Shown one piece after another: positions 1-64,000 of a DNA stretch of 64,000 nt. The DNA comes from Caulobacterales bacterium (GTDB lineage: Bacteria; Pseudomonadota; Alphaproteobacteria; Caulobacterales; Caulobacteraceae). The notes under the pieces are model-generated. The model searched no databases and was not told the DNA's origin. It worked only from the letters and a program-made list of their open reading frames with translations. The stretch is taken from positions 124,001 through 188,000 of the forward strand of contig JAEKKJ010000007.1 in the NCBI GenBank assembly GCA_019510435.1, given 5' to 3'. Made by a program: the position numbers and the translations under genes. Numbering within the stretch: position 1 is the first letter of the stretch; each line of letters begins with the position of its first letter.

Positions 1-675
1 CACCTCGATCTGATGGGGATCGCGGCGGGCCGGGATGCAACCCTGCCACTGCGGGTCTTCCAGCGGCGGCTGCGGGCTGGCGCTGGCCGCGGCCAGGCAG
101 CGCTGGACCCGGTTGCGGATGCCCTCCAGGCCGTCGTTCGCCGGATCCGCCACGTGGGTCTCCACGGTTGGATCCAGCAGCACCAGGCCCTTCACGTCCT
201 GCAACCGCCGCGCCGCGAACAGGCGCGCATAGAGCCCGCCGGCCGAGTGGCCGACCAGCACATAGGGCCCGTCGATCCGCGCCGCCACGAGGGCCTGGTC
301 GAGGTCGCGGGCGATGGCGGCGCCGTCGCGCGGCAGTGGTCCCGGGTCGCTGTAGCCGTAGCCGGCGCGGTCGTAGGCGCAGACCCGGGTGGTGCGGGCC
401 AGGGCCGGCTGGACCTTGAACCAGGCGCCCGAGTCGGCCCCGAAGCCCGACTCCAGGAGGACGGTCGGCGCGCCGGTCCCCTCGCACCGGAAGTTGATCG
501 TGCGGTGGTCGGGCAGCCGGACGCCCTTGCCGGGACTGAGGGCCGCGGCCGAATCGGAGGCCTCGCAGCTGGCCAGCAGCGCCGCGGCGGCGAGCGCGAG
601 GGCCCAGGCCGGCCGACCACGCCCCTTCGCGCCTGCCGTCCCACGCCCGCCGGCGCTCGATGCTTGCGCGACCAT
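1..675 (-). CDS. alpha/beta hydrolase, C-terminus beyond window edge
   Basis: Reverse-strand reading gives MVAQASSAGG...TVLLESGFGADSGAW...VCAYDRAGYGYSDPG...YVLVGHSAGGLYARLFA; nucleophile elbow GHSAGG. Not listed as an ORF because it runs off the window. Confidence 0.8.
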   Translation of the reverse strand, partial: MVAQASSAGGRGTAGAKGRGRPAWALALAAAALLASCEASDSAAALSPGKGVRLPDHRTINFRCEGTGAPTVLLESGFGADSGAWFKVQPALARTTRVCAYDRAGYGYSDPGPLPRDGAAIARDLDQALVAARIDGPYVLVGHSAGGLYARLFAARRLQDVKGLVLLDPTVETHVADPANDGLEGIRNRVQRCLAAASASPQPPLEDPQWQGCIPARRDPHQIEV

Positions 676-829
676 CCGACCCATCGCGCCATCTATGTCG
701 AAGGTCGCCCGCTTTGGCACGGGGTTTGCGCCTGGGCCCCTGCATGTCGCTGTGACGTGCGTGTTTGGACCAGGATCCGCAGCTTGTCGCGTTTGCGAAG
801 GCCCGGCTTCCTGATAGTTAGAACACCTT

Positions 830-1129
830 GTGTGCGAACGGAGGACGCGCGTGGAGACGGTCTACGATTGGATCACCGTGGCGATCTTCGGAGGCCTGGT
901 CGTGCTGTTCCTGCACCGCTCGGTCCAAGCCGGCGAGCCCCAGGACACCATCCTGCACTATCTGCCGCCGGCCGTGGGCTGCGCGGTCGCCAACTATGTG
1001 GGCAACGAGGGCGACAAACTCGGCAACCAGGGTGAGAAGATCGCCTCGTTCCTGATCGTGCTGGCGGTCCTGATCTACATCGCCTTGGTGCTGAAGCCCT
1101 TCGGCCTGAAATTCCCGACCAAGCGTTAG
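830..1129 (+). CDS. small membrane protein resembling the XrtV exosortase-system accessory protein
   Basis: [25 protein letters not shown]...[18 protein letters not shown]...; pattern recalled from proteins annotated XrtV sorting system accessory protein; likely start is the internal METVYDW. Confidence 0.6.
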
Positions 1130-1169
1130 TTTTCCAAGCGTTAGTTTTCGCCCTGAGCGGAGGGGCCCA

Positions 1170-2273
1170 GTGACTGCCCAGGCGGATCGCCAGAATGCCT
1201 TTGGGTCCTTGCGGCTGCTGTTCGCGTCGCTGGTGATCGCCTCCCACTCGCCGCAGATGTTCGACGGCACCTATGCGCGCGAGCCGCTGCGGATGCTGTT
1301 CGGGACCATCAGCTTCGGCGAACTGGCCGTGGACGGCTTCTTCCTCATCAGCGGCTACCTGATCACCGCCAGCTTCATCTCGGACGCACGGACCTACATC
1401 TGGAAGCGCGTCCTGCGGATCTATCCGGCGTTCGTGATCTGCTACCTGGCCTGCGTGCTGATCGTGGCGCCGCTGGGCGGGGCGAACCTCTCGGCCTTCT
1501 CGCCCAAGGACTGGGTGAAGCTGGTCGCGAACCTCTTGATGCTAAAGTCCCCGGTGGCGCCGGGGGTCTTCCCGGGCCTCGCCTATCCGTCGCTGAACGG
1601 CTCGATGTGGACCATCAGCTACGAGTTCCGCTGCTACCTGATGGCGGCCGCCGTGGGCCTTTTGGGCTTCTACCGGCGGCGGTGGATGTATCTGGCGCTG
1701 ACGGTGGCGCTGCTGGCGGCGAACTTCCTGTTCCTGCTGCCGGTGGGCGCGGTCATCGAGCACCTGGCGCGGCCGCTGAACGTGGTGCTGGGCGAGCCGC
1801 GCGAGGCGGTGCGCCTGACGAGCGCCTTCGCCTGCGGGGCCCTGCTGCGGCTCTATCCCCAGACCTATCGCGCGTCCTACGCCCTGCTGGCCGCCGCCGC
1901 CCTGGTCGCGGCCCTGTTCGTACCGGCGCTGGCCAGCGTGGCCCTGATGACCCTGGGCGCCTATGTGCTGTTCTGGATCGCGTTCGAGGCGACCTGGCGG
2001 CCGCTGCGGACCATCAACGCCAAGGACGACATCTCCTACGGCGTCTACCTCTACGCCTGGCCGATCGCCACGCTGCTGCTGTGGTACTGGCGCGACATCC
2101 CGCTGCTGGTCCACGCCCTGCTGACGCTGATCGGGTCGCTGATCCTGGGTTACGTCAGCTGGCATGTGATCGAGAAGCGGTGCCTGGCGCTGAAGGGCCG
2201 GCTGGGGACCTGGCCCTTGCGGCCTGCGCCCGTCGCGGCGGCGGCGCCTGCGCCGCAGCAGTCGGAAACCTAG
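1170..2273 (+). CDS. acyltransferase family protein (membrane O-acyltransferase type 3)
   Basis: 367 aa multi-[26 protein letters not shown]...[12 protein letters not shown] motif. Confidence 0.85.
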
Positions 2274-2304
2274 CCGGCGCCGGGCCGCTGGCGCGCCGCC
2301 CCCG

Positions 2305-2901
2305 TCAGCGATCCAGCCCGTAGCGGTAGAGCACCCGCAGGCCGACGTCCGCCACGCCGGGGTTGTAGCTGCCCGCCAGGCGCCCATGGCTCATGTGGAT
2401 CCACGACAGCTCCAGCGACAGGCGCTGGGTGGCGCGGTAGCCCAGCGACAGCTCCGGCTCGAACAGCACCCGTGAGCCCAGGTCGAGCTTGGTCTGGTAG
2501 TCGTGCAGGCGCTCCAGCCGCTGCTGCGGCGTCAGGCCCGGCTCGTCCGGCGAGGGCAGGCCCACCTTGCCGTCCTGGACCGCGATGCCGATCCCCGGCT
2601 CGATGTAGAACCGCTCGGCGAAGCGGAAGCGCCAGGAGAGGCCGCCGGCGATGTAGTCGGTGTCGCCGTCGGTGTTGACGCCGACCAGCAGGTGCACCCG
2701 CGGCCGGCCCAGCAGGCGCAGCTCGTCCAGGGCGGTCGTGCGCGCGCCGACCACGATCTGGGCGCCGTGCTCGAACTTTCCGTAGGAGATGCCGTCGTCG
2801 ACGTCGTGGGCATAGACGCCCGCGAACACCTCGCCGGCCATCGCCGGGCCGGCCGCGGCGAGGGCGGCGACGGCGGCCGCGATCGGCAGGGTCCGGCTCA
2901 T
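2305..2901 (-). CDS. acyloxyacyl hydrolase / lipid A 3-O-deacylase (PagL-like)
   Basis: MSRTLPIAAAVAALAAAGPAMAGEVFAGVYAHDVDD...LELSWIHMSHGRLAGSYNPGVADVGLRVLYRY; signal peptide and C-terminal PagL-like HxSH motif. Confidence 0.75.
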   Translation of the reverse strand: MSRTLPIAAAVAALAAAGPAMAGEVFAGVYAHDVDDGISYGKFEHGAQIVVGARTTALDELRLLGRPRVHLLVGVNTDGDTDYIAGGLSWRFRFAERFYIEPGIGIAVQDGKVGLPSPDEPGLTPQQRLERLHDYQTKLDLGSRVLFEPELSLGYRATQRLSLELSWIHMSHGRLAGSYNPGVADVGLRVLYRYGLDR

Positions 2902-2936
2902 GGCGCGATGCTGCGCCGGCGGGGCCGATTCTCCAA

Positions 2937-4439
2937 TCAGCGCACGGCCTCGCCGTCGCCCAGCAGGCAGGGGGCGGTGCGCAGGATGATGGCGATGTCG
3001 AGCCAGAACGAGCGGCGCTCGACGTACTCCAGGTCCAGGGCGACGCGGCGACGCACGGCCTCGGGCGTATCGACGGGGCCGCGCGAGCCGTTGACGGCGG
3101 CCCAGCCGGTAAGCCCCGGCTTGATCCGGTGGCGGTGGGCGTAGGTCTCCACCAGCTTGCTGGCCTCGGCGCCGCCGGACAGCATGCCGATGGCGTGCGG
3201 GCGGGGGCCGACGATCGACATCTCGCCGCTGATGATGTTGAAGATCTGCGGCAGCTCGTCGAGGCTGGTCTTGCGGATGAAGCGGCCCACCTTGGTGACG
3301 CGATCGTCGCCCGCGCTGACCTGGCGGACGGCCTTGTGGTCGGTGGATTCCACCCGCATCGAGCGGAACTTCCAGACCACGATCTCCTCGTTCATGTAGC
3401 CGTGGCGCTTCTGGCGGAAGAAGATCGGGCCGGGGCTGTCCAGCCGGATCGCCAGGGCCACGGTCGCCATCAGCGGCGCGAGCGCGATCAAGCCCAGCAC
3501 GCCCAGCACCAGGTCCAGCGCGCGCTTGGCGGCGAGGTAGCCGGAGCGCTCGGACGGGCCCGCCACCTGCATCAGGTCGAAGTCGGCGATGCGGCCCAGG
3601 GCCTGGGCCTCGGTCTCGTCGTCGGCCTCCTCGAGCAGCAGGGAGACCGGGTTCGGGATGGGCGCCAGGCGCTCGATCAGCTGGGCGATGCGCGCATTGG
3701 CCTTGGGCGGCACGGTGATCACGATCCGGTCGACGAAGGGCAGGATGCGGTGGTCGATCAGGTCGGCGGTCTTGCCCAGCACCGGCACGCCCAGGATGTC
3801 GGGGCCCACCCGCTCGCGGCGGTCGTCGAAGATGCCGAGGATGTTGATGTCGCGGGTCCGCAGCGCCCGGCGGATCAGCCGCTGGGCCGCTGGCGTGCCG
3901 CCGACGATGACCAGGTTGGGCGTCAGCAGCCCGCGCTTGCGTAGTGTCCGCAGCACCTGGCCCCAGACCAGGTGGGTCAACGCCAGGGCCGTGCCGGCCA
4001 TGGCCACCCAGGCGCCGATGCCGAGGGCGGGGAAGCGCGGGTCGTAGAGGCCGCAGATCATCCCGGCGGCGCCCCCGGCCGCGGCGGCGGCGATAGCCAG
4101 GCGGCCCAGCTTGCGCTCGGATCCCTCGCGCGGGTTCATGGTGTAGGCGCCGGTGGCGACCAGCAGCACCAGGGCCACCAGCGGCGCGCCCAGCCACATG
4201 ATCTCGGGCAGGGTGACGAGGCGGGTGGCGGCCAGGGACGCGAGGGCCAGGCCCGCCAGGTCGCCGAACTGGAAGAGGCGAGCCAGGCTGGGGCCGGAAA
4301 TGCGGTTGCGGACGCTCTGCAGCCGTTCCGGGCGCAACGGACCACGGCGGTGCTGTGAGGGGACTTCCCGGCCCGGGACTTCCTGCTCGGCGCTGGCGCG
4401 GTGTGCGCCGGTATCGTCCGCCATTCTGGCCATCCCCAC
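2937..4439 (-). CDS. exopolysaccharide biosynthesis polyprenyl glycosylphosphotransferase
   Basis: 500 aa; N-terminal TM/Rossmann-like region and C-terminal bacterial sugar transferase domain ([13 protein letters not shown]...[23 protein letters not shown]). Start could be 4424. Confidence 0.88.
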
Positions 4440-4485
4440 CGTTCTTGGGGCGGACCCTAGCGGCTGCGGCTGAGCGATCGGTTAA

Positions 4486-5187
4486 TCAGTAGGCGCGGAT
4501 GTCGCCGAAGATCAGGGGCAGGGTGCGCCACACGATCTTCATGTCGAGCCCGAAGCTCCAGGTGTCGATGTATTCGTTGTCGGATTCGACCCGGTCGACG
4601 ATCGACTGCAGGTCGCGAACCTCGCCCCGGAAGCCGCAGACGGCGGCGTAGCCGGTGAGGCCGGGCCGCGTGCGGAACCGGCGGTCGTAGCCGGGGGCCT
4701 GCGCGCGCCATTGCTCGTCGTGCGCCACGGCGTGCGGCCGCGGACCGATGAGGGACATCTCGCCGCGCAGCACGTTCAGCAGCTGCGGCAGCTCATCCAG
4801 GCTGAACTTGCGCAGGATCGCGCCCAGGGTCGTGACGCGGGTGTCGTCCCGCGTGGCCTGGCGCACCGTCGCGCCATCCTCGGCCACGGTCATGGTGCGG
4901 AACTTGAAGACGGTGAAGATCTTCCCGCCCAGCCCGGTGCGGCGCTGGCGGAAGAGGGCGGGGCCGGGGCTCTCCAGGCGCACCAGGGCGGCCACGACCA
5001 GCAGCAAGGGCAGGAAGACCAGCAGGGCGGCCAGGGCCATGGCGATGTCGAAGGCCCGCTTGCGGCGGCTGGCGGCCACGGCGGCCAGCGCGGGCGCCGG
5101 CGGCGGGGCTGACGTCGAGCGCACGGCCTCGGCCTGCGGCCAGGGCGCGGCGTCGGCGTGGGTATGGAATTCGGCGACGCTATTCAT
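4486..5187 (-). CDS. sugar transferase (undecaprenyl-phosphate sugar phosphotransferase)
   Basis: KRAFDIAMALAALLVFLPLLL...FSLDELPQLLNVLRGEMSLIGPRPHAVAHDE. Confidence 0.87.
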   Translation of the reverse strand: MNSVAEFHTHADAAPWPQAEAVRSTSAPPPAPALAAVAASRRKRAFDIAMALAALLVFLPLLLVVAALVRLESPGPALFRQRRTGLGGKIFTVFKFRTMTVAEDGATVRQATRDDTRVTTLGAILRKFSLDELPQLLNVLRGEMSLIGPRPHAVAHDEQWRAQAPGYDRRFRTRPGLTGYAAVCGFRGEVRDLQSIVDRVESDNEYIDTWSFGLDMKIVWRTLPLIFGDIRAY

Positions 5188-5484
5188 CGCTGGCGGCTCC
5201 GGCGGAAGTCGCGGCGGCGATGGCAAGGCTGCAGGGCTGGATGCGCTCTGCACCGCCGTCTGCTGCAAGCCGCGTCTCATATCCGGACATGGTCCCCGAT
5301 CGCCCCGTCGACACGCAGGGGTCAGAGCAAGAGCCGCGCCACGGCTCTGTCGCGTAACCCCGCGCGACCTGGACTATATTCGGGGCGGGCGGCCGGACGG
5401 TTGCATCAGGGTTGATAAAATATGACCGCGGCGTGGCGCGGCCGGTCTCGCGGCGGTCAGCTCGCGGCCGTCAGCTCGGAGGCG

Positions 5485-6177
5485 TCAGTACGCCTGAGGA
5501 TCGCGGAAGATGATCAGGGCGGTCCTCGCCAGGATCGCGATGTCGAGGCCGAGGGACCAGCTGTCGATATAGAGATTGTCGGCGTCGATGCGGTCGCGCA
5601 TGCAGCGCAGGTCGCGGATCTCGCCGCGGAGGCCGTTGACCTGGGCCAGGCCGGTGAGGCCCGGCTTGGCGCGGAAGCGGTCGGAGTAGGCGGGAATCGC
5701 CGCGCCGTACTGGGAATCATGGGCCAGGGCGTGCGGGCGCGGGCCCACCAGGGACATGTCCCCTTTCAGCACATTCAGGAACTGCGGCAGCTCGTCGAGG
5801 CTGAGCTTGCGCAGCAGCGCGCCGACCGCGGTGATCCGGGCGTCGTTGCGGGTGGCCTGGCGGACATTGGCGCTGTCCTCGGTCACCGTCATGGTGCGGA
5901 ACTTGTAGATGGTGAAGACCCGGCCCTGGTGGCCGGTGCGGCGCTGGCGGAAGATCACCGGACCGGGTGATTCGAGCCGCACCATCAGGGCGACGCAGAG
6001 CAGCAGGGGCAGGAAGATCAGCAGGGCCACGAGGGCGCCGAAGATATCCACCGCCCGCTTGCCAGGGCTGGCGGCCACGGTCGCGCGCTCGGGCACGAAC
6101 AGCTGCGCGCGCAGATCGACCGCAGACGTATCCGCCTGCGAGATCGGCCTTACGGGTCTGACGATGACGTCGGTCAT
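5485..6177 (-). CDS. sugar transferase (undecaprenyl-phosphate sugar phosphotransferase)
   Basis: KRAVDIFGALVALLIFLPLLL...LSLDELPQFLNVLKGDMSLVGPRPHALAHDS; close relative of the 4486-5187 product. Confidence 0.87.
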   Translation of the reverse strand: MTDVIVRPVRPISQADTSAVDLRAQLFVPERATVAASPGKRAVDIFGALVALLIFLPLLLCVALMVRLESPGPVIFRQRRTGHQGRVFTIYKFRTMTVTEDSANVRQATRNDARITAVGALLRKLSLDELPQFLNVLKGDMSLVGPRPHALAHDSQYGAAIPAYSDRFRAKPGLTGLAQVNGLRGEIRDLRCMRDRIDADNLYIDSWSLGLDIAILARTALIIFRDPQAY

Positions 6178-6330
6178 CCGAAAGATCGTCCCACGCGTTC
6201 GGCGCCTAGAGGATCGGGCCAGCCGTCCGAATTGGCGCCTTGTTAGCCATTTATCCCAACGAACTTTTCACGCTCATCGGCAACTAATGTGACACAGCCC
6301 AACAACTGGGCGATGTCGGAGTAGATCTGC

Positions 6331-6483
6331 ATGCCGACCGACGTCTCGCTCGAAGTCGCCCAGCACGCCGAGGCCCAGCCGCTCCGTCGTCTGCCGATCG
6401 GGCTCGGCCTGACGATCGGCGCGTGCGCCTCGCTCGCCCTATGGGCGGGCATCGGCCTCGGTCTACGCGCTCTGTTCAGCTGA
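6331..6483 (+). CDS. small single-TM hypothetical protein (50 aa)
   Basis: MPTDVSLEVAQHAEAQPLRRLPIGLGLTIGACASLALWAGIGLGLRALFS; below the ORF-track length cut-off. Confidence 0.35.
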   Translation: MPTDVSLEVAQHAEAQPLRRLPIGLGLTIGACASLALWAGIGLGLRALFS

Positions 6484-6650
6484 AAAGCGGCCACAAGCCG
6501 CCAGAAAACCCCTCACATCCCGCATACTTAAGACCCTTTAACCGTCCGGGCGGAAGGGGGTCAATCGAACTCGCCTGAGCGGGGAGCTCGACGCGGACCT
6601 CGCGCCGGCGGTTTGAGATCGCGGCCGAAGGGGCTAGACGCCTTGGGCTG

Positions 6651-8756
6651 ATGGAGGTCTCCGCCCTGCCGCCCGTCTATCCGGTGATCCTCTGCGGGGG
6701 CGTGGGCGAGCGGCTGTGGCCGCTGTCGCGGCCGTGGCGGCCGAAGCCGTTTCTGGCGCTCGCGGGACCTCGGACCGGGTTCGAGGCGGCGGTGGCGCGC
6801 GCCGCGCCCCTGGCCTCGGGCGGCGGCGAGCTGGTGGTCGTCGGGGCGGCGGCCCATGCCGAGCTGATCGCCGCGCAGCTGGACGGCCGGGCCGCACAGG
6901 TCCTGCTCGAGCCCGTGGGCCGCAACACCGCACCCGCCATCGCCGCCGCCGCCGCCTGGATCGCCGCGCGCGCGCCGGACGCCATCGCGGTGATCCTGCC
7001 GGCCGACCACCACATCCCGGACGAGGCGGCCTTCCGCGCAGCGGTGACGGGCACCTTGGCCGCGGCTGCGGGCGGCGCGGTGGTGACGCTCGGGATCGCC
7101 CCGACATCGCCCGCCACGGCCTATGGCTATATTCAGCCGGCCGCGGGGCGGGGGCCGCTGCGGGCGGTCGCGGCCTTCGTGGAGAAGCCGCCGGCTGACG
7201 CCGCCGCCGACCTGGTGGCCGCCGGCGCGCTCTGGAACAGCGGAACCTTCGTCGGCTCGGTGGGCGGCCTGCTGGGCGAGTTGCGCCGCCATGCCCCGCA
7301 GGTGGCGGCCGCAGCGGAGGCCGCGGTGGCGTCGATCGCGCCGGATGGCCGGCTGGGCCCGCGCTTCGCCGAGGCGCCGGCGATCGCCTTCGACCGGGCG
7401 GTGATGGAGAAGACCGCCCGCGGCGCGGTGCTGGCCGTGGATTTCGCCTGGTCCGACCTGGGCGCCTGGGACGCGGTGGCCGCAGCGGAGGGCCGCAGTC
7501 CCGACCAGCCGTTCGTGCGCGCCCCTCCCGGCGTTCGGGTCAGCGTAGTCGGCGCCCCCGGAACGATCGTGGTGGTGGAGCCGGACGCCGTGCTGGTCTG
7601 CGGGCCCGGTGCGGCCCAGTCCGTGCGCGAGCCGGGGGCGGGGCCATCCCCGCGCTTCGCGAGCCTCGCGGAGGCCGCCGAGGGGCTGGACCGGTGGCTG
7701 CGCACCGCGGCCCTGCCGCTCTGGGCCACCGTGGGCGTCGACCCGGCGACCGGAGCATTCCGCGAGGCCCTGACCTGGGCCGGCGCGCCGGACGATCCGC
7801 GCCGGCGGGCGCGGGTGCAGGCGCGGCAGGCCTTCGTCTTTGCCGACGCCGCGGCCGAGGGGATCCCCGGCCCGTGGCTGGCGGTGGCGCGGGCCGGGCT
7901 GGAGCATTTCGTCCACCACGCGCGGCGGCCGGATGGCCTGTTCGCCGCGACCCTCGATCTGGCGGGCGGCCAGGCCGATCCCGAGGCGCGGCTCTACGAG
8001 CACGCCTTCGTGCTCCTGGCGCTGGCGGGGCTGCACCGCGCTGATCCGGGGAACGGCGAGGCCGCGCGCGAGGCGGCGGCGCTGCGGAGCCGGCTCGAGC
8101 GGTTCCACCACGCGGCCGGCGGCTTCCGCGAAGTGGGCGAGCGCCCGTTCCAGGCCAACGCCCACATGCACCTCTTCGAGGCCGCCCTGGCCTGGGAGGG
8201 CGTGGCCGGCGGCGATCCCGCCTGGGCAATGCTGGCCGACGAGATCGCGGCCCTGGCGCTCGCGCGCTTCGTCGATCCGGCCAGCGGGGTCCTGGCCGAG
8301 TTCTACGACGCCGACTGGGGGCGGCTGACGGGGGAGGCGGGCCTGATCGAGCCGGGGCACCAGTTCGAATGGGCCTGGCTGCTGGCCCAGTGGGGCCGGC
8401 GGCGCGGCGAGGCGCGGGGCGAGGCGGCCGCCCGGCGGCTGTTCGCGACGGGCCGGGGCGGCTTCGACCGGCGCCGGGGCGTGGTGGTCAATGCGCTGCG
8501 CGACGACCTCTCGGTGCGCGACGCGGGCGCGCGGCTCTGGCCGCAGACCGAGCATATCAAGGCCGCGCTGGTCCTGGGCGCGCCGGCCGCGGCGCTGGAG
8601 GCGGCGAACGGCCTGATGACCTATCTGGACACCCCGGCGCGGGGCGTCTGGCGCGAGCGGATGCGGCCGGACGGGGGCTTCCTGGAAGAGTCTTCGCCGG
8701 CGACGTCGCTCTATCACCTGTACCTGGCGGTCCGCGAACTGCGGCGGGCGTGCTAG
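6651..8756 (+). CDS. mannose-1-phosphate guanylyltransferase fused to an AGE-family epimerase/isomerase domain
   Basis: N-terminal PVILCGGVGERLWPLSR...LLEPVGRNTAPAIAAAA...ADHHI (ManC-type); C-terminal FHHAAGGFREVGERPFQANAHMHLFEAALAW...WPQTEHIKAALVLG (AGE/RnBP type). Confidence 0.82.
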   Translation: MEVSALPPVYPVILCGGVGERLWPLSRPWRPKPFLALAGPRTGFEAAVARAAPLASGGGELVVVGAAAHAELIAAQLDGRAAQVLLEPVGRNTAPAIAAAAAWIAARAPDAIAVILPADHHIPDEAAFRAAVTGTLAAAAGGAVVTLGIAPTSPATAYGYIQPAAGRGPLRAVAAFVEKPPADAAADLVAAGALWNSGTFVGSVGGLLGELRRHAPQVAAAAEAAVASIAPDGRLGPRFAEAPAIAFDRAVMEKTARGAVLAVDFAWSDLGAWDAVAAAEGRSPDQPFVRAPPGVRVSVVGAPGTIVVVEPDAVLVCGPGAAQSVREPGAGPSPRFASLAEAAEGLDRWLRTAALPLWATVGVDPATGAFREALTWAGAPDDPRRRARVQARQAFVFADAAAEGIPGPWLAVARAGLEHFVHHARRPDGLFAATLDLAGGQADPEARLYEHAFVLLALAGLHRADPGNGEAAREAAALRSRLERFHHAAGGFREVGERPFQANAHMHLFEAALAWEGVAGGDPAWAMLADEIAALALARFVDPASGVLAEFYDADWGRLTGEAGLIEPGHQFEWAWLLAQWGRRRGEARGEAAARRLFATGRGGFDRRRGVVVNALRDDLSVRDAGARLWPQTEHIKAALVLGAPAAALEAANGLMTYLDTPARGVWRERMRPDGGFLEESSPATSLYHLYLAVRELRRAC

Positions 8757-8766
8757 AGGCCGGCGC

Positions 8767-10056
8767 ATGGTGCTGAATCCCTTCGCCAACGCCCCCGCCC
8801 GGATCGCCGTGATCGGCCTCGGCTACGTCGGCTTGCCGCTGGCCGTGGCCTTCGCGGCGGAGCACGAGGTGGTGGGCTTCGACGTCAGCGCCGAGCGGGT
8901 CGCCGAGCTGGCGGCCGGCCAGGACCGCACCCTGGAAGTCTCGGCCGAAGATCTGCGGGCGGCCACGCGGCTGTCGTTCAGCGCCGACCCGGCGGCCCTG
9001 GTCGGCTGCAATGTCTTCATCGTCACCGTGCCGACGCCTATCGACGCCCACAAGCGGCCGGACCTCTCGGCCCTGATGGCGGCGAGCCGCACGGTCGGCG
9101 GCGCAATCCGGCCGGGGGGCGTGGTGGTCTATGAGTCCACCGTCTATCCGGGCGCCACCGAGGAGGACTGCGTGCCGGTGGTGGCCCAGGTCTCCGGCCT
9201 GGCGTTCAACCGCGACTTCTTTGCCGGCTACAGCCCTGAGCGCGCCAACCCGGGGGACCCGAACCACCGGCTGGCCGACATCGTCAAGGTGACCGCCGGC
9301 TCGACGCCGGCGGCGGCGGACTTCGTCGATGCGCTGTACGCCTCGATCGTGCGCGCCGGCACTCACCGGGCCAGCTCGATCCGCGTGGCCGAGGCCGCCA
9401 AGGTGATCGAGAACACCCAGCGCGATCTCAACATCGCCCTGGTCAACGAGTTCGCCCTGATCTTCCAGCGCCTGGGGATCGACACCCAGGAGGTGCTGGC
9501 GGCGGCGGCGACCAAGTGGAACTTCCTGCCGTTCCGACCGGGCCTGGTCGGCGGCCACTGCATCGGCGTCGACCCCTACTACCTGACCCACAAGGCCGAG
9601 GCCCTGGGCTATCGGCCCGAGGTGATCCTGGCCGGTCGGCGGATCAACGACGGCATGGGCGGGCACGTCGCGCGTGAGCTGGTGAAGGCGATGATCCGGC
9701 GCGGGGTGCTGGTGAAGGGCGCGCGCGTCCTGGTGATGGGCCTGGCCTTCAAAGAGAACACGCCCGACCTGCGCAACACCCGGGTGATCGACATCGTCGA
9801 GGAGCTGGCGGACTACGGCGCGCGGGTCGACGTCTGGGATCCCTGGATCGACGCGCCGGCGGCGCGGGCGGAGTACGGGCTGGAGCTGGTGGCCGAGCCA
9901 GAAGTAGGCGCCTACGACGGCGTCGTCCTGGCCGTGGCGCACCGCCAGTTCGTGGAGCTGGGGCCGGAGCGGATCCGGGCCCTGGGCCGGCCGGACGCGG
10001 TGCTCTACGACGTCAAGGCGATGCTCCCGAAGGGCGCCGCGGACCTGCGCCTCTAG
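8767..10056 (+). CDS. nucleotide sugar dehydrogenase (UDP-HexNAc dehydrogenase-like, TviB/WbpO type)
   Basis: RIAVIGLGYVGLPLAVAFA...YSPERANPGDPNHRLADIVKV...GGHCIGVDPYYLTHKAE. Confidence 0.9.
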   Translation: MVLNPFANAPARIAVIGLGYVGLPLAVAFAAEHEVVGFDVSAERVAELAAGQDRTLEVSAEDLRAATRLSFSADPAALVGCNVFIVTVPTPIDAHKRPDLSALMAASRTVGGAIRPGGVVVYESTVYPGATEEDCVPVVAQVSGLAFNRDFFAGYSPERANPGDPNHRLADIVKVTAGSTPAAADFVDALYASIVRAGTHRASSIRVAEAAKVIENTQRDLNIALVNEFALIFQRLGIDTQEVLAAAATKWNFLPFRPGLVGGHCIGVDPYYLTHKAEALGYRPEVILAGRRINDGMGGHVARELVKAMIRRGVLVKGARVLVMGLAFKENTPDLRNTRVIDIVEELADYGARVDVWDPWIDAPAARAEYGLELVAEPEVGAYDGVVLAVAHRQFVELGPERIRALGRPDAVLYDVKAMLPKGAADLRL

Positions 10057-10200
10057 AGGGCGGCGCACAGATTTCGTGCGATCTGCCTGATTTGCAGGCG
10101 CCTCCGGAAGAGTGCGGTTTCAGGCGCGCCCGGGGCTTCCCAGCCGTCGCCGCTACAGCCAAGGTTCACCTGCCCTTTGGGGCGTTTCCTCCCTTAACTG

Positions 10201-10225
10201 GCCGCGCCGAAAGGCGCGGCTTTTT
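10201..10225 (+). terminator. rho-independent terminator
   Basis: gccgcgcc-gaaa-ggcgcggc followed by ttttt, downstream of the dehydrogenase. Confidence 0.75.
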
Positions 10226-10273
10226 CTTTGCCGCATCGGCTTCCTGGCCGCATCGGGCGACGCCCGGCGCACA

Positions 10274-10302
10274 GAAAAGGCCGCGGGGCGAACCCCGCGG
10301 CC
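10274..10302 (-). terminator. rho-independent terminator for the TonB receptor
   Basis: ggccgcgggg-cgaa-ccccgcggcc with aaaa on the + strand (T-tract on the minus strand). Confidence 0.7.
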
Positions 10303-10332
10303 TCTGCGCTCGCCGATCCGGCGAAGGCGCGA

Positions 10333-12858
10333 TCAGAAGGTGTAGGTGATCTTGCCGTAGTAGTAGCCGCCGTTGATCCCATAGGCGGAGAACGTCGGGT
10401 ACTGGGTCACGTAGCCGTTGGAATTGGCCTGCAGGTAGTCCTGGCGCAGGGCCGGGTTGATCTTGTTCGGCTCCTTGTCGAACAGGTTGTTGGCCCCGAT
10501 CGTCAGCTTCACCGGCTCAATGATCTTGTAGCTGATCTCCAGGTCGGTGATCGCTGCGGCGTCCACCGTCACCAGGTAGCAGGTGGCGATCGGCGCAGCG
10601 GCCAGCGGGCAGCCGGTGCGGCTCTGGTACTGCGAGGCCTTGCCGTAGAACGACTCCTTCAGGTTCACCGAGAACTTGTCCCAGGTCCAAAGGGCGCCGG
10701 CGACGACCCGGAACTTCGGCGAGGCCTTCTCCAGCGTCGAGATCGACGACAGATCGAACAGCGACGCCCCGGCCAGCTGGGCCGGCGGCGCCTTGATCTT
10801 GGTGACCTTGGTCGTGTTGTAGTTGGCCGTCAGCGACCACTGCACCGAGCCCCAGTCGCCCATGCCCCAGTCCTGGAGGTTGGTGGTCGTGGTGGCCACG
10901 AACTCGGCGCCGCGGGTGCGCGTGTTCAGCCCGTTGGTGAAGATGTTGATCCCGGTCTGGGTGACGGTGGGGTCCAGCACGTTGCCGTTGGCGAGGATCG
11001 CCTGGGTCACCGCCGGCAGGTTGACCGTGCCGCCCGAACCGAACAGCGAGCCGGAGCCGACGATGCGGTCGTGGATGCTGATCTGGTAGACGTCCAGGGT
11101 GGCGGTGATGCCATGGCCCGGGTGGACCACGAAGCCGCCGCTGATGTTGAAGGACTTCTCGGGCTTCAGGCCGTTCACCCCCACCAGCCGGGCGGCCGCC
11201 GAGTTGGGCGGCAGCTGCACGAAGGCCGAGGTCGGGGAGACGTTGGTGGCCGAATAGTACTCCTCGGCCAGGGTCGGGGCGCGGAAGCCCGTGGAGCCCG
11301 TGGCGCGGACGGCGACCATGTCGTTGAAGTCGTAGCGGCCGGTGCCCTTGAACACCGCCTTGTTGCCGAAGTCGGTGAAGTGCTCGTAGCGGGCCGCCAG
11401 GTCCAGCTTCAGGGCGTCCATCGGGCTGAGGGCGACGTCGACGTAGCCGGCGTAGTTCTTGCGGCTGTGCTTGCCGGCATCGGTGAGGGCAAAGCCCGGA
11501 TAGGACTGCGAGCCCTCCTTGTAGCGCGAGGCCGGATCGCCCGGCTTGATCTCATAGGTCTCGCGCCGGAACTCGCCACCGTAGGCGATGGTGGTCGGCT
11601 TGGCGAAGCCGAACAGGTCCAGGTCCTTGCTGATGTCGATCTGGGTCGTCCACTGGCTGGCGATGAAGGCGCCGGCGTAGAAGTCGGTGGGCGACTGGCC
11701 GGGCGTCGTGGCCGTGGACGTGTCGATGTAGAGCGACCGGTTCAGCGAATCCATCGTGTGGATGTTGACGTCGTCCTTGCCGTAGGTGGACGCGATGTCG
11801 ACCTTCCAGCCCTCGAGGTCGTAGGTGACGCCGCCGGTCAGGGCGTAGTCGTCCTCGTAGGAGACTTCCTTGGGCTTGAAGCCCAGCGGCCGCGGGATCG
11901 TGCCGTCCTTGCCGACGATCAGGTTCGGCACACGCCAGTTCTCGTAGGCGTCGGCGAACTTATGGCCGTAGGTGCCGAAGGCGTAGACCTCCAGCTCGCC
12001 GTAGTGGGCGCCGAAGTTGAAGGCGCCTTGCTGGATCCGGTACTCGGCGTCGCCTGCGATCTGGTTCGAATAGGGGAAATCCGGATCGCTCGTGAGCTGC
12101 GGGTAGCGGGTCAGGCGCGACGAGGAATTGATGTTGTAGATCGTGTTGGTGGCCCGCGGGTCCACGTCGCCCCGGAAACTGTGGTCGTGGTAGCGGGTCT
12201 GGAAGGTCAGATCGAGGTAGGCGTCATCCCAGGGCGCCATGCCGATATTGGCGCTGAAGTCGGCGGTCTGGCCGTCGCCGGCCATGTACTTGCCGATCGA
12301 GGCGGTGGCGCCGCCGCCGTGGGTGTCGTTCTTCAGGATGATGTTGATGACGCCGGCGATGGCGTCGGTGCCGTACTGGGCGGCGGCGCCTTCCTGCAGC
12401 ACCTCGATGTGGCCGACGCTGGCCAGCGGGATGAAGTTGAGGTCCGCGGCGGCCCCGCCCTGGAACGGCCCGCCCAGGACCGCCAGGTTGGCCGTGCCGT
12501 GCCGGCGCTTGCCGTTGATCAGCACCAGGGCGTGGTTGGGCGACAGGCCGCGCAGGCGCGCCGACAGGGTCAGGTTGGCGGTGTCGCCGCCGAACGCCTG
12601 GGCGTTGAAGGACGGCACGTTCTGGGCGATCGCCTGGATCAGGTCGGTCTGGCCCACGCGCGCGAGCGCCGTGGAATCCAGCACCGTGATCGGCGCCGGG
12701 CTGTCCACCGCCTTCAGCCCCGTGGTCCGGGTGCCGGTGACGATGATGGTGTCGACCTCGGTCGAACTGGACGACGCGGCGGCGTCAGCGGCGTAGGCCG
12801 CGCCGGCCGCCAGCGCGCAGAGCGCCAGGGCGCTGGCGCCTGCAAGTAGCTTCTTCAC
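10333..12858 (-). CDS. TonB-dependent receptor
   Basis: 841 aa; signal peptide, plug domain (DTIIVTGTRTTGLKAVDSPAPITVLD), C-terminal aromatic Phe. Confidence 0.92.
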   Translation of the reverse strand: MKKLLAGASALALCALAAGAAYAADAAASSSSTEVDTIIVTGTRTTGLKAVDSPAPITVLDSTALARVGQTDLIQAIAQNVPSFNAQAFGGDTANLTLSARLRGLSPNHALVLINGKRRHGTANLAVLGGPFQGGAAADLNFIPLASVGHIEVLQEGAAAQYGTDAIAGVINIILKNDTHGGGATASIGKYMAGDGQTADFSANIGMAPWDDAYLDLTFQTRYHDHSFRGDVDPRATNTIYNINSSSRLTRYPQLTSDPDFPYSNQIAGDAEYRIQQGAFNFGAHYGELEVYAFGTYGHKFADAYENWRVPNLIVGKDGTIPRPLGFKPKEVSYEDDYALTGGVTYDLEGWKVDIASTYGKDDVNIHTMDSLNRSLYIDTSTATTPGQSPTDFYAGAFIASQWTTQIDISKDLDLFGFAKPTTIAYGGEFRRETYEIKPGDPASRYKEGSQSYPGFALTDAGKHSRKNYAGYVDVALSPMDALKLDLAARYEHFTDFGNKAVFKGTGRYDFNDMVAVRATGSTGFRAPTLAEEYYSATNVSPTSAFVQLPPNSAAARLVGVNGLKPEKSFNISGGFVVHPGHGITATLDVYQISIHDRIVGSGSLFGSGGTVNLPAVTQAILANGNVLDPTVTQTGINIFTNGLNTRTRGAEFVATTTTNLQDWGMGDWGSVQWSLTANYNTTKVTKIKAPPAQLAGASLFDLSSISTLEKASPKFRVVAGALWTWDKFSVNLKESFYGKASQYQSRTGCPLAAAPIATCYLVTVDAAAITDLEISYKIIEPVKLTIGANNLFDKEPNKINPALRQDYLQANSNGYVTQYPTFSAYGINGGYYYGKITYTF

Positions 12859-13334
12859 GATAGGTCCCCTCGTTTTCGATGTGGGCCCTTCTCAGCGCTT
12901 CCCCCCTCGCGACATGCGCGAACGCGGCCAGAACCATGTCTGGACAGACACAAGTCAATAAGAGCGATCTTCGGTAAGCTTGGCCGTAGGTGGGCTGGTC
13001 AAATTTGGACCAACGGCGCGCAATATCGCGCCATGATTACTTGAATCGACGTCGAGGAAGATTTGACGCGCATGTTGGATTCTGCGTTTTGAAAAACTGA
13101 CGCCAACGTCAATTGTCGAATTCTTGGGCTCGTGGCGCCGCTGCTTTCCTCAGCGAGGGCCTTGGCGCCTGTTTGCCCGCCGGTCCGCTTGCCAGGCGGC
13201 GCAAGCTGGGCCGTTTAGGCCCGTGCCTGAGGGTGCGTCGCAGCTAGGCCTTTGGCCCGCGCGCGTGTCACAGTCCGGCGCGGACTGCGGCGGCGTCCTG
13301 CCCGCCGCCTGAGCAAATTTCGAGGGAAACTCTC

Positions 13335-13853
13335 ATGCGCAAGATCCTGATTCCGGCCGTCCTGGCCGCGTTCGCGGCCGCCGGCGCGGCGCGGGCGGAG
13401 ATCGTCCACATCAATCCGACCAAGAGCTTCATCGCCCAGGCGGTCACCGTGCCGGCCGGCTCGGACATGATCTATGTGAGCGGCCTGACGCCCGATCCCG
13501 TCGCGCCGCCCGCCGCCGGCGCCCAGCCGCAGTTCGGCGATACCAAGGCCCAGGCCATCAGCGTGCTCGGCAAGATCAAGAAGACCCTGGAGGACCAGGG
13601 CTATTCGCTGAGCGACGTGGTGATGATGCGGGTGCTGCTGGTCGGCGACCCGGCCAAGGGCGGGACCATGGACTTCGCGGGCATGATGGAGGGCTACAAC
13701 TCGTTCTACGGCAGCCTGGAGAACAAGCCCGCGCGCATCACCTCGCAGGTGGTGGCCCTGGCCCGTCCGGGGCTGCTGGTGGAGATCGAGGCGCAGGCGG
13801 CCAAGGCCCCGGCCAAGCCGGCCATGGCCAAGGCGCCCGCCAAGAAGAAGTAG
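13335..13853 (+). CDS. RidA/YjgF family protein with predicted signal peptide
   Basis: MRKILIPAVLAAFAAAGAARAEIVHINPTKSFIAQAVTVPAGSDMIYVSGLTPDPV...ALARPGLLVEIEAQAAK; Lys/Ala/Pro tail. Confidence 0.78.
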   Translation: MRKILIPAVLAAFAAAGAARAEIVHINPTKSFIAQAVTVPAGSDMIYVSGLTPDPVAPPAAGAQPQFGDTKAQAISVLGKIKKTLEDQGYSLSDVVMMRVLLVGDPAKGGTMDFAGMMEGYNSFYGSLENKPARITSQVVALARPGLLVEIEAQAAKAPAKPAMAKAPAKKK

Positions 13854-13857
13854 TCGG

Positions 13858-14187
13858 TTAGCTCCGCGCCAGGGCGTGGCCCCGCAGGGCCGCGCTCACG
13901 GCGGGCGCGCTGAGGGCGGAAAGCGCCCGGTCCATGGCGTCGCGGTAGCAGGCCGAGCGGCGCACGTCGGTCTGCACGTCGCGGGCGCTGAATTCCGAGG
14001 CTCCGCAGACCGACAGGGCGGCCCGGTCCAGCCGCATGGCCATCACGTTGGCGTCGGTGGCGCGGGACAGGTCGAGCCCGGAGGCGCTGACGGCGCGCGA
14101 ACTGGTGGCGGCAGGGCCGTCCGCGAGGGCGGCGGCGGGCCCGGCCAGCACGGCCAGGGCGGCGGCGGTTGCGATCAGACGCTTCAT
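13858..14187 (-). CDS. UrcA family protein
   Basis: MKRLIATAAALAVLAG...SGLDLSRATDANVMAMRLDRAALSVCGASEFSARDVQTDVRRSACYRDAMDRALSAL. Confidence 0.75.
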   Translation of the reverse strand: MKRLIATAAALAVLAGPAAALADGPAATSSRAVSASGLDLSRATDANVMAMRLDRAALSVCGASEFSARDVQTDVRRSACYRDAMDRALSALSAPAVSAALRGHALARS

Positions 14188-14368
14188 GGCATCACTCCCT
14201 ACTGGGACGGCTTGAGCCGCCCTCTCATCGGCGCCTACGAATCCGGCGCTACCTTCACCAAATCGGCGCGAATCCAGGCGTTTCAAGACCAATACGCGCG
14301 AGACGCGAAAAAGTGCTTGGCCTCGCGGTGACTTGAGCCGGGCCCGGAGTCGCGCGAGCTTGGCCGTC

Positions 14369-15601
14369 ATGGATCGTCGCCAACTCCTCGCCCTCGGTGT
14401 CGCCGGCCTGGCCTGCGCCGCCGCCGTCCCTGCCGCCGCCGCCCCCGAACTGGGCAAGTTGCCCGCCCCGCCGGCGCCCATCGGCCAGGCCGAGCGCCTG
14501 GGCCGGATCGCCAAGGCCCAGCGGCTGATGCGGGCGCAGGGGATCTCCGCCCTGCTGGTCGAGCCGGGATCCAGCCTGATCTACTTCACCGGCGTGGCCT
14601 GGCATCGCAGCGAGCGGCTGACCTGCGCCATCATTCCGGCCGACGGCGAGATCGGGCTGGTGACCCCCTTCTTCGAGGAGCCGTCCGTGCGTGAGACCCT
14701 GGCGGTCCCGGCCGATGTGCGCAGCTGGCAGGAGGACGAGGATCCGCTGAAGCTGGTGGCCGGCTGGCTGCGCGACCACAGGCTCGGCAAGGGCGCGATC
14801 GCCATCGAGGAGACCGACCGCTACTTCATCGTCGACGGGCTGAAGCGGAACCTGCCCACCTGCACGGTCCGCAGCGGCGCGGCCGTGGTGCGCGGTTGCC
14901 GGATGATCAAGTCGTCCGCCGAGATCGCGCTGATGCAGCACGCCACCGACATCACCATGGCCGCCTATCGCTACACGATCCCTCGGGTGGAGGGCGGCAT
15001 GCGGCCAAGCGATATCGCGGCGATCATGAACGGCGCCACCACAGCGCTGGGCGGCGACGTGGAGTTCGCCCTGGTGCTGCTGGGCGAGGCGGCGGCCTAT
15101 CCGCACGGCTCGGGCAAGCCGCAGTCGGTGAAGCCGGGCGAGGTGGTGCTGATGGACTGCGGCTGCACCTACCAGGGCTACCAGTCGGATGTCTCGCGGA
15201 CCTTCGTGCACGGCGAGGCGCCGGCCGAGGTGCGCAAGGTCTGGGGCCAGGTGCAGAAGGGCCAGCAGGTGGCCTTCGAGGCCGCGAAGCTGGGCGCTCC
15301 CTGCGGCAGCGTCGACGAGGCGGTGCGGCGCTACTACGAGGGCCTGGGCTATGGTCCGGGCTACAGGCTGCCGGGCCTCTCGCACCGCACCGGGCACGGC
15401 ATCGGGCTGGACGGGCACGAGCCCGCCTATTTCGTGCGCAACGACCGCACCCCCATCGCCGCCGGCATGTGCTTTTCCGACGAGCCCGGCCTCTACCTGC
15501 CGGGCAAGTTCGGCGTGCGCCTGGAGGACTGCCTCCACATGACCGAGGCGGGCCCGAAGTGGTTCTCGGAGCCCTCGAAGTCGATCGAGGAGCCGGTTTA
15601 G
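14369..15601 (+). CDS. M24 family Xaa-Pro peptidase, Tat-like signal
   Basis: MDRRQLLALGVAGLACAAAVPA...; metal motifs VVLMDCGCTYQGYQSDVSRTF and HRTGHGIGLDGHE. Confidence 0.88.
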   Translation: MDRRQLLALGVAGLACAAAVPAAAAPELGKLPAPPAPIGQAERLGRIAKAQRLMRAQGISALLVEPGSSLIYFTGVAWHRSERLTCAIIPADGEIGLVTPFFEEPSVRETLAVPADVRSWQEDEDPLKLVAGWLRDHRLGKGAIAIEETDRYFIVDGLKRNLPTCTVRSGAAVVRGCRMIKSSAEIALMQHATDITMAAYRYTIPRVEGGMRPSDIAAIMNGATTALGGDVEFALVLLGEAAAYPHGSGKPQSVKPGEVVLMDCGCTYQGYQSDVSRTFVHGEAPAEVRKVWGQVQKGQQVAFEAAKLGAPCGSVDEAVRRYYEGLGYGPGYRLPGLSHRTGHGIGLDGHEPAYFVRNDRTPIAAGMCFSDEPGLYLPGKFGVRLEDCLHMTEAGPKWFSEPSKSIEEPV

Positions 15602-16605
15602 ACCGCGTAGTAGTCGCGGTACCAGTCGACGAAGCGGCCGACGCCCTCCTCGACATTGACCTTGGGCTGGTAGCCGAGCACCGCGCGGGTCTCGGTGATG
15701 TCGGCGTCGGTGGCGGTGACGTCGCCGGGCTGCATGGGCATGAGGTTGAGGACGGCCTTCTTGCCCAGCTTCTCCTCCAGCACCTCGATGTAGCGCATCA
15801 GCTCCACCTTGCGCCCCGCGCCGAGGTTGAGGACGCGCCAGGGCGCGGCGCTGGTGGCGGGGTCGGGGTGGGCGGCGTCCCAGGTGGGGTTGGCCGCGGG
15901 CGGGCGGCCGAGCGCGGCGACCAGGCCGTCGACGATGTCGTCGACGTAGGTGAAGTCGCGCTGCATGCGGCCCTCGCCGTACACGTCGATCGGCTGGCCC
16001 TTCAGGATGGCGTCGGTGAACTTGAAGAGCGCCATGTCCGGCCGGCCCCACGGCCCGTAGACGGTGAAGAAGCGGAAGCCGGTCGCCGGGAGCCCGAACA
16101 GGTGGGCGTAGGCGTGGGCCATGGCCTCGTTGGCCGCCTTGGTGGCGGAATAGAGGGTGATCGGGTGGCTCGCGGCGTCATGCACGCTGAACGGCATGTT
16201 GGCGTGGTTGCCGTAGATCGAGCTGGTGGAGGCGAAGACCAGGTGCGCCGGCGGGTGGGCCCGGGCGGCTTCCAGCAGGTTGAGGAAGCCCACGACGTTG
16301 GACCCCACATAGGCCTCGGGGTTTTCCAGGCTGTAGCGGACGCCGGCCTGGGCGGCGAGATTGACCACCTCGCTGGGCCGGACGTCGGCGAAGAGGGCGG
16401 CGACGCCGTCGCGGTCCGCCAGGTCCAGGCGGACGTGCGTGTAGCCGGGGGTGGCCTCCAGGATCGCCAGGCGCGCCGCCTTCAGCGACGGGTCGTAGTA
16501 GGCGTTGAGGTTGTCGAGGCCGACGACGGCGTGACCGGCCTGCAGCAGCCGCAGGCTCAGGTGGAAGCCGATGAAGCCGGCGGAACCGGTGACGAGGATG
16601 GCCAA
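15598..16605 (-). CDS. NAD-dependent epimerase (UDP-glucuronate 4-epimerase-like)
   Basis: LAILVTGSAGFIGFHLSLRLLQAGHAVVGLDNLNAYYDPSLKAARL...TLYSATKAANEAMAH; probable TTG start. Confidence 0.87.
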   Translation of the reverse strand: MAILVTGSAGFIGFHLSLRLLQAGHAVVGLDNLNAYYDPSLKAARLAILEATPGYTHVRLDLADRDGVAALFADVRPSEVVNLAAQAGVRYSLENPEAYVGSNVVGFLNLLEAARAHPPAHLVFASTSSIYGNHANMPFSVHDAASHPITLYSATKAANEAMAHAYAHLFGLPATGFRFFTVYGPWGRPDMALFKFTDAILKGQPIDVYGEGRMQRDFTYVDDIVDGLVAALGRPPAANPTWDAAHPDPATSAAPWRVLNLGAGRKVELMRYIEVLEEKLGKKAVLNLMPMQPGDVTATDADITETRAVLGYQPKVNVEEGVGRFVDWYRDYYAV

Positions 16606-16696
16606 GGGCGCGCTCCACGGACCCGCACGGACATGCGCGGACCCGTTCCGTAGCGGGCGTCGGGGTCGAAGTCGACGGGGCTGCGGCCGCCGGTGA

Positions 16697-17560
16697 TCAG
16701 CGGCCGAGGCCGACCACTTCGCGGATGCGGGCTGGACGGGCGGGCTCGGCGAGGGCGGCGCGGCGGGCCTCCAGCACGTCCGCGGCCCGCAACTCGGCCA
16801 GCAGGGGCAGGAGACCGGACAGCATGGCGACGAGCAGGCCCAGGCGGCCTTCGCGCCAGCCGCCCTTGGCGACATAGCCCTTCAGGAAGGCGCCCACGCC
16901 GCGCGCGACGCCGCCCGGGACCGCGGTCTTGGCCCCGGAGTCGGCCCTAGCGTCGGCGAGGTCTTCGGCGGCCAGAGCCGCCAGGCGGTTCAGGCGCTCG
17001 ACCAGCCCGCCCACGTCGCGGCCCAGCGAACGGCGGATCGCGCCCTTCAGGGCCCCGCCGGACTGGCCGGCCAGCACCGCCGGCGCATTGAGCCGGCGCG
17101 GTTCCCACGCCTTGAGGCCGCGCTTGTAGAGGCGCGGTTCGAGCCGGGCGGAGAGGCCGCCGGCCCAGCCGTCACGGACCAGGGCCGGGCCCACGTAGTT
17201 GTCGATGGGAAGCTCGTACCAGTCGCCTGCGGGGCGCATCTGCAGCACGCAGCGGATTTCCCAGGCGAGGGCGGCGTCCACCAGCTCGTCGGGGTCGATC
17301 TCCAGGATCCATTCGCCCGTGCAAGCGTCGACGCCGGCCTGCTTGCGGTGATTCTCAAGAGGGAAGATGCCGTCGATCACCACCGCGCCGTGGCGCCGTG
17401 CGATCTCCTGGCTGCGGTCGGTGCAGCGATCCGCGACCACTACGACCTCGTCGCAGAACGACAGCTTGCGCAGGCACTCCGAGAGCTGCGCATCCTGGTT
17501 TTGCACGCAAACAAGCGCTGATAGCCTGACCAACGAACCCGCTCCCGTCCCCAGAGCCAT
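16697..17560 (-). CDS. glycosyltransferase family 2 (WaaE-like)
   Basis: LSALVCVQNQDAQLSECLRKLSFCDEVVVVADRCTDRSQEIARRHGAVVIDG...ILEIDPDELV. Confidence 0.83.
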   Translation of the reverse strand: MALGTGAGSLVRLSALVCVQNQDAQLSECLRKLSFCDEVVVVADRCTDRSQEIARRHGAVVIDGIFPLENHRKQAGVDACTGEWILEIDPDELVDAALAWEIRCVLQMRPAGDWYELPIDNYVGPALVRDGWAGGLSARLEPRLYKRGLKAWEPRRLNAPAVLAGQSGGALKGAIRRSLGRDVGGLVERLNRLAALAAEDLADARADSGAKTAVPGGVARGVGAFLKGYVAKGGWREGRLGLLVAMLSGLLPLLAELRAADVLEARRAALAEPARPARIREVVGLGR

Positions 17561-17712
17561 TTCGGGTCACCCGAACTTTCCGAAGGCTCCGCCCTGCAAG
17601 GGTCGGTCCGCCAGCGTGAGCCAAACTGGCTCATCGTCCGCAGCGCTCCGCCCCTCACAGGTTAAGACGCCGCCCTGCCGCGAGGCCCCCCAGCGCCGCG
17701 TTTAGAATTTGT

Positions 17713-20175
17713 TCAGAATGCGGCGGCGAGTCGCACGCCGATGGTCCGCGGCCGCTGGGGCGTGGACTGCTGGACCGTTCCGAAGCTGAACGGATTGCCG
17801 TAGGCGAAGGTGTCGCCGGCGTCGTTGAAGGGGTTGGTGACATAGCCCATCAGCCGCCAGTGCTCGGTGGCGACCTCCGCCGAGAGGCTGGTGCGCCAGT
17901 AGTGGTCCATCCGCGGCGGCAGGGTGGCGTCGAAGCTAAGGCCCGCGGAGCCGACGTAGCTGGTCTCGCCCACCACCCGCAGGGTGAAGCGCTCGGAGAG
18001 CGGGCGCTGGTAGATGGCCAGCAGGCCGCCGGACGCCTTGGGCACCCCGGGAAGGGCGCCGGCGACCTGCAGCGCGAAGAGGGGGTTGGGGTCCCGGATC
18101 TTGGAATCCGACAGGAGGCCGTTGGCCTGCAGCGACAGCCCCTGCGCGAGCCGCAGCTCCAGCTCGGTCTCCAGGCCCACGATCCGCGCGTCGCCGACAT
18201 TGGCCGTATAGGCGAGGCCGGAGGGCCGATACTGGTCGGTCTGGATGTTGCGCCACTCGTCGAAATAGGCGGTGGCGCGGGCGGCGAGGCGGCCGTCGAA
18301 GCGGCGCAGCTTGACGCCGACCTCGTAGTTGCGCAGGCGGTCGGGCTGGAAGGCCGCGCGGGCGCCGTTGACGGCGAAGAAGCCGCTCGAATTGAAGCCG
18401 CCGGGCCGGTAGCCCTCGGTGATCAGGCCATAGACCAGGTCGCCGTTCGAAAAGGTCCGCTGCAGGGACAGCTTGGGCAGCACGCCGTCGAAGGTGCGCG
18501 CCGCGTCCAGGGCCCGGGTGTCATAGGGCTTGATCGCGAAGATGTCGGCCGTCGTGTGGACGTGCGTCTGGAAGAGGCGGCCGCCCAGGGTGGCGCTCCA
18601 GCCCCCGCCCAGGCTGTAGGTCGCCTCGCCGTAGATGGCGACCTCCGACGTCCGGTCCTTGCGGTTCTCGGTGTAGGCGGTGGCGACCAGCGCCTGGCCG
18701 CCCGGCGCGGCGGACAGCAGGCCCAGCACCGAGGGACTGCGCTCGTTGGTGCGCGCCGCATAGACCCCCGCCAGCCAGTTGAACCGCCCGCCGCCCGCGG
18801 ACCGGACCACGAAGTCCTGGACGTACATGTCGGCGTGGGCGGCCTCGGTATAGACGCCCAGGTTCGCCTGGGTGCTGGCGAAGGCGCCGCGGGGATCGAG
18901 GGTGGCCGAGGCGTCGTACTGGCTGGAATAGACGTGGTGCACGTAGCTGACCGACGAGCTGACGCTGCCCCAGTCGAAATCGCCCTGCAGCTGGCCGCCG
19001 ACGTAGTCGAAGTTGTTGCGGTGGCCCTCGCGCACCCGGTTGGCCCGCTGGTCGGGCGCGCCGCCGCCGCCGTCGCCCGGCGACTCCAGCGCCTCGCCCA
19101 CCACAGAGTGCAATGAGGGCGGGATCGCGGTGACGTACTGGGTGTCGTTCGATTTCAGGTCCTGGGTCGCGGCCAGGGCGTCCAGCCGCCAGTTCTCGCT
19201 GATCCGCAGGCGCAGGGCCACGCGTCCGCCCTGGCGCTGGGTCTGGTCGACGTTGGCGATGCGCAGGTTGACGTCGTCGAGATAGCCGCCCTGGACGTCG
19301 TCGTAGCCGGCGACGCGCACGGCCAGGCGGTCCTTGATCAGCGGCAGGCTGGCATAGGCCTCGAACTCCCGACTCGGGTCGCCGCCACGGGTGGTGGCGT
19401 AGCCGGCCATGCCGCCGAACTCGGGGCGTTCCAGGTCGGGCTTGCGGGTGACGATGCGATAGATGCCGCTGACGGCGCCGGATCCGTAGAGGGCGCCCTG
19501 GGGCCCGCGCACCACCTCCACCCGGTCGATGTCGACCAGCCGCAGGTCAGGGTCCGGGGCGTTGTAGTTGATCGGGGCATGGTCGAGGTAGGTGGAGACC
19601 GTCGAGCGGGCCCGCCCGGTGAAGGCGCCGTCCGAGAGCCCACGGATCAGGAGCTTGTCGCGGCCGGGCCCGAGGTTGGTGGTGACCACGCCGGCCAGCT
19701 GGCCAACCGTCTGGCCCACCTCCACCGCGCCGGAGGCCGCGAGCTGCTCGCGGGGGAGGGCGCTGACGCCGCCGGGCAGGGTGTCCAGCACCGCGGGGCG
19801 CTTGGTGGCGGTGACCACCAGCTCGGCCACGAGGTTGGTGGCGCGGGACGGCTCGCGTCGCGCCTCGCCGGCGGCCGGCAGGATGGGGACGATACGCACG
19901 GTCCGCGCGTCCACGATCCGATAGGTGCAGGGCGCGCCCGTGAGCAACCGCCGCAGCGCCTCGTCCAGCGGATAGCGGCCCGAGAGGCCCGCATGGCCGT
20001 CGGCCCCGCAGTTGGCCGTTCCGAGGATGGAGATGTTGGCCTGGACGCCCAGCTCGATCAGGGCGTCCGAGTAGGACCGCGCCGGGATCGACAGCCGTAC
20101 GGACGAATCGGCGGCCTCAGCGCGCCCCGCCACGCAGGCGAAGGCCACACCGCCCAGAAGCGCCCGCAGAGACAC
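17713..20175 (-). CDS. TonB-dependent receptor with N-terminal STN (signalling) domain
   Basis: Signal peptide, STN-like IPARSYSDALIELGVQANISILG..., plug VVTATKRPAVLDTLPGGVSAL, terminal IGVRLAAAF. Confidence 0.9.
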   Translation of the reverse strand: MSLRALLGGVAFACVAGRAEAADSSVRLSIPARSYSDALIELGVQANISILGTANCGADGHAGLSGRYPLDEALRRLLTGAPCTYRIVDARTVRIVPILPAAGEARREPSRATNLVAELVVTATKRPAVLDTLPGGVSALPREQLAASGAVEVGQTVGQLAGVVTTNLGPGRDKLLIRGLSDGAFTGRARSTVSTYLDHAPINYNAPDPDLRLVDIDRVEVVRGPQGALYGSGAVSGIYRIVTRKPDLERPEFGGMAGYATTRGGDPSREFEAYASLPLIKDRLAVRVAGYDDVQGGYLDDVNLRIANVDQTQRQGGRVALRLRISENWRLDALAATQDLKSNDTQYVTAIPPSLHSVVGEALESPGDGGGGAPDQRANRVREGHRNNFDYVGGQLQGDFDWGSVSSSVSYVHHVYSSQYDASATLDPRGAFASTQANLGVYTEAAHADMYVQDFVVRSAGGGRFNWLAGVYAARTNERSPSVLGLLSAAPGGQALVATAYTENRKDRTSEVAIYGEATYSLGGGWSATLGGRLFQTHVHTTADIFAIKPYDTRALDAARTFDGVLPKLSLQRTFSNGDLVYGLITEGYRPGGFNSSGFFAVNGARAAFQPDRLRNYEVGVKLRRFDGRLAARATAYFDEWRNIQTDQYRPSGLAYTANVGDARIVGLETELELRLAQGLSLQANGLLSDSKIRDPNPLFALQVAGALPGVPKASGGLLAIYQRPLSERFTLRVVGETSYVGSAGLSFDATLPPRMDHYWRTSLSAEVATEHWRLMGYVTNPFNDAGDTFAYGNPFSFGTVQQSTPQRPRTIGVRLAAAF

Positions 20176-20205
20176 GCCCCGTCTGGGTATTGCTCGATAT
20201 CCCCG

Positions 20206-21198
20206 TCACCGGCCCGACACCGCATCGCGCCGCAGGACCACGCCCGCGCCAGAACGTACCGTTCTTATGGGAACCAGCAAGGCCAGGCGACGGATTACCG
20301 CAGCCTGGTTGTCCAGCACCAGCACGCCGGAGATCGGTTCGGCCGCCAGGCTGGGGTCCTCGATCCGGATGGGGGTGGGGAACTGCTCGTTGAGGTCGGC
20401 CACCACCTCGCCCAGCGGCTGGCCGCGGTAGACCAGTCGGCCGGTGCGCCAGGCCAGGACGTCCTCGGCCTCGGCCGCGCTGATCAGGGCGTCGGGCGCG
20501 CCTTCCACATGCTCCAGCCGCTGGCCGGGGTGCAGGCGATAGGCCTTGCCGCGAGCGCCCTCCGCCGGACGCACTTCCACCGCGCCCCGGGCGACGGTGA
20601 CGGCGAGCCGGCCATCGCGCCGGCGCACGTCGAACTGGGTGCCGACCACGCGAATGGTGCGGTCGCCGGCGGCGATCAGGAACGGTCGGGCCGCGTCGTG
20701 GGCCACGTCGAACACCGCCTGGCCGCCATCGAGGCTGACGTGGCGGGCGTCGCCGTCGAAGCGGACGGTCAGGCGCGTGCCGGCGTTGAGGTCCACGGTG
20801 GACCCGTCGGCCAGCTGCACGCGGCGGCGAACGCCCTTGGCGGTGGCGTAGAGCTCGCCGGGGCTTGGGCCGCGCAGCTCGGGCGCGATCACCACCGCCG
20901 CAGCGGCGGCCGCGGCCATGGCGCCGGCGCCCATGACGACGCGGCGATCGACGCCGCGACGCATCGGCGCAAGCCGGCGTTCGGACAGCAGGCGGGTGAT
21001 GGGCGCGGCGCGACGCGCATAGGCCTGGGAGACCTCGAGCGCGGCGTCGAAGGCGGTGGCGTTCTGCGGCGCCTCGCAGAGCCAGCCGTCGAAGGCGATG
21101 GCCTCGGCCTCGCTGAGATCGCCGGCCTCGAGGCGCACGACCCAGGCCGCGGCGTGTTCGCGCCGCGCGTCCTCGTCATTTCGCCAAACCGGAATCAT
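20206..21198 (-). CDS. FecR family anti-sigma regulator
   Basis: MIPVWRNDEDARREHAAAWVVRLEAGDLSEAEAIAFDGWL...LADGSTVDLNAGTRLTVRFDGDARHVSLDGGQAVFDVAHD. Confidence 0.9.
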   Translation of the reverse strand: MIPVWRNDEDARREHAAAWVVRLEAGDLSEAEAIAFDGWLCEAPQNATAFDAALEVSQAYARRAAPITRLLSERRLAPMRRGVDRRVVMGAGAMAAAAAAAVVIAPELRGPSPGELYATAKGVRRRVQLADGSTVDLNAGTRLTVRFDGDARHVSLDGGQAVFDVAHDAARPFLIAAGDRTIRVVGTQFDVRRRDGRLAVTVARGAVEVRPAEGARGKAYRLHPGQRLEHVEGAPDALISAAEAEDVLAWRTGRLVYRGQPLGEVVADLNEQFPTPIRIEDPSLAAEPISGVLVLDNQAAVIRRLALLVPIRTVRSGAGVVLRRDAVSGR

Positions 21199-21282
21199 CG
21201 CGCCATCCACGGCCGACTGCGGCGGCCCGTCGCATGCATAGACGCCACCGCCGGCGCCGACCCCCAGGTCGAGTCCCACAAT

Positions 21283-21837
21283 TTATGGTGGATCATCGGC
21301 CAGCCTTGCGGTGAGGGCCTTGAGCGCGGCCGAAATGTGCTTTTCGACGGACTTGACCGAGATGCCCATGGCCTGGGCGGTTTCGGCGTGGCTGCGGCCC
21401 TCCAGCTTATGCAACCGGAACGCGCGCTGCATCTGCGGGGCCAGGTCGGCGACCGCGTCGACCAGCTGGCGCAGGCGCTGGCGGGCGGCGACGGCGTCGT
21501 CGGCCGGGGCCTCGTCCGCCACATCCTCGCTGCCCACGGCGGCGTGGGCCACGCGTCGCCAGGCGGCGTCGCGGGCGGCGGCGCGGGCCTCGCCCCGGGC
21601 TCGGTCCAGCATGACGTTGGTGGCGATGCGGTAGATCAGGGCGACCGGGTTGCCCGCGGTCACCGACTGGTCGCGCGTGGCGAGCTTCAGATAGAGCTCC
21701 TGGGCCAGGTCCTCGGCCACCACCTGCGAGCCGCAGCGGGCGGCGAAGAAGCGGACCAGGTTCGCGCGGCGCTCGAGATAGATTTCCAGGAGCGGGTCGG
21801 TGGGCCGCTGGGCGCCGAGGTCGGTCATGACGTTCAT
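21283..21837 (-). CDS. RNA polymerase ECF sigma factor (FecI-like)
   Basis: MNVMTDLGAQRPTDPLLEIYLERRANLVRFFAARCGSQVVAEDLAQELYLKL...EGRSHAETAQAMGISVKSVEKHISAALKAL. Confidence 0.9.
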   Translation of the reverse strand: MNVMTDLGAQRPTDPLLEIYLERRANLVRFFAARCGSQVVAEDLAQELYLKLATRDQSVTAGNPVALIYRIATNVMLDRARGEARAAARDAAWRRVAHAAVGSEDVADEAPADDAVAARQRLRQLVDAVADLAPQMQRAFRLHKLEGRSHAETAQAMGISVKSVEKHISAALKALTARLADDPP

Positions 21838-22350
21838 GCGCGGGCCTGGCCGCCCCGGCGCGGGGTGCGTCGCGCGGGTGGGCGCACGCAGGGGCGCAGG
21901 CTGTTGAACGGCATGACGGACGACCGATGGAACGCGGTCCCAAGACATGACGCATTCCGCGCCATGCGCCAACCTCGGCCGATGAAAGGGGAGCGGGGGG
22001 TGCGCGCGCTCGGCGGCGTCTTGTCATCGACGTTCCGCGGTTTGACGGCGCCGGAAGGCTGCCGGCGTGGGGAGCGGCGTCACGGCGTGCGGATCGCGGG
22101 GGAGCGGTCCGCACGTCCATCTCCACCTGCGATTCGCCAGTCCGAACGCTTCGATGCGCTCACCCTTGCGCCTGCGCGCCGGGCGCCCAGCGCCGCAATC
22201 CCAGGCGTGACCTTGAGTTCACGCGGACGCGAAGGACCCTGACCTGGCGCGAGGTATGCAGACGGCCGTTCTCACATTATGAAATTCTCCAAACGCACCC
22301 GGGCGGCGCCGCCCGTTGTGCCAAATTGGGTTCGAGGGAGTCGTCGTCGA

Positions 22351-24201
22351 ATGAGTCAGGCAGCCATTCCGGGACTGGAGCCCGCGCCGACCAAGCACGC
22401 CAAGCTTGTCCAGTGGGTGCGTGACATCGCAGCGCTGACCCAGCCGGATCGGGTGGTGTGGTGCAATGGGTCGCAGGCCGAGTGGGACCGCCTGACCGAG
22501 GAGCTGGTGGCGGCCGGGACGCTGAAGCGGCTGAACCCCGACAAGCGCCCCAATTCGTTCTACGCCGCGTCGGACCCGCGCGACGTCGCCCGGGTCGAGA
22601 GCCGCACCTTCATCTGCTCCGAGAAGGCCGAGGACGCCGGCCCGACGAACAACTGGCTGGATCCCGCCGAGATGCGGGCCGACCTGAAGGACCTGTTCGC
22701 GGGGGTAATGCGCGGGCGGACCATGTACGTCGTGCCGTTCTGCATGGGCCCGCTGGGCTCGAAGATCAGCGCGATCGGCGTCGAGATCACCGACAGCGCC
22801 TATGTGGCCGTCTCGATGCGGATCATGACCCGGATGGGCCAGCCGGCGCTGGAGCAGCTGGGCGAGGGCGGCTTCTTCGTGCCGGCGGTGCACACCGTGG
22901 GCATGCCGCTGGTGGACGGGGTCCAGGACGTCGCCTGGCCCTGCAACGAGATCAAGTACATCGTCCACTTCCCGGAGACGCGGGAGATCTGGTCGTACGG
23001 CTCGGGCTACGGCGGCAATGCGCTGCTGGGCAAGAAGTGCTTCGCGCTGCGGATCGCCTCGGTGATGGCCCGCGACGAGGGCTGGTTCGCCGAGCACATG
23101 CTGATCCTGAAGCTGACCTCACCGGCTGGCGAGACCAAGTACGTGGCGGCCGCCTTCCCCAGCGCGTGCGGCAAGACCAACATGGCCATGCTGCAGCCGA
23201 CGCTGCGCGGCTGGAAGGCCGAGACGATCGGCGACGACATCTGCTGGATGCGCTTCGGCGACGATGGGCGGCTCTACGCGGTGAATCCGGAGGCGGGCTT
23301 CTTCGGCGTGGCGCCCGGCACCGGCATCGAAACCAACAAGAACGCCATCGACGCGCTCTGGGGCAATTCGATCTTCACCAATGTGGCTCTGACCGACGAC
23401 GGCGACGTGTGGTGGGAGGGCCTGACGCCCGACGCGCCGGCGCACCTGATCGACTGGAAGGGCCGCGACTGGACGCCGGAGAGCGCCGAGCCGGCCGCCC
23501 ACCCGAATGCCCGCTTCACCGTGCCGGCCGCGCAGTGCCCGGTGGCGGCGCCCGAGTGGGAGGATCCCGCCGGCGTGCCGATCTCGGCGATCCTGTTCGG
23601 CGGCCGCCGCGCCTCGGCGGTGCCGCTGGTGACCGAGGCCCGCGACTGGCGTCACGGCGTGTTCATGGCCTCCAACGTGGCCTCCGAAGGCACGGCGGCG
23701 GCGGAGAACGCCATCGGCGAGCTGCGGCGCGACCCCTTCGCCATGCTGCCGTTCTGCGGCTACAACATGGGCGACTACTTCGGCCACTGGCTGAAGATGG
23801 GCGAGACCCACGATGCGGCCAAGCTGCCGCGCATCTTCTTCGTCAACTGGTTCCGCAAGGACGAGCGCGGCAAGTTCGTCTGGCCGGGTTACGGCGAGAA
23901 CAGCCGGGTTCTGAAGTGGATCTTCGACCGGCTGGATGGCCGCGCCGAGGCGGTGGACACCCCGATCGGGCGGGTGCCGGCGCGCGCCAGCCTGGACACC
24001 GCGGGCCTGTCGCTCACCGACGCCCAGCTCAGCCTGCTGCTGACTGTGGACCCGGCGATCTGGAAGCAGGAGGTCTCGCTGATCCCCGCCTTCTACGAGC
24101 GCTTCGGCGAGCACCTGCCCGAGGCGCTGTGGGACGAGTACCGGGCCCTGGTGGCCCGCCTCGAGGCCGCAGCCGAGCCGGAAGAGATCGTGGCGGCTTA
24201 G
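22351..24201 (+). CDS. pckG: phosphoenolpyruvate carboxykinase (GTP)
   Basis: [54 protein letters not shown]. Confidence 0.95.
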
Positions 24202-24240
24202 CGATACGGCGATCCTTGCGCCCGCCTCCGCGTCGCCATA

Positions 24241-24254
24241 TAGTCAGCTGACTA
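24241..24254. promoter_or_regulatory. perfect 14-bp palindrome overlapping a putative -10 of the toxin-antitoxin operon
   Basis: TAGTCAGCTGACTA, 13 bp before the antitoxin ATG; TTGCGC-N17-TATAGT at 24216-24244. Confidence 0.6.
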
Positions 24255-24267
24255 GGTGGAGGCGGCC

Positions 24268-24516
24268 ATGGGCGCTTGGAAGCTCGAGACGGCCAAGGCG
24301 AGATTGAGCGAGGTTCTGCGCCAGGCGCAGGCTGAGGGACCGCAAGCCATCACCGTTCGCGGCCGCAAGGCGGCCGTGGTGGTCTCCGCCGAGCAGTTCG
24401 AGCGGATGACCGAGGCCAAGGACCAGGGTGGTTGGGTCGAGGCGCTGCTCGAACTCGGCCCGATCGAGGTCGAACTCGAACACCGGGGCGACCTGATGCG
24501 TGACCTCGATCTTTGA
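24268..24516 (+). CDS. Phd/YefM-type antitoxin
   Basis: WKLETAKARLSEVLRQAQAEGPQAITVRGRKAAVVVSAEQFERM. Confidence 0.85.
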   Translation: MGAWKLETAKARLSEVLRQAQAEGPQAITVRGRKAAVVVSAEQFERMTEAKDQGGWVEALLELGPIEVELEHRGDLMRDLDL

Positions 24517-24968
24517 GAGGCTGGCTGCTCGACACCAATGTCGTCTCGGAGCCGGTCCGGCCCAATCCGGATGCGCGGGTATTGGCATGGCTCAGCGCGC
24601 TGCCCAATGATCGGACCTTCATCAGCATCCTGACAATCGGTGAGATCGGGAAGGGCATCGAGGCGCTTCGCCCGGATGATGGACGACGCTCGAAGCTCTC
24701 CGCTTTTCGCGGGTTGCTGGAAGCGCGGTTTGTCGGCCGGGTGCTCTCTCTGGATGATGACGTCGTGCGCACCTGGGGGGCCATGACGGGGCGCTATCGC
24801 CGGGAGTTCGGCGGCGAGGCGCATGCCGTAGATGCGCTACTGGCGGCGACCGCCGAGCGGAACCGGCTCTACCTTGCCACCCGGAACGTCCGAGACGTCC
24901 GCGCCCTTGCCACGCCGGCCTTCAATCCCTGGACCGACGACCCCGCGGCCTTCCCGATCCAGCTATAG
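24513..24968 (+). CDS. PIN-domain toxin (VapC/FitB-like)
   Basis: GWLLDTNVVSEPVRPNPDARVLAWL...DALLAATAERNRLYLATRNVRDV; 4-bp overlap with antitoxin, TTG start. Confidence 0.87.
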   Translation: MRGWLLDTNVVSEPVRPNPDARVLAWLSALPNDRTFISILTIGEIGKGIEALRPDDGRRSKLSAFRGLLEARFVGRVLSLDDDVVRTWGAMTGRYRREFGGEAHAVDALLAATAERNRLYLATRNVRDVRALATPAFNPWTDDPAAFPIQL

Positions 24969-24978
24969 ACCGCCGGCC

Positions 24979-26931
24979 TCAGCCCCCGGCCACGACCCGC
25001 AGGTTCGGCGGGCCGACCGGCTTCTCGCCGCGCACCTGGGCGACCAGGTCGAAGAGCGCGCCGCGCACCGCCTCGATGTCGCCCACCTGGACCACGGCGG
25101 CGAGGTCCTCCAGATGGCGCGGGGTCACCCGCACCGCCGAATTGGTGATCACCTCCAGCACCTTGGGCGCGCAGGTGACGGCGAACTCGGTCTCGTCCAG
25201 CAGCGCCTCGGTCAGCTTCTCGCCGGGGCGCAGGCCGGTGATCTCGATCTCGACGCCCTTGCGGCCGGAGAGCGCGATCATCTGCTGGGCCAGGTCCATG
25301 ATCCGCACCGGCTCGCCCATCTCCAGGAGGAAGAGGCGCGAGGTCGGGCTGTCGTCCTCATGGCAGGTGGCCGTGGCGTGCAGCACCAGCTGGGCCGCCT
25401 CGGGGATGGTCATGAAGAATCGGGTCATCTCCGGATGGGTGACCGTGACCGGGCCGCCGCGCTCGATCTGCGACTTGAAGATCGGCACCACCGAGCCGTT
25501 GGAGCCCAGGACGTTGCCGAAGCGCACGGCCGAGAAGCGGGTGCCGTCGTTGGTGGACTGCTGGGCCTGGATCACCGCCTCGGCCAGGCGCTTGGTGGCG
25601 CCCATGACGTTGGTGGGGTCGACCGCCTTGTCGGTGGAGATCAGCACCATCTGGGTGGCGCCGCAGGCGCGGGCCGCCTCGGCGACGTTCCAGGTGCCCA
25701 GGACGTTGGTGAGGATGCCTTCGCTGGGATGGTGCTCCACCATCGACACGTGCTTCAGCGCCGCGGCGTGGAACACGAGGTCGGGGCGCTCGCGATGGAA
25801 GGCCGCGTCGATCCGGGCGGCGTCGCGCACGTCGCACAGCACCGCCTTGACCGAGATGTGCGGGTAGATCTCGCGGATCTCGCGCTCGATCTCGAAGAGC
25901 GCGGTCTCGGAGAAGTCGAGCAGGATCAGTTGGCCGCAGCCGAAGGCGGCCACCTGGCGGCAGAGCTCGCCGCCGATGGACCCGCCGGCGCCGGTGATCA
26001 GCACCCGCTGGCCCTGGATCAGCCGGCCCACCGCGCGGCGGTCGAGCTCGATCGGCTCGCGCGCCAGGAGCTCCTCGATGTTGATGTCGCGCATCGGGAG
26101 CAGGGTGAGGCCGTCGTGCTGGCTGAGCTCGACGATGGAGGGCAGGCGCAGGAGACGGATGCCGTCGTTCTTGAGCCGGCCCAGCTGGTCGGCGGTGAGG
26201 CCCTTGAGCTTGCCCGGCTCCTCCAGGAACAGCACCGCCCGCGGATAGCGGTTCCAGCGGCGCAGGTCGGCCAGCGCCTCGTCCAGGCGGTCCAGCGCCT
26301 CGATGATGCACACGCCGCGGACCTGCTGGCCCACGTCGCGGCGGTCGGTTCCGATGATGCCGACCGGCGTGTAGGCGCGGTCATGGCTGCGGGCCACGTC
26401 GCGCAGGTAGGTGTCGGCGAGCGAGGGCGGGCCGATCAGCAGCAGCGAGGGCGCCTGGGTGAGCGACTTCAGGTCGGAGAAGCTCTCCAGCGCATGCTCA
26501 TGCAGGGCCCGGCGGACGATCCGCACGCCCATGGAGGCGACCATCTGGAAGAGCGGCGCCATGACGAGGGTTGCGCGCGGCAGGCCCTTGCCGCGGTCGA
26601 GCACGAACACCGCCAGCAGGAAGACGCCGACGGTGAGCACCGCGCAGCGCGCCAGCACCAGGGCGTCGGGAATCGAGACGTACCGCCAGGGCGACAGCTC
26701 GCGCCGGAAGATCAGGGTGAAGGCGCCGGCGATGGCGGCATAGAGGGCGGCCAGCTGGAAGAAGCTGAGGGCGCCGACCTCGCCGAAGCCCAGCTGCGGC
26801 TGGGTGGGGGTGACGAAGAAGGCCACCGCGAAGGCGGCCGCGGCCAGGAGCACGTCGAACACGACGGTCTGGGCCCGGACAGCCATCCGCTCCATGCGCC
26901 GCACTCCGCTCACGTCTTGATTCCCAACCAT
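24979..26931 (-). CDS. nucleoside-diphosphate sugar epimerase/dehydratase (WbpM/CapD/PglF-like)
   Basis: 650 aa; N-terminal TM helices, GRLIQGQRVLITGAGGSIGGELCRQVAAF...ISTDKAVDPTNVMGATKRLAE. Confidence 0.9.
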   Translation of the reverse strand: MVGNQDVSGVRRMERMAVRAQTVVFDVLLAAAAFAVAFFVTPTQPQLGFGEVGALSFFQLAALYAAIAGAFTLIFRRELSPWRYVSIPDALVLARCAVLTVGVFLLAVFVLDRGKGLPRATLVMAPLFQMVASMGVRIVRRALHEHALESFSDLKSLTQAPSLLLIGPPSLADTYLRDVARSHDRAYTPVGIIGTDRRDVGQQVRGVCIIEALDRLDEALADLRRWNRYPRAVLFLEEPGKLKGLTADQLGRLKNDGIRLLRLPSIVELSQHDGLTLLPMRDINIEELLAREPIELDRRAVGRLIQGQRVLITGAGGSIGGELCRQVAAFGCGQLILLDFSETALFEIEREIREIYPHISVKAVLCDVRDAARIDAAFHRERPDLVFHAAALKHVSMVEHHPSEGILTNVLGTWNVAEAARACGATQMVLISTDKAVDPTNVMGATKRLAEAVIQAQQSTNDGTRFSAVRFGNVLGSNGSVVPIFKSQIERGGPVTVTHPEMTRFFMTIPEAAQLVLHATATCHEDDSPTSRLFLLEMGEPVRIMDLAQQMIALSGRKGVEIEITGLRPGEKLTEALLDETEFAVTCAPKVLEVITNSAVRVTPRHLEDLAAVVQVGDIEAVRGALFDLVAQVRGEKPVGPPNLRVVAGG

Positions 26932-27068
26932 AGCCTGATCAGCCAGGCTTCCACCAAAAGATCGTCAGCGGATGTTCTTCCGCCGGCAGGCGCCCGAAAC
27001 GCGTGCTCCCCCAGGGACCGGCGGGCGAGGGCGACCTTAGGAACAGGCGCCCCCATAAGCAACGGAAA

Positions 27069-27092
27069 AGCCCGCATCCAGGGATGCGGGCT
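27069..27092 (-). terminator. probable rho-independent terminator of the outer-membrane protein gene
   Basis: agcccgcatcc/ggatgcgggct inverted repeat with a short T-tract on the minus strand. Confidence 0.5.
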
Positions 27093-27139
27093 CCTCTACG
27101 CCGACTAAGGCTAAGCTTTGGTTATCCGAAGATATTAAC

Positions 27140-28279
27140 TCAGAAGAGGAAGCCGGTCTCGACCTTGGCGCGGGTCTGGGACTTCGAGGTCCCAGCCGGG
27201 CCGAAGCCGGCGCCCGGCGCGATGCTGCTGACCCCAGTGTAGGAGAGCTCGCCGCGGACGAAGAAGGTCTTCAGCTGGATCGTCGGCGTGACGGTCAGCG
27301 AATAGGCCTTGCTCTTGTGGCCGTAGAGCAGGGGCGTGCCGCCCGAGGAGGTTTCGTACTCGGCGCGCCCAGCCAGGCTGAACATCGGGCTGAACGTATA
27401 TTTGGCGAGCACGGCCGCGCCGTAGGTGGAGCCGGAGTCGGTGATGCCGGCCGCCGTGTACTTCGGCACATGGCCGTACTGGAGGTAGGGTTCCACCATC
27501 CAGTTGCCCTCGGAGTGGGTCCACATCAGGTTGAAGATGTCGCCGTTGTTCAGCGTGACCGGCGTGGCGAACCGCGCCTTGGTGGTCTTGTTGAACTGGA
27601 CCGAGCCGGCGAAGGCGACCGTGTCGGTCTTGCTGACGGTGTAGGCGATCAGGGTCGAGCCGGTGGAGTAGTGGCTCGAATAGTAGCCGTCCGTCAGGGC
27701 GAAAGAGGCGGTGACCGGGCCTTGGGTGACGTTCGCCTGGACGCCGCGGCTGATCGCCGGCTCCTGGTTCCAGAGCAGGCCGCGGTCGATGTTCATGTTC
27801 TGGAAGGTGAAGGTGTACTCGGCGCCGATCAGGGTCGGCAGGATGCCGGCCTCGATGTTGAAGGTCGCATTCGGCACGATCTTCACATAGGCGTTGGGCA
27901 CATAGTGGTAGGTCAGGTCCGGCAGGTCCTTGGCTTTGAAGTAGGGCGCGCCGAGCGAAGGCAGGGAGTAGGCCCCGGCCTGGACGTAGAACTGGAAGAC
28001 ACCGTCGGTCTTCTGGATCTCGACCTGGGCGTTGGTCAGGTCGACGCGGCTCTTCTTGTCGCCCGGAATCGAATGGTTCTGGGTGAAGCCCATGCCGGTG
28101 AGCTGGCCGGTGAAGTAGATCTTGCTGCCGGCCACGTCGATGCTGAGCGGATCGGCGTTGGCCGAAAGCGGCGGCGTCATGGCGGGAGTCGACAGCGCGT
28201 CGGCGTGGGCCGCGGGGGCGGCCATGGCAAATGCCAGGGTCGCCGCGCTGGCGAGCCAGGTGGTCTTCAGGACGTTCAT
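27140..28279 (-). CDS. outer membrane beta-barrel protein / porin-like
   Basis: [26 protein letters not shown] signal; alternating beta strands and terminal aromatic ...KVETGFLF. Confidence 0.7.
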
Positions 28280-28492
28280 TCTCTTTATCCCCTCGTTCCC
28301 GGCCTTATCCTCACCGCGAGCGGCAAGGCGACCGTGCGCAGCCATGGTCGGGGCGCCGCGCAATTGATCAACGAACGGCGCCATGCCGGAGGCCGACGCG
28401 CGCTTACTGCCACATTGTTGAGCAGATGGGGGCGCCGGCGCCCTTCAGATGGGCGTTGGAGGGCGTCGGGAAGCGTCGGGGCGGCGTGGCGC

Positions 28493-29293
28493 CTAACGAG
28501 CGACCAGTGGCGCGAAGCCCAGGTGGGAGCCGGCGTCCACCAGCAAGGTCTCGCCAGTGACGTGGCGCGAGGCCGGGGAGGCGAGGAAGACGGCCGCCGC
28601 GGCGATGTCCTCCGGCTTGGACGCGGCCTTCAGCGGCGTGCCGGCGGCGGCATTGGCCCGGATCCGGTCGACCGCGGTCTCCGGCAGGCCCTTGCCGAAC
28701 CATGGCGTGTCGATGAACCCCGGGCAGATGGCGTTGACCCGGATCTTCGGGGCCAGCGCGCGGGCGAGCGACAGGGTCATGGTGTTGAGGGCGCCCTTCG
28801 AGGCCGCATACGGGACGGAGGAGCCGATGCCCGTGACGCCGGCGATGGAGGCCGTCATGACCACGGCGCCCGGCTGGGGCGCGGCTTCCAGCAAGGCGCG
28901 GCAGGCGCGGACCATCTGGTAGGCGCCGATGACATTGACCGCATAGAGGTCGAGGAAGTCCTGTGCCGAGACGGCGTCCATGTCGGCGTGGCTCGCGAAC
29001 TTGGTCGTGCCGGCGTTGTTGAACAGCGCGTCGATGCGGCCGAAGGGCTCGGCGGCGGCCGCGATGCGACGGCAGTCGGCGTCCTGGGCCACGTCGCCCT
29101 GGACGACCACGGTCTGCGCGCCCTCGGCCTGGCAGAGCCGGGCGGTCTCCTCGGCGTCCTCGAGGTTGTGGGCGTAGTTGATCACCACGGCCTTGGCGCC
29201 CTGGCGCGCCACGTCCAGCGCCACGGCGCGGCCCAGGCCGCTCGACGCGCCGGTCACCACCACCACGAAGTCCTTGAACGCGCCCTCGGCCAT
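28493..29293 (-). CDS. SDR family oxidoreductase
   Basis: [26 protein letters not shown]...[18 protein letters not shown]. Confidence 0.9.
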
Positions 29294-29347
29294 GGCGTCT
29301 TCCCCCTGTTGTTGTTCGAAGACCTAGTAGCGTCTAAAGGCGCGCGG

Positions 29348-29803
29348 ATGGAAGAGACCCACCTCACCCAGCTCGGCCGGCAGGCGCGGGGCTTCGACAG
29401 TCCCGAGGCCGCCGTCCTGGAGCGCGTGCCCAATCCGCATCCGGACACGACCTATCTCGTCCGCTTCACGGCGCCGGAGTTCACCTCGCTGTGCCCGGTC
29501 ACCGGGCAGCCGGACTTCGCCCATCTGGTCATCGATTATGCGCCCGGCGATTGGCTGGTCGAATCGAAGTCACTCAAGCTGTACCTGGGGGCGTTCCGCA
29601 ACCACGGCGCGTTCCACGAGGACTGCACGGTGGCCATCGGCCGGCGGCTCTGCGCCGAGCTGTCGCCGCAATGGCTGAGGATCGGCGGGTACTGGTATCC
29701 GCGCGGCGGAATTCCGATCGATGTTTTCTGGCAAAGCGGTCCGGCCCCGGAAGGACTCTGGCTGCCGGACCAGGGCGTTGCACCCTACCGCGGCCGCGGA
29801 TGA
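29348..29803 (+). CDS. queF: preQ(1) synthase (NADPH-dependent 7-cyano-7-deazaguanine reductase)
   Basis: [54 protein letters not shown]. Confidence 0.95.
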
Positions 29804-30149
29804 ACAGAGGTCGCCTCTCGTTTGAGTTGGCGGCCTGAGTCAGAGCTTTCGAATACTTGGGTGTTCGAAGCAAGCGCCTGGGACCTGGTCTGTCGTGCAC
29901 AAAATTCGATCAGCAAACTCCGGCGCGATGATGGCTGGGTCCTGCTCTCGCGAGAGGGGAAAGCGCGCGAGGGCCTGATGTCGAGCCATTCGGGCTTCCC
30001 AAAAGCTGTCCGCGGGCCTATACCTGACCTTGCCCAACTCTCCTCGGGCGTGTCACCTCAGGCCGGGCGGTGCGAATGCATCGTCCGGCCGTCGTGTATC
30101 TGAGGAGTCGTGCATCTGGGCCGTGCATCTGAACCACGGGCCGGGGCTG

Positions 30150-30761
30150 TCAGGGCTTCCAGTAGGTGACCAGGGGCTCCACCTGCGGCCGCTCGCGCTC
30201 CAGCGGCGGCTCCCGCGGCGTGCCGATGAGGACGAGGCCGGCCACCCGCTCCCCGTCTCCCAGGCCGAGGACTGCGCCCGCCTCGGCGTCATAGCTGTAC
30301 CAGTCGGTGATCCAGTTGGCCCCGAACCCGGCGGCCAGGGTGGCGTAGAGCAGGTTCACGCAGACCGCGCCCGCGGACAGCTGCTGCTCCCACTCGGGGA
30401 TCGCGCCGGGCTTGGGCGAGAAGACCACGAACACGGCCAGCGGCGGGACCTTCAGCTTGCCCAGCTTCGCCACGAGGCCGGGATCCTGGCGGACCGCCGT
30501 CACGGTTTCCAGGCGCGCGGCGAAGGCGGCCTTCTCCGCGCCCGCCATCACCACGAAGCGCCAGGGGGCGAGCTTGCCATGGTCGGGGACCCGCGCGGCC
30601 AGGCGCAGCAGGTCCGCCAGCGCCTCGCCGCCCGGCGCGGGCTCGACCAGGGTCAGGGCCGAGGCCGAGCGGCGCAGCGCCAGGAAGCGCAGGACCTCCG
30701 GCGCAGGCGCGAGCGGGAGGGGGGCGCCGAACTCGGGCGCAGGCGGCAGGGCTGAACTCAA
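30150..30761 (-). CDS. nitroreductase family protein
   Basis: LALRRSASALTLVEPAPGGEALADLLRLAARVPDHGKLAPWRFVVMAG. Confidence 0.88.
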   Translation of the reverse strand: MSSALPPAPEFGAPLPLAPAPEVLRFLALRRSASALTLVEPAPGGEALADLLRLAARVPDHGKLAPWRFVVMAGAEKAAFAARLETVTAVRQDPGLVAKLGKLKVPPLAVFVVFSPKPGAIPEWEQQLSAGAVCVNLLYATLAAGFGANWITDWYSYDAEAGAVLGLGDGERVAGLVLIGTPREPPLERERPQVEPLVTYWKP

Positions 30762-30843
30762 GGGAGATCCGGGGCTTTAAGGATACCGATACGGGACCCT
30801 CTTTATGGGGGCGCAGGCGCGGACCGCAAGGCGGGGGCACGAG

Positions 30844-31458
30844 ATGGGCGACGAGCCGGCCTGGCTGAGGGCGCACGGACGGCCCTGGACACGCGGCGAA
30901 GGCCGGGTGGTCTACGACAACCCGTGGATCCGGGTGACGGAATACGCCGCGACCGCGCCGACCGGTCAGCCGGCTACCTATGGCCTGGTCAGCTACAAGA
31001 ACTTCGCCGTGGCGGTGCTGCCGCTGTTCGACGACGGGACCACGGTGCTGGTGGGCCAGCACCGGTTTCCGCTGGCGACCTACAGCTGGGAGATCCCCGA
31101 GGGCGGCGGGCCGCTGGCGGACGATCCGCTGGCCAGCGCCCAGCGGGAGCTGGCCGAGGAGACCGGGCTGCAAGCCGCCAAGTGGCGCGAGGTGCTGCGG
31201 GCCGAGCTGTCGAACTCGGTGAGCGACGAGCGCGCGATCGGCTACCTGGCGCTGGGCCTCTCGCCGGCGACGGGCGCGGCGCATGCGGACGACACCGAGG
31301 CCCTGGAGCTGGCGCGCGTCCCGTTTCGCCAGGCGCTGGACGCGGCCATGGCCGGCCAGCTCACCGACGTGCTGACAGTGGCGATGCTGCTCAAGGCTTA
31401 CCATATGGCTCGTGAAGGGCTTTTGGCGCCCGCGCTGGCGCGCGCCATGATAGGCTAG
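30844..31458 (+). CDS. NUDIX hydrolase
   Basis: Nudix box-like EIPEGGGPLADDPLASAQRELAEETGLQAAKW. Confidence 0.88.
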   Translation: MGDEPAWLRAHGRPWTRGEGRVVYDNPWIRVTEYAATAPTGQPATYGLVSYKNFAVAVLPLFDDGTTVLVGQHRFPLATYSWEIPEGGGPLADDPLASAQRELAEETGLQAAKWREVLRAELSNSVSDERAIGYLALGLSPATGAAHADDTEALELARVPFRQALDAAMAGQLTDVLTVAMLLKAYHMAREGLLAPALARAMIG

Positions 31459-31487
31459 GGAGATGCCTAATGGGCCGGGAGGAACCT

Positions 31488-32318
31488 ATGTCGCAGCGCC
31501 TGGAGGTGGTGAACGCCACCCGACCGCCGCCCGTCTGGGCCGCGCTGCGCAACGAGGCCTATGCGGCCGCCAAGACGGAATCCTCGCTGGCCAGCCTGCT
31601 GGCCGCGGTCATCCTGAACCACGATAGCCTGGGGGACTCCCTGAGCTACCAGCTGGCGCGCAAGCTGGGCGACCAGGAGTTCCCGGCCATGAGCCTGCGG
31701 GACATCTGCGAGGAGGCCTACGAGGCCGACCCCGGGCTGGTGGCCATGGCCGAGGACGACCTGAAGGCGGTGTTCGAGCGCGACCCGGCCTGCAAGGGCT
31801 ATGTCCAGCCGTTCCTGTTCTTCAAGGGCTTCCTGGCGCTGCAGACCCACCGGGTCGCCCACTGGCTGTTCGGCGAGGGCCGCGAGACCCTGGCCTTCTA
31901 CCTGCAGAGCCGCTCCAGCGAGCTGTTCCAGGTGGACATCAACCCGGCGACGCGGATCGGCCGCGGCGTCTTCGTGGACCACGGCACCGGGATCGTCATC
32001 GGCGAGACCGCGGTGATCGGGGATGACGTCTCCATGCTGCAGGGCGTGACCCTGGGCGGGACCGGCGCCGAGCGGGGCGACCGCCACCCCAAGATCGGCA
32101 AGGGCGTCCTGCTGGGCGCCGGGGCCAAGGTGCTGGGCAATATCGTCATCGGCGACTACGCCAAGATCGCCTCGGGCTCGGTGGTGCTGAAGCCGGTGCC
32201 GGCCGGCTGCACGGCCGCCGGGGTGCCCGCGCGGCTGGTGAACTGCCCGACCTGCGAGGAGCCGGCCAAGAGCATGGACCATACCCTGGCCGATGCTGTG
32301 TACGACTACGTGATCTGA
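31488..32318 (+). CDS. cysE: serine O-acetyltransferase
   Basis: VDINPATRIGRGVFVDHGTGIVIGETAVIGDDVSMLQGVTLGGTG...RHPKIGKGVLLGAGAKVLGNI. Confidence 0.93.
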   Translation: MSQRLEVVNATRPPPVWAALRNEAYAAAKTESSLASLLAAVILNHDSLGDSLSYQLARKLGDQEFPAMSLRDICEEAYEADPGLVAMAEDDLKAVFERDPACKGYVQPFLFFKGFLALQTHRVAHWLFGEGRETLAFYLQSRSSELFQVDINPATRIGRGVFVDHGTGIVIGETAVIGDDVSMLQGVTLGGTGAERGDRHPKIGKGVLLGAGAKVLGNIVIGDYAKIASGSVVLKPVPAGCTAAGVPARLVNCPTCEEPAKSMDHTLADAVYDYVI

Positions 32319-32378
32319 GGTTTCGCCGGCCTCGCGCTTTCTATAGGTTCGCGCCGAACTGAGCCGAGGAGCGTTGGC

Positions 32379-32585
32379 GTGGACGAGAAGACCATCCGCA
32401 GGATCGAAGGCCATCTGCGCGGGACCTTCGCCAATGCGCGGATCACGCTCACGCCGCGTCCCAAGCAGAAGGACTCCGCCGAGGTCTATGTCGGCGAGGA
32501 GTTCATCGGCGTGGTGTTCCAGGACGAGGACGAGGACGGCTCGTTCATGTTCGAGATGGCGATCCTGGCCGAGGATCTGCCGTAG
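32379..32585 (+). CDS. DUF3126 family protein
   Basis: MDEKTIRRIEGHLRGTFANARITLTPRPKQKDSAEVYVGEEFIGVVFQDEDEDGSFMFEMAILAEDLP. Confidence 0.85.
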   Translation: MDEKTIRRIEGHLRGTFANARITLTPRPKQKDSAEVYVGEEFIGVVFQDEDEDGSFMFEMAILAEDLP

Positions 32586-32661
32586 GGGCGGGATTTCGCA
32601 CCCGCGTCTCTGATTCATCGTTAGGCAGGGCGGTCAGAAGGCATAGTCGCAGGCCGTCCAT

Positions 32662-32676
32662 GTTCTTGTTTTGTTC
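32662..32676 (+). promoter_or_regulatory. candidate LexA/SOS box GTTC-N7-GTTC (no obvious target gene)
   Basis: GTTCTTGTTTTGTTC. Confidence 0.35.
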
Positions 32677-32708
32677 TAGCGGAAAGCGCGCTGCTGAACC
32701 CCACCTGT

Positions 32709-32850
32709 GTCATCCCGGTTTGGGCGACGCCGAAGACCGGGACCCATTCAGCGCCGGGCTGGCAATGAGGCACATTCGACGCCGCACTCCAACACGGCCT
32801 CAGAGCTCAATGGGTCCCGGTCTTTCGCCTGCGGCGAAAACCGGGATGAC
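32709..32850. repeat. large inverted repeat (REP-like intergenic element)
   Basis: Left arm GTCATCCCGGTTT...AAGACCGGGACCCATT; right arm AATGGGTCCCGGTCTTTCGCC...AAACCGGGATGAC. Confidence 0.75.
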
Positions 32851-33059
32851 AGCTGTTGGGGGATCGATGAGGTGCAGCGCGAAAGCGCCGGCCGCTGTGC
32901 GGCTCAGCCCAGCTTAAATCTCATGGCGGCCAGTTTGCCTCGAGGCTCGCATCTACCGTGAGATTTATGCCCCGGTCCCCATCCGGACGACGGGAGTTGG
33001 AAAGGGACTGTCCGGCCGTCGGTCATGGGTGGAAGCGGACTTGCCTCCCGCGATTTCCC

Positions 33060-33563
33060 TCACGCTGACGGGCGCCGCGCGGCCAAAAGCTCGTCCAGTT
33101 GGGCGAATTGCTCGGACGACATGGCCTGCATGCCGGCGAGGGCGTCGGCGACGGGTTCGGCGGAGGGGTAGAGTTCGCTCAGGACCAGCCGGGTCCGCTC
33201 GCCGTCGTCCTCGAAGGTGACGGTCGTGACCGGCGCGTCGGCGCTCTCCTCGTTTGTCCAGACGAGGCGCGCGGGCGCCGTCACCTCGAGGTACTTGCCG
33301 AAGAAGGTCATGGAGTCCGACCCGTCGCCGCCGAAGGTGATGCGATAGCCGCCGCCTGTGCGGGCGTCGATCTCGCAGGCGCTGAGGGTCGCGCCCATCG
33401 ACTTGGGCGACCACCACAGCCTGAAGAGCTCGGGGCGGGTCCAGGCGTCGAACACGGCGCGGACCGGGCTGTCGAAGGTGCGGGTGACGACCAGCTCGCG
33501 ATCGGATTTCCGCGCGACCGTGGTGGGTTTCGTCGTCCCGTTGGACTGACCGCTCTGGCTCAT
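33060..33563 (-). CDS. SRPBCC/AHSA1 family protein
   Basis: ELVVTRTFDSPVRAVFDAWTRPELFRLWWSPKSMG... Confidence 0.87.
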   Translation of the reverse strand: MSQSGQSNGTTKPTTVARKSDRELVVTRTFDSPVRAVFDAWTRPELFRLWWSPKSMGATLSACEIDARTGGGYRITFGGDGSDSMTFFGKYLEVTAPARLVWTNEESADAPVTTVTFEDDGERTRLVLSELYPSAEPVADALAGMQAMSSEQFAQLDELLAARRPSA

Positions 33564-33660
33564 GGATCTCTTCCTTTCTCTCGGGAGACCGTCCGTCTCA
33601 TCGCAAGGACGAACGAGAACCGCGGAAGCCGACATCGCCGGCGCCTTCAGGGCCGGACCT

Positions 33661-34248
33661 CTAAAGCCCCAGCGGCGTCGCGGGCGGGGCGTCGGCGCCT
33701 TTGCGGACCTGGGTCACCTTCAGGCTGCCGGCGGGGAGGGGGCCGAAGGGGGGCTGGGGCTTCGTGACGTCCAGCCAGGCGCCCCAGTGTTCGGGCGGCA
33801 GGATGACCATCTGGCGCTCGTGGTAGGGGGCCATGTCGGGGCCGGGCGGGCAGGTCAGCAGGGTGAAGCGGTCGTCGCGGACGAAGCCGGCCAGGGCCAG
33901 GAACGGGCCTGAGGCGGGCTCGAACAGCCACTTGGACTTGGGCGCCTTGTCGCCCGTGAACTCGAAGAAGCCGTCGGCCGGGACCAGGCAGCGGCCCTGG
34001 GCGAAGGTGCGGCCCTCCGAGCGGAAGTTGATCACCGGGCCGCGGGGGCCGGGAAACCCCCAGCGGAGCTGGGCGAGGTGGGCGGCGCCGTCCTGGCCGG
34101 TGAGGATATAGGCGGGGTCGGTGGGGCGGATCGAGGGCCGCGGTTCGAGGTTGGGCGCGCCGCCGTCCCAGGTGAGTGGGATCTTGAGCTGACGGAACGC
34201 CTCCATGATGTCGGCGAGCGCGGTCTCGAACCGGAATTCGTTGCACAT
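33661..34248 (-). CDS. SOS response-associated peptidase (SRAP/YedK family)
   Basis: MCNEFRFETAL...NFRSEGRTFAQGRCLVPADGFFEF...ERQMVILPPEHWGAWLD; catalytic Cys2 and HxE-like region. Confidence 0.9.
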   Translation of the reverse strand: MCNEFRFETALADIMEAFRQLKIPLTWDGGAPNLEPRPSIRPTDPAYILTGQDGAAHLAQLRWGFPGPRGPVINFRSEGRTFAQGRCLVPADGFFEFTGDKAPKSKWLFEPASGPFLALAGFVRDDRFTLLTCPPGPDMAPYHERQMVILPPEHWGAWLDVTKPQPPFGPLPAGSLKVTQVRKGADAPPATPLGL

Positions 34249-34339
34249 GGCCCCATCGAGACCGAGGCCGGCTACGTCCGCAAGTGTCGTAGGTTTGATG
34301 CAGACTGATCGCGTGATGGGGCTGTATAAAAAATATCGA

Positions 34340-34984
34340 TCAAGCGGCGCCGCGGACGATCCGCCGCGCCTGGAACGGCGGGATGATGGCGGTGATATGG
34401 GCCGCCCAGCGCAGGCGCGCGTCATGCCGCATCGGGCCGGCGATGCTCTCCAGGTCGTAGAGGCCAGGGCGCGAGCCGCGCAGCAGGCGCTTGACCAGCA
34501 CCTCGTCGGTGTCGGTCTCGACGATCACCACCTGGCCCAGCATGTCGGGCGTGGGCGCAGTGCGCTGGTCCTCGAAGTAGATCAGGGCGCCGTCGTCGGC
34601 GAGGCCGCGCATGGAGTGCCCGACGACCCGCAGGGCGCGGGCCTTGTCGGTGCCGCCGGGGGGGATGGGGGCCAGCTCGGCCGGGTCCTGGCCGAGGGCG
34701 AACAGCACCGTGCCGTCCGGATTGGCGCCGACGCGGCCGATCACCGGGATCTCGCCCGTGTCCGCCCCCGGCTGCATCGCGCCGCCGGCGTCATAGAGCC
34801 ATTCGGCGCTGACCCCGAACGCCTGGGCGTATTCCTTGGCCCGCCGGTAGGAGAAGGGCGCGTTGCCGTTCTCGTTGGAGGCGTAGGTGTTGCGGCTCCA
34901 GCCGTGGGCGTCGGCCGCCGCGGCGGCGGTCTCGAACCCGCGGTCGATGCGGGCCTGGCGGAGCCTCTGGGCGCGACCGTCCAT
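34340..34984 (-). CDS. phage-type repressor: HTH plus S24 LexA-like peptidase domain
   Basis: N-terminal HTH region; RVVGHSMRGLADDGALIYFE (Ser) and DEVLVKRLLRG (Lys). Confidence 0.85.
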   Translation of the reverse strand: MDGRAQRLRQARIDRGFETAAAAADAHGWSRNTYASNENGNAPFSYRRAKEYAQAFGVSAEWLYDAGGAMQPGADTGEIPVIGRVGANPDGTVLFALGQDPAELAPIPPGGTDKARALRVVGHSMRGLADDGALIYFEDQRTAPTPDMLGQVVIVETDTDEVLVKRLLRGSRPGLYDLESIAGPMRHDARLRWAAHITAIIPPFQARRIVRGAA

Positions 34985-35009
34985 CTCTGATCCTGAATGC
35001 TGAGCGGGA

Positions 35010-35026
35010 CTGTAGATAAACTACAG
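35010..35026. promoter_or_regulatory. candidate repressor operator O1, perfect inverted repeat
   Basis: CTGTAG-ATAAA-CTACAG between divergent repressor and early gene. Confidence 0.65.
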
Positions 35027-35045
35027 AAAGTTTGGCGGCAACCAA

Positions 35046-35062
35046 CTGTAGGTTTTATACAT
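35046..35062. promoter_or_regulatory. candidate repressor operator O2, imperfect inverted repeat with the same spacing
   Basis: CTGTAG-GTTTT-ATACAT, conserving the inner TGTA..TACA core; 36 bp from O1. Confidence 0.5.
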
Positions 35063-35063
35063 C

Positions 35064-35324
35064 ATGGACATGAAACCTCACCCTGCAGATCGCCGAGCCG
35101 AGCTCGGGCAAAGCTATTTCGTCTTGCGCCACGGCGGCGCGTCAGCCGAGCGGGCCAGCGCCGAACTGGGCCTGGCCTGCGCAAGCGGCCGCACCCAGGA
35201 GGCGCTGTTCCAGGTGCGCCGGCCCGGCAAGGGCGGCGATCCCATGCGTCCGCGGTTCGCCCGGCATGACCGGCATGTGGCGGCGACGCGCGCGGCCGGC
35301 GGCTTCCCGGCGCTGCCCCTATGA
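35064..35324 (+). CDS. hypothetical phage early protein
   Basis: 86 aa ORF divergent from the repressor, operator-proximal. Confidence 0.55.
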   Translation: MDMKPHPADRRAELGQSYFVLRHGGASAERASAELGLACASGRTQEALFQVRRPGKGGDPMRPRFARHDRHVAATRAAGGFPALPL

Positions 35325-35518
35325 GCGGGACCGACGAGGCGGCCACGCTGGTGGCCGGGGCGCTGGCGCGGCGCGGGCCCAAGGACCGCGGCCGGTTCCT
35401 GCGCGAGCTGCTGGCGCACACGGCGGCGGGGCTGGTGGTGATCGAGGGGGAGGCTGAGGCGTCGGAAGCCGTCTATCGCCTGGCCGATGCGGTGGTGGCG
35501 CGCGCATGCCGCGGGTGA
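35321..35518 (+). CDS. hypothetical protein
   Basis: 65 aa ORF, translationally overlapping with its neighbours. Confidence 0.5.
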   Translation: MSGTDEAATLVAGALARRGPKDRGRFLRELLAHTAAGLVVIEGEAEASEAVYRLADAVVARACRG

Positions 35519-36084
35519 GGGATCCGGCCCGCGAGGCGCGGGACCGCCTGCTGCGGCTGGAGCAGCGGGCCAAGGCGCGGGAGGAGGGCCAGGCGGTGGC
35601 CGAGGGCGTCGCCGAGACCGTGGCCCTGTCGCGGGCGCGGGGCTCGGCGATCGAGGCCCCGGCGGCTGGCCCCGGGCGCGGGGCCTATCGGCGGCAGGAG
35701 GGGCTGGCGTGGCTGGCGCGCAAGGGGCGGATCACCGCCGCGGCGCGGGCGGCAGGCGAGCGCTATGGCTGGGCCTATCGCCGCGCCAAGCTGGAGGGCT
35801 CGATCCGCTCGACCCTGGACGTGCGGCCCGGCGGCGGCTTTGCGGGCGCCCCGCCGCTGGAGGCGGTTCTGGCGCACGGGGAGGGGACGGAGCTGGCGCG
35901 GCGCAAGCTGGCCCAGTTCCGCGCCCGCCTGCTGCGCCAGCCGGACCTGGTGGCGGCCTGCGACCTGATCTGCGGCGAGGAGAAGACGCCGCGCGAGGCG
36001 ACGGGGGACGAGCGCGAGGCGCTGCGGCTGGAGGCGGTGCTGAAGGTGGCGCTGGATATCCTGGCGGGGGAGGAGGGGCGTTGA
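35506..36084 (+). CDS. hypothetical phage-associated protein
   Basis: 192 aa charged ORF overlapping the upstream ORF; ends immediately before the SOS box cassette. Confidence 0.6.
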   Translation: MPRVRDPAREARDRLLRLEQRAKAREEGQAVAEGVAETVALSRARGSAIEAPAAGPGRGAYRRQEGLAWLARKGRITAAARAAGERYGWAYRRAKLEGSIRSTLDVRPGGGFAGAPPLEAVLAHGEGTELARRKLAQFRARLLRQPDLVAACDLICGEEKTPREATGDEREALRLEAVLKVALDILAGEEGR

Positions 36085-36085
36085 T

Positions 36086-36100
36086 GTTCGTGGTTTGTTC
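36086..36100 (+). promoter_or_regulatory. LexA/SOS box A with adjacent promoter (TTGACA-N17-TAGGGT, 36101-36129)
   Basis: GTTCGTGGTTTGTTC. Confidence 0.75.
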
Positions 36101-36212
36101 TTGACATTGGCGCGGGAATTTGGTAGGGTTCTGCCAAGATTGATGAGTGGGTCCCGACGCCCACTGTTCGCTGTCGAAGTCGTTCGCGTCGGTCTCGCTA
36201 TCGAGGGGCGCT

Positions 36213-36410
36213 TTAGCTCCCCTTAGGATTGCGCTTTTGGCGAAAGGCCTTCTTGCCCGTATTTCGCGCGACCTCGGCGGCCTTGGCTTGTGAGCGGGCC
36301 GCATCGCCCGCCGCTTTGATGGCTTCGGGGGATACTGGGCCATCGGTCGTGACGACGCTTCGGCCAATGACCTTGCCCTTGCGACGGATCGTGGCGGTAA
36401 CGCTCCCCAT
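36213..36410 (-). CDS. hypothetical small protein
   Basis: 65 aa MGSVTATIRRKGKVIGRSVVTTDGPVSPEAIKAAGDAARSQAKAAEVARNTGKKAFRQKRNPKGS. Confidence 0.4.
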   Translation of the reverse strand: MGSVTATIRRKGKVIGRSVVTTDGPVSPEAIKAAGDAARSQAKAAEVARNTGKKAFRQKRNPKGS

Positions 36411-36565
36411 GCTTCATGATATCGGCACATTCCTGTCCGCGCGACTGTGCCGCGGCCTCATTTGGCAAAGCTAGGCGCAACGCTGCGCAAGCAGTGGCGG
36501 AAGTCCGGCGCCGGCAAGACGTGGCCCTCAGCGAGGTCCGCCTCGGGACGCAATCATCTTCTTGC

Positions 36566-36697
36566 TCGTCATCAGAGGGCTTGTCCCGGTGATCCATGAA
36601 CGCCGATGCTGGTTGAAGAGGCGCGGCGCGGGTGCTGTGGGCGTCCTGCACCATCAGGTGTGCATGGGTGGCCGGGACAGGCCCGGCCATGACGAGC
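36566..36697. repeat. inverted repeat (REP-like intergenic element)
   Basis: Arms gctcgtcat...gggcttgtcccgg..ccatg and catgggtggccgggacaggcccggccatgacgagc. Confidence 0.7.
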
Positions 36698-36732
36698 TTT
36701 AGTGATTCAAGGGGTTGTTGAGATTCGCCCGC

Positions 36733-37602
36733 TCACCCCACCCCGATCGCCCTCACCTCCGCGTCGGGATAGTTCGTGCCTTCGCCCATCTCGCGGTAGC
36801 GGGCGATGTCGGCGGTGCGGGCGGCGTAGGTGCGGTCCAGGACCTCGTAGGCGTCGGGGCCGAGGATCAGGCGGCGGGGCGGGTTGGGGTCGTCGACCAC
36901 GGCGATCATGGCGGCGGCGGCCTTGGCGGGATCGCCCGGCTGGCGGCCGGCCTGGCCGTAGAGGAACTCTTCGATGGGGGCGATGACCGGGCGGTAGGCC
37001 TCGATCGGGGCCTTGGGGCGCATGTTCACGTCGCCGGCGAACTCCGTGCGGAAGTTGCCGGGCTCGACGAGGGTGGCGTGGATGCCGAAGGCGGCGACCT
37101 CGTCGGCGAGGGCCTCGGTCCAGGCCTCCAGGGCGAACTTGGAGGCGCAGTAGGGGCCGAAGCCGCCGATGGAGATCAGGCCGCCGATGCTGGTGAGGTT
37201 GAGGATGTGGCCGGCGCCCTGGGCGCGCATGGCGGGCAGGGTCGCGCGGGTCATCTCGGCGGCGGCGAAGAAGTTGAGCTCCATCTGGTCGCGCAGTTGG
37301 TCAGGGGCGAACTCCTCGACGGCGCCGAGCGAGCCGCGCCCGGCGATGTTGGCCAGGACGTCGACACGGCCGAAGCGGGCGAGGGCCTGGTCGATCCCCG
37401 CCTGGCGGGCGGCGGGGTCGGTGACGTCGAGGGCGAGGGGCAGCACGCGGTCGGGGGCGAGGGCCTGCAGCTCCGCCAGGCGTTCGCGGCGACGGGCGGC
37501 GACCACGGCGCGCTCGCCTCGCTCGATCACCGCCTGGGCCAGCGCCTGGCCGAAGCCGGCCGACGCGCCCGTGATGAACCACACCCGATCCTGTTTGGTC
37601 AT
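36733..37602 (-). CDS. SDR family oxidoreductase
   Basis: RVWFITGASAGFGQALAQAVIERGERAVVAARR...YCASKFALEAWTEAL. Confidence 0.9.
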   Translation of the reverse strand: MTKQDRVWFITGASAGFGQALAQAVIERGERAVVAARRRERLAELQALAPDRVLPLALDVTDPAARQAGIDQALARFGRVDVLANIAGRGSLGAVEEFAPDQLRDQMELNFFAAAEMTRATLPAMRAQGAGHILNLTSIGGLISIGGFGPYCASKFALEAWTEALADEVAAFGIHATLVEPGNFRTEFAGDVNMRPKAPIEAYRPVIAPIEEFLYGQAGRQPGDPAKAAAAMIAVVDDPNPPRRLILGPDAYEVLDRTYAARTADIARYREMGEGTNYPDAEVRAIGVG

Positions 37603-38039
37603 GTATGCGCCTCCGCGATTGAGCCCGCTTCCCCGGTCGGAAAGAGATGGCGGCTGATCGGTGGAAGACAACCTGGGCGTTTGCGGAAGGCGGCGGCGCA
37701 GCAGCTGGCGCGCCCACTCTGCGCCTTACATCCCATGGGCGGAGCAGGCGGGCCCGCAATCTACCATGGGATCGAAGGGGCGGTCCCTTCCTGGAGGAAG
37801 GGCGCGGAAGGGGGCTGGGTGCGGCCTCACGGCGCTCTGCAGCCTTCCGCGGCGATGGAGGAAGGTCGGGGCGGCGGTGTGGCCACGGCGACGAGGCGAT
37901 GGGCGCGGTTGGGGGCCGGCGCCGGCTGCATCGGCTGCATCTACGCGTTGCACACCACCACCCCGCCCTCCTCCATGGAGGAGGAGGTGCGGCGGCCCCT
38001 GGGAGCCGCCGCGATGGCGCTCGGAACGCCGGTCGGACC

Positions 38040-38798
38040 TCAGGCCGGCTGCGGCAGGCCGCCGTCGCGGCGGCGGCGTCGCAGGAGGGTGGCCGCGCCG
38101 CCGAAGCCGAGGATCATGAGCGCCCAGCTGGCCGGCTCGGGCGCGGCGGAGACGCGGGTGGCGGCGTCGTAGCTGACGACGCCGTCGTAGATCTTCAGGG
38201 TGTCGATCTGGCCGCCCAGGAACTCGCTGTAGCCGCCGAACTGGCGGCCGAGGCGGGTGTCCGTGCCGGTGTTGAAGTCTGTGACCTTGCCGGCGGTGAA
38301 GGCGGGCGCGGCGCCGTCGATGTAGAAGTTGAAGCCGTCGGCGCCGTTGGTGAGCAAGAGGTTGTGGAAGGCGCCGGCGCTGGGCAGGGCCACGCCGGGC
38401 GCGCCATGGGCGTCGGTGAGGCGGAAGCCCGCGCCGCCGTTCGTGCCGATGTAGAAGCCCGAGGCGCCGGAGAAGCCCTGGGAGATGATCTCGGCGATGC
38501 CGGCCTGGCTGGCGGCGATCTGGACCCGCAGCAGGACGGAGAAGTCCGCGCCGGCGTTCGGCACGATGTGCTGGCCGAACTGGACGTAGTCGTCGACGCC
38601 GTCGAGGTGCAGGACGCCGCCGGAGACGGCCGCGCCGCCCAGCAGCTGGCCGTCGGCGGAGCCGGCGTGGTCGATGACGTAGCCGCCGACGTCCGCGGAG
38701 AAGTCGTAGGCGTGGATCAGCGCCGCGGCGCTGGCGGGCGCGGCGGCCGCGAGAGCGAGCGCAGCGACAGCTGCGCCGGCGAAGACGATGGAACGCAT
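38040..38798 (-). CDS. LamG-like domain protein with PEP-CTERM sorting signal
   Basis: Signal peptide; GGVLHLDGVDDYVQFG; C-terminal AAPEPASWALMILGFGGAATLLRRRRRDG. Confidence 0.87.
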   Translation of the reverse strand: MRSIVFAGAAVAALALAAAAPASAAALIHAYDFSADVGGYVIDHAGSADGQLLGGAAVSGGVLHLDGVDDYVQFGQHIVPNAGADFSVLLRVQIAASQAGIAEIISQGFSGASGFYIGTNGGAGFRLTDAHGAPGVALPSAGAFHNLLLTNGADGFNFYIDGAAPAFTAGKVTDFNTGTDTRLGRQFGGYSEFLGGQIDTLKIYDGVVSYDAATRVSAAPEPASWALMILGFGGAATLLRRRRRDGGLPQPA

Positions 38799-38984
38799 GA
38801 CAGGAACCCCCCAAGGACTGAACGCCGCCCCAGTCCGAGCGGCCCGGGGCGTAGCGCCAGGAAAGCGCGGCTGGCCGCCGCGCGCCTCCCCCGATCGGGG
38901 GTGCGGGCGCGGCGCATGGACCCTGGCTTTCCGTGCGCCGGCTGAGCATCCTGCGCGCGGCGACGCAAAGCGCCTGGAGACCCC

Positions 38985-39578
38985 ATGGACCGCGACAGGC
39001 TGACGGCGTTCACCGACGGGGTGCTGGCCGTGATCATCACGATCATGGTGCTGGAGATGAAGCCGCCGCATGGGGCGGCGTTCGCGGACCTCGTGGCGCT
39101 GTGGCCGGTGTTCCTGAGCTATGTGCTGAGCTTCGTCTACGTGGCCATCTACTGGAACAACCACCACCACTTCTTCCACCTGGTGAAGGCGGTGGATGGC
39201 GGGATCCTGTGGGCCAACCTGCACCTCCTGTTCTGGCTGTCGACGATCCCCTTCGCCACGGCCTGGATGGGCGAGAACCACTTCGCCGCGGCGCCGACCG
39301 CGCTCTATGGCGGCTCGCTTTTGATGTCGTCGCTGGCCTGGGTGATCATGCAGGCGGCGATCATCCGGCGGCAGGGCCCGGACTCGCCCCTGGCGCAGGC
39401 CATCGGGCGGGACCTGAAGGGCAAGCTGTCGCCGTTCGTCTACCTGGGCGGCGTCGCCCTGGCCTTCGCCAGCCCCACGGCGGCGGACCTTCTGTACCTG
39501 GGCGCGGCGCTGGCGTGGCTGATCCCTGACCGCCGGGTCGAGAAGACCGTGCGCCGGGGCGGGGCGTCGGCCGGCTGA
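38985..39578 (+). CDS. TMEM175 family (DUF1211) membrane protein
   Basis: RLTAFTDGVLAVIITIMVLEMKPP...VLSFVYVAIYWNNHHHFFH. Confidence 0.9.
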   Translation: MDRDRLTAFTDGVLAVIITIMVLEMKPPHGAAFADLVALWPVFLSYVLSFVYVAIYWNNHHHFFHLVKAVDGGILWANLHLLFWLSTIPFATAWMGENHFAAAPTALYGGSLLMSSLAWVIMQAAIIRRQGPDSPLAQAIGRDLKGKLSPFVYLGGVALAFASPTAADLLYLGAALAWLIPDRRVEKTVRRGGASAG

Positions 39579-39647
39579 ACCCTACCGCGGGCCGATCGCG
39601 CAGCAGCGGCGGCGGCCCGGTTCACACAATCTGTAAGGAGTAGAGCC

Positions 39648-40199
39648 ATGGCCAGGAGTCCAGGGCGCAAGCGGGCTACGCGCAAGCTTCCGCCCGCCAA
39701 GCCGCGCGTGCAGTTTTCCGAAGCGCTGGGGGAGCGGATCTGCGAGGCGCTCTCCGCCGGGGTGCTGCTGGCCGAGCTGGCCCGGGATCCGCAGATGCCG
39801 GCGCGGTGCACGATCTACCGCTGGCGCGACCGCCATCCCGAGTTCGGCGAGAACCTGCGCATCGCCCGCGAGCTGCAGGGCGACGCCCTGGCCGAGGACG
39901 CGGTGCTGGTGGCCGACGCGGCGACGCCGCCGACCCTGGCGCAGGACAAGGTGCGGATCACCTCGCGCCTGGCCCTGGCGGCGCGGGCGGAGCGCGAGGC
40001 GGCGCGGGCGGATGCGCGGCTGGAGCGGGCGATGGCGCGGGCGGAACGGCTGGCCGCGGCCGAGCTCGCCCTGGCGGAGGCCGGCAAGCCCAAGGTGATC
40101 TACATCGCCATCCGCGACTTCGTGCCCGTGCGGACGCCGGACGGGCGGCTGATCACCCGGGAGATCCTGGCGGACGGGAGCCATATCGACCATGAGTGA
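39648..40199 (+). CDS. phage terminase small subunit-like protein
   Basis: ERICEALSAGVLLAELARDPQMPARCTIYRWRDRHPEFGENLRIARELQ; overlaps the terminase large subunit start. Confidence 0.75.
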   Translation: MARSPGRKRATRKLPPAKPRVQFSEALGERICEALSAGVLLAELARDPQMPARCTIYRWRDRHPEFGENLRIARELQGDALAEDAVLVADAATPPTLAQDKVRITSRLALAARAEREAARADARLERAMARAERLAAAELALAEAGKPKVIYIAIRDFVPVRTPDGRLITREILADGSHIDHE

Positions 40200-41523
40200 G
40201 GCGTTCCGACTGCCGCTGACCTGGGTCCCGCGCGGCTACCAGGCCGAGCTCTGGAAGCACCTGCACGGGGGCGGGCGGCGGGCCGACGTGGTGGCGCACC
40301 GGCGCTGGGGCAAGGACGAGGTGGCGCTGCATTGGACGGCGGCCTGCGCCTCCACCCGCCCGGCCACCTACTGGCACATGCTGCCCGAGGCCTCGCAGGG
40401 GAAGAAGGCGATCTGGGACGCGGTGAACCCGCACACCGGGCGGCGGCGGCTGGACGAGGCCTTCCCCGAGGCGTTCCGCGCCCGCACCAGCGAAAGCGAG
40501 ATGAAGATCGAGCTGGTCAATGGCGCGGTCTGGCAGGTGGTGGGCTCGGACAACTACGACCGGCTGGTGGGGTCCTCGCCGTTGGGGGTGGTGCTGTCGG
40601 AGTGGTCGCTGGCCAAGCCGCAGGCCTGGGAGTTCATCCGCCCGATCCTCCTAGAGAACGACGGCTGGGCGCTGTTCCTGTGGACGCCGCGGGGGCGCAA
40701 CCACGCCACGCGGGCGTTCGAGAGCCGGATGCGCGATCCGGCCTGGTTCACCGCTAAGTCGCCGGCGACCGAGACGGACGTGTTCACGCCGGAGCAGCTG
40801 GAGCGGGAAAAGGCCGAGCTGGTGGCCGAGCTGGGGTCGACGGAGGAGGGGCTGGCGCGGTTCGCCTCGGAATATCTGGTGGACTTCGATGCGGCCACGC
40901 CCGGCGCCTACTATGCGAGCCTTCTCAATGACGCGGCGGGGGCGGGCCGCATCGGGGGCGTGCCGGTGGATCCGTCGCTGCGGGTCGACACCGCCTGGGA
41001 CCTGGGCATCGACGACTATACGGCGATCTGGTTCTTCCAGCAGGTGGGGCGCGAGGTGCGGGTGGTCGACTATTTCGAGACCTCGGGCGAGGGGCTGCCG
41101 GCGGTGGTGGGCCAGGCGATCGCCGCCAAGGGCTACCTCTGGGGCGCGCACCACCTGCCGCACGACGTGATGGTGCGCGAGCTGGCGACCGGCCGCTCGC
41201 GCTACGAGACCCTGCGCTCGCTGGGGCTGTCGAACATCCAGGTGGGGACCGCCGCCGACCCCGAGGAGCGGATCAACGCCGGGCGACTGATGATCCCCAT
41301 GTGCTGGTTCGACGCCGGGCGCTGCGCCCTGGGGCTGGAGCGGCTGCGCGCCTATCGCAAGCGCTGGAGCCGGGCGACGGCGAGCTATGCGGGACCGCTG
41401 CACGACCAGGCCAGCCACGGCGCGGACGCGTTCGGCGAGTTCGCCATGAACCGCCTGGGCGGGGCGGGGCCGCGGCGCGAGCCCGTCCGGCGGCATATGG
41501 GCGAACTCTCCTGGTTAAGCTGA
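40192..41523 (+). CDS. phage terminase large subunit
   Basis: 443 aa; VVAHRRWGKDEVALHWTAACA (Walker A-like), VVLSEWSLAKPQAWEFIRPIL, nuclease-like DTAWDLGIDDYTAIWFFQ. Confidence 0.88.
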   Translation: MSEAFRLPLTWVPRGYQAELWKHLHGGGRRADVVAHRRWGKDEVALHWTAACASTRPATYWHMLPEASQGKKAIWDAVNPHTGRRRLDEAFPEAFRARTSESEMKIELVNGAVWQVVGSDNYDRLVGSSPLGVVLSEWSLAKPQAWEFIRPILLENDGWALFLWTPRGRNHATRAFESRMRDPAWFTAKSPATETDVFTPEQLEREKAELVAELGSTEEGLARFASEYLVDFDAATPGAYYASLLNDAAGAGRIGGVPVDPSLRVDTAWDLGIDDYTAIWFFQQVGREVRVVDYFETSGEGLPAVVGQAIAAKGYLWGAHHLPHDVMVRELATGRSRYETLRSLGLSNIQVGTAADPEERINAGRLMIPMCWFDAGRCALGLERLRAYRKRWSRATASYAGPLHDQASHGADAFGEFAMNRLGGAGPRREPVRRHMGELSWLS

Positions 41524-41595
41524 ACGGTTGAGAGGTCGTTAAGCGCGATCGGATACCGTTGGCATGTCGGGGGACGCCGTGGTGGGAGACCGCGG

Positions 41596-41718
41596 ATGCC
41601 GGATTTCGTGCGGCACGCCCTGACGCTGGCTGAGGCCCATCCCATGGAGGCGGTGGCCCTGGCGGTCGTGATCGTCCTCTACCTCAACCTGATGACCTCG
41701 GACCCGCGGTCGTACTGA
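41596..41718 (+). CDS. 40-aa single-TM protein
   Basis: MPDFVRHALTLAEAHPMEAVALAVVIVLYLNLMTSDPRSY; below the ORF-track cut-off. Confidence 0.4.
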   Translation: MPDFVRHALTLAEAHPMEAVALAVVIVLYLNLMTSDPRSY

Positions 41719-41756
41719 GCGCCCCTTGACGGCAAATATTACGCGTGTACCAATCA

Positions 41757-41777
41757 GTTTCTACAGATGTAAGAAAC
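41757..41777. promoter_or_regulatory. BlaI/MecI/CopY-type operator
   Basis: GTTTC-TACA-GA-TGTA-AGAAAC with TACANNTGTA core (41762-41771), downstream of TTGACG-N16-TACCAA and before the ATG at 41791. Confidence 0.6.
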
Positions 41778-41790
41778 CGGGAGGATCGAC

Positions 41791-42294
41791 ATGCGTGGAT
41801 CGAGATCGGCCGTGGCCGTGGCGACGGGGTTTGTGGCGGCGTTTGTGATGGCGGCGGGACGGGCGGTGGCGGAGCCCCTGACCTGGGCGCCGCCGGCAGA
41901 GCGCCTGTCGGTGCTTGGGGTGCTGGCCCATGCCACCGGGGCGGTGCAGGCGGCGTTCGCGATCCTGATCGCGGCGGCGGTGGCGGCGGTGGCCGTCTGG
42001 GCGATGAGCCTGGGTAAGGTCGGCGGCGGCGACGCCAAGGGCGTGGCGGTGGCGCTGGGCCGCCTGCGGATCGTGCGCTCCGGCGGGGCGCCGCTGGGCC
42101 TGCTGGCGGCGAGCTACACCCTGTTCGCCTGCTTCCTGGGCATGGCCAATGTGCGTCCCGCGCCGTCGCTGACCGTGCTGGCGCCCGGCTTCGCCGAGGC
42201 GGCGCTGGCGGTGATGCTGGGCCTCCTGGCGACGACGGTGGCGGTGGTGTGCGAGCGCCACCTGGAGGGCCGGATCCGACGCGCCGCCGCCTGA
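41791..42294 (+). CDS. membrane protein, MotA/TolQ/ExbB-like
   Basis: Signal/TM segments; C-terminal GFAEAALAVMLGLLATTVAVVCERHLEGRI resembles the ExbB/MotA last TM. Confidence 0.5.
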   Translation: MRGSRSAVAVATGFVAAFVMAAGRAVAEPLTWAPPAERLSVLGVLAHATGAVQAAFAILIAAAVAAVAVWAMSLGKVGGGDAKGVAVALGRLRIVRSGGAPLGLLAASYTLFACFLGMANVRPAPSLTVLAPGFAEAALAVMLGLLATTVAVVCERHLEGRIRRAAA

Positions 42295-42695
42295 TGACCG
42301 CGCCGCCGCCGATCACTGGAGGCCCGCCGATCACCGGGGCCGAGAGCCAGGTCATGGACGTGGTCTGGGCCGCGGACGGCGCCGGGGTGGGTGAGATCCT
42401 GGCGGCGGTGGGCCCCGCCAACGGCTGGGGCGAGGCGACCGTCCGCACCCTGATCCACCGGCTGGTGCGCAAGAAGGCGCTGTGCTCCGAGCGGCGGCGC
42501 GGCCTGGTGGTCTATGCGCCGCTGGTCCGGCGCGAGGCCTGGCTGACCGCCGAGAGCCAGGGCCTGCTGGACCGCCTGTTCGGTGGCCAACTCGCGCCCC
42601 TGGTAGCCCACCTGGCGCGCGAGCGGGTGCTGTCGCCGCAGGACCGGGCGCGCCTGCGCCGGCTGGTGGCAGAGCTGGATGCGGAGGAGGAGTGA
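42294..42695 (+). CDS. BlaI/MecI/CopY family transcriptional regulator
   Basis: ITGAESQVMDVVWAADGAGVGEILAAV...GEATVRTLIHRLVRKKAL...YAPLVRREAWLTAESQGLLDRLFGGQLAPLVAHLARE. Confidence 0.88.
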   Translation: MTAPPPITGGPPITGAESQVMDVVWAADGAGVGEILAAVGPANGWGEATVRTLIHRLVRKKALCSERRRGLVVYAPLVRREAWLTAESQGLLDRLFGGQLAPLVAHLARERVLSPQDRARLRRLVAELDAEEE

Positions 42696-42705
42696 GGGGG
42701 GAGAT

Positions 42706-42720
42706 GTTCGTGTTTTGTTC
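42706..42720 (+). promoter_or_regulatory. LexA/SOS box B with adjacent promoter (TTGACA-N17-TAGGTT, 42721-42749)
   Basis: GTTCGTGTTTTGTTC. Confidence 0.8.
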
Positions 42721-42875
42721 TTGACATTCGGTCCGGATTTTGGTAGGTTTCTGTCGGCGTCGAAGAGTGCCCCGCCATCGGGGGCTGAGCCTCGGGCGTC
42801 TATGGCATGTCCACCGGCCTTGTCGTCATGACGAGCGCGGGCGCCACCTTTTGACTTCCTTGCTGGAGATTCGAG

Positions 42876-43637
42876 GTGCCTTCGGATCCGAAAGGTCCCT
42901 TTTCCGTGCCCGATCTTCTGGCTGAGGCCTGGAACGAGATGGTGGGGAAGAACCGCCTGCTCCAGGCGAAGAACGATCCGCTTGCGAACAGCGCCGCGCC
43001 GAACGCGAAGCCGCCGTTGACTGCGGCCGGGCCTGAGGATTCCCAGCGCGCGGCAGCGCGAGACTACGGCGCGCACTATCTGATGGACCTCGTGCCGCGA
43101 GGCGAAGGCACGACCAGCTACGACGCGAGCTATCGCAATGGCGACGGCAGCGGCCGATACTACCCGTCTGGTTGGAAGAAGCCGACCGAGCTCACCATCG
43201 ACGAGGCGATCCGGATGGCGCCTGACATGACCCGGGCTGCTGGCAACTACGCGGTGGGTCTTTATCAGTTCAAGCCAGGTCTTCTTGCCGACGCAAAGCG
43301 GCGCATGAACCTGACGGGCTCGGAAGTCCTGACTCCGGCGATGCAGGACCGGATTATGCGCGATCGGCTCACCTATCGCGGCTATGATCGCTATCTCGCA
43401 AGCCCCAAGCAGCCCGCGGACCTAGCGAAGTTTCAAGACAACCTCGTCAACGAATGGCCGTCGTTGCCGAACTCCAACGCCGCGCCGCAATTCGACGGTG
43501 TGCGGACGCGTGTGCCGCGTGTGACTCCGATGGCGTTCCAGGCGGCGATTGCGCAGGCGGCGCAGGAGGCGGACCGAATCCGGGACAGTTACATCGACGC
43601 GGGCCAGGAACCCCCGCCGGGCGGCCGCTGGCGCTGA
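42876..43637 (+). CDS. putative lysozyme-like/GH104-like muramidase or structural lysozyme
   Basis: LMDLVPRGEGTTSYDASYRNGDG...TIDEAIRMAPDMTRAAGNYAVGLYQFKPGLLADAKRRM; GTG start. Confidence 0.55.
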   Translation: MPSDPKGPFSVPDLLAEAWNEMVGKNRLLQAKNDPLANSAAPNAKPPLTAAGPEDSQRAAARDYGAHYLMDLVPRGEGTTSYDASYRNGDGSGRYYPSGWKKPTELTIDEAIRMAPDMTRAAGNYAVGLYQFKPGLLADAKRRMNLTGSEVLTPAMQDRIMRDRLTYRGYDRYLASPKQPADLAKFQDNLVNEWPSLPNSNAAPQFDGVRTRVPRVTPMAFQAAIAQAAQEADRIRDSYIDAGQEPPPGGRWR

Positions 43638-43642
43638 GCGCC

Positions 43643-44179
43643 CTAAGGTCGCGCGGGACGAGGGGACCGATAGCCGGCGGGCGGCTTGACCCAGCACTCC
43701 CAGCGGATGTCGCTGGAGCAGAGGGGAAGGTTCGGAGGCTTCACCGGCCTGTTGCGCTCTTGCTCGGCCAGCTGGCGCAGCCGGCGCTGGTCGCGGGGGT
43801 CGGCGAAGTCATTCTTCGCGAGATCGTCGGCCTCATAGGCGGGCAGCCATTCCAGCCTCTCGAGGCCCCGGGCCCGCCCGTCGACTACGGAGATCACCCT
43901 TACCATTCGTCCATCGCGTCGACGCGCGAAGAGGAAGTCGCAAGCGTAGGGACCGCAATTGTACACCTCGTGATAGCGGCGGCAGACCTCGGCGTGGCCG
44001 AAGCAGACATCGTCCTTGGCGTAGCCGCGGAAGGCGATCGGGCGAAAGCCCGCTGCGGCCAAGGCTGAGCGGACCGTGGAATAGGGTGTGAGCGGCCGCA
44101 GCTTGGGCAGGCCGTCGGCGGCGCGCGCCAGACTCGCGCTCGCACAGACCGCGACAAGAACGGCAGCGAACAGGCGCAT
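43643..44179 (-). CDS. secreted Cys-containing hypothetical protein (paralogue 1)
   Basis: Signal peptide MRLFAAVLVAVCASASLARA; VRSALAAAGFRPIAF...VCFGHAEVCRRYHEVYNCGPYACDFLFARRRDG. Confidence 0.7.
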   Translation of the reverse strand: MRLFAAVLVAVCASASLARAADGLPKLRPLTPYSTVRSALAAAGFRPIAFRGYAKDDVCFGHAEVCRRYHEVYNCGPYACDFLFARRRDGRMVRVISVVDGRARGLERLEWLPAYEADDLAKNDFADPRDQRRLRQLAEQERNRPVKPPNLPLCSSDIRWECWVKPPAGYRSPRPARP

Positions 44180-44236
44180 GGTTGGCCTCCGACCGGAGGA
44201 AACTAGCGCGGGCTCAGGACGGACGCCAGGGATAAT

Positions 44237-44251
44237 GTTCGTGATTTGTTC
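44237..44251 (+). promoter_or_regulatory. LexA/SOS box C
   Basis: GTTCGTGATTTGTTC, 58 bp upstream of the minus-strand gene starting at 44179 and upstream of the + ORF at 44331. Confidence 0.75.
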
Positions 44252-44330
44252 TTAATTCTCTCGGGCGATTGTGTACTTTGCAAATAGGCCAAGCTGAGGC
44301 GCAGGATCGGCGCGCCTGAAGGGGGGTGCG

Positions 44331-44480
44331 ATGTTGACGGCGATCATTGTGGTGGCGCTGGCGGCCGACGACCTGGACACAGCGCGGCTGACAAAGGCCG
44401 AGGTGGCCTATCAAGATTGCCTGCTCGATGCCGCAACCAAATATGACGACCGCACGTCGGACGCCGCTTCGGTTAACCCC
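44331..44480 (+). pseudogene. truncated secreted hypothetical ORF interrupted by a transposase remnant
   Basis: MLTAIIVVALAADDLDTARLTKAEVAYQDCLLDAATKYDDRTSDAASVNPA then out-of-context sequence antisense to IS1595-like coding. Confidence 0.45.
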
Positions 44481-44715
44481 GCCGTCAGGCCTCCGGTACG
44501 TGAGGCGCTTACCGACGGCGCCCACCAGCGCGCGCGGCCCGCTCGGTGTCCTCGACGCCCGCGGCCGACCGGTTGGAATACTGGAAGTCGATCTCGGCCA
44601 GATAGCGGTGCAGATGCTTCTTGGGGCAGCGCTGATACACGCCGCGCATGCCGCGCTTGAAGATCGAGAACGAGCCTTCGACCGTGTTCGTGTGAACGAG
44701 CGGATGACTGCGCCC
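44480..44715 (-). mobile_element. IS1595-family transposase C-terminal remnant (frameshifted)
   Basis: HTNTVEGSFSIFKRGMRGVYQRCPKKHLHRYLAEIDFQYSNRSAAGVEDTERA, continuing in another frame as GAVGKRLTYRRPD. Confidence 0.8.
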
Positions 44716-44777
44716 GCCGCCGCGGGCTGAGCTTCCGGCCTCCTTCACAGGCCTTGTGCTCAAGGGCTAGTAGCTGC

Positions 44778-45302
44778 TCATCGCCGCCGGGACGGGCGCG
44801 CTCCAGGCTGCGCGGCGCGGCAGTTCGTGACGACGGTCGCTGAGCAGGGCGGCAGCGGCTTGATGAAGCTGACGCGGCGTCCATCGGGCAGGCGCAGAAG
44901 GAGGCCGTCGAGATCGGTGGATTTCGCGGGTCTCGCGTCGGCGTAGCGAACGTGCCGAAGGCTGGGCGGCGCGTAGTCGTCCGGAACGCCCCGCGTGAAG
45001 ACCAGCCAGTAGGCGTTGTCGGCACGCTGCCGGAACAGGAAATAGCACGCGGGCGCATCGGCGGCGCACGAGACCCGTTCGGGGAAGGCGCGGCAGATCC
45101 TGTCGGCGTCCAGGCAACGATCGCGGCCACCGTCGCCGTCGTCCTGAGCAAGCACCTTGATGGGCTCGAAGCCCTGGTCGATCAGCTGGCGTCGCGCTGC
45201 GGCATAGGCGGGCGCGCCGGCGATGTGCAGTGCGCGCGCCCTGGCGTGGGCGCCGCTGGCTGCCAGGGCGAACAGGCCGATGGCGATGAAGACTGCGCGC
45301 AT
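44778..45302 (-). CDS. secreted Cys-containing hypothetical protein (paralogue 2)
   Basis: Signal peptide MRAVFIAIGLFALAASGAHA; ARRQLIDQGFEPIKV...DRCLDADRICRAFPERVSCAADAPACYFLFRQRAD aligns with paralogue 1. Confidence 0.7.
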   Translation of the reverse strand: MRAVFIAIGLFALAASGAHARARALHIAGAPAYAAARRQLIDQGFEPIKVLAQDDGDGGRDRCLDADRICRAFPERVSCAADAPACYFLFRQRADNAYWLVFTRGVPDDYAPPSLRHVRYADARPAKSTDLDGLLLRLPDGRRVSFIKPLPPCSATVVTNCRAAQPGARPSRRR

Positions 45303-45360
45303 TGTCGAGGCCTCCGAGGTCTCGAGCGTAGCGACCCCGGGGCTGGGCGTCAGGGAATTT

Positions 45361-45375
45361 GTTCATCGTTTGTTC
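45361..45375 (+). promoter_or_regulatory. LexA/SOS box D with adjacent TTGACA element
   Basis: GTTCATCGTTTGTTC; 59 bp upstream of the minus gene at 45302 and upstream of the + portal gene. Confidence 0.75.
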
Positions 45376-45535
45376 TTGACATTCGCGCGGGAATTTGAGA
45401 GAGTAATGCCAGCGTTGATGAGTGCGCGCGCCGCGGCGGGCTGAGGCTCTGGCGCTGCGACGTGGTTGGGTGGACCGGCGCTGATGGCGTGCGGGACCGC
45501 CGCCCGCCCGTCGTTCCACCTCTCGTTTCAAGCTG

Positions 45536-47515
45536 TTGTTTCACCTGCTGTTCAATCCGCTGTTCAATCCGCGGTTCAATCCGCCGGGCCTGCTCGCGCG
45601 GGCCCTTTGCCATGGGGCGTCCATCTTGTCCGACGACGATATCCTGGAGGTGGCGCGCGCCGCCTTCGAGCTGGCGGCTGACGCCGAGGCGGAGAACCGG
45701 CGCGAGGCGCTGGACGACCTGCGCTTCGCGCGGCTGGGCGAGCAGTGGCCCGACAAGGTGCGGCGCGAGCGGGAGCGGGAGGGGCGGCCGTGCCTGACCA
45801 TCAACCGCATGCCGGCCTTCATCCGCCAGGTGGTCAACGACGCGCGGCAGAACAAGCCGGCGATCACGGTGCATCCGGTGGACGACGGGGCCGACCGCGA
45901 GACCGCCGAGGTGATGAGCGGCCTGATCCGCCACATCGAGCAGAGCTCGGACGCGGAGGTCGCCTATGACACGGCGCTGGATTTCGCGGTCACGGGCGGG
46001 TTCGGCTATTTCCGGATCAACACCCGCTGGGCCGACGACGACAGCTTCGACCAGGACCTGGCGATCGAGCGGGTGGCCAACCCGTTCTCGGTCTATGGCG
46101 ACCCCGATTCCACGGCCGCCGACAGCGCCGACTGGAACACCGCCTTCGTCATCGACACCGTGCCCAAGGCGCAGTTCGAGGCGCGGTGGAAGGGCGCCGA
46201 CCCGGTGGACTGGGAGGCCGACGACTACGGCCGGCTGAGCGGGCCGTGGCTGGACGGCGAGCGGGTGCTGGTGGCCGAATACTGGCGGCGCGAGGCGGTG
46301 AGCCGGACCATCCTGGCCCTGTCGGACGGCCAGGTGGTGGAGGAGGCGGTCTACAAGGCCCAGAAGGCCATGTTCGACGCCCTGGGGGTGTCGGTCGTGG
46401 GTCGGCCGCGGCAGACCGCGAGCCACAAGGTCACCCAGCGGATCCTGACCGGCGCCGAGGTGCTGGAGACCGTGGACTGGTCGGGCCGCTACATCCCGAT
46501 CGTGCCGGTCTATGGCGACGAGGTGATGATCGACGGGCGCCGGCGGCTGAGGAGCCTGGTGCGGGACGCCAAGGATCCGCAGCGGATGTTCAACTACTGG
46601 CGGACGACCTCGACGGAGCTGGTGGCGCTGGCCCCCAAGGCGCCGTTCATCGGGCGGCGCGGGGCGTTCGAGACCGACAGCGCCAAGTGGGCGACGGCCA
46701 ACACCCAGACCCATGCCTATATCGAGTACGACGGGCCCGAACCGCCGATCCGCCAGTCTTTCGCCGGTCCGCCGGCCGGGGCCATGCAGGAGGCGCTCTC
46801 GGCTTCGGACGACATGAAGTCGATCATGGGGCTGTACGACGCCAGCCTGGGCGCACGGTCGAACGAGACCTCGGGCCGGGCGATCATGGCGCGGCAGCGG
46901 GAAGGGGACGTCTCCACCTTCCACTACATCGACAACCTTAGCCGGGCGATCCGGCACGCGGGGCGGATCCTGCTGGACCTGATCCCGCGGGTCTATTCCA
47001 GCCCGCGGGTGGTGCGAGTGCTGGGGGCGGATGGCAAGACGCAGGGTGTGGGCGTGGGGGCGGCGCCTGGGGCCGCCGATCCGGCCGGGCCGCTGCGCAA
47101 GGTGGAGAAGGTCTATGACCTGACGGCCGGCCGCTACGACCTGACCGTGAGCTCGGGCCCCAGCTTCACCAGCCGCCGGGAAGAGGCGGCGACCCAGATG
47201 ATCGAGCTGATCCGCGCCTATCCGGCGGCCGCGCCGGTGATCGGCGACCTCTTGGCGCGGAACCTGGATTGGCCGGGAGCCGACGAGATCGCGACGCGGC
47301 TTTCGGCCCTGTTGCCGCCACAGGTGAAGGGCGTGGCGCCGGGGGCGCAGCAGGCCCAGGCCCAGCTGGCCCAGGTGGGCCAGGCGCTGGCGGCGGCCAA
47401 GGCCGAGATCGCCGCCCTGCGCCAGGACCAGGCGAACGCGGCCCGCAAGCTGGAGATCGAGGCCTTCGAGGCCGAGACCAATCGGATGCGGGCGATGGGC
47501 GCGCGCACCGCCTGA
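45536..47515 (+). CDS. phage portal protein (P22-type)
   Basis: REREREGRPCLTINRMPAFIRQVVNDARQNKPAITVHPVDDGAD...NETSGRAIMARQREGDVSTFHYIDNLSRAIRHAGRILLDLIP; true start probably TTG at 45626. Confidence 0.9.
   Translation: MFHLLFNPLFNPRFNPPGLLARALCHGASILSDDDILEVARAAFELAADAEAENRREALDDLRFARLGEQWPDKVRREREREGRPCLTINRMPAFIRQVVNDARQNKPAITVHPVDDGADRETAEVMSGLIRHIEQSSDAEVAYDTALDFAVTGGFGYFRINTRWADDDSFDQDLAIERVANPFSVYGDPDSTAADSADWNTAFVIDTVPKAQFEARWKGADPVDWEADDYGRLSGPWLDGERVLVAEYWRREAVSRTILALSDGQVVEEAVYKAQKAMFDALGVSVVGRPRQTASHKVTQRILTGAEVLETVDWSGRYIPIVPVYGDEVMIDGRRRLRSLVRDAKDPQRMFNYWRTTSTELVALAPKAPFIGRRGAFETDSAKWATANTQTHAYIEYDGPEPPIRQSFAGPPAGAMQEALSASDDMKSIMGLYDASLGARSNETSGRAIMARQREGDVSTFHYIDNLSRAIRHAGRILLDLIPRVYSSPRVVRVLGADGKTQGVGVGAAPGAADPAGPLRKVEKVYDLTAGRYDLTVSSGPSFTSRREEAATQMIELIRAYPAAAPVIGDLLARNLDWPGADEIATRLSALLPPQVKGVAPGAQQAQAQLAQVGQALAAAKAEIAALRQDQANAARKLEIEAFEAETNRMRAMGARTA
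45548..45583 (+). repeat. three tandem 12-bp repeats
   Basis: CTGTTCAATCCG CTGTTCAATCCG CGGTTCAATCCG. Confidence 0.8.
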
Positions 47516-47528
47516 TGCGCCATCGGGC

Positions 47529-48149
47529 TCAGGCGCGGCGGAGGCTCCAGGCGCGAACGGCCTCGAGCGTGAGCTTGATGGCGCCGAAGAGGGCGCCGCC
47601 GCCGAAGGCGAGCGCCAGGCCGCCGGCGACCATGTCCAGGTCCTCGCGTCCCGGGCGGGTGAGTTCGATGCGCGCGATAACGGCCAGCAAGGCGAGGGCG
47701 AGGAGGAGCCAGACGACCGCGCCGGCCACGAGCAGGCGCAGGCCGCGACCCGCGGCCCGCATCGGCGGCCAGTCCATGGCGACGATGGCGAAGGCCCCGG
47801 CGCCCCAGACGTAGAAGAACGGGAAGGCCACGCTGAGGCCCTGGCGACTGAGCAGCCAAAGCCCGGTGGGTGGCAGGAACAGCAGCCAGGGCGCCGCGCC
47901 GAGCGCCAGCACCGCGGCCGCCCGGGGCGAGCGGTTTCCACCGGCGCGCCAGGTCCGGAAGACCATCCAGGGCGTCATCAACGCCACGCAGAACGCCCAG
48001 AGCGCGAACGTGCCGCCCAGCAGCTCGCCGTCCTTCTGGAAGAGGGCGACGGGATAGAGGGCGATCGGCAGCAGCGCCACACGCTCCAACCGGGAATCGG
48101 CGTCCGACGAGACGGCCGCGGGCGGCGGCGGTTCGAAATAGTTCTTCAT
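47529..48149 (-). CDS. multi-TM hypothetical membrane protein
   Basis: MKNYFEPPPPAAVSSDADSRLERVALLPIALYPVALFQKDGELLGGTFALWAFCVALMTPWMVF... Confidence 0.6.
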   Translation of the reverse strand: MKNYFEPPPPAAVSSDADSRLERVALLPIALYPVALFQKDGELLGGTFALWAFCVALMTPWMVFRTWRAGGNRSPRAAAVLALGAAPWLLFLPPTGLWLLSRQGLSVAFPFFYVWGAGAFAIVAMDWPPMRAAGRGLRLLVAGAVVWLLLALALLAVIARIELTRPGREDLDMVAGGLALAFGGGALFGAIKLTLEAVRAWSLRRA

Positions 48150-48155
48150 TTGTTC
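48141..48155 (-). promoter_or_regulatory. LexA/SOS box E overlapping the start codon of the membrane protein gene
   Basis: GTTCTTCATTTGTTC (minus strand GAACAAATGAAGAAC). Confidence 0.6.
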
Positions 48156-48201
48156 AAGGCTACCGCATTCGCGGCAGCCGACAAGACTGTGGGAGGGGCG
48201 T

Positions 48202-48648
48202 TTGCCGCAATATCGGTCTGAAACGGCCAAGGAGCCGTCCGAGCTGGTCGGCGGAGGCATGCTGGAGACCGGCGGCAAGCTGATGGGCGCCGGCGCCGAG
48301 CACATGCTGAAGGCCGCGCCCAAGGCGACCCGGTTCGTGCTGAAGCGCGTCGCGGGGGCGCCGGGCTATGCCTATGACATCACCAATGTGTTGACCGCGA
48401 AGGACAGGACGCGCGCGCTGTTCGGGCTTGCAGGCGAAGCGGCCGGCGGATTTGCCGGCGGCGCCCTGGGCGCGGCCGCGGGCGGCGTGGCGGCGCCTAT
48501 CGGCGCGGTGCTGGGCTCGGCGGCGGGCGACGAGCTGGCCACGGAATTCTACGACGACCACCAGGCCGCCATCCGCCGCGCGCAGGACGCCACCAGCCAG
48601 TGGATCGCCCAGCGGCAGGCGGACGTGCGCCGCAAGCTCGGCCTGTGA
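48202..48648 (+). CDS. hypothetical glycine-zipper protein
   Basis: AGEAAGGFAGGALGAAAGGVAAPIGAVLGSAAGDELA. Confidence 0.5.
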   Translation: MPQYRSETAKEPSELVGGGMLETGGKLMGAGAEHMLKAAPKATRFVLKRVAGAPGYAYDITNVLTAKDRTRALFGLAGEAAGGFAGGALGAAAGGVAAPIGAVLGSAAGDELATEFYDDHQAAIRRAQDATSQWIAQRQADVRRKLGL

Positions 48649-48691
48649 CAGCGCGACGCGACCGCATCGAAATCTCCACAAGGGAATGATC

Positions 48692-49489
48692 ATGGACAAG
48701 GCCCAAGAGACCGACGACGCCGCGCATGAGGCGGCGGACACCCTGCCCGACGGTGCGGACGAGGCGCCGGACGACGCCTTCGAGGTGGAGCTGGACGGCC
48801 AGGTGCACAGCCTGCCCGGCGCGCTGAAGGGCGCGTTCCTGCGCCAGGCCGACTATACCCGCAAGACCCAGGAGCTGGCCGAGCACCGGCGGGCCCTGGA
48901 GGCGGACCGCCAGGCGCTGGCGGCCCATGCCCAGGACCTGGCGAACGGCCGCGAGGATCGCCTGCGCCTGGCGGCCCTGGACCATCAGCTGGCGGAGCTG
49001 CAGGGCGTGGACTGGAAGGCCTATGCCGCACAGGACCCGCACGGGGCGCAGGCGCTGTGGGCGCGGTTCCAGGCGATGGCGGAGGCGCGCGAGCAGCTGG
49101 CCCAGGCCGTGGCCCATGCGCAGGAGCGCGATCATCTGCACGCCGCGCGCAACCACGCACAGAAGATGGCCGACACCGGCCAGGCCTTGCGGCGGGAGAT
49201 CGACGGCTGGTCGCCGGAGGTCGCGGCCAAGCTGGTGGACTACGCCCAGGCGTTCGGCATCCGCCCGGACGAACTGGCCCAGACGGCCGACGCGCGGCTG
49301 TGGAAGCTGCTGCACAAGGGCTGGCGGGCCGATGCGGCCGGGCAGGGTGCGGCCTCGGGCGCGGCCGTCGCGGTCCGGCCGGCAGTGACCTTGGCCGGGA
49401 GCGGGGCCGGGGCGGGTGGCGTCCGGGACGAGCTGGGCACCAAGGAGTGGATGCGCCGGCGCAACGACCAGCTGGCGCGGGCGCGCTGA
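48692..49489 (+). CDS. phage scaffold-like protein
   Basis: Acidic N-terminus, long coiled-coil (FLRQADYTRKTQELAEHRRALEADRQALAAHAQ), position between portal and coat. Confidence 0.7.
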   Translation: MDKAQETDDAAHEAADTLPDGADEAPDDAFEVELDGQVHSLPGALKGAFLRQADYTRKTQELAEHRRALEADRQALAAHAQDLANGREDRLRLAALDHQLAELQGVDWKAYAAQDPHGAQALWARFQAMAEAREQLAQAVAHAQERDHLHAARNHAQKMADTGQALRREIDGWSPEVAAKLVDYAQAFGIRPDELAQTADARLWKLLHKGWRADAAGQGAASGAAVAVRPAVTLAGSGAGAGGVRDELGTKEWMRRRNDQLARAR

Positions 49490-50163
49490 TGGCCAGGTTC
49501 CTGGATCTTCCGCCCGGCTCGGGCACGGCGCTAAGCCCGCCGCTGTTCCTGACGCCGCCAGAGCAGGCCTCGCTCGCCCGCGCCCCGCGATATCCGCCGC
49601 GCCAGGGCGCAGTTCGGCTGGTGTCCACCGCGCCGGGCTGCCCGCCCGCCCAAGGGCTTCCGGCGCGGGGCGCCGGGACCGATGTCACCGTTCGGGCCTA
49701 TCCCGTCCGCAACGTGGGGGGGAGGGCCGACCACATGTACGTCACCTTCGACGATGGCTCGAACCGGTTCATCGCGCGCGGTGGCCCTTCGGCGGACGGC
49801 GCGGGCATGCTGGGCGGCCTGCGCGCCGACAACCTGACCGTGACGGGGCGTGTCGACCCCGCCGACCGTAGTCCGGACGCGCGCGGCGGCGGACGGCTGA
49901 TGTTCGAGGGGTTCCTTCCCGGGCAAAGCGCTGTGGAGGCGGTCCAGCCCGCAAAGGATCACGCCGCCGGCGTGAACCGCGGGCGCAACGACTATCGCCG
50001 CGACTCCTCGTCCAACAGCTTTGCGGCCGATGTGGTCGAGAGCCTGTTCGGTTGCCGGGTCGGTGACGATCGGACCTGGGGCGGTGACACTGTGCTTCGC
50101 GAGGACGCCCCGGGCCTGCGCCAGCCTGACCTTCAGGCGTTCAAGGATCCGCGGTTGTTCTGA
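49489..50163 (+). CDS. hypothetical phage protein
   Basis: 224 aa ORF coupled to the scaffold stop; YVTFDDGSNRFIARGGPS. Confidence 0.55.
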   Translation: MARFLDLPPGSGTALSPPLFLTPPEQASLARAPRYPPRQGAVRLVSTAPGCPPAQGLPARGAGTDVTVRAYPVRNVGGRADHMYVTFDDGSNRFIARGGPSADGAGMLGGLRADNLTVTGRVDPADRSPDARGGGRLMFEGFLPGQSAVEAVQPAKDHAAGVNRGRNDYRRDSSSNSFAADVVESLFGCRVGDDRTWGGDTVLREDAPGLRQPDLQAFKDPRLF

Positions 50164-50528
50164 TCCCCGCGACGCTGGCCGTCCAAGGACGCCTGGGACA
50201 TGCGCATGAGAATGACCACAGCGCCCAGGCCAGAGGCGATCAGCAAGGCCGTCGTCGGCCCGGCCACGGTGAGGAACCCGAGGACCGCGGTATCGTCCTT
50301 GCTGGCGTCGGCGAAGGCCGAAACCAGCAGGACCAGCGGAGCCACGGCCGGAACCCAGACCGCGAGCAGGGCCCGCCAGAGCGGAGGCTGGCTGCGGGCC
50401 GCGGCGATCACCCACCAGATGGCCCCCGCGCCGTAGGCCGCCGCGCCCCAAGTGGGCGACCCGAACCCGGCCCACGCGAGCGCGGCGCCGGCGGCGAGCG
50501 CAAGCCCAGGTCCAATGTAGTGTCGCAT
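50133..50528 (-). CDS. multi-TM hypothetical membrane protein
   Basis: MRHYIGPGLALAAGAALAWAGFGSPTWGAAAYGAGAIWWVI...; four hydrophobic segments. Confidence 0.6.
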   Translation of the reverse strand: MRHYIGPGLALAAGAALAWAGFGSPTWGAAAYGAGAIWWVIAAARSQPPLWRALLAVWVPAVAPLVLLVSAFADASKDDTAVLGFLTVAGPTTALLIASGLGAVVILMRMSQASLDGQRRGDQNNRGSLNA

Positions 50529-50547
50529 CGCGGCGCGTCCTGGCGGC

Positions 50548-50562
50548 GTTCTTTAATTGTTC
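50548..50562 (-). promoter_or_regulatory. LexA/SOS box F
   Basis: GTTCTTTAATTGTTC, 20 bp upstream of the minus gene start at 50528. Confidence 0.75.
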
Positions 50563-50702
50563 TAGCCGAGCTGCAATCTGGCCGCAAGCGCCGCGGACTC
50601 CGCAACCGGAGCACTCCGCCGCGCCGCCGCCCCCCGCCCGAACACGCCCGGCGATCCGGCCTCGTGCGGACCTGAACCCCAACCCATTCACAAGGACCCA
50701 AG

Positions 50703-51896
50703 ATGGCCAACTCCATCCTGACCGCCACCGCGGTGACGCGGGAGGCGCTGCGCGTGCTGCACCAGAAGCTCAACTTCGTGGGCACTATCACGCGCGACTA
50801 CGACGACAGCTTCGCCCGCCAGGGCGCCAAGATCGGCGACACGTTGAAGGTTCGCCTGCCGAACCAGTACGTGGTGCGGACCGGGGCGACGCTGGGCAAT
50901 GGCGGCACGCTGAACGACACCACCGAAAGCTCGGTGGACCTGAAGGTGCAGACCCAGAAGGGCGTCGACCTGAACTTCACCTCGGTCGACCTGACCATGG
51001 CCCTGGACGACTTCTCCGAACGCATCCTGGAGCCCGCCATGAGCGTGCTAGCCGCCAATATCGAGGCGGACGCCATGAACATGTACCGCGACGTCTACAA
51101 CCAGGTGCACAACGTCGGCGCCGCGGCGAACTTCGCCAAGGTGCTGCAGGGCCGCAAGCTGCTGGTGGACAACCTGGCGCCGCTGAACGGCCGCACGTGC
51201 AACCTGAACACCCAGGACAACGTGGACATGGTCAACGACCTGAAGGGGCTGTTCAACGACCAGTCGACGATGGGCAAGCAGAACCGCGAGGGCTACCTCG
51301 GCCGCACGGCCGGGTTCGACTTCATGGAGAACACCCTGTGGCCACGCCAGGCGTCGGGCACGGACACCGGCACCCTGCTGGTCAGCGGCGCCGGCCAGAC
51401 CGGCTCGACGGTCACGGTGACCAACCCGTCGTCCAAGACGCTGAAGGCCGGCGACGTGATCACCCTGCCGGGTGTGAACCGGGTGCACCCGGAGACCAAG
51501 GCGGACACCGGCCTGGCCCAGCAATTCGTGGTGACGGCCGACGTGGCCACGAACGGCACGGCGATCCCCATCTCGCCGGCGATCGTGACGAGCGGGGCGC
51601 TGCAGAACGTGACGGCCTCGCCGACCACCGGCCAGGCGATCGGCAAGGTGGCCGGGGCGGGCGTCAACTACGGCGTGTCGCTGGCCTACCAGAAGGGGGC
51701 CTTCGCCTTCGCCACGGCGGACATGGTGATGCCGCACGGCGTCGACTTCGCCAGTCGCGAGGTGTTCGACGGCGTCTCCATGCGGATCGTGCGCCAGTAC
51801 GACATCAACAACGACAAGTTCCCGTGCCGTCTGGATGTCCTCTACGGCTACAAGACCATTCGGCCGCAGCTGGCGTGCCGCCTGGCCAATAACTAG
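50703..51896 (+). CDS. P22-type major coat protein
   Basis: MANSILTATAVTREALRVLHQKLNFVGTITRDYDDSFARQGAKIGDTLKVRLPNQYVVRTGATL. Confidence 0.9.
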   Translation: MANSILTATAVTREALRVLHQKLNFVGTITRDYDDSFARQGAKIGDTLKVRLPNQYVVRTGATLGNGGTLNDTTESSVDLKVQTQKGVDLNFTSVDLTMALDDFSERILEPAMSVLAANIEADAMNMYRDVYNQVHNVGAAANFAKVLQGRKLLVDNLAPLNGRTCNLNTQDNVDMVNDLKGLFNDQSTMGKQNREGYLGRTAGFDFMENTLWPRQASGTDTGTLLVSGAGQTGSTVTVTNPSSKTLKAGDVITLPGVNRVHPETKADTGLAQQFVVTADVATNGTAIPISPAIVTSGALQNVTASPTTGQAIGKVAGAGVNYGVSLAYQKGAFAFATADMVMPHGVDFASREVFDGVSMRIVRQYDINNDKFPCRLDVLYGYKTIRPQLACRLANN

Positions 51897-52036
51897 CGGG
51901 CGGGCGGCCGGGCGCACTGCGTCCGGCCGCCGCCACAGCAACGGGCCCTGCCGGCCCCGAGAGAATTTCCGAACCCCTCCAACGGCCGCGATCCTGCGGC
52001 TGCGGGCTGCTGCGCGGCCCTATCCGGATGCCCCAC

Positions 52037-52663
52037 ATGGCGATCACCACCTATGCCGAGCTGCAGGCCGCGGCGGCGAACTGGCTGGTTCGCGCGGACC
52101 TGACCGCGCGCATCCCCGAGTTCATCTCCCTGGCCGAGGCGCGGCTGAACCGCGAGCTGCGGGTGCGGCTGGCGGAGAGCGAGGCGGCGCTGACCACCGT
52201 GGCCGGGGCGCGCACCCTGCCGCTGCCGGCCGCCTTCGCCGAGGCGCTGGCGCTCTGGATCGTGTTGCCGGAGGGGCGGCTTCCGCTGCGGTTCATGGAG
52301 GCCAGCTTGATCGGCGCCTCCTCGCTGCAGGGCCGGCCGCGCAGCTGGGCGATCGACGGCGCGAACCTGGCGTTCGAGCGGCCGTGCGACCAGGCCTATG
52401 GGCTGGTGCTGCGCATGCTGCAGGCGTTCGCGCTGTCGGACGCGGCGCCCACCAACCCGCTCCTCGCCGAGGCGCCGGACGTCTATCTGTTCGCGACGCT
52501 GTCCGAGGCGGGCCCCTTCCTGCGCGATGGCGACCTGGCCGAGGCCTACGAGGCCAAGCTGGAACGCGCGATCGCCGCGCTGAACGCCAAGGACGCCCGC
52601 AGCCGGGCGCCTCGGACCCTAGGCAGCGAACTGTCCGACCTGATGCTCAAGAGGAGTTGCTAG
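52037..52663 (+). CDS. phage head-tail adaptor protein
   Basis: MAITTYAELQAAAANWLVRADLTARIPEFISLAEARLNRELRVR. Confidence 0.8.
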   Translation: MAITTYAELQAAAANWLVRADLTARIPEFISLAEARLNRELRVRLAESEAALTTVAGARTLPLPAAFAEALALWIVLPEGRLPLRFMEASLIGASSLQGRPRSWAIDGANLAFERPCDQAYGLVLRMLQAFALSDAAPTNPLLAEAPDVYLFATLSEAGPFLRDGDLAEAYEAKLERAIAALNAKDARSRAPRTLGSELSDLMLKRSC

Positions 52664-52909
52664 ATGCTGGTTCCCATCGGACCGGAGGTTCCCGCCGCGG
52701 TGCGCGGCGTGCTGAAATCCCTCCACGACGCGGTCGGCCGCCTGCTGGCGCCGGGCGCGCCCACGGCCCTGTTCGCCACGGCCCAGGCGGGGCTGCCCCG
52801 CGCGGCCGACCATCCGCGCACCCTGGCGCTGGTGACCGACCTCAACATCCTGGCCCACTCCGACGGCGCCCACTGGATCCGCCAGGACACCGGCGCGGTG
52901 ATCGTCTGA
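52664..52909 (+). CDS. hypothetical phage protein
   Basis: 81 aa ORF between coupled phage genes. Confidence 0.55.
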   Translation: MLVPIGPEVPAAVRGVLKSLHDAVGRLLAPGAPTALFATAQAGLPRAADHPRTLALVTDLNILAHSDGAHWIRQDTGAVIV

Positions 52910-53499
52910 TGCCGTCCTCCTGGTCCCCTTCGCTGCGCTTCGAGCTGCAGTTCACCGGCGAGAACATCAACCTGTGGGGCGAGAAGCTGAATGCGGTGCT
53001 CGGCCATGCCGACTACGCCGTGGCCGGCTGGCTGACCAAGCCGCTGACGGGCGCCACCGCGCTCAGCACCGCCAACGCCGGCGACGACGAGGCGCGCGCG
53101 GCGATGATCAAGTTCACGGGCGGGGCGGGGCCGTTCACGGTGACCCTGCCGCCAGTGAGCAAGGCCTATCTGGTCTGGAACGCCTGCGCGGGCCCGGTGA
53201 CGCTGACCACGGGCGCGGGCGGCGCCGTGACGATCGACGCCGGCGACATCGTCTGGACCGCCACCGACGGCGGCGTGGTGAAGACGCCCGGCTACGGCGG
53301 CGCCTCGATCAAGGACTGGGTGTCCGGCGTGGCCTGGTCCTACAACGCCGGCGCCTTGCCCGCCCAGGCCGGCAACGCGGGCAAGTTCGTCAAGACCGAC
53401 GGGACCACCGCCAGCTGGCAGCCGGTCGCCGCCGCCGACCTTTCCGACTACGCGACCGCCGTGAAGGGCCTGGCCCTGGCGTTCGCCGTCGCCCTCTAG
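52909..53499 (+). CDS. phage tail-associated hypothetical protein
   Basis: MPSSWSPSLRFELQFTGENINLWGEKLNAVLGHADYAVAGWLTKPLTGATAL; overlaps the upstream stop (TGATG). Confidence 0.65.
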   Translation: MPSSWSPSLRFELQFTGENINLWGEKLNAVLGHADYAVAGWLTKPLTGATALSTANAGDDEARAAMIKFTGGAGPFTVTLPPVSKAYLVWNACAGPVTLTTGAGGAVTIDAGDIVWTATDGGVVKTPGYGGASIKDWVSGVAWSYNAGALPAQAGNAGKFVKTDGTTASWQPVAAADLSDYATAVKGLALAFAVAL

Positions 53500-53513
53500 A
53501 AGGAGATCCGACC

Positions 53514-53927
53514 ATGGCGGTGACCGCCAACAGCATCATCACGCCCCAGACGCCGAAGTCGAACGTGGTCAACCTGACCACCGCCAACTCGAGCTATGGG
53601 ACCAGCCCCACCAACAGCCAGCTGCTGGTCACCGCGGGGCCGAACGGCGCGCGCCTGACCAAGCTGCAGGCGATTCCGTGCGCCAGCGTCGCCACGGCGA
53701 ACCAGATCCAGATGTTTCGGGACGCGGGCACCGCGGGAGCCTCGAAGTTCTTCTCCGACAGCGCCCTGATGGCCACCTACGCCATGGCCCAGACCACGGA
53801 GGCGCCGACGACGGACTTCGGCTACTCGGACGACAATCCGCTGATCCTGCAGCCGAACGAGCGGATCTACATGGCCGAGGGCCAGTCGGTGAGCGTCAAC
53901 GCCGTCGCCGAATGGGCGGACTACTGA
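53514..53927 (+). CDS. phage hypothetical protein
   Basis: MAVTANSIITPQTPKSNVVNLTTANSSYG...; good RBS (aaggagat). Confidence 0.65.
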   Translation: MAVTANSIITPQTPKSNVVNLTTANSSYGTSPTNSQLLVTAGPNGARLTKLQAIPCASVATANQIQMFRDAGTAGASKFFSDSALMATYAMAQTTEAPTTDFGYSDDNPLILQPNERIYMAEGQSVSVNAVAEWADY

Positions 53928-54532
53928 TGGGGCAGAAGCTTCGAGGCCTGCTGGGGCAGAGCCTCACGGGCGTCCGGCGCAAACCGGGGCTGGAGGTGGA
54001 TACGTTTCCGCCGGGGACCTACACGTGGACCTGTCCCAGGTCGGGGTTTTATCGGTTCGTGTTGTGGGGATCCGGTGACACTCTAGTGGGCGGAATAGCC
54101 GGAGGTAGCGGTGCCTACGTGGAGAAAGTAGCGTTCGTCGCGGCGGGGCAGAGCGTTGCGCTGGTCGTTTCACTGAGCGCACCGGCGGGTGCCAGTTCAG
54201 CCACGTTTCCTAACGGCGCTGTTCTGACCGCGGGTTCTGCAAACGCGAGTGTGGGCGGGACTGCGAGCGGGGGAGATTTCAATCTAAGCGGCTCCAATGG
54301 CACTGCGGGCGGCAGCGGGCAACCTGGCGGAAACGGCAACGGAACGGCAGGTGGTTCAGGCACTGCCGATGCAGGCACTGGCGGCGCAGCTGGAGCGCCG
54401 GGTCGTGTCACTCGGATTGGTGTCTTCCGAGGAGGCAACGGAAATAGTCGGGGGGCGGCGGCCGGCTCTTCTTCAGCTCAAGCCGGTTCAGGCCTTTGCG
54501 TTATTGCGCGCCAATTTGATGGTTCGATTTAG
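53927..54532 (+). CDS. glycine/serine/threonine-rich tail-type protein
   Basis: TFPPGTYTWTCPRSGFYRFVLWGSG...NGTAGGSGQPGGNGNGTAGGSGTADAGTGGAAG. Confidence 0.6.
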   Translation: MGQKLRGLLGQSLTGVRRKPGLEVDTFPPGTYTWTCPRSGFYRFVLWGSGDTLVGGIAGGSGAYVEKVAFVAAGQSVALVVSLSAPAGASSATFPNGAVLTAGSANASVGGTASGGDFNLSGSNGTAGGSGQPGGNGNGTAGGSGTADAGTGGAAGAPGRVTRIGVFRGGNGNSRGAAAGSSSAQAGSGLCVIARQFDGSI

Positions 54533-55173
54533 GTCCGGCGATAGATAGTCAAGCTGTCTCTTCGATCGTACAGGCGAGGCAGGGCCACGCGCTGTAGAAT
54601 ATTGAAATCGTGCTCAAGAAGCTCGAAGAGCGAAGTTGAGCCTGCAATTCCATCTGGGGGCTCGGCAATTATCGCGAAGAGTCTTCTTAGCCGAAGAGCG
54701 CCAACAGCTTCGAAGCACCATTCGGCCCCCTGTGTCGGCCACGAGCAGAAGACCGCCCTGTCCGGATAGCGCTCGACCGCTTCTACCGCGCCGAGCTGTT
54801 CCACGGGCGCATAGGCGGCGACTTCGAAGCCATGTTCGCCGACGCCGGATGGGGCAAGGTCCGTGGCGATGATGTCGGCGCCGGCGGCCGACAGCAGGGC
54901 GGTCCAGTAGGCGGAGCCGGCGCCGATCTCCACCAACGGGGAGAGTTCCACAAGGGCGGCGACCGCCTCGGCGCAGGGGACGGAGAAGCCCCAGACCTGG
55001 TTGAAGGCCCAGCGCAGGTCCGGGCGCCCATCGATCTCGAGCGTGGCGCGGGGCGGCGGGGCGCCCGTGGCGACCCATTCGGACATGCCCGCCAGGGGAC
55101 TCTGCGCGAGCAGGGTTCGAAAATGCTCGTGGAGGCGCTGACGCGCCGTCATCACAACCTGGTCGGTGCTCAT
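54529..55173 (-). CDS. SAM-dependent methyltransferase-like protein
   Basis: LVEIGAGSAYWTALLSAAGADIIATDLAPSG (motif I-like). Confidence 0.65.
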   Translation of the reverse strand: MSTDQVVMTARQRLHEHFRTLLAQSPLAGMSEWVATGAPPPRATLEIDGRPDLRWAFNQVWGFSVPCAEAVAALVELSPLVEIGAGSAYWTALLSAAGADIIATDLAPSGVGEHGFEVAAYAPVEQLGAVEAVERYPDRAVFCSWPTQGAEWCFEAVGALRLRRLFAIIAEPPDGIAGSTSLFELLEHDFNILQRVALPRLYDRRDSLTIYRRT

Positions 55174-55229
55174 GGATGGGCTTCTAGCAGACGAGATTTG
55201 AGCCACACACGGCAGAAGGCGCCGCGCGA

Positions 55230-56168
55230 CTATATCGCGCCGTCCAAAGCCGCCAGCACGGCATCAATGGCTCCGTGCCAGTCGCCCTGGGAGGGTTGGC
55301 GGATCAGGCGCAGCGAGGGGTACCAGGCGGCGACGCCGGGGGCGGCTTCTCGCCAGCGCCAGTCGGCCTGGTCTTTCTGGAGCAGAACGAAGCCGGGCTT
55401 GCCGAGTGCGCCGGTGAGGTGCGCCACGGAGGTGTCGATGGTGACGACGCAATCGAGCCCCGCCACGATCTCGGCGGTCTCCCGAAAGTCGCGCACGCCG
55501 GTGTCTTCGGGCTGCAGGCTGATCGCGCCCGGCAGGTCGAGGAGTCGCTGGGCGAGGGAGGCGGGCAGGCTGCGGTTCGGGTCCGGGCGATCGTTGCCCT
55601 TCCACATGACGCCGATGCGGCCGCCGCTGGGACGCGGCTGCGCCGAGAGGTAGGGGCAAGGAACGGGGCTGACCCACTGCGGCAGGCTGAGTGGGAGCGT
55701 CCAGTAGTCGAACTCCGGCGAGACGGAGACCGGGTCGGTGCGCGGGACGATGGTGGCCGGGAAGCCCTGGAAGAGGGGCGCCAATTCGGGCCACGTCACG
55801 AGCGTGACCTGGGCGGCGCGCACGAGAGGGACAAAGCGCGCGGCGAAGATCTGGTCGCCGAGCCCCTGTTCGACCCAGATGAAGAGGCGTTTGCCGTCGA
55901 GCGGTTCGCCCTGCCATTCGGGGAAGCCGAGCCGGTTGGCGAGGGAGTTCCGGCGTTCGTCACGCGCCTGATAGAGGCGCCAGCCCTCGGCGTCGCGTCC
56001 CAGGCAGAGGTAGACGTTTCCGAGGTTCAGGCGGGCGTGGGTGAAGCCGAGCGCCAGGGCCTGCTCATAGGTGCGCGCGGCCTCGGCCGGATTGCCGGTT
56101 CGCCACAGGCGGTTGCCCAGGTTGAAGAGCGCGATCGGGTCGGCGGCGCTGGCCAGGTCTTCGCCCAT
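55230..56168 (-). CDS. TPR plus glycosyltransferase family 9-like protein
   Basis: TPR-like LFNLGNRLWRTGNPAEAARTYEQALALG; IWVEQGLGDQIFAARFVPLVRAA; VVTIDTSVAHLTGALGKPGFVLL. Confidence 0.75.
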   Translation of the reverse strand: MGEDLASAADPIALFNLGNRLWRTGNPAEAARTYEQALALGFTHARLNLGNVYLCLGRDAEGWRLYQARDERRNSLANRLGFPEWQGEPLDGKRLFIWVEQGLGDQIFAARFVPLVRAAQVTLVTWPELAPLFQGFPATIVPRTDPVSVSPEFDYWTLPLSLPQWVSPVPCPYLSAQPRPSGGRIGVMWKGNDRPDPNRSLPASLAQRLLDLPGAISLQPEDTGVRDFRETAEIVAGLDCVVTIDTSVAHLTGALGKPGFVLLQKDQADWRWREAAPGVAAWYPSLRLIRQPSQGDWHGAIDAVLAALDGAI

Positions 56169-56242
56169 AGGCTCAGTCTAGCGGCGGAGTCGCACGCCAG
56201 GCGAGCCCTGGGGCGGCGAGGAGCCGAGGGCTGGAACCGGCA

Positions 56243-57955
56243 TCAACCCAGCCGGACCGCGCCGACCTTGGCCAGGATGCCGGCTGTTCGCACGACGGCA
56301 GCAGCCTGGAGGTTCAGCTGTGCGGCCGCTTGCGCCACGGTGACGTCGCTTGCGGCGATCAGGGCGAACAGGCGCTGCAGGAGGCTCTTGGCGGACGGAA
56401 GATCGCTGAACAGCATGCTGGCCAGGGCCGCGTCGAGGCCCGCGGTCGTCGCGCCGGGCGCCAGGCTGAGCCGGGTGGCTTCGCCGATGCGCGCCGTGGG
56501 GTAATGGCCGAACGCATGGAATGGGTCGAGGCGGGCCGAGCCCTCCTGAGGCGCCCGCTGGAGCCGGCCGGCGGTGTCCGGGTCGGCAGCCGCGGCGGCG
56601 CGGCGGGCGTTCAGCTCGCCCCAGAGCGCCTGGTACTGGCGATAGACCACGGCCCAGTCGTAGACCTCGCGGGCGCGGCGGCGGCCAGCCTCGCCCAGGC
56701 TGCGGCGACGATCGGGATTTTCGACGAGGCCGCAGAGCACTTCGGCGAGCTGGTCGAGGTCGACCGAAGTCGTAGTCGCCGCGTACCAGCAATAGTAGTC
56801 GTAGCTGACAATGCCGATCTCATGGCCGCGCGCGAGCGGCGCGCCGCAGCCGTGAGCGGGTGACCAGGTGCGGATGCGGTAGCCATCGACGCCGTCGCGG
56901 ATGGTGTCCTTGTAGCCGTCCCAGTCGGTGACCACGACCGGCAGGCCGGCCGCCATCGCCTCGATCGGCGTGAGGCCGAAGGTCTCCTGGATGTTGTCGG
57001 AGAGCGAGACGAAGAGATCGGCCGCGGCCCAGGCGTGGCCGCGGGGGATCGGATCGCGCCCTTCGACGAACCGGACGTCCACGTCGGGGGCGAATTGGGC
57101 CGCGCCGTCGGCGAACGCCTTGGCGACCGCGTCGTTGGGGGACCAGCCGCACATGAGGAGCGCGATCCGCTGGCCGGTGCGCCTGGCGGCGGCCTGGAGG
57201 CCGTGGAACATCGGGTAGGGGTGGGCCTTGGCGTGGAACACCAGCCGGCCGACGAAGAGGGCGGTGACCTGGTCGGGCGCGAGGCCCAGGGCCTCGCGGC
57301 CTGCCGCCCGCGCCTCGGGCGTGATGGCGTAGTCGTCGCAGTGGACGCCGAGCGGGATGATCGGCAGCTGCGGCATGGGGATGGACACCGCCGGGCCGAA
57401 ACGCCAGCGCAGGTAGTCCGTCTCGGCCTCGTGAACCCGGCGGATGGTCTCGACCACCGATGACGAGGTGCAGACCAGGGCGTCCCACGGCTCGACCGGC
57501 TCGCGCAGCAGGCCGACGATCTCGTCCATGGAGCCGGCGCTGGCGGTGGTGTGAGTGACGCCGCAGAGCGAGAAGGCGGCGGGTCCGCTGCGCAGGCGCA
57601 GGCGCGAATGGGTCGCGACGGTGATGTCCGCCAGATAGAGCACGCCGACTTCGCCCACGCGCGAAATCTCGTCGGCCGGGATGGCGACGATCGGTGCGGT
57701 CGGGTCGATCTCCTGGACGATCTTGTTGAAGCCCGACGCCAGCTGGGCGGTGCGCACCAGCCCGTAGACGGAGGCCTGGCCCCGCGCCTGGACCGCCGCC
57801 TTGAGGAAGCCATAGCCGGCCGCCTGGCGGCCCATGAGCTTGGGCTTGGCCATGTCGTAGGCGTCCGGCTCGGCCCGGACGACCGCAGTGGCCGGGACTG
57901 GGGAAGAAGGCTCTGACACGGGGCTCCACGGCGTCTGCTGCGAGGGCCGGATCAA
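56243..57955 (-). CDS. glycosyltransferase family 4-like protein with C-terminal extension
   Basis: ALFVGRLVFHAKAHPYPMFHGLQAA...DLFVSLSDNIQETFGLTPIEAMAAGLPVVVTDWDGYKDTIRDGVDG; start uncertain. Confidence 0.83.
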   Translation of the reverse strand: MIRPSQQTPWSPVSEPSSPVPATAVVRAEPDAYDMAKPKLMGRQAAGYGFLKAAVQARGQASVYGLVRTAQLASGFNKIVQEIDPTAPIVAIPADEISRVGEVGVLYLADITVATHSRLRLRSGPAAFSLCGVTHTTASAGSMDEIVGLLREPVEPWDALVCTSSSVVETIRRVHEAETDYLRWRFGPAVSIPMPQLPIIPLGVHCDDYAITPEARAAGREALGLAPDQVTALFVGRLVFHAKAHPYPMFHGLQAAARRTGQRIALLMCGWSPNDAVAKAFADGAAQFAPDVDVRFVEGRDPIPRGHAWAAADLFVSLSDNIQETFGLTPIEAMAAGLPVVVTDWDGYKDTIRDGVDGYRIRTWSPAHGCGAPLARGHEIGIVSYDYYCWYAATTTSVDLDQLAEVLCGLVENPDRRRSLGEAGRRRAREVYDWAVVYRQYQALWGELNARRAAAAADPDTAGRLQRAPQEGSARLDPFHAFGHYPTARIGEATRLSLAPGATTAGLDAALASMLFSDLPSAKSLLQRLFALIAASDVTVAQAAAQLNLQAAAVVRTAGILAKVGAVRLG

Positions 57956-58009
57956 TGCGGCGTTCGCGCCGCCGACACAAGCCGCGCGCGCGGCGTCAGC
58001 GAGAGCAAG

Positions 58010-59542
58010 ATGAAGATACCCCTCGAGCTACCGCCGGGGCTGAACGGCGATGACACCAGCTATGGGGCCGCGGGCCGTTGGGCCGACGGGTCGAACGTGC
58101 GGTTCAGGCTGGGCCGTCCCGAGACGATCGGCGGCTGGGAACGGCTGATGAGCGAGCCGCTGACCGGCGTCTGCCGGGCGGTGTTCCCCTGGACCGACAA
58201 CGGCGGCGTCCTGAACGTGGCGTTCGGGACCCATTCGAAGCTGCAGCTCTGGCGCGGCGGGGCCCTGTTCGACGTCACGCCGGCCAGCGGGTTTGCGGCG
58301 GGCGCGATCGATGGGGCGGGCTCGGCGGGCTACGGCACCGGCGGCTATGGCGTGGGCGGTTACGGCCTTTCCTCGGCGTTGGACTATTTCCCGCTGACCT
58401 GGTCGTTCGGCGCCTGGGGCCAGCAGCTGCTGGCCAGTCCGCGGAACCAGACGATCTTCGCCTGGACCAACAACACCGCCCAGCCGGCGCAGGCCCTGGC
58501 CAACGCGCCGGCCAACGTCACCCACATGCTGGTGGCGCCCCAGGACGGCGGCTACCAGGTCTTCGCCCTGGGCTGCAACGAGGAGGTCTCGGGGGTCTTC
58601 AATCCCCTGTGCATCCGCCACTCGTCGATCCGCAACAACACGGAATGGAGCACCAGCGCGTCAGGGTCGACGGCGCGGGAGTATGTGCTGACCGGCGGGG
58701 GCCGGATCGTCGCCGGGCGGATGTGCGGGCCCTACATGTTGGTCTGGACCGGCGACGCCCTGTTCCTCGGGGCGTTCGTGGGCGCCCTGAACCAGCCGTG
58801 GCGATTCGAACGGGTGGGGCGCAACTGCGGCCTGATCGGGCCCAATGCGGCGGTGGTGGTGGGACAGACGGCCTTCTGGGCCAGTCCCGACCGCCAGTTC
58901 TACCGCTATTCGCCCGGCGGCCAGCCGGAGCCGGTCACCTGTCCCATCCGACGCGATTTCGCCGAGGAGTTGGCGGCGAGCCAGGGCGACAAGGTGGTGG
59001 CCTCGTCCAACGCTGAGTTCGCCGAGGTGAGGTTCGATTACCCGGACCGCCGCGACGGCTATGAGAACAGCCGGTTCCTGGCGGTGGCCGTGGACGGTCC
59101 CGACGCCGGCGCATGGCACCGCGGGCAGATGGCGCGGACAGCGTTCGTAGACGCCGGGCCTTCGGCCTATCCGATCGGGGCTGCGTTCGACGGTTCGGTG
59201 TTCCTGCACGAAAAGGGGCGCTCGGCGGACGGATCCAGCTTCGCCTGGTTCGTCGAGACCGCGGACACCTACCTGGATCCCGAGCGGACCTTGCTCGTGC
59301 GGGGCCTGTGGCCTGACTTCAAGGACCAGATCGGGCCCGTGACGGTGAGGCTCGCCGCGCGGCTGCATCCGCAGGACAGCGGCCAGCCGCCGGCCGCAGT
59401 GGCCATGGCCCCGGGCGAGCCCAAGGCGGACCTGTTGGCCAGCGGTCGGGTCTTCCGCATTCGCTTTTCGGGCGAGAGCGCCCCCACCGGCTGCCGGATC
59501 GGCAAGCCCGTCTTCGACGTCGCGCCCGCGGGGCTCGGCTAA
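58010..59542 (+). CDS. phage packaged-DNA stabilization / tail hub protein (P22 gp10-like)
   Basis: GRWADGSNVRFRLGRPETIGGWERL...GVCRAVFPWTDNGGVLNVAFGTHSKLQLW (propeller-like). Confidence 0.7.
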   Translation: MKIPLELPPGLNGDDTSYGAAGRWADGSNVRFRLGRPETIGGWERLMSEPLTGVCRAVFPWTDNGGVLNVAFGTHSKLQLWRGGALFDVTPASGFAAGAIDGAGSAGYGTGGYGVGGYGLSSALDYFPLTWSFGAWGQQLLASPRNQTIFAWTNNTAQPAQALANAPANVTHMLVAPQDGGYQVFALGCNEEVSGVFNPLCIRHSSIRNNTEWSTSASGSTAREYVLTGGGRIVAGRMCGPYMLVWTGDALFLGAFVGALNQPWRFERVGRNCGLIGPNAAVVVGQTAFWASPDRQFYRYSPGGQPEPVTCPIRRDFAEELAASQGDKVVASSNAEFAEVRFDYPDRRDGYENSRFLAVAVDGPDAGAWHRGQMARTAFVDAGPSAYPIGAAFDGSVFLHEKGRSADGSSFAWFVETADTYLDPERTLLVRGLWPDFKDQIGPVTVRLAARLHPQDSGQPPAAVAMAPGEPKADLLASGRVFRIRFSGESAPTGCRIGKPVFDVAPAGLG

Positions 59543-59569
59543 CCGCTAGTTTCAGCAGGAGATTGCAGA

Positions 59570-60682
59570 ATGCCCGACCTTGGGCTGTCGTTCGGCGGCA
59601 GCGCCGAACACAGCAACACCTCGTCGAACTTCAATTCGAACTCGAACACGGTCGCGAATTCGAACAGCAGCTCGATCACCAACACCAATCAGAACGGCAC
59701 GTTTCACAACACCACCTCTCCGGTCGTGCCGGAGTGGGGCTCGTCGCTGGTGCAGGGCGCGGCCGGGCGGGTCGGCGGCCTCTTGAACCTCAATCCGGAG
59801 AGCCTGGTGGCGCCGGAGAACGGGCTGCAGCACCAGGCCATCGCCAACGCCGGCGGACTGGGTAACCTGGAGTTCAACTATGACAAGGCCGCCGACCTGA
59901 CGCGCGGTGCGGGGGACACCTCCTGGCTGCACCCCTTCATGACCAGCGCAGCGCCATCAGCGGCGGCTGGGCAGGCGTCCAGCTATCTCAATCAGTACAT
60001 GAACCCCTACCTGAACCAGGTGGTGGATTCGAGCGCGGCGGACTTCGACGCGCACGCCGGCCAGGTGCGCGCGCAGCAAGCGCTGGACTTGGCCGGCTCC
60101 GGGGCCTTTGGGGGTTCGGGCGCCGCCCTGACCCAGAGCATGACCGAGGGCGAACTGGCGCGGGCGCGCGCCTCCACGCTCTCGGGCCTGCGTTCGCAAG
60201 GCTTCAACACCGCGCTGGGCGCGGCGGCGGGCGATGCCGATCGCAGCACCCAGGCGGCCATCACCAACGCCCAGCTGGGCCTGCAGAACCGCGCGCAGCA
60301 GGCCGGCTTCGGCTTCCAGGGCCAACAGCAACAACTGCAGGCCGCCAACCAGCTGGTGCAGCTGTCGAACGCCCACGACGACAACGCCCGAGCCAACATC
60401 GCCACCCAGGCGAACATGGGCGGCGTGCTGCGCGGCATCGACACCGACCTGCGGCAGGCGCCGGTGACCAACACTCAGCAGGTGGTGGCGATGCTAAGTG
60501 GCCTGCCGATCAACCTGTTCGTGGGCCAGGACGCGCAGGGCCAGTCCTCGCAGACCGGGACGAGCAACACGGACACCACTGCCAACGAGAACAGCACGAC
60601 CACGACCAGCGGCTCGAGCCAGAGCAAGAGCAGTGGAACGACCGTGAAGGCCAACGCTGGCCTGACTGTTCCGGTGGGCTGA
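59570..60682 (+). CDS. phage structural/ejection-type protein, Asn/Ser-rich N-terminus
   Basis: NTSSNFNSNSNTVANSNSSSITNTNQNG...QQALDLAGSGAFGGSGAALTQSMTEGELARARASTLSGLRSQGFNTALG. Confidence 0.6.
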   Translation: MPDLGLSFGGSAEHSNTSSNFNSNSNTVANSNSSSITNTNQNGTFHNTTSPVVPEWGSSLVQGAAGRVGGLLNLNPESLVAPENGLQHQAIANAGGLGNLEFNYDKAADLTRGAGDTSWLHPFMTSAAPSAAAGQASSYLNQYMNPYLNQVVDSSAADFDAHAGQVRAQQALDLAGSGAFGGSGAALTQSMTEGELARARASTLSGLRSQGFNTALGAAAGDADRSTQAAITNAQLGLQNRAQQAGFGFQGQQQQLQAANQLVQLSNAHDDNARANIATQANMGGVLRGIDTDLRQAPVTNTQQVVAMLSGLPINLFVGQDAQGQSSQTGTSNTDTTANENSTTTTSGSSQSKSSGTTVKANAGLTVPVG

Positions 60683-60709
60683 TCGCTTCGTCGCCGCCAG
60701 GAGACCTCA

Positions 60710-60979
60710 ATGACCACGCAATCCGAACGCCTGGCCGCTGTGGAGCAGCGGCTGGGCGACCACGAGGCGCGCTGCGAGGAGCGGCTCGCCGAGATCAAGG
60801 CGACCTCGGCCTCAACCCTGCGGGCGGTCGAGGGCCTCAAGGGCAGGGCCTGGGGCGTGACCGCAGCTCTGCTGGCCTGGGCGCTGGCGCAGCTGTGGAG
60901 CGCCAATGCGGTCCGCATCGAGCGGCTCGAGGCCCGGGCGCCCCATACGCAGGAGGCCATCCGTGTCGCCGCCCGTTGA
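60710..60979 (+). CDS. small coiled-coil/TM phage protein
   Basis: TTQSERLAAVEQRLGDHEARCEERLAEIKATSASTLRAVEGLKGRAWGVTAALLAWALAQLW. Confidence 0.6.
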   Translation: MTTQSERLAAVEQRLGDHEARCEERLAEIKATSASTLRAVEGLKGRAWGVTAALLAWALAQLWSANAVRIERLEARAPHTQEAIRVAAR

Positions 60980-61202
60980 GGTCCGCTGGTTCTGGCGGCG
61001 CGTCTACACCTATGCCGCGACACTGCTGAACAGCGCGGGCGTGACGGCCATCATCTGGCGCATCAATGACGCCGAGGCGCTGAAGTGGCTGGGGCTGGCG
61101 CTGGTGGGCGCGAACGTGGCGACCGCCACCCTCTATCTAGCCGGCGCCACCGTGACCGACTGGGCCAAGCTGGCCGCGGCCGCCCGCCACGCCGCCGACT
61201 GA
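60963..61202 (+). CDS. holin-like small membrane protein
   Basis: GTG start; WFWRRVYTYAATLLNSAGVTAIIWRINDAEALKWLGLALVGANVATATLYLAG. Confidence 0.55.
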   Translation: MSPPVEVRWFWRRVYTYAATLLNSAGVTAIIWRINDAEALKWLGLALVGANVATATLYLAGATVTDWAKLAAAARHAAD

Positions 61203-61225
61203 TCCGAACCCTCAGGAACATCGAC

Positions 61226-61657
61226 ATGACCACACCGCTATCGGCGCACTTCGCGCTGGAGGAACTCGCGTGCACACAGCATCGCGAGATCGACAATCGG
61301 CCGCCGCCGGACGTGGTGGCGGTGCTGCGTTCGACCTCGGCGCGCCTGGAGGAGGTGCGCAGGCTGCTGGGGGACCGGGTGATCTCGGTGTCCAGCGGCT
61401 ATCGCTGCCCGCAGCTCAACCGGGCCGTCGGCGGGGCGCGAGCGTCCGCCCACCTCACTGGCCACGCGGTCGATTTCAACTGCTACAGCTTCGGCGATCC
61501 CCAGGCGGTGTGCCGGGCTATCGCGGGCTCGGACCTGGCCTTCGACCAGCTCATCGAGGAAGGCACGTGGACGCACGTCTCCTTCGATCCGCGCATGCGC
61601 CGGCAGGTGCTGACGCGCCGCGCCGGCGGCGGATACGAATTGGGGCTGCCGTCGTGA
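61226..61657 (+). CDS. peptidase M15A family endolysin
   Basis: FALEELACTQHREIDN...SVSSGYRCPQLNRAVGGARASAHLTGHAVDFNC...DQLIEEGTWTHVSF. Confidence 0.9.
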   Translation: MTTPLSAHFALEELACTQHREIDNRPPPDVVAVLRSTSARLEEVRRLLGDRVISVSSGYRCPQLNRAVGGARASAHLTGHAVDFNCYSFGDPQAVCRAIAGSDLAFDQLIEEGTWTHVSFDPRMRRQVLTRRAGGGYELGLPS

Positions 61658-62091
61658 TGCCGCGCACGATCGCAGCCCTGGTCGGGCTGGGGGCCGTGCT
61701 GGCGGCAGCGCTCGGTCTCTACTGGAAGGGCCGGCTCGAGGGCGCGGCGGGCGAGCGTCCGAAGGTGGAGGCCGCGGTCGCCCAGGCCGCTGTCGCGGGG
61801 CTGGAGACCCGCGGCGCGGCCGAGAGCGCCCAGCGGGTCGAGGTCGTGGTCCGCCAGCGCGAGGACGCCGTCCGCAGCGTCGCGCAACTCACTGAAGCCG
61901 CCCTGAAATCGGAGGACGCCCATGCGCCTTTGGATCCCGCTCGCGTCAGCCGCCTGCGCGCTGACGACCAGCAGCTGTGCCGCGCTGCGCCCGACCTTGC
62001 CGGCTGCGCCGAGGGTGGACATGCCGGCGGAGGCGAGCCGCCCGTGCGACCTCTACCGTCTGCCGCCGGCGCCGACCCAGGCCGACCTTGA
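61657..62091 (+). CDS. i-spanin-like (Rz-type) protein
   Basis: N-terminal TM, Ala/Glu coiled coil, directly after the endolysin (TGATG overlap). Confidence 0.6.
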   Translation: MPRTIAALVGLGAVLAAALGLYWKGRLEGAAGERPKVEAAVAQAAVAGLETRGAAESAQRVEVVVRQREDAVRSVAQLTEAALKSEDAHAPLDPARVSRLRADDQQLCRAAPDLAGCAEGGHAGGGEPPVRPLPSAAGADPGRP

Positions 62092-62227
62092 GGTCGGCTA
62101 CGCCACGCGCGGCGCGCAGATCCTGGCCTGCGACGCGGCCCGGCGCCTGGCGGTGCAGACCCATGAGGCGGAGCATGAGCTGGAGGACGCAGCGCGCGGT
62201 AAGCGGCGGGGAGGTATCAGCCGCTAG
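61922..62227 (+). CDS. o-spanin-like (Rz1-type) lipoprotein
   Basis: MRLWIPLASAACALTTSSCAALRPTLPAAP lipobox-like; alternate-frame overlap with the i-spanin. Confidence 0.6.
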   Translation: MRLWIPLASAACALTTSSCAALRPTLPAAPRVDMPAEASRPCDLYRLPPAPTQADLEVGYATRGAQILACDAARRLAVQTHEAEHELEDAARGKRRGGISR

Positions 62228-62802
62228 CGGTCGGGCCGGGCGGCGCGTTCTGCCTCCGCCAGCCGCCGGACATAGCCAGCGATGTCCGCCGGCCAGGCGG
62301 TGACCAGGGTGTCGAAGGCCGCGTCGTTCGCGGCGAACAACGCCCGGGAAGCCTCCTCGAAGCCCGGAAGGTCGCCCGCGAGCGCGGACATCACGCGATA
62401 GAGTGCGTCTCGTGACTGCCGATGGCGGTCGGTCGAGGTCGTCGCGCGCCGGGCTTCTTCGACGAGTCGCCGAAGGGTGGCCGACGCGCCGCCAGGCTGG
62501 GCTGCGAGCCACTGCCAGTGGCGGGGCAGGAGGGTGATTTCGCGCGCGACGACGCCGAGGCGCGGGCGGCCCCGGCCCTTGCCGCTCGAAGACGGCTCCG
62601 TCGGGGCGCTGCGCGCCAGGTAAGCCTCGACCGCCGGCTGGGGACCGAAGCGGAGGTCGAGGTCGACGGGGTGGCCCGTGGCGTCGTTGAAGATCGATAC
62701 GTTGGCGTCGGCATCGGCCGCGGCGCGCGCGACCGTCGATAGGTCACCCGTGGCAAGCTGGCGGGCGCCCAGGAAGGCCGTGAACGTGTCGGAGGGCGGC
62801 AT
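62224..62802 (-). CDS. DUF2239 family protein
   Basis: TFTAFLGARQLATGDL...RPRLGVVAREITLLPRHWQWLAAQPGGASATLRRLVEEARR. Confidence 0.87.
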   Translation of the reverse strand: MPPSDTFTAFLGARQLATGDLSTVARAAADADANVSIFNDATGHPVDLDLRFGPQPAVEAYLARSAPTEPSSSGKGRGRPRLGVVAREITLLPRHWQWLAAQPGGASATLRRLVEEARRATTSTDRHRQSRDALYRVMSALAGDLPGFEEASRALFAANDAAFDTLVTAWPADIAGYVRRLAEAERAARPDR

Positions 62803-62925
62803 GGGCGCTCCATATCGCCGATCGCAATCGCGGCCCGCATGGCGACGGCGCCGAGCCGGTCCATCGCCGCCGAGTGGTCTTCGGGGCGATAGGCGTGTCC
62901 CCAGGGCTTTGACACCCTACGCAAA

Positions 62926-62965
62926 CATGGCGCCGCCCGGCAGGTTTGAACTGCCGACCTCAGCC
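62926..62965 (-). other. tRNA 3'-end-like fragment (T-arm, acceptor 3' strand, CCA); candidate attachment site
   Basis: Minus strand AGGTC-GGCAG-TTCAAAC-CTGCC-GGGCGGC-G-CCA; no matching 5' half (GCCGCCC) upstream. Confidence 0.45.
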
Positions 62966-63120
62966 TTACTGGGTGGCATGAATACTTGCTGAAACTGATA
63001 ATACTTATCATATATTCGGCAGAAACTTGAGAAAATCCAAGTCTAGTACGTCTTGTTCGCGGTTGTTTCAGTACAGTTGCTACCCCGGGGGGCGGCGGCC
63101 GGTCAAGATCGTTCGCATCA

Positions 63121-63340
63121 TGTCGCGCAAACGCTGCACGCTTACCCGCTGGCTTGTCGATGCCGCCGCCCCCGCCACCAGCGACTATGTGATCTGGGAT
63201 TCCACGGTCATGGGCTTCGGTCTGTGGGTGCGGCCCTCCGGCGCCAAGAGCTTCGCGATGATGTTCCGCGCGGCCGCCGCTACCGGTGTTTCACCATCGG
63301 CGCCTTCGGCGCGCCGCGCGCCTATGGCCGCCCTCGGCGC
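63121..63340 (+). pseudogene. truncated, frameshifted tyrosine integrase N-terminus
   Basis: LTRWLVDAAAPATSDYVIWDSTVMGFGLWVRPSGAKSFAMMFRA, then in the next frame GRRYRCFTIGAFGAP; no catalytic domain. Confidence 0.75.
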
Positions 63341-64000
63341 CTTCGCAGTTCCCGGGCGTCCTGATCCAGCGCGGGGGCGGCAAAGGGTTCCGGACCCACG
63401 GTGCGCCCGAATTTGATCGCGCGCGTGACGCCGCGATAGCTCCGCAGGGTCGGGTGGGAAATCGGCGCGATGATCTGCTCCGCGGCGACCTGGGGATCGT
63501 CGAACATGTCCTCCACGGGGCGCACCCTGGAGCAGGGCACCGCTTCGTTGAACAGGCGCTCCCATTCGGCCGCGGGCCGCGACAGCAGGACTTCACGCAG
63601 CTTGGGCACGATCTCGCCCGCCCGATCCGCGCGCTTGCGGACGCTGTCATAGCGGGGATCGTCCGCGAAGGCGGCCAGGCCGGTCAATTCGCACAGGGCC
63701 TTCCAGAACCTCGGCGTATTGGCGGAGATATAGATGTAGCCGTCGGCTGTCGGGTAGAGCCCGGTGACGCCGCCCGAGCGCATGTCCCGCGGCACATCCC
63801 GCGCCTCGCCTTCGCCCTCGACCATGCGGGCCGACTGCATGGCCAGCGCGCTGCGGAGCAGCGAGACGCCGACATACTGCCCCTGCTGGCTGCGCTCGCG
63901 CTCGAAGAGGGCGGAGGCGACGCCCCCGGCGACGAGCGCGGCCGCGTAGTAGTCCACCGGAGAGCCATAGGTCAGCTCCGGCGGGCCGTCGCGCTTGCCC
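63322..64000 (-). CDS. CaiB/BaiF CoA-transferase family protein, 5' end beyond window
   Basis: VDYYAAALVAGGVASALFERERSQQGQYVGVSLLRSALAMQ...AEWERLFNEAVPCSRVRPVEDMFDDPQV. Confidence 0.9.
   Translation of the reverse strand, partial: GKRDGPPELTYGSPVDYYAAALVAGGVASALFERERSQQGQYVGVSLLRSALAMQSARMVEGEGEARDVPRDMRSGGVTGLYPTADGYIYISANTPRFWKALCELTGLAAFADDPRYDSVRKRADRAGEIVPKLREVLLSRPAAEWERLFNEAVPCSRVRPVEDMFDDPQVAAEQIIAPISHPTLRSYRGVTRAIKFGRTVGPEPFAAPALDQDARELRRRRGRP

Follow-up and report, generated by a model that had tools for sequence, protein, structure and literature searches.

Within the 64-kb window (the whole stretch of DNA that was analyzed), a P22-like phage gene cluster lies between two host anchors, the left one comprising cysE and a neighbor that we take to be DUF3126. 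Related clusters occur throughout the genus Phenylobacterium, a soil bacterium. The genes are as follows.

31470 to 32585, plus strand: left host anchor, cysE (serine acetyltransferase; Pfam SATase_N) and the DUF3126-like gene
33661 to 34248, minus strand: SRAP (SOS-response-associated peptidase) gene (Pfam SRAP), left edge of the element
34340 to 34984, minus strand: rep, a 214-aa HTH plus S24-peptidase repressor of RogA-like architecture
35064 to 35518, plus strand: g35064 and g35321, small regulatory-region genes conserved in order and divergent from rep
35506 to 36084, plus strand: g35506, apparently a distant DUF6456 (GafZ/GafA-type) protein and candidate antiterminator
36213 to 39578: insert of accessory genes separating g35506 from terS: a small gene and genes for an SDR enzyme, a PEP-CTERM protein, and a membrane protein
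39648 to 41523, plus strand: terminase small subunit (Sf6-like; PF20901) and large subunit (by position and phrog_2472)
41791 to 42695, plus strand: MotA/ExbB-like membrane gene and BlaI/MecI-type regulator, a recurring accessory pair
42876 to 43637, plus strand: peptidoglycan-hydrolase-like cargo protein with a modular N terminus (phrog_90 endolysin, E 1e-8)
43643 to 44179, minus strand: secreted Cys-rich protein, candidate immunity protein, convergent with the preceding gene
44778 to 45302, minus strand: another secreted protein of that family
45629 to 47515, plus strand: P22-like portal (ORF opens at 45536; Pfam P22_portal, E 1.5e-203)
47529 to 48149, minus strand: membrane protein, its ATG within the box at 48141
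48692 to 49489, plus strand: scaffolding protein (phrog_3927), with C-terminal motif RDELGTKEWMRRRNDQ at about 49424-49486
50133 to 50528, minus strand: small membrane protein with a box 20 bp upstream
50703 to 51896, plus strand: P22-like coat (Pfam P22_CoatProtein, E 2.6e-40)
52028 to 52663, plus strand: SU10-type adaptor (Pfam SU10_adaptor, E 3.1e-29)
58010 to 60682, plus strand: virion structural protein (phrog_3287) and a conserved virion gene downstream
62224 to 62802, minus strand: right anchor, DUF2239 gene, the right flank in about 25 genomes

The SRAP gene holds the same position in most relatives, and the interval from g35506 to terS varies among them. IS-like and truncated pieces lie around 44.5 kb, and positions 61177 to 61657 were labeled an endolysin (M15) by eye. 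No match to replication genes was obtained among the window proteins scanned.

Exact matches to GTTC-N7-GTTC number eight in the window (1.0 expected). Across 100 dinucleotide shuffles, the mean count was 1.01 (SD, 0.93; maximum, 4), in agreement with the roughly one chance match per 64 kb estimated in a sequence-only reading of this DNA that preceded the present analysis. That reading had named seven boxes (36086, 42706, 44237, 45361, 48141, 50548, and 32662), each of which is present and exact, and had allowed that more might exist; one was found, at 12920 on the minus strand (GTTCTGGCCGCGTTC), which is GC-rich and looks like a chance match. The seven named boxes are AT-rich, of the type GTTC-N5-TTGTTC, and on the plus strand without exception. 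In the matrix scan that the reading had called for, performed with a matrix built from other species alone, they were the top seven sites of the window, scoring 19.9 to 29.4; the next score was 15.1, and maxima in simulated sequence were 8 to 14.7. Genome-wide, GTTC-N7-GTTC occurs 118 times versus 33 for a reversed control, and the extended form GTTCN7GTTCTTGAC has only four exact matches in 5.1 Mb, of which three fall inside the P22-like element. Among relatives, 24 full elements carry 83 boxes on the plus strand and 5 on the minus strand (simulation, ∼12, strands combined). On 73 Phenylobacterium-type contigs, the virion-gene strand has 227 boxes and the opposite strand 8, while on other P22-like contigs the strands have 32 and 36. 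Shuffles, matrix scan, and strand bias in relatives rule out chance or a GC artifact as the source of the boxes.

The boxes fall into two kinds, those of a conserved late-promoter module, which make up about half, and the remainder, mostly at the starts of cargo genes.

32662 to 32676, plus strand: predicted LexA box GTTCTTGTTTTGTTC (exact match, matrix scan)
36086 to 36150, plus strand: module 1, with box at 36086-36100, -35 element TTGACA at 36101-36106, GC spacer, -10 element TAGGGT at 36124-36129, and conserved transcript start
42706 to 42770, plus strand: module 2, with box at 42706-42720, -35 at 42721-42726, and -10 TAGGTT at 42744-42749
44237 to 44251, plus strand: predicted LexA box preceding 43643-44179 as well as a truncated plus-strand gene at 44331
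45361 to 45425, plus strand: module 3, upstream of the portal, with box at 45361-45375, -35 at 45376-45381, and -10 GAGAGT at 45399-45404
48141 to 48155, plus strand: predicted LexA box on the start codon of 47529-48149
50548 to 50562, plus strand: predicted LexA box that precedes 50133-50528 and also the coat gene, the latter by 140 bp

The earlier placement of all boxes at intergenic or start-codon positions required correction in detail: box 36086 begins 2 nt past the g35506 stop, and box 48141 covers the ATG of a minus-strand gene; a related gene in another genome (G011) also has a box at its start. Boxes 44237 and 50548 lie 20 to 60 bp upstream of minus-strand genes, and boxes 36086, 42706, and 45361 are each followed immediately by a TTGACA -35 element. 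Box 32662 lies outside the phage genes, has no assignable gene, and is missing at that place in relatives. As had been proposed, accessory and structural genes both bear boxes.

Of 32 species sampled, 30 have the same box upstream of recA, and the host genome, which has a lexA gene, has it upstream of lexA and radC; in Caulobacter, the LexA motif has been published as GTTCN7GTTC (PMC12700426). Because recA, lexA, and radC of the host bear the same box, the seven boxes are very probably LexA operators, as the sequence-only reading had held: the operator lies at promoters in the element, and the same operator is found at recA and lexA of the host genome. If the boxes were instead operators of rep or g35064, with a convergent likeness to an SOS box, their fixed orientation and their co-conservation with the element would be explained, as would the box that covers the rep/g35064 promoter in clade B elements. 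The identical motif at recA, lexA, and radC argues against such an origin, as do the boxes retained in a genome whose element lacks rep (G020) and the window's own rep/g35064 spacer, which contains CTGTAG/CTACAG palindromes and no box; we therefore consider it very improbable.

In the late-promoter module (∼60 bp), a LexA box abuts the -35 element and is followed by the spacer CGCGCGCG, the -10 element, and a conserved stretch of the first ∼25 nt. When scored with a matrix from other species that excluded the box and the -35 element, positions 36086, 42706, and 45361 reached 42.5, 29.7, and 46.8, respectively, and the next site reached 9.6. The module directly follows g35506 in seven genomes, and the full module is missing in 4 of 24 full elements. 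A consensus promoter scan recovered none of the module -10 elements, which are weak. Between the modules and the virion genes, a search for intrinsic terminators returned weak matches only, fewer than in shuffles, so antitermination gains no support from terminators.

Antitermination was considered for g35506, which appears to be a distant relative of DUF6456 by fold and profile only. Foldseek gave DUF6456 as the top match (probability, 1.00; E 8e-4), and hhalign gave a probability of 81% (E 1.2e-5; controls, <0.3%). The g35506 sequence had no match in Pfam, the PF20057 cutoff not being reached, and none in the PDB by sequence or fold; a search of the host genome for a canonical GafZ (PF20057) found none. 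rep resembles RogA (about 213 aa, HTH plus S24, cleavage residues missing); it is divergently arranged and might repress a gafYZ-type operon. rep retains the Ser/Lys dyad, and its Ala-Gly cleavage pair is replaced (VGANP); the pair is absent in all homologues read. rep may thus perhaps not sense damage at all, and because the usual cleavage site is absent from this S24-type repressor, the damage signal is probably supplied by LexA. The suggestion that the genes answer to LexA and not only to the prophage repressor was, given a repressor without its cleavage pair, understated.

The P22-like gene order was found in 44 of 101 Phenylobacterium genomes, and in at least 12 species it lies at one locus (cysE-DUF3126 // DUF2239), which is decayed or empty in others; the cysE flank is absent from clade B elements. 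Since the portal is kept in only 44% of the genus genomes, the element is dispensable. Could it be an ordinary temperate prophage, possibly active, that relies on host LexA for additional or even principal repression, as GIL01 does, with repeated integration at one site mimicking vertical inheritance? The virion set is complete, repressor and lysis-like genes are present, related sequences occur in IMG/VR, and LexA-repressed phages exist (PMC4551915, PMC6182141). However, none of 20 elements searched contains an internal integrase of the kind expected in an active temperate P22-like prophage (in two genomes, a tyrosine integrase lies ∼5 to 10 kb beyond the conserved block), and no attachment-site gene was seen. 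Each genome has a single copy, the portal tree agrees with recA (Mantel r, 0.68 for portal-recA versus 0.50 for cysE-recA), decay at the one locus is graded, and rep, with 69 to 93% identity throughout the genus, is not immunity-diverse. We regard this alternative as unlikely, and the earlier label "prophage" gave way, on the locus, the recA-tree agreement, and the integrase search, to a vertically inherited, integrase-less P22-like cluster.

The cluster might also be a decaying prophage remnant whose boxes and promoters have been inherited but no longer serve a function. Deleted versions of the locus in 10 genomes (G041, G028, G099, G043, G003, G004, G052, G034, G029, and G082), the pieces around 44.5 kb, and an internal stop in the portal of a few genomes are consistent with decay. 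Against this, close pairs show purifying selection on the virion genes (dN/dS mostly 0.04 to 0.25 for terL, portal, and coat in the closest pairs), most complete elements have intact reading frames, and the regulatory module is conserved genus-wide down to the first transcribed bases, making a functionless remnant quite improbable.

We thus favor, as the likely reading, that the boxes are host LexA operators in an ancient, vertically inherited, selected, integrase-less cluster whose promoters are opened together by damage. LexA would block several copies of one late promoter (after g35506, before the portal, and before cargo genes) and also the starts of individual cargo genes. When DNA is damaged, inactivation of LexA by RecA would open all boxed promoters at once. 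The loading site of g35506 would be the GC-rich palindrome that separates the -35 and -10 elements, and from there g35506 would take polymerase across the 15- to 25-kb virion/cargo region; the supply of g35506 would be governed by the apparently uncleavable rep. The motif, its enrichment, conservation, and orientation, the locus, the tree agreement, the selection, and the lack of an integrase are what the analysis shows; LexA occupancy, SOS induction, antitermination, and particle production are what we infer. An SOS operator on the promoters of a genus-wide P22-like cluster would couple phage-particle genes directly to DNA damage, and when and why hosts fire domesticated phages becomes a question testable in cultured Phenylobacterium.

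To our knowledge, alphaproteobacterial GTAs are of the RcGTA or Bartonella type. The element shares with GTAs the vertical inheritance of a phage structural cluster and the absence of an integrase; known here from its genes, it is not classed as a GTA, and in place of an RcGTA-type head-tail set it has a P22-type portal, coat, and SU10 adaptor. The CcGTA with RogA/GafY/GafZ (PMC9632790, PMC11150451) is likewise a vertically inherited, integrase-less cluster with an HTH plus S24 repressor of about 213 aa without cleavage residues, a DUF6456-type protein, and a main promoter in which a GC palindrome, the GafZ site (PMC11150451), separates -35 from -10. Unlike the RcGTA-type head-tail cluster of CcGTA, the Phenylobacterium element has a P22-like portal, coat, and scaffold, repeated and LexA-boxed main promoters, regulator genes adjoining the structural genes, and many cargo genes. 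In the literature searched, no GTA with direct LexA promoters was described, and no report linked Phenylobacterium with a GTA. In GIL01, host LexA binds phage promoters directly and SOS induces phage genes (PMC4551915, PMC6182141); LexA sites on phage promoters are predicted from sequence here. GIL01 is a linear plasmid-like Bacillus phage with LexA sites in the early promoter P1, whereas the Phenylobacterium boxes lie on many promoters, both late and cargo, of a cluster that is chromosomal and integrase-less. As at lambdoid pR'/Q, the promoter is just 3' of an antiterminator-like gene, and the spacer and initially transcribed bases are conserved; unlike pR'/Q, a LexA box precedes the -35 element, each element has several copies, and g35506 has no sequence match to Q.

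The scaffold C-terminal motif recurs on nine cargo proteins, all nine with a box just upstream (p=1e-9), which suggests that motif-bearing cargo proteins may be loaded into the capsid. In P22, the C-terminal helix-turn-helix region of the scaffold is required for capsid assembly, and in engineered P22, scaffold-fused cargo ends up inside the capsid (PMC9962691); the Phenylobacterium cargo bears a natural, short scaffold-like motif, from which loading is proposed. It is conceivable, though we hold it only tentatively, that a DNA-damage-triggered, domesticated P22-like capsid delivers motif-tagged effectors to neighboring cells while secreted partners protect the producer. LexA-boxed cargo genes would yield modular peptidoglycan hydrolases and nuclease-like and other domains, tagged by a copy of the scaffold motif and packed into the procapsid. 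If scaffold-like tags load cargo, the particle would be a naturally occurring capsid for protein delivery, with practical uses; if the effector reading is true, it would be the natural equivalent of the P22 nanocages made by engineering.

Most cargo proteins matched no Pfam family, the exceptions being a phage lysozyme and a serum-amyloid-A-like domain, and the model of the secreted partner (pLDDT 71, moderate confidence) had no PDB match and no known inhibitor fold. Like MuF polymorphic toxins, which were proposed to travel with the virion of temperate phages (PMC5576092), the cargo proteins are phage-borne and modular with variable toxin-like ends; unlike them, they carry a scaffold-like motif in place of MuF, a domain that was not found, and each has a LexA box. 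The 42876-43637 protein shows the shared N terminus and variable C-terminal enzyme domain of polymorphic toxins: its N terminus is 70% identical at two other loci (L127 and L130), where the C termini differ, and convergent pairs of the 42876-43637/43643-44179 type occur in seven loci.

All of the GTTC-N7-GTTC boxes reported in the sequence-only reading are present in the 64-kb window, which contains eight exact matches compared with 1.01 +/- 0.93 in shuffled sequences. Seven share the form GTTC-N5-TTGTTC and lie on the plus strand, the strand of the virion genes; the eighth (12920, minus strand) is GC-rich and is probably a chance match. The source genome (5.1 Mb) has 118 boxes, compared with 33 matches to the reversed control. 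In 24 full copies of the P22-like phage gene cluster (here called the element; 554 kb), 83 exact boxes were on the virion strand versus 5 on the opposite strand (expected, both strands together: 7 from the reversed-pattern control and about 12 from simulation). Across 73 Phenylobacterium-type contigs (1,293 kb), the counts were 227 versus 8, and across P22-like elements with 55-74% portal identity (864 kb), they were 32 versus 36. Box-studding is a trait of this Phenylobacterium-type lineage and not of P22-like elements generally. The top-scoring LexA box of the window (32662) has neither an assignable gene nor a counterpart in relatives. The sequence GTTCATTCGTGGTTC occurs in the source genome at C8:290759, 290979, and 291200, at C1:454939, and at C35:270903; three copies are spaced at about 220 bp, indicating a repeat family and not a LexA-like box.

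The assignment of GTTC-N7-GTTC as the LexA recognition sequence in Caulobacter matches the published motif, GTTCN7GTTC, which includes sites such as GTTCttgttatGTTC (PMC12700426). The LexA DNA-binding family has one match in the source genome (C32:20414-20602), and the lexA box, GTTCTCTAGGCGTTC, begins 40 bp upstream of it. For recA (C5), GTTCGCAAGATGTTC lies 82 bp ahead of the gene start, radC is box-bearing as well, and a box precedes recA in 30 of 32 sampled species. Because the recA, lexA, and radC boxes agree with the published motif, the element boxes are very likely LexA operators, at which LexA occupancy and SOS induction would be predicted.

By Pfam and PHROGs, the element encodes an Sf6-type TerS, a P22 portal, a scaffold, a P22 coat, an SU10 adaptor, and a further virion protein. 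Several dozen records named as Phenylobacterium or Caulobacteraceae contain the portal, with identities of 74-83%, and 44 of 101 Phenylobacterium genomes have it, as a rule in single copy. Gene order is constant: rep (34340-34984, minus strand), the divergent small genes g35064 and g35321, g35506, then terS, terL, portal, scaffold, coat, adaptor, and virion genes, with variable accessory genes (cargo) between g35506 and terS and in each interval from terL to the adaptor gene. In at least 12 species, the element lies between cysE-DUF3126(-SRAP) and DUF2239 (right side where the contig allows). Other genomes retain rep to terL without portal (G041, G028, G099, and G003), rep alone (G052), or SRAP alone (G034 and G029) at this locus, and G082 has an empty locus with a clean cysE-DUF3126-DUF2239 junction. 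In a second clade, the element is found with DUF2239, and cysE is missing on the left. Portal protein distances correlate with recA distances (Mantel r 0.68, p 0.0005) no less well than those of the host gene cysE do (Mantel r 0.50), and dN/dS values of terL, portal, and coat in the closest pairs are mostly 0.04-0.26. No integrase was found inside the element in 20 genomes tested, though all 20 have tyrosine integrases; the nearest, in two genomes, are about 5-10 kb outside.

Together, the shared locus, the portal-recA agreement, the purifying dN/dS values, and the absence of an internal integrase argue that the element is best described as a domesticated cluster that is GTA-like but not classed as a gene transfer agent (GTA). 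The earlier designation as a prophage should be replaced by that of a domesticated P22-like cluster that is inherited vertically, is presumably gated by LexA, has GTA-type regulation and modular cargo, and may form particles. The observed basis is sequence, conservation, synteny, selection, and statistics. Just outside the element, window positions 63027-63416 hold a fragment that by eye resembles a tyrosine integrase N-terminal region.

The boxes are of two kinds, and about half belong to a late-promoter module of ~60 bp. Directly after the LexA box comes TTGAC. The spacer that follows is 17 bp long, carries CGCGCGCG, ends AT-rich, and leads to a -10 element (TAnnnT or GAnnnT). Seven bases beyond the -10 stands an A that is strongly conserved, and the first 25 or so transcribed bases are conserved too. 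A matrix built from other species, using only sequence downstream of the -35, gave scores of 46.8 (45361), 42.5 (36086), and 29.7 (42706) in the window; the next window site scored 9.6, and simulated sequence scored at most 12.1. At least one module is present in 20 of the 24 elements. Twenty copies lie in the g35506-terL interval, 11 within 0.8 kb upstream of portal, five elsewhere between terL and portal, three just past portal, and one further on. In seven genomes a copy lies 5-59 bp beyond the end of g35506, the place occupied in lambdoid phages by pR', which stands after gene Q. Nonmodule boxes are mostly at cargo-gene starts, on either strand. The plus-strand gene behind the box at 44237 is truncated by a fragment (44509-44763) that by eye resembles an IS1595-type transposase end.

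The g35506 product had no Pfam match. Its AlphaFold model (pLDDT 79.8) gave a DUF6456 phage protein as the top Foldseek match (E 8e-4, probability 1.00), and a profile of 34 homologues matched DUF6456 proteins with 81% probability (E 1.2e-5; controls, 0.1-0.3%). PF20057, the DUF6456/GafZ family profile, matched Caulobacter vibrioides in the control genomes. In the Caulobacter crescentus GTA (CcGTA), the antiterminator GafZ requires a GC palindrome between the -35 and -10 (PMC11150451), and the module likewise has one. Rep (214 aa; HTH plus S24) resembles RogA, a 213-aa gafYZ repressor without cleavage residues (PMC9632790). All rep homologues read keep Ser and Lys, with the Ala-Gly pair replaced by V-G-A-N/D or V-G-G-N. 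From sequence and structural models, g35506 and rep appear to be a regulator pair like that of CcGTA, with g35506 as the putative antiterminator. Because rep homologues are without the Ala-Gly pair, direct RecA sensing by rep would be impossible, and the LexA boxes would be the damage input of the element. rep is distributed more widely than the virion genes and extends beyond the genus. The rep/g35064 spacer (34985-35063) contains CTGTAG...CTACAG palindromes, candidate rep operators; in clade B, a LexA-type box, GTTC-ACTGTAT-GTTC, takes their place.

The gene behind the module at 42706 encodes a hydrolase-like protein (phrog_90). In seven loci the phrog_90 gene is convergent with one for a secreted Cys-rich protein, and this recurrence suggests a putative effector and immunity pair. 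Cargo N termini are common to proteins with differing C termini. Outside the element, a fourth full module of the source genome (C1:183021; L032:1501-2665) drives a gene for a 333-aa modular protein that has parts in common with element cargo of G004, G031, G027, G058, and G067; its C terminus is HNH/GHH nuclease-like by eye, with no Pfam match.

An HMM of the last 32 scaffold residues (84 variants) matched nine nonscaffold ORFs at E < 1 (lowest E, 3e-4; the shuffled control reached 3.6 at best). Each of the nine lies on the plus strand with a LexA box 18-278 bp upstream; such a box precedes 10% of the remaining ORFs (Fisher p 1e-9), and fifteen control HMMs of other protein ends gave 0-3 boxed matches apiece. 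The HMM did not find the canonical tag in the window's own cargo proteins. The window hydrolase N terminus is common to proteins tagged by the HMM (L127) and by motif pattern (L130). P22 cannot assemble without the C-terminal HTH of its scaffold, and cargo is loaded by scaffold fusions (PMC9962691). Because of this precedent and the tag likeness, we propose by analogy that tagged cargo may be loaded into capsids.

In the G076 element, the ORF behind the module at 9140 encodes a cargo protein in which PF00277, a serum-amyloid-A-like domain, was matched (E 4e-26). Two loci of the source genome that are distant from the phage cluster, C1:256957 (L007) and C8:260736 (L029), encode stand-alone, multirepeat Sf6 TerS-like proteins (PF20901). 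Each is preceded at about 30 bp by a LexA box, and both may be scattered components of the system described here.
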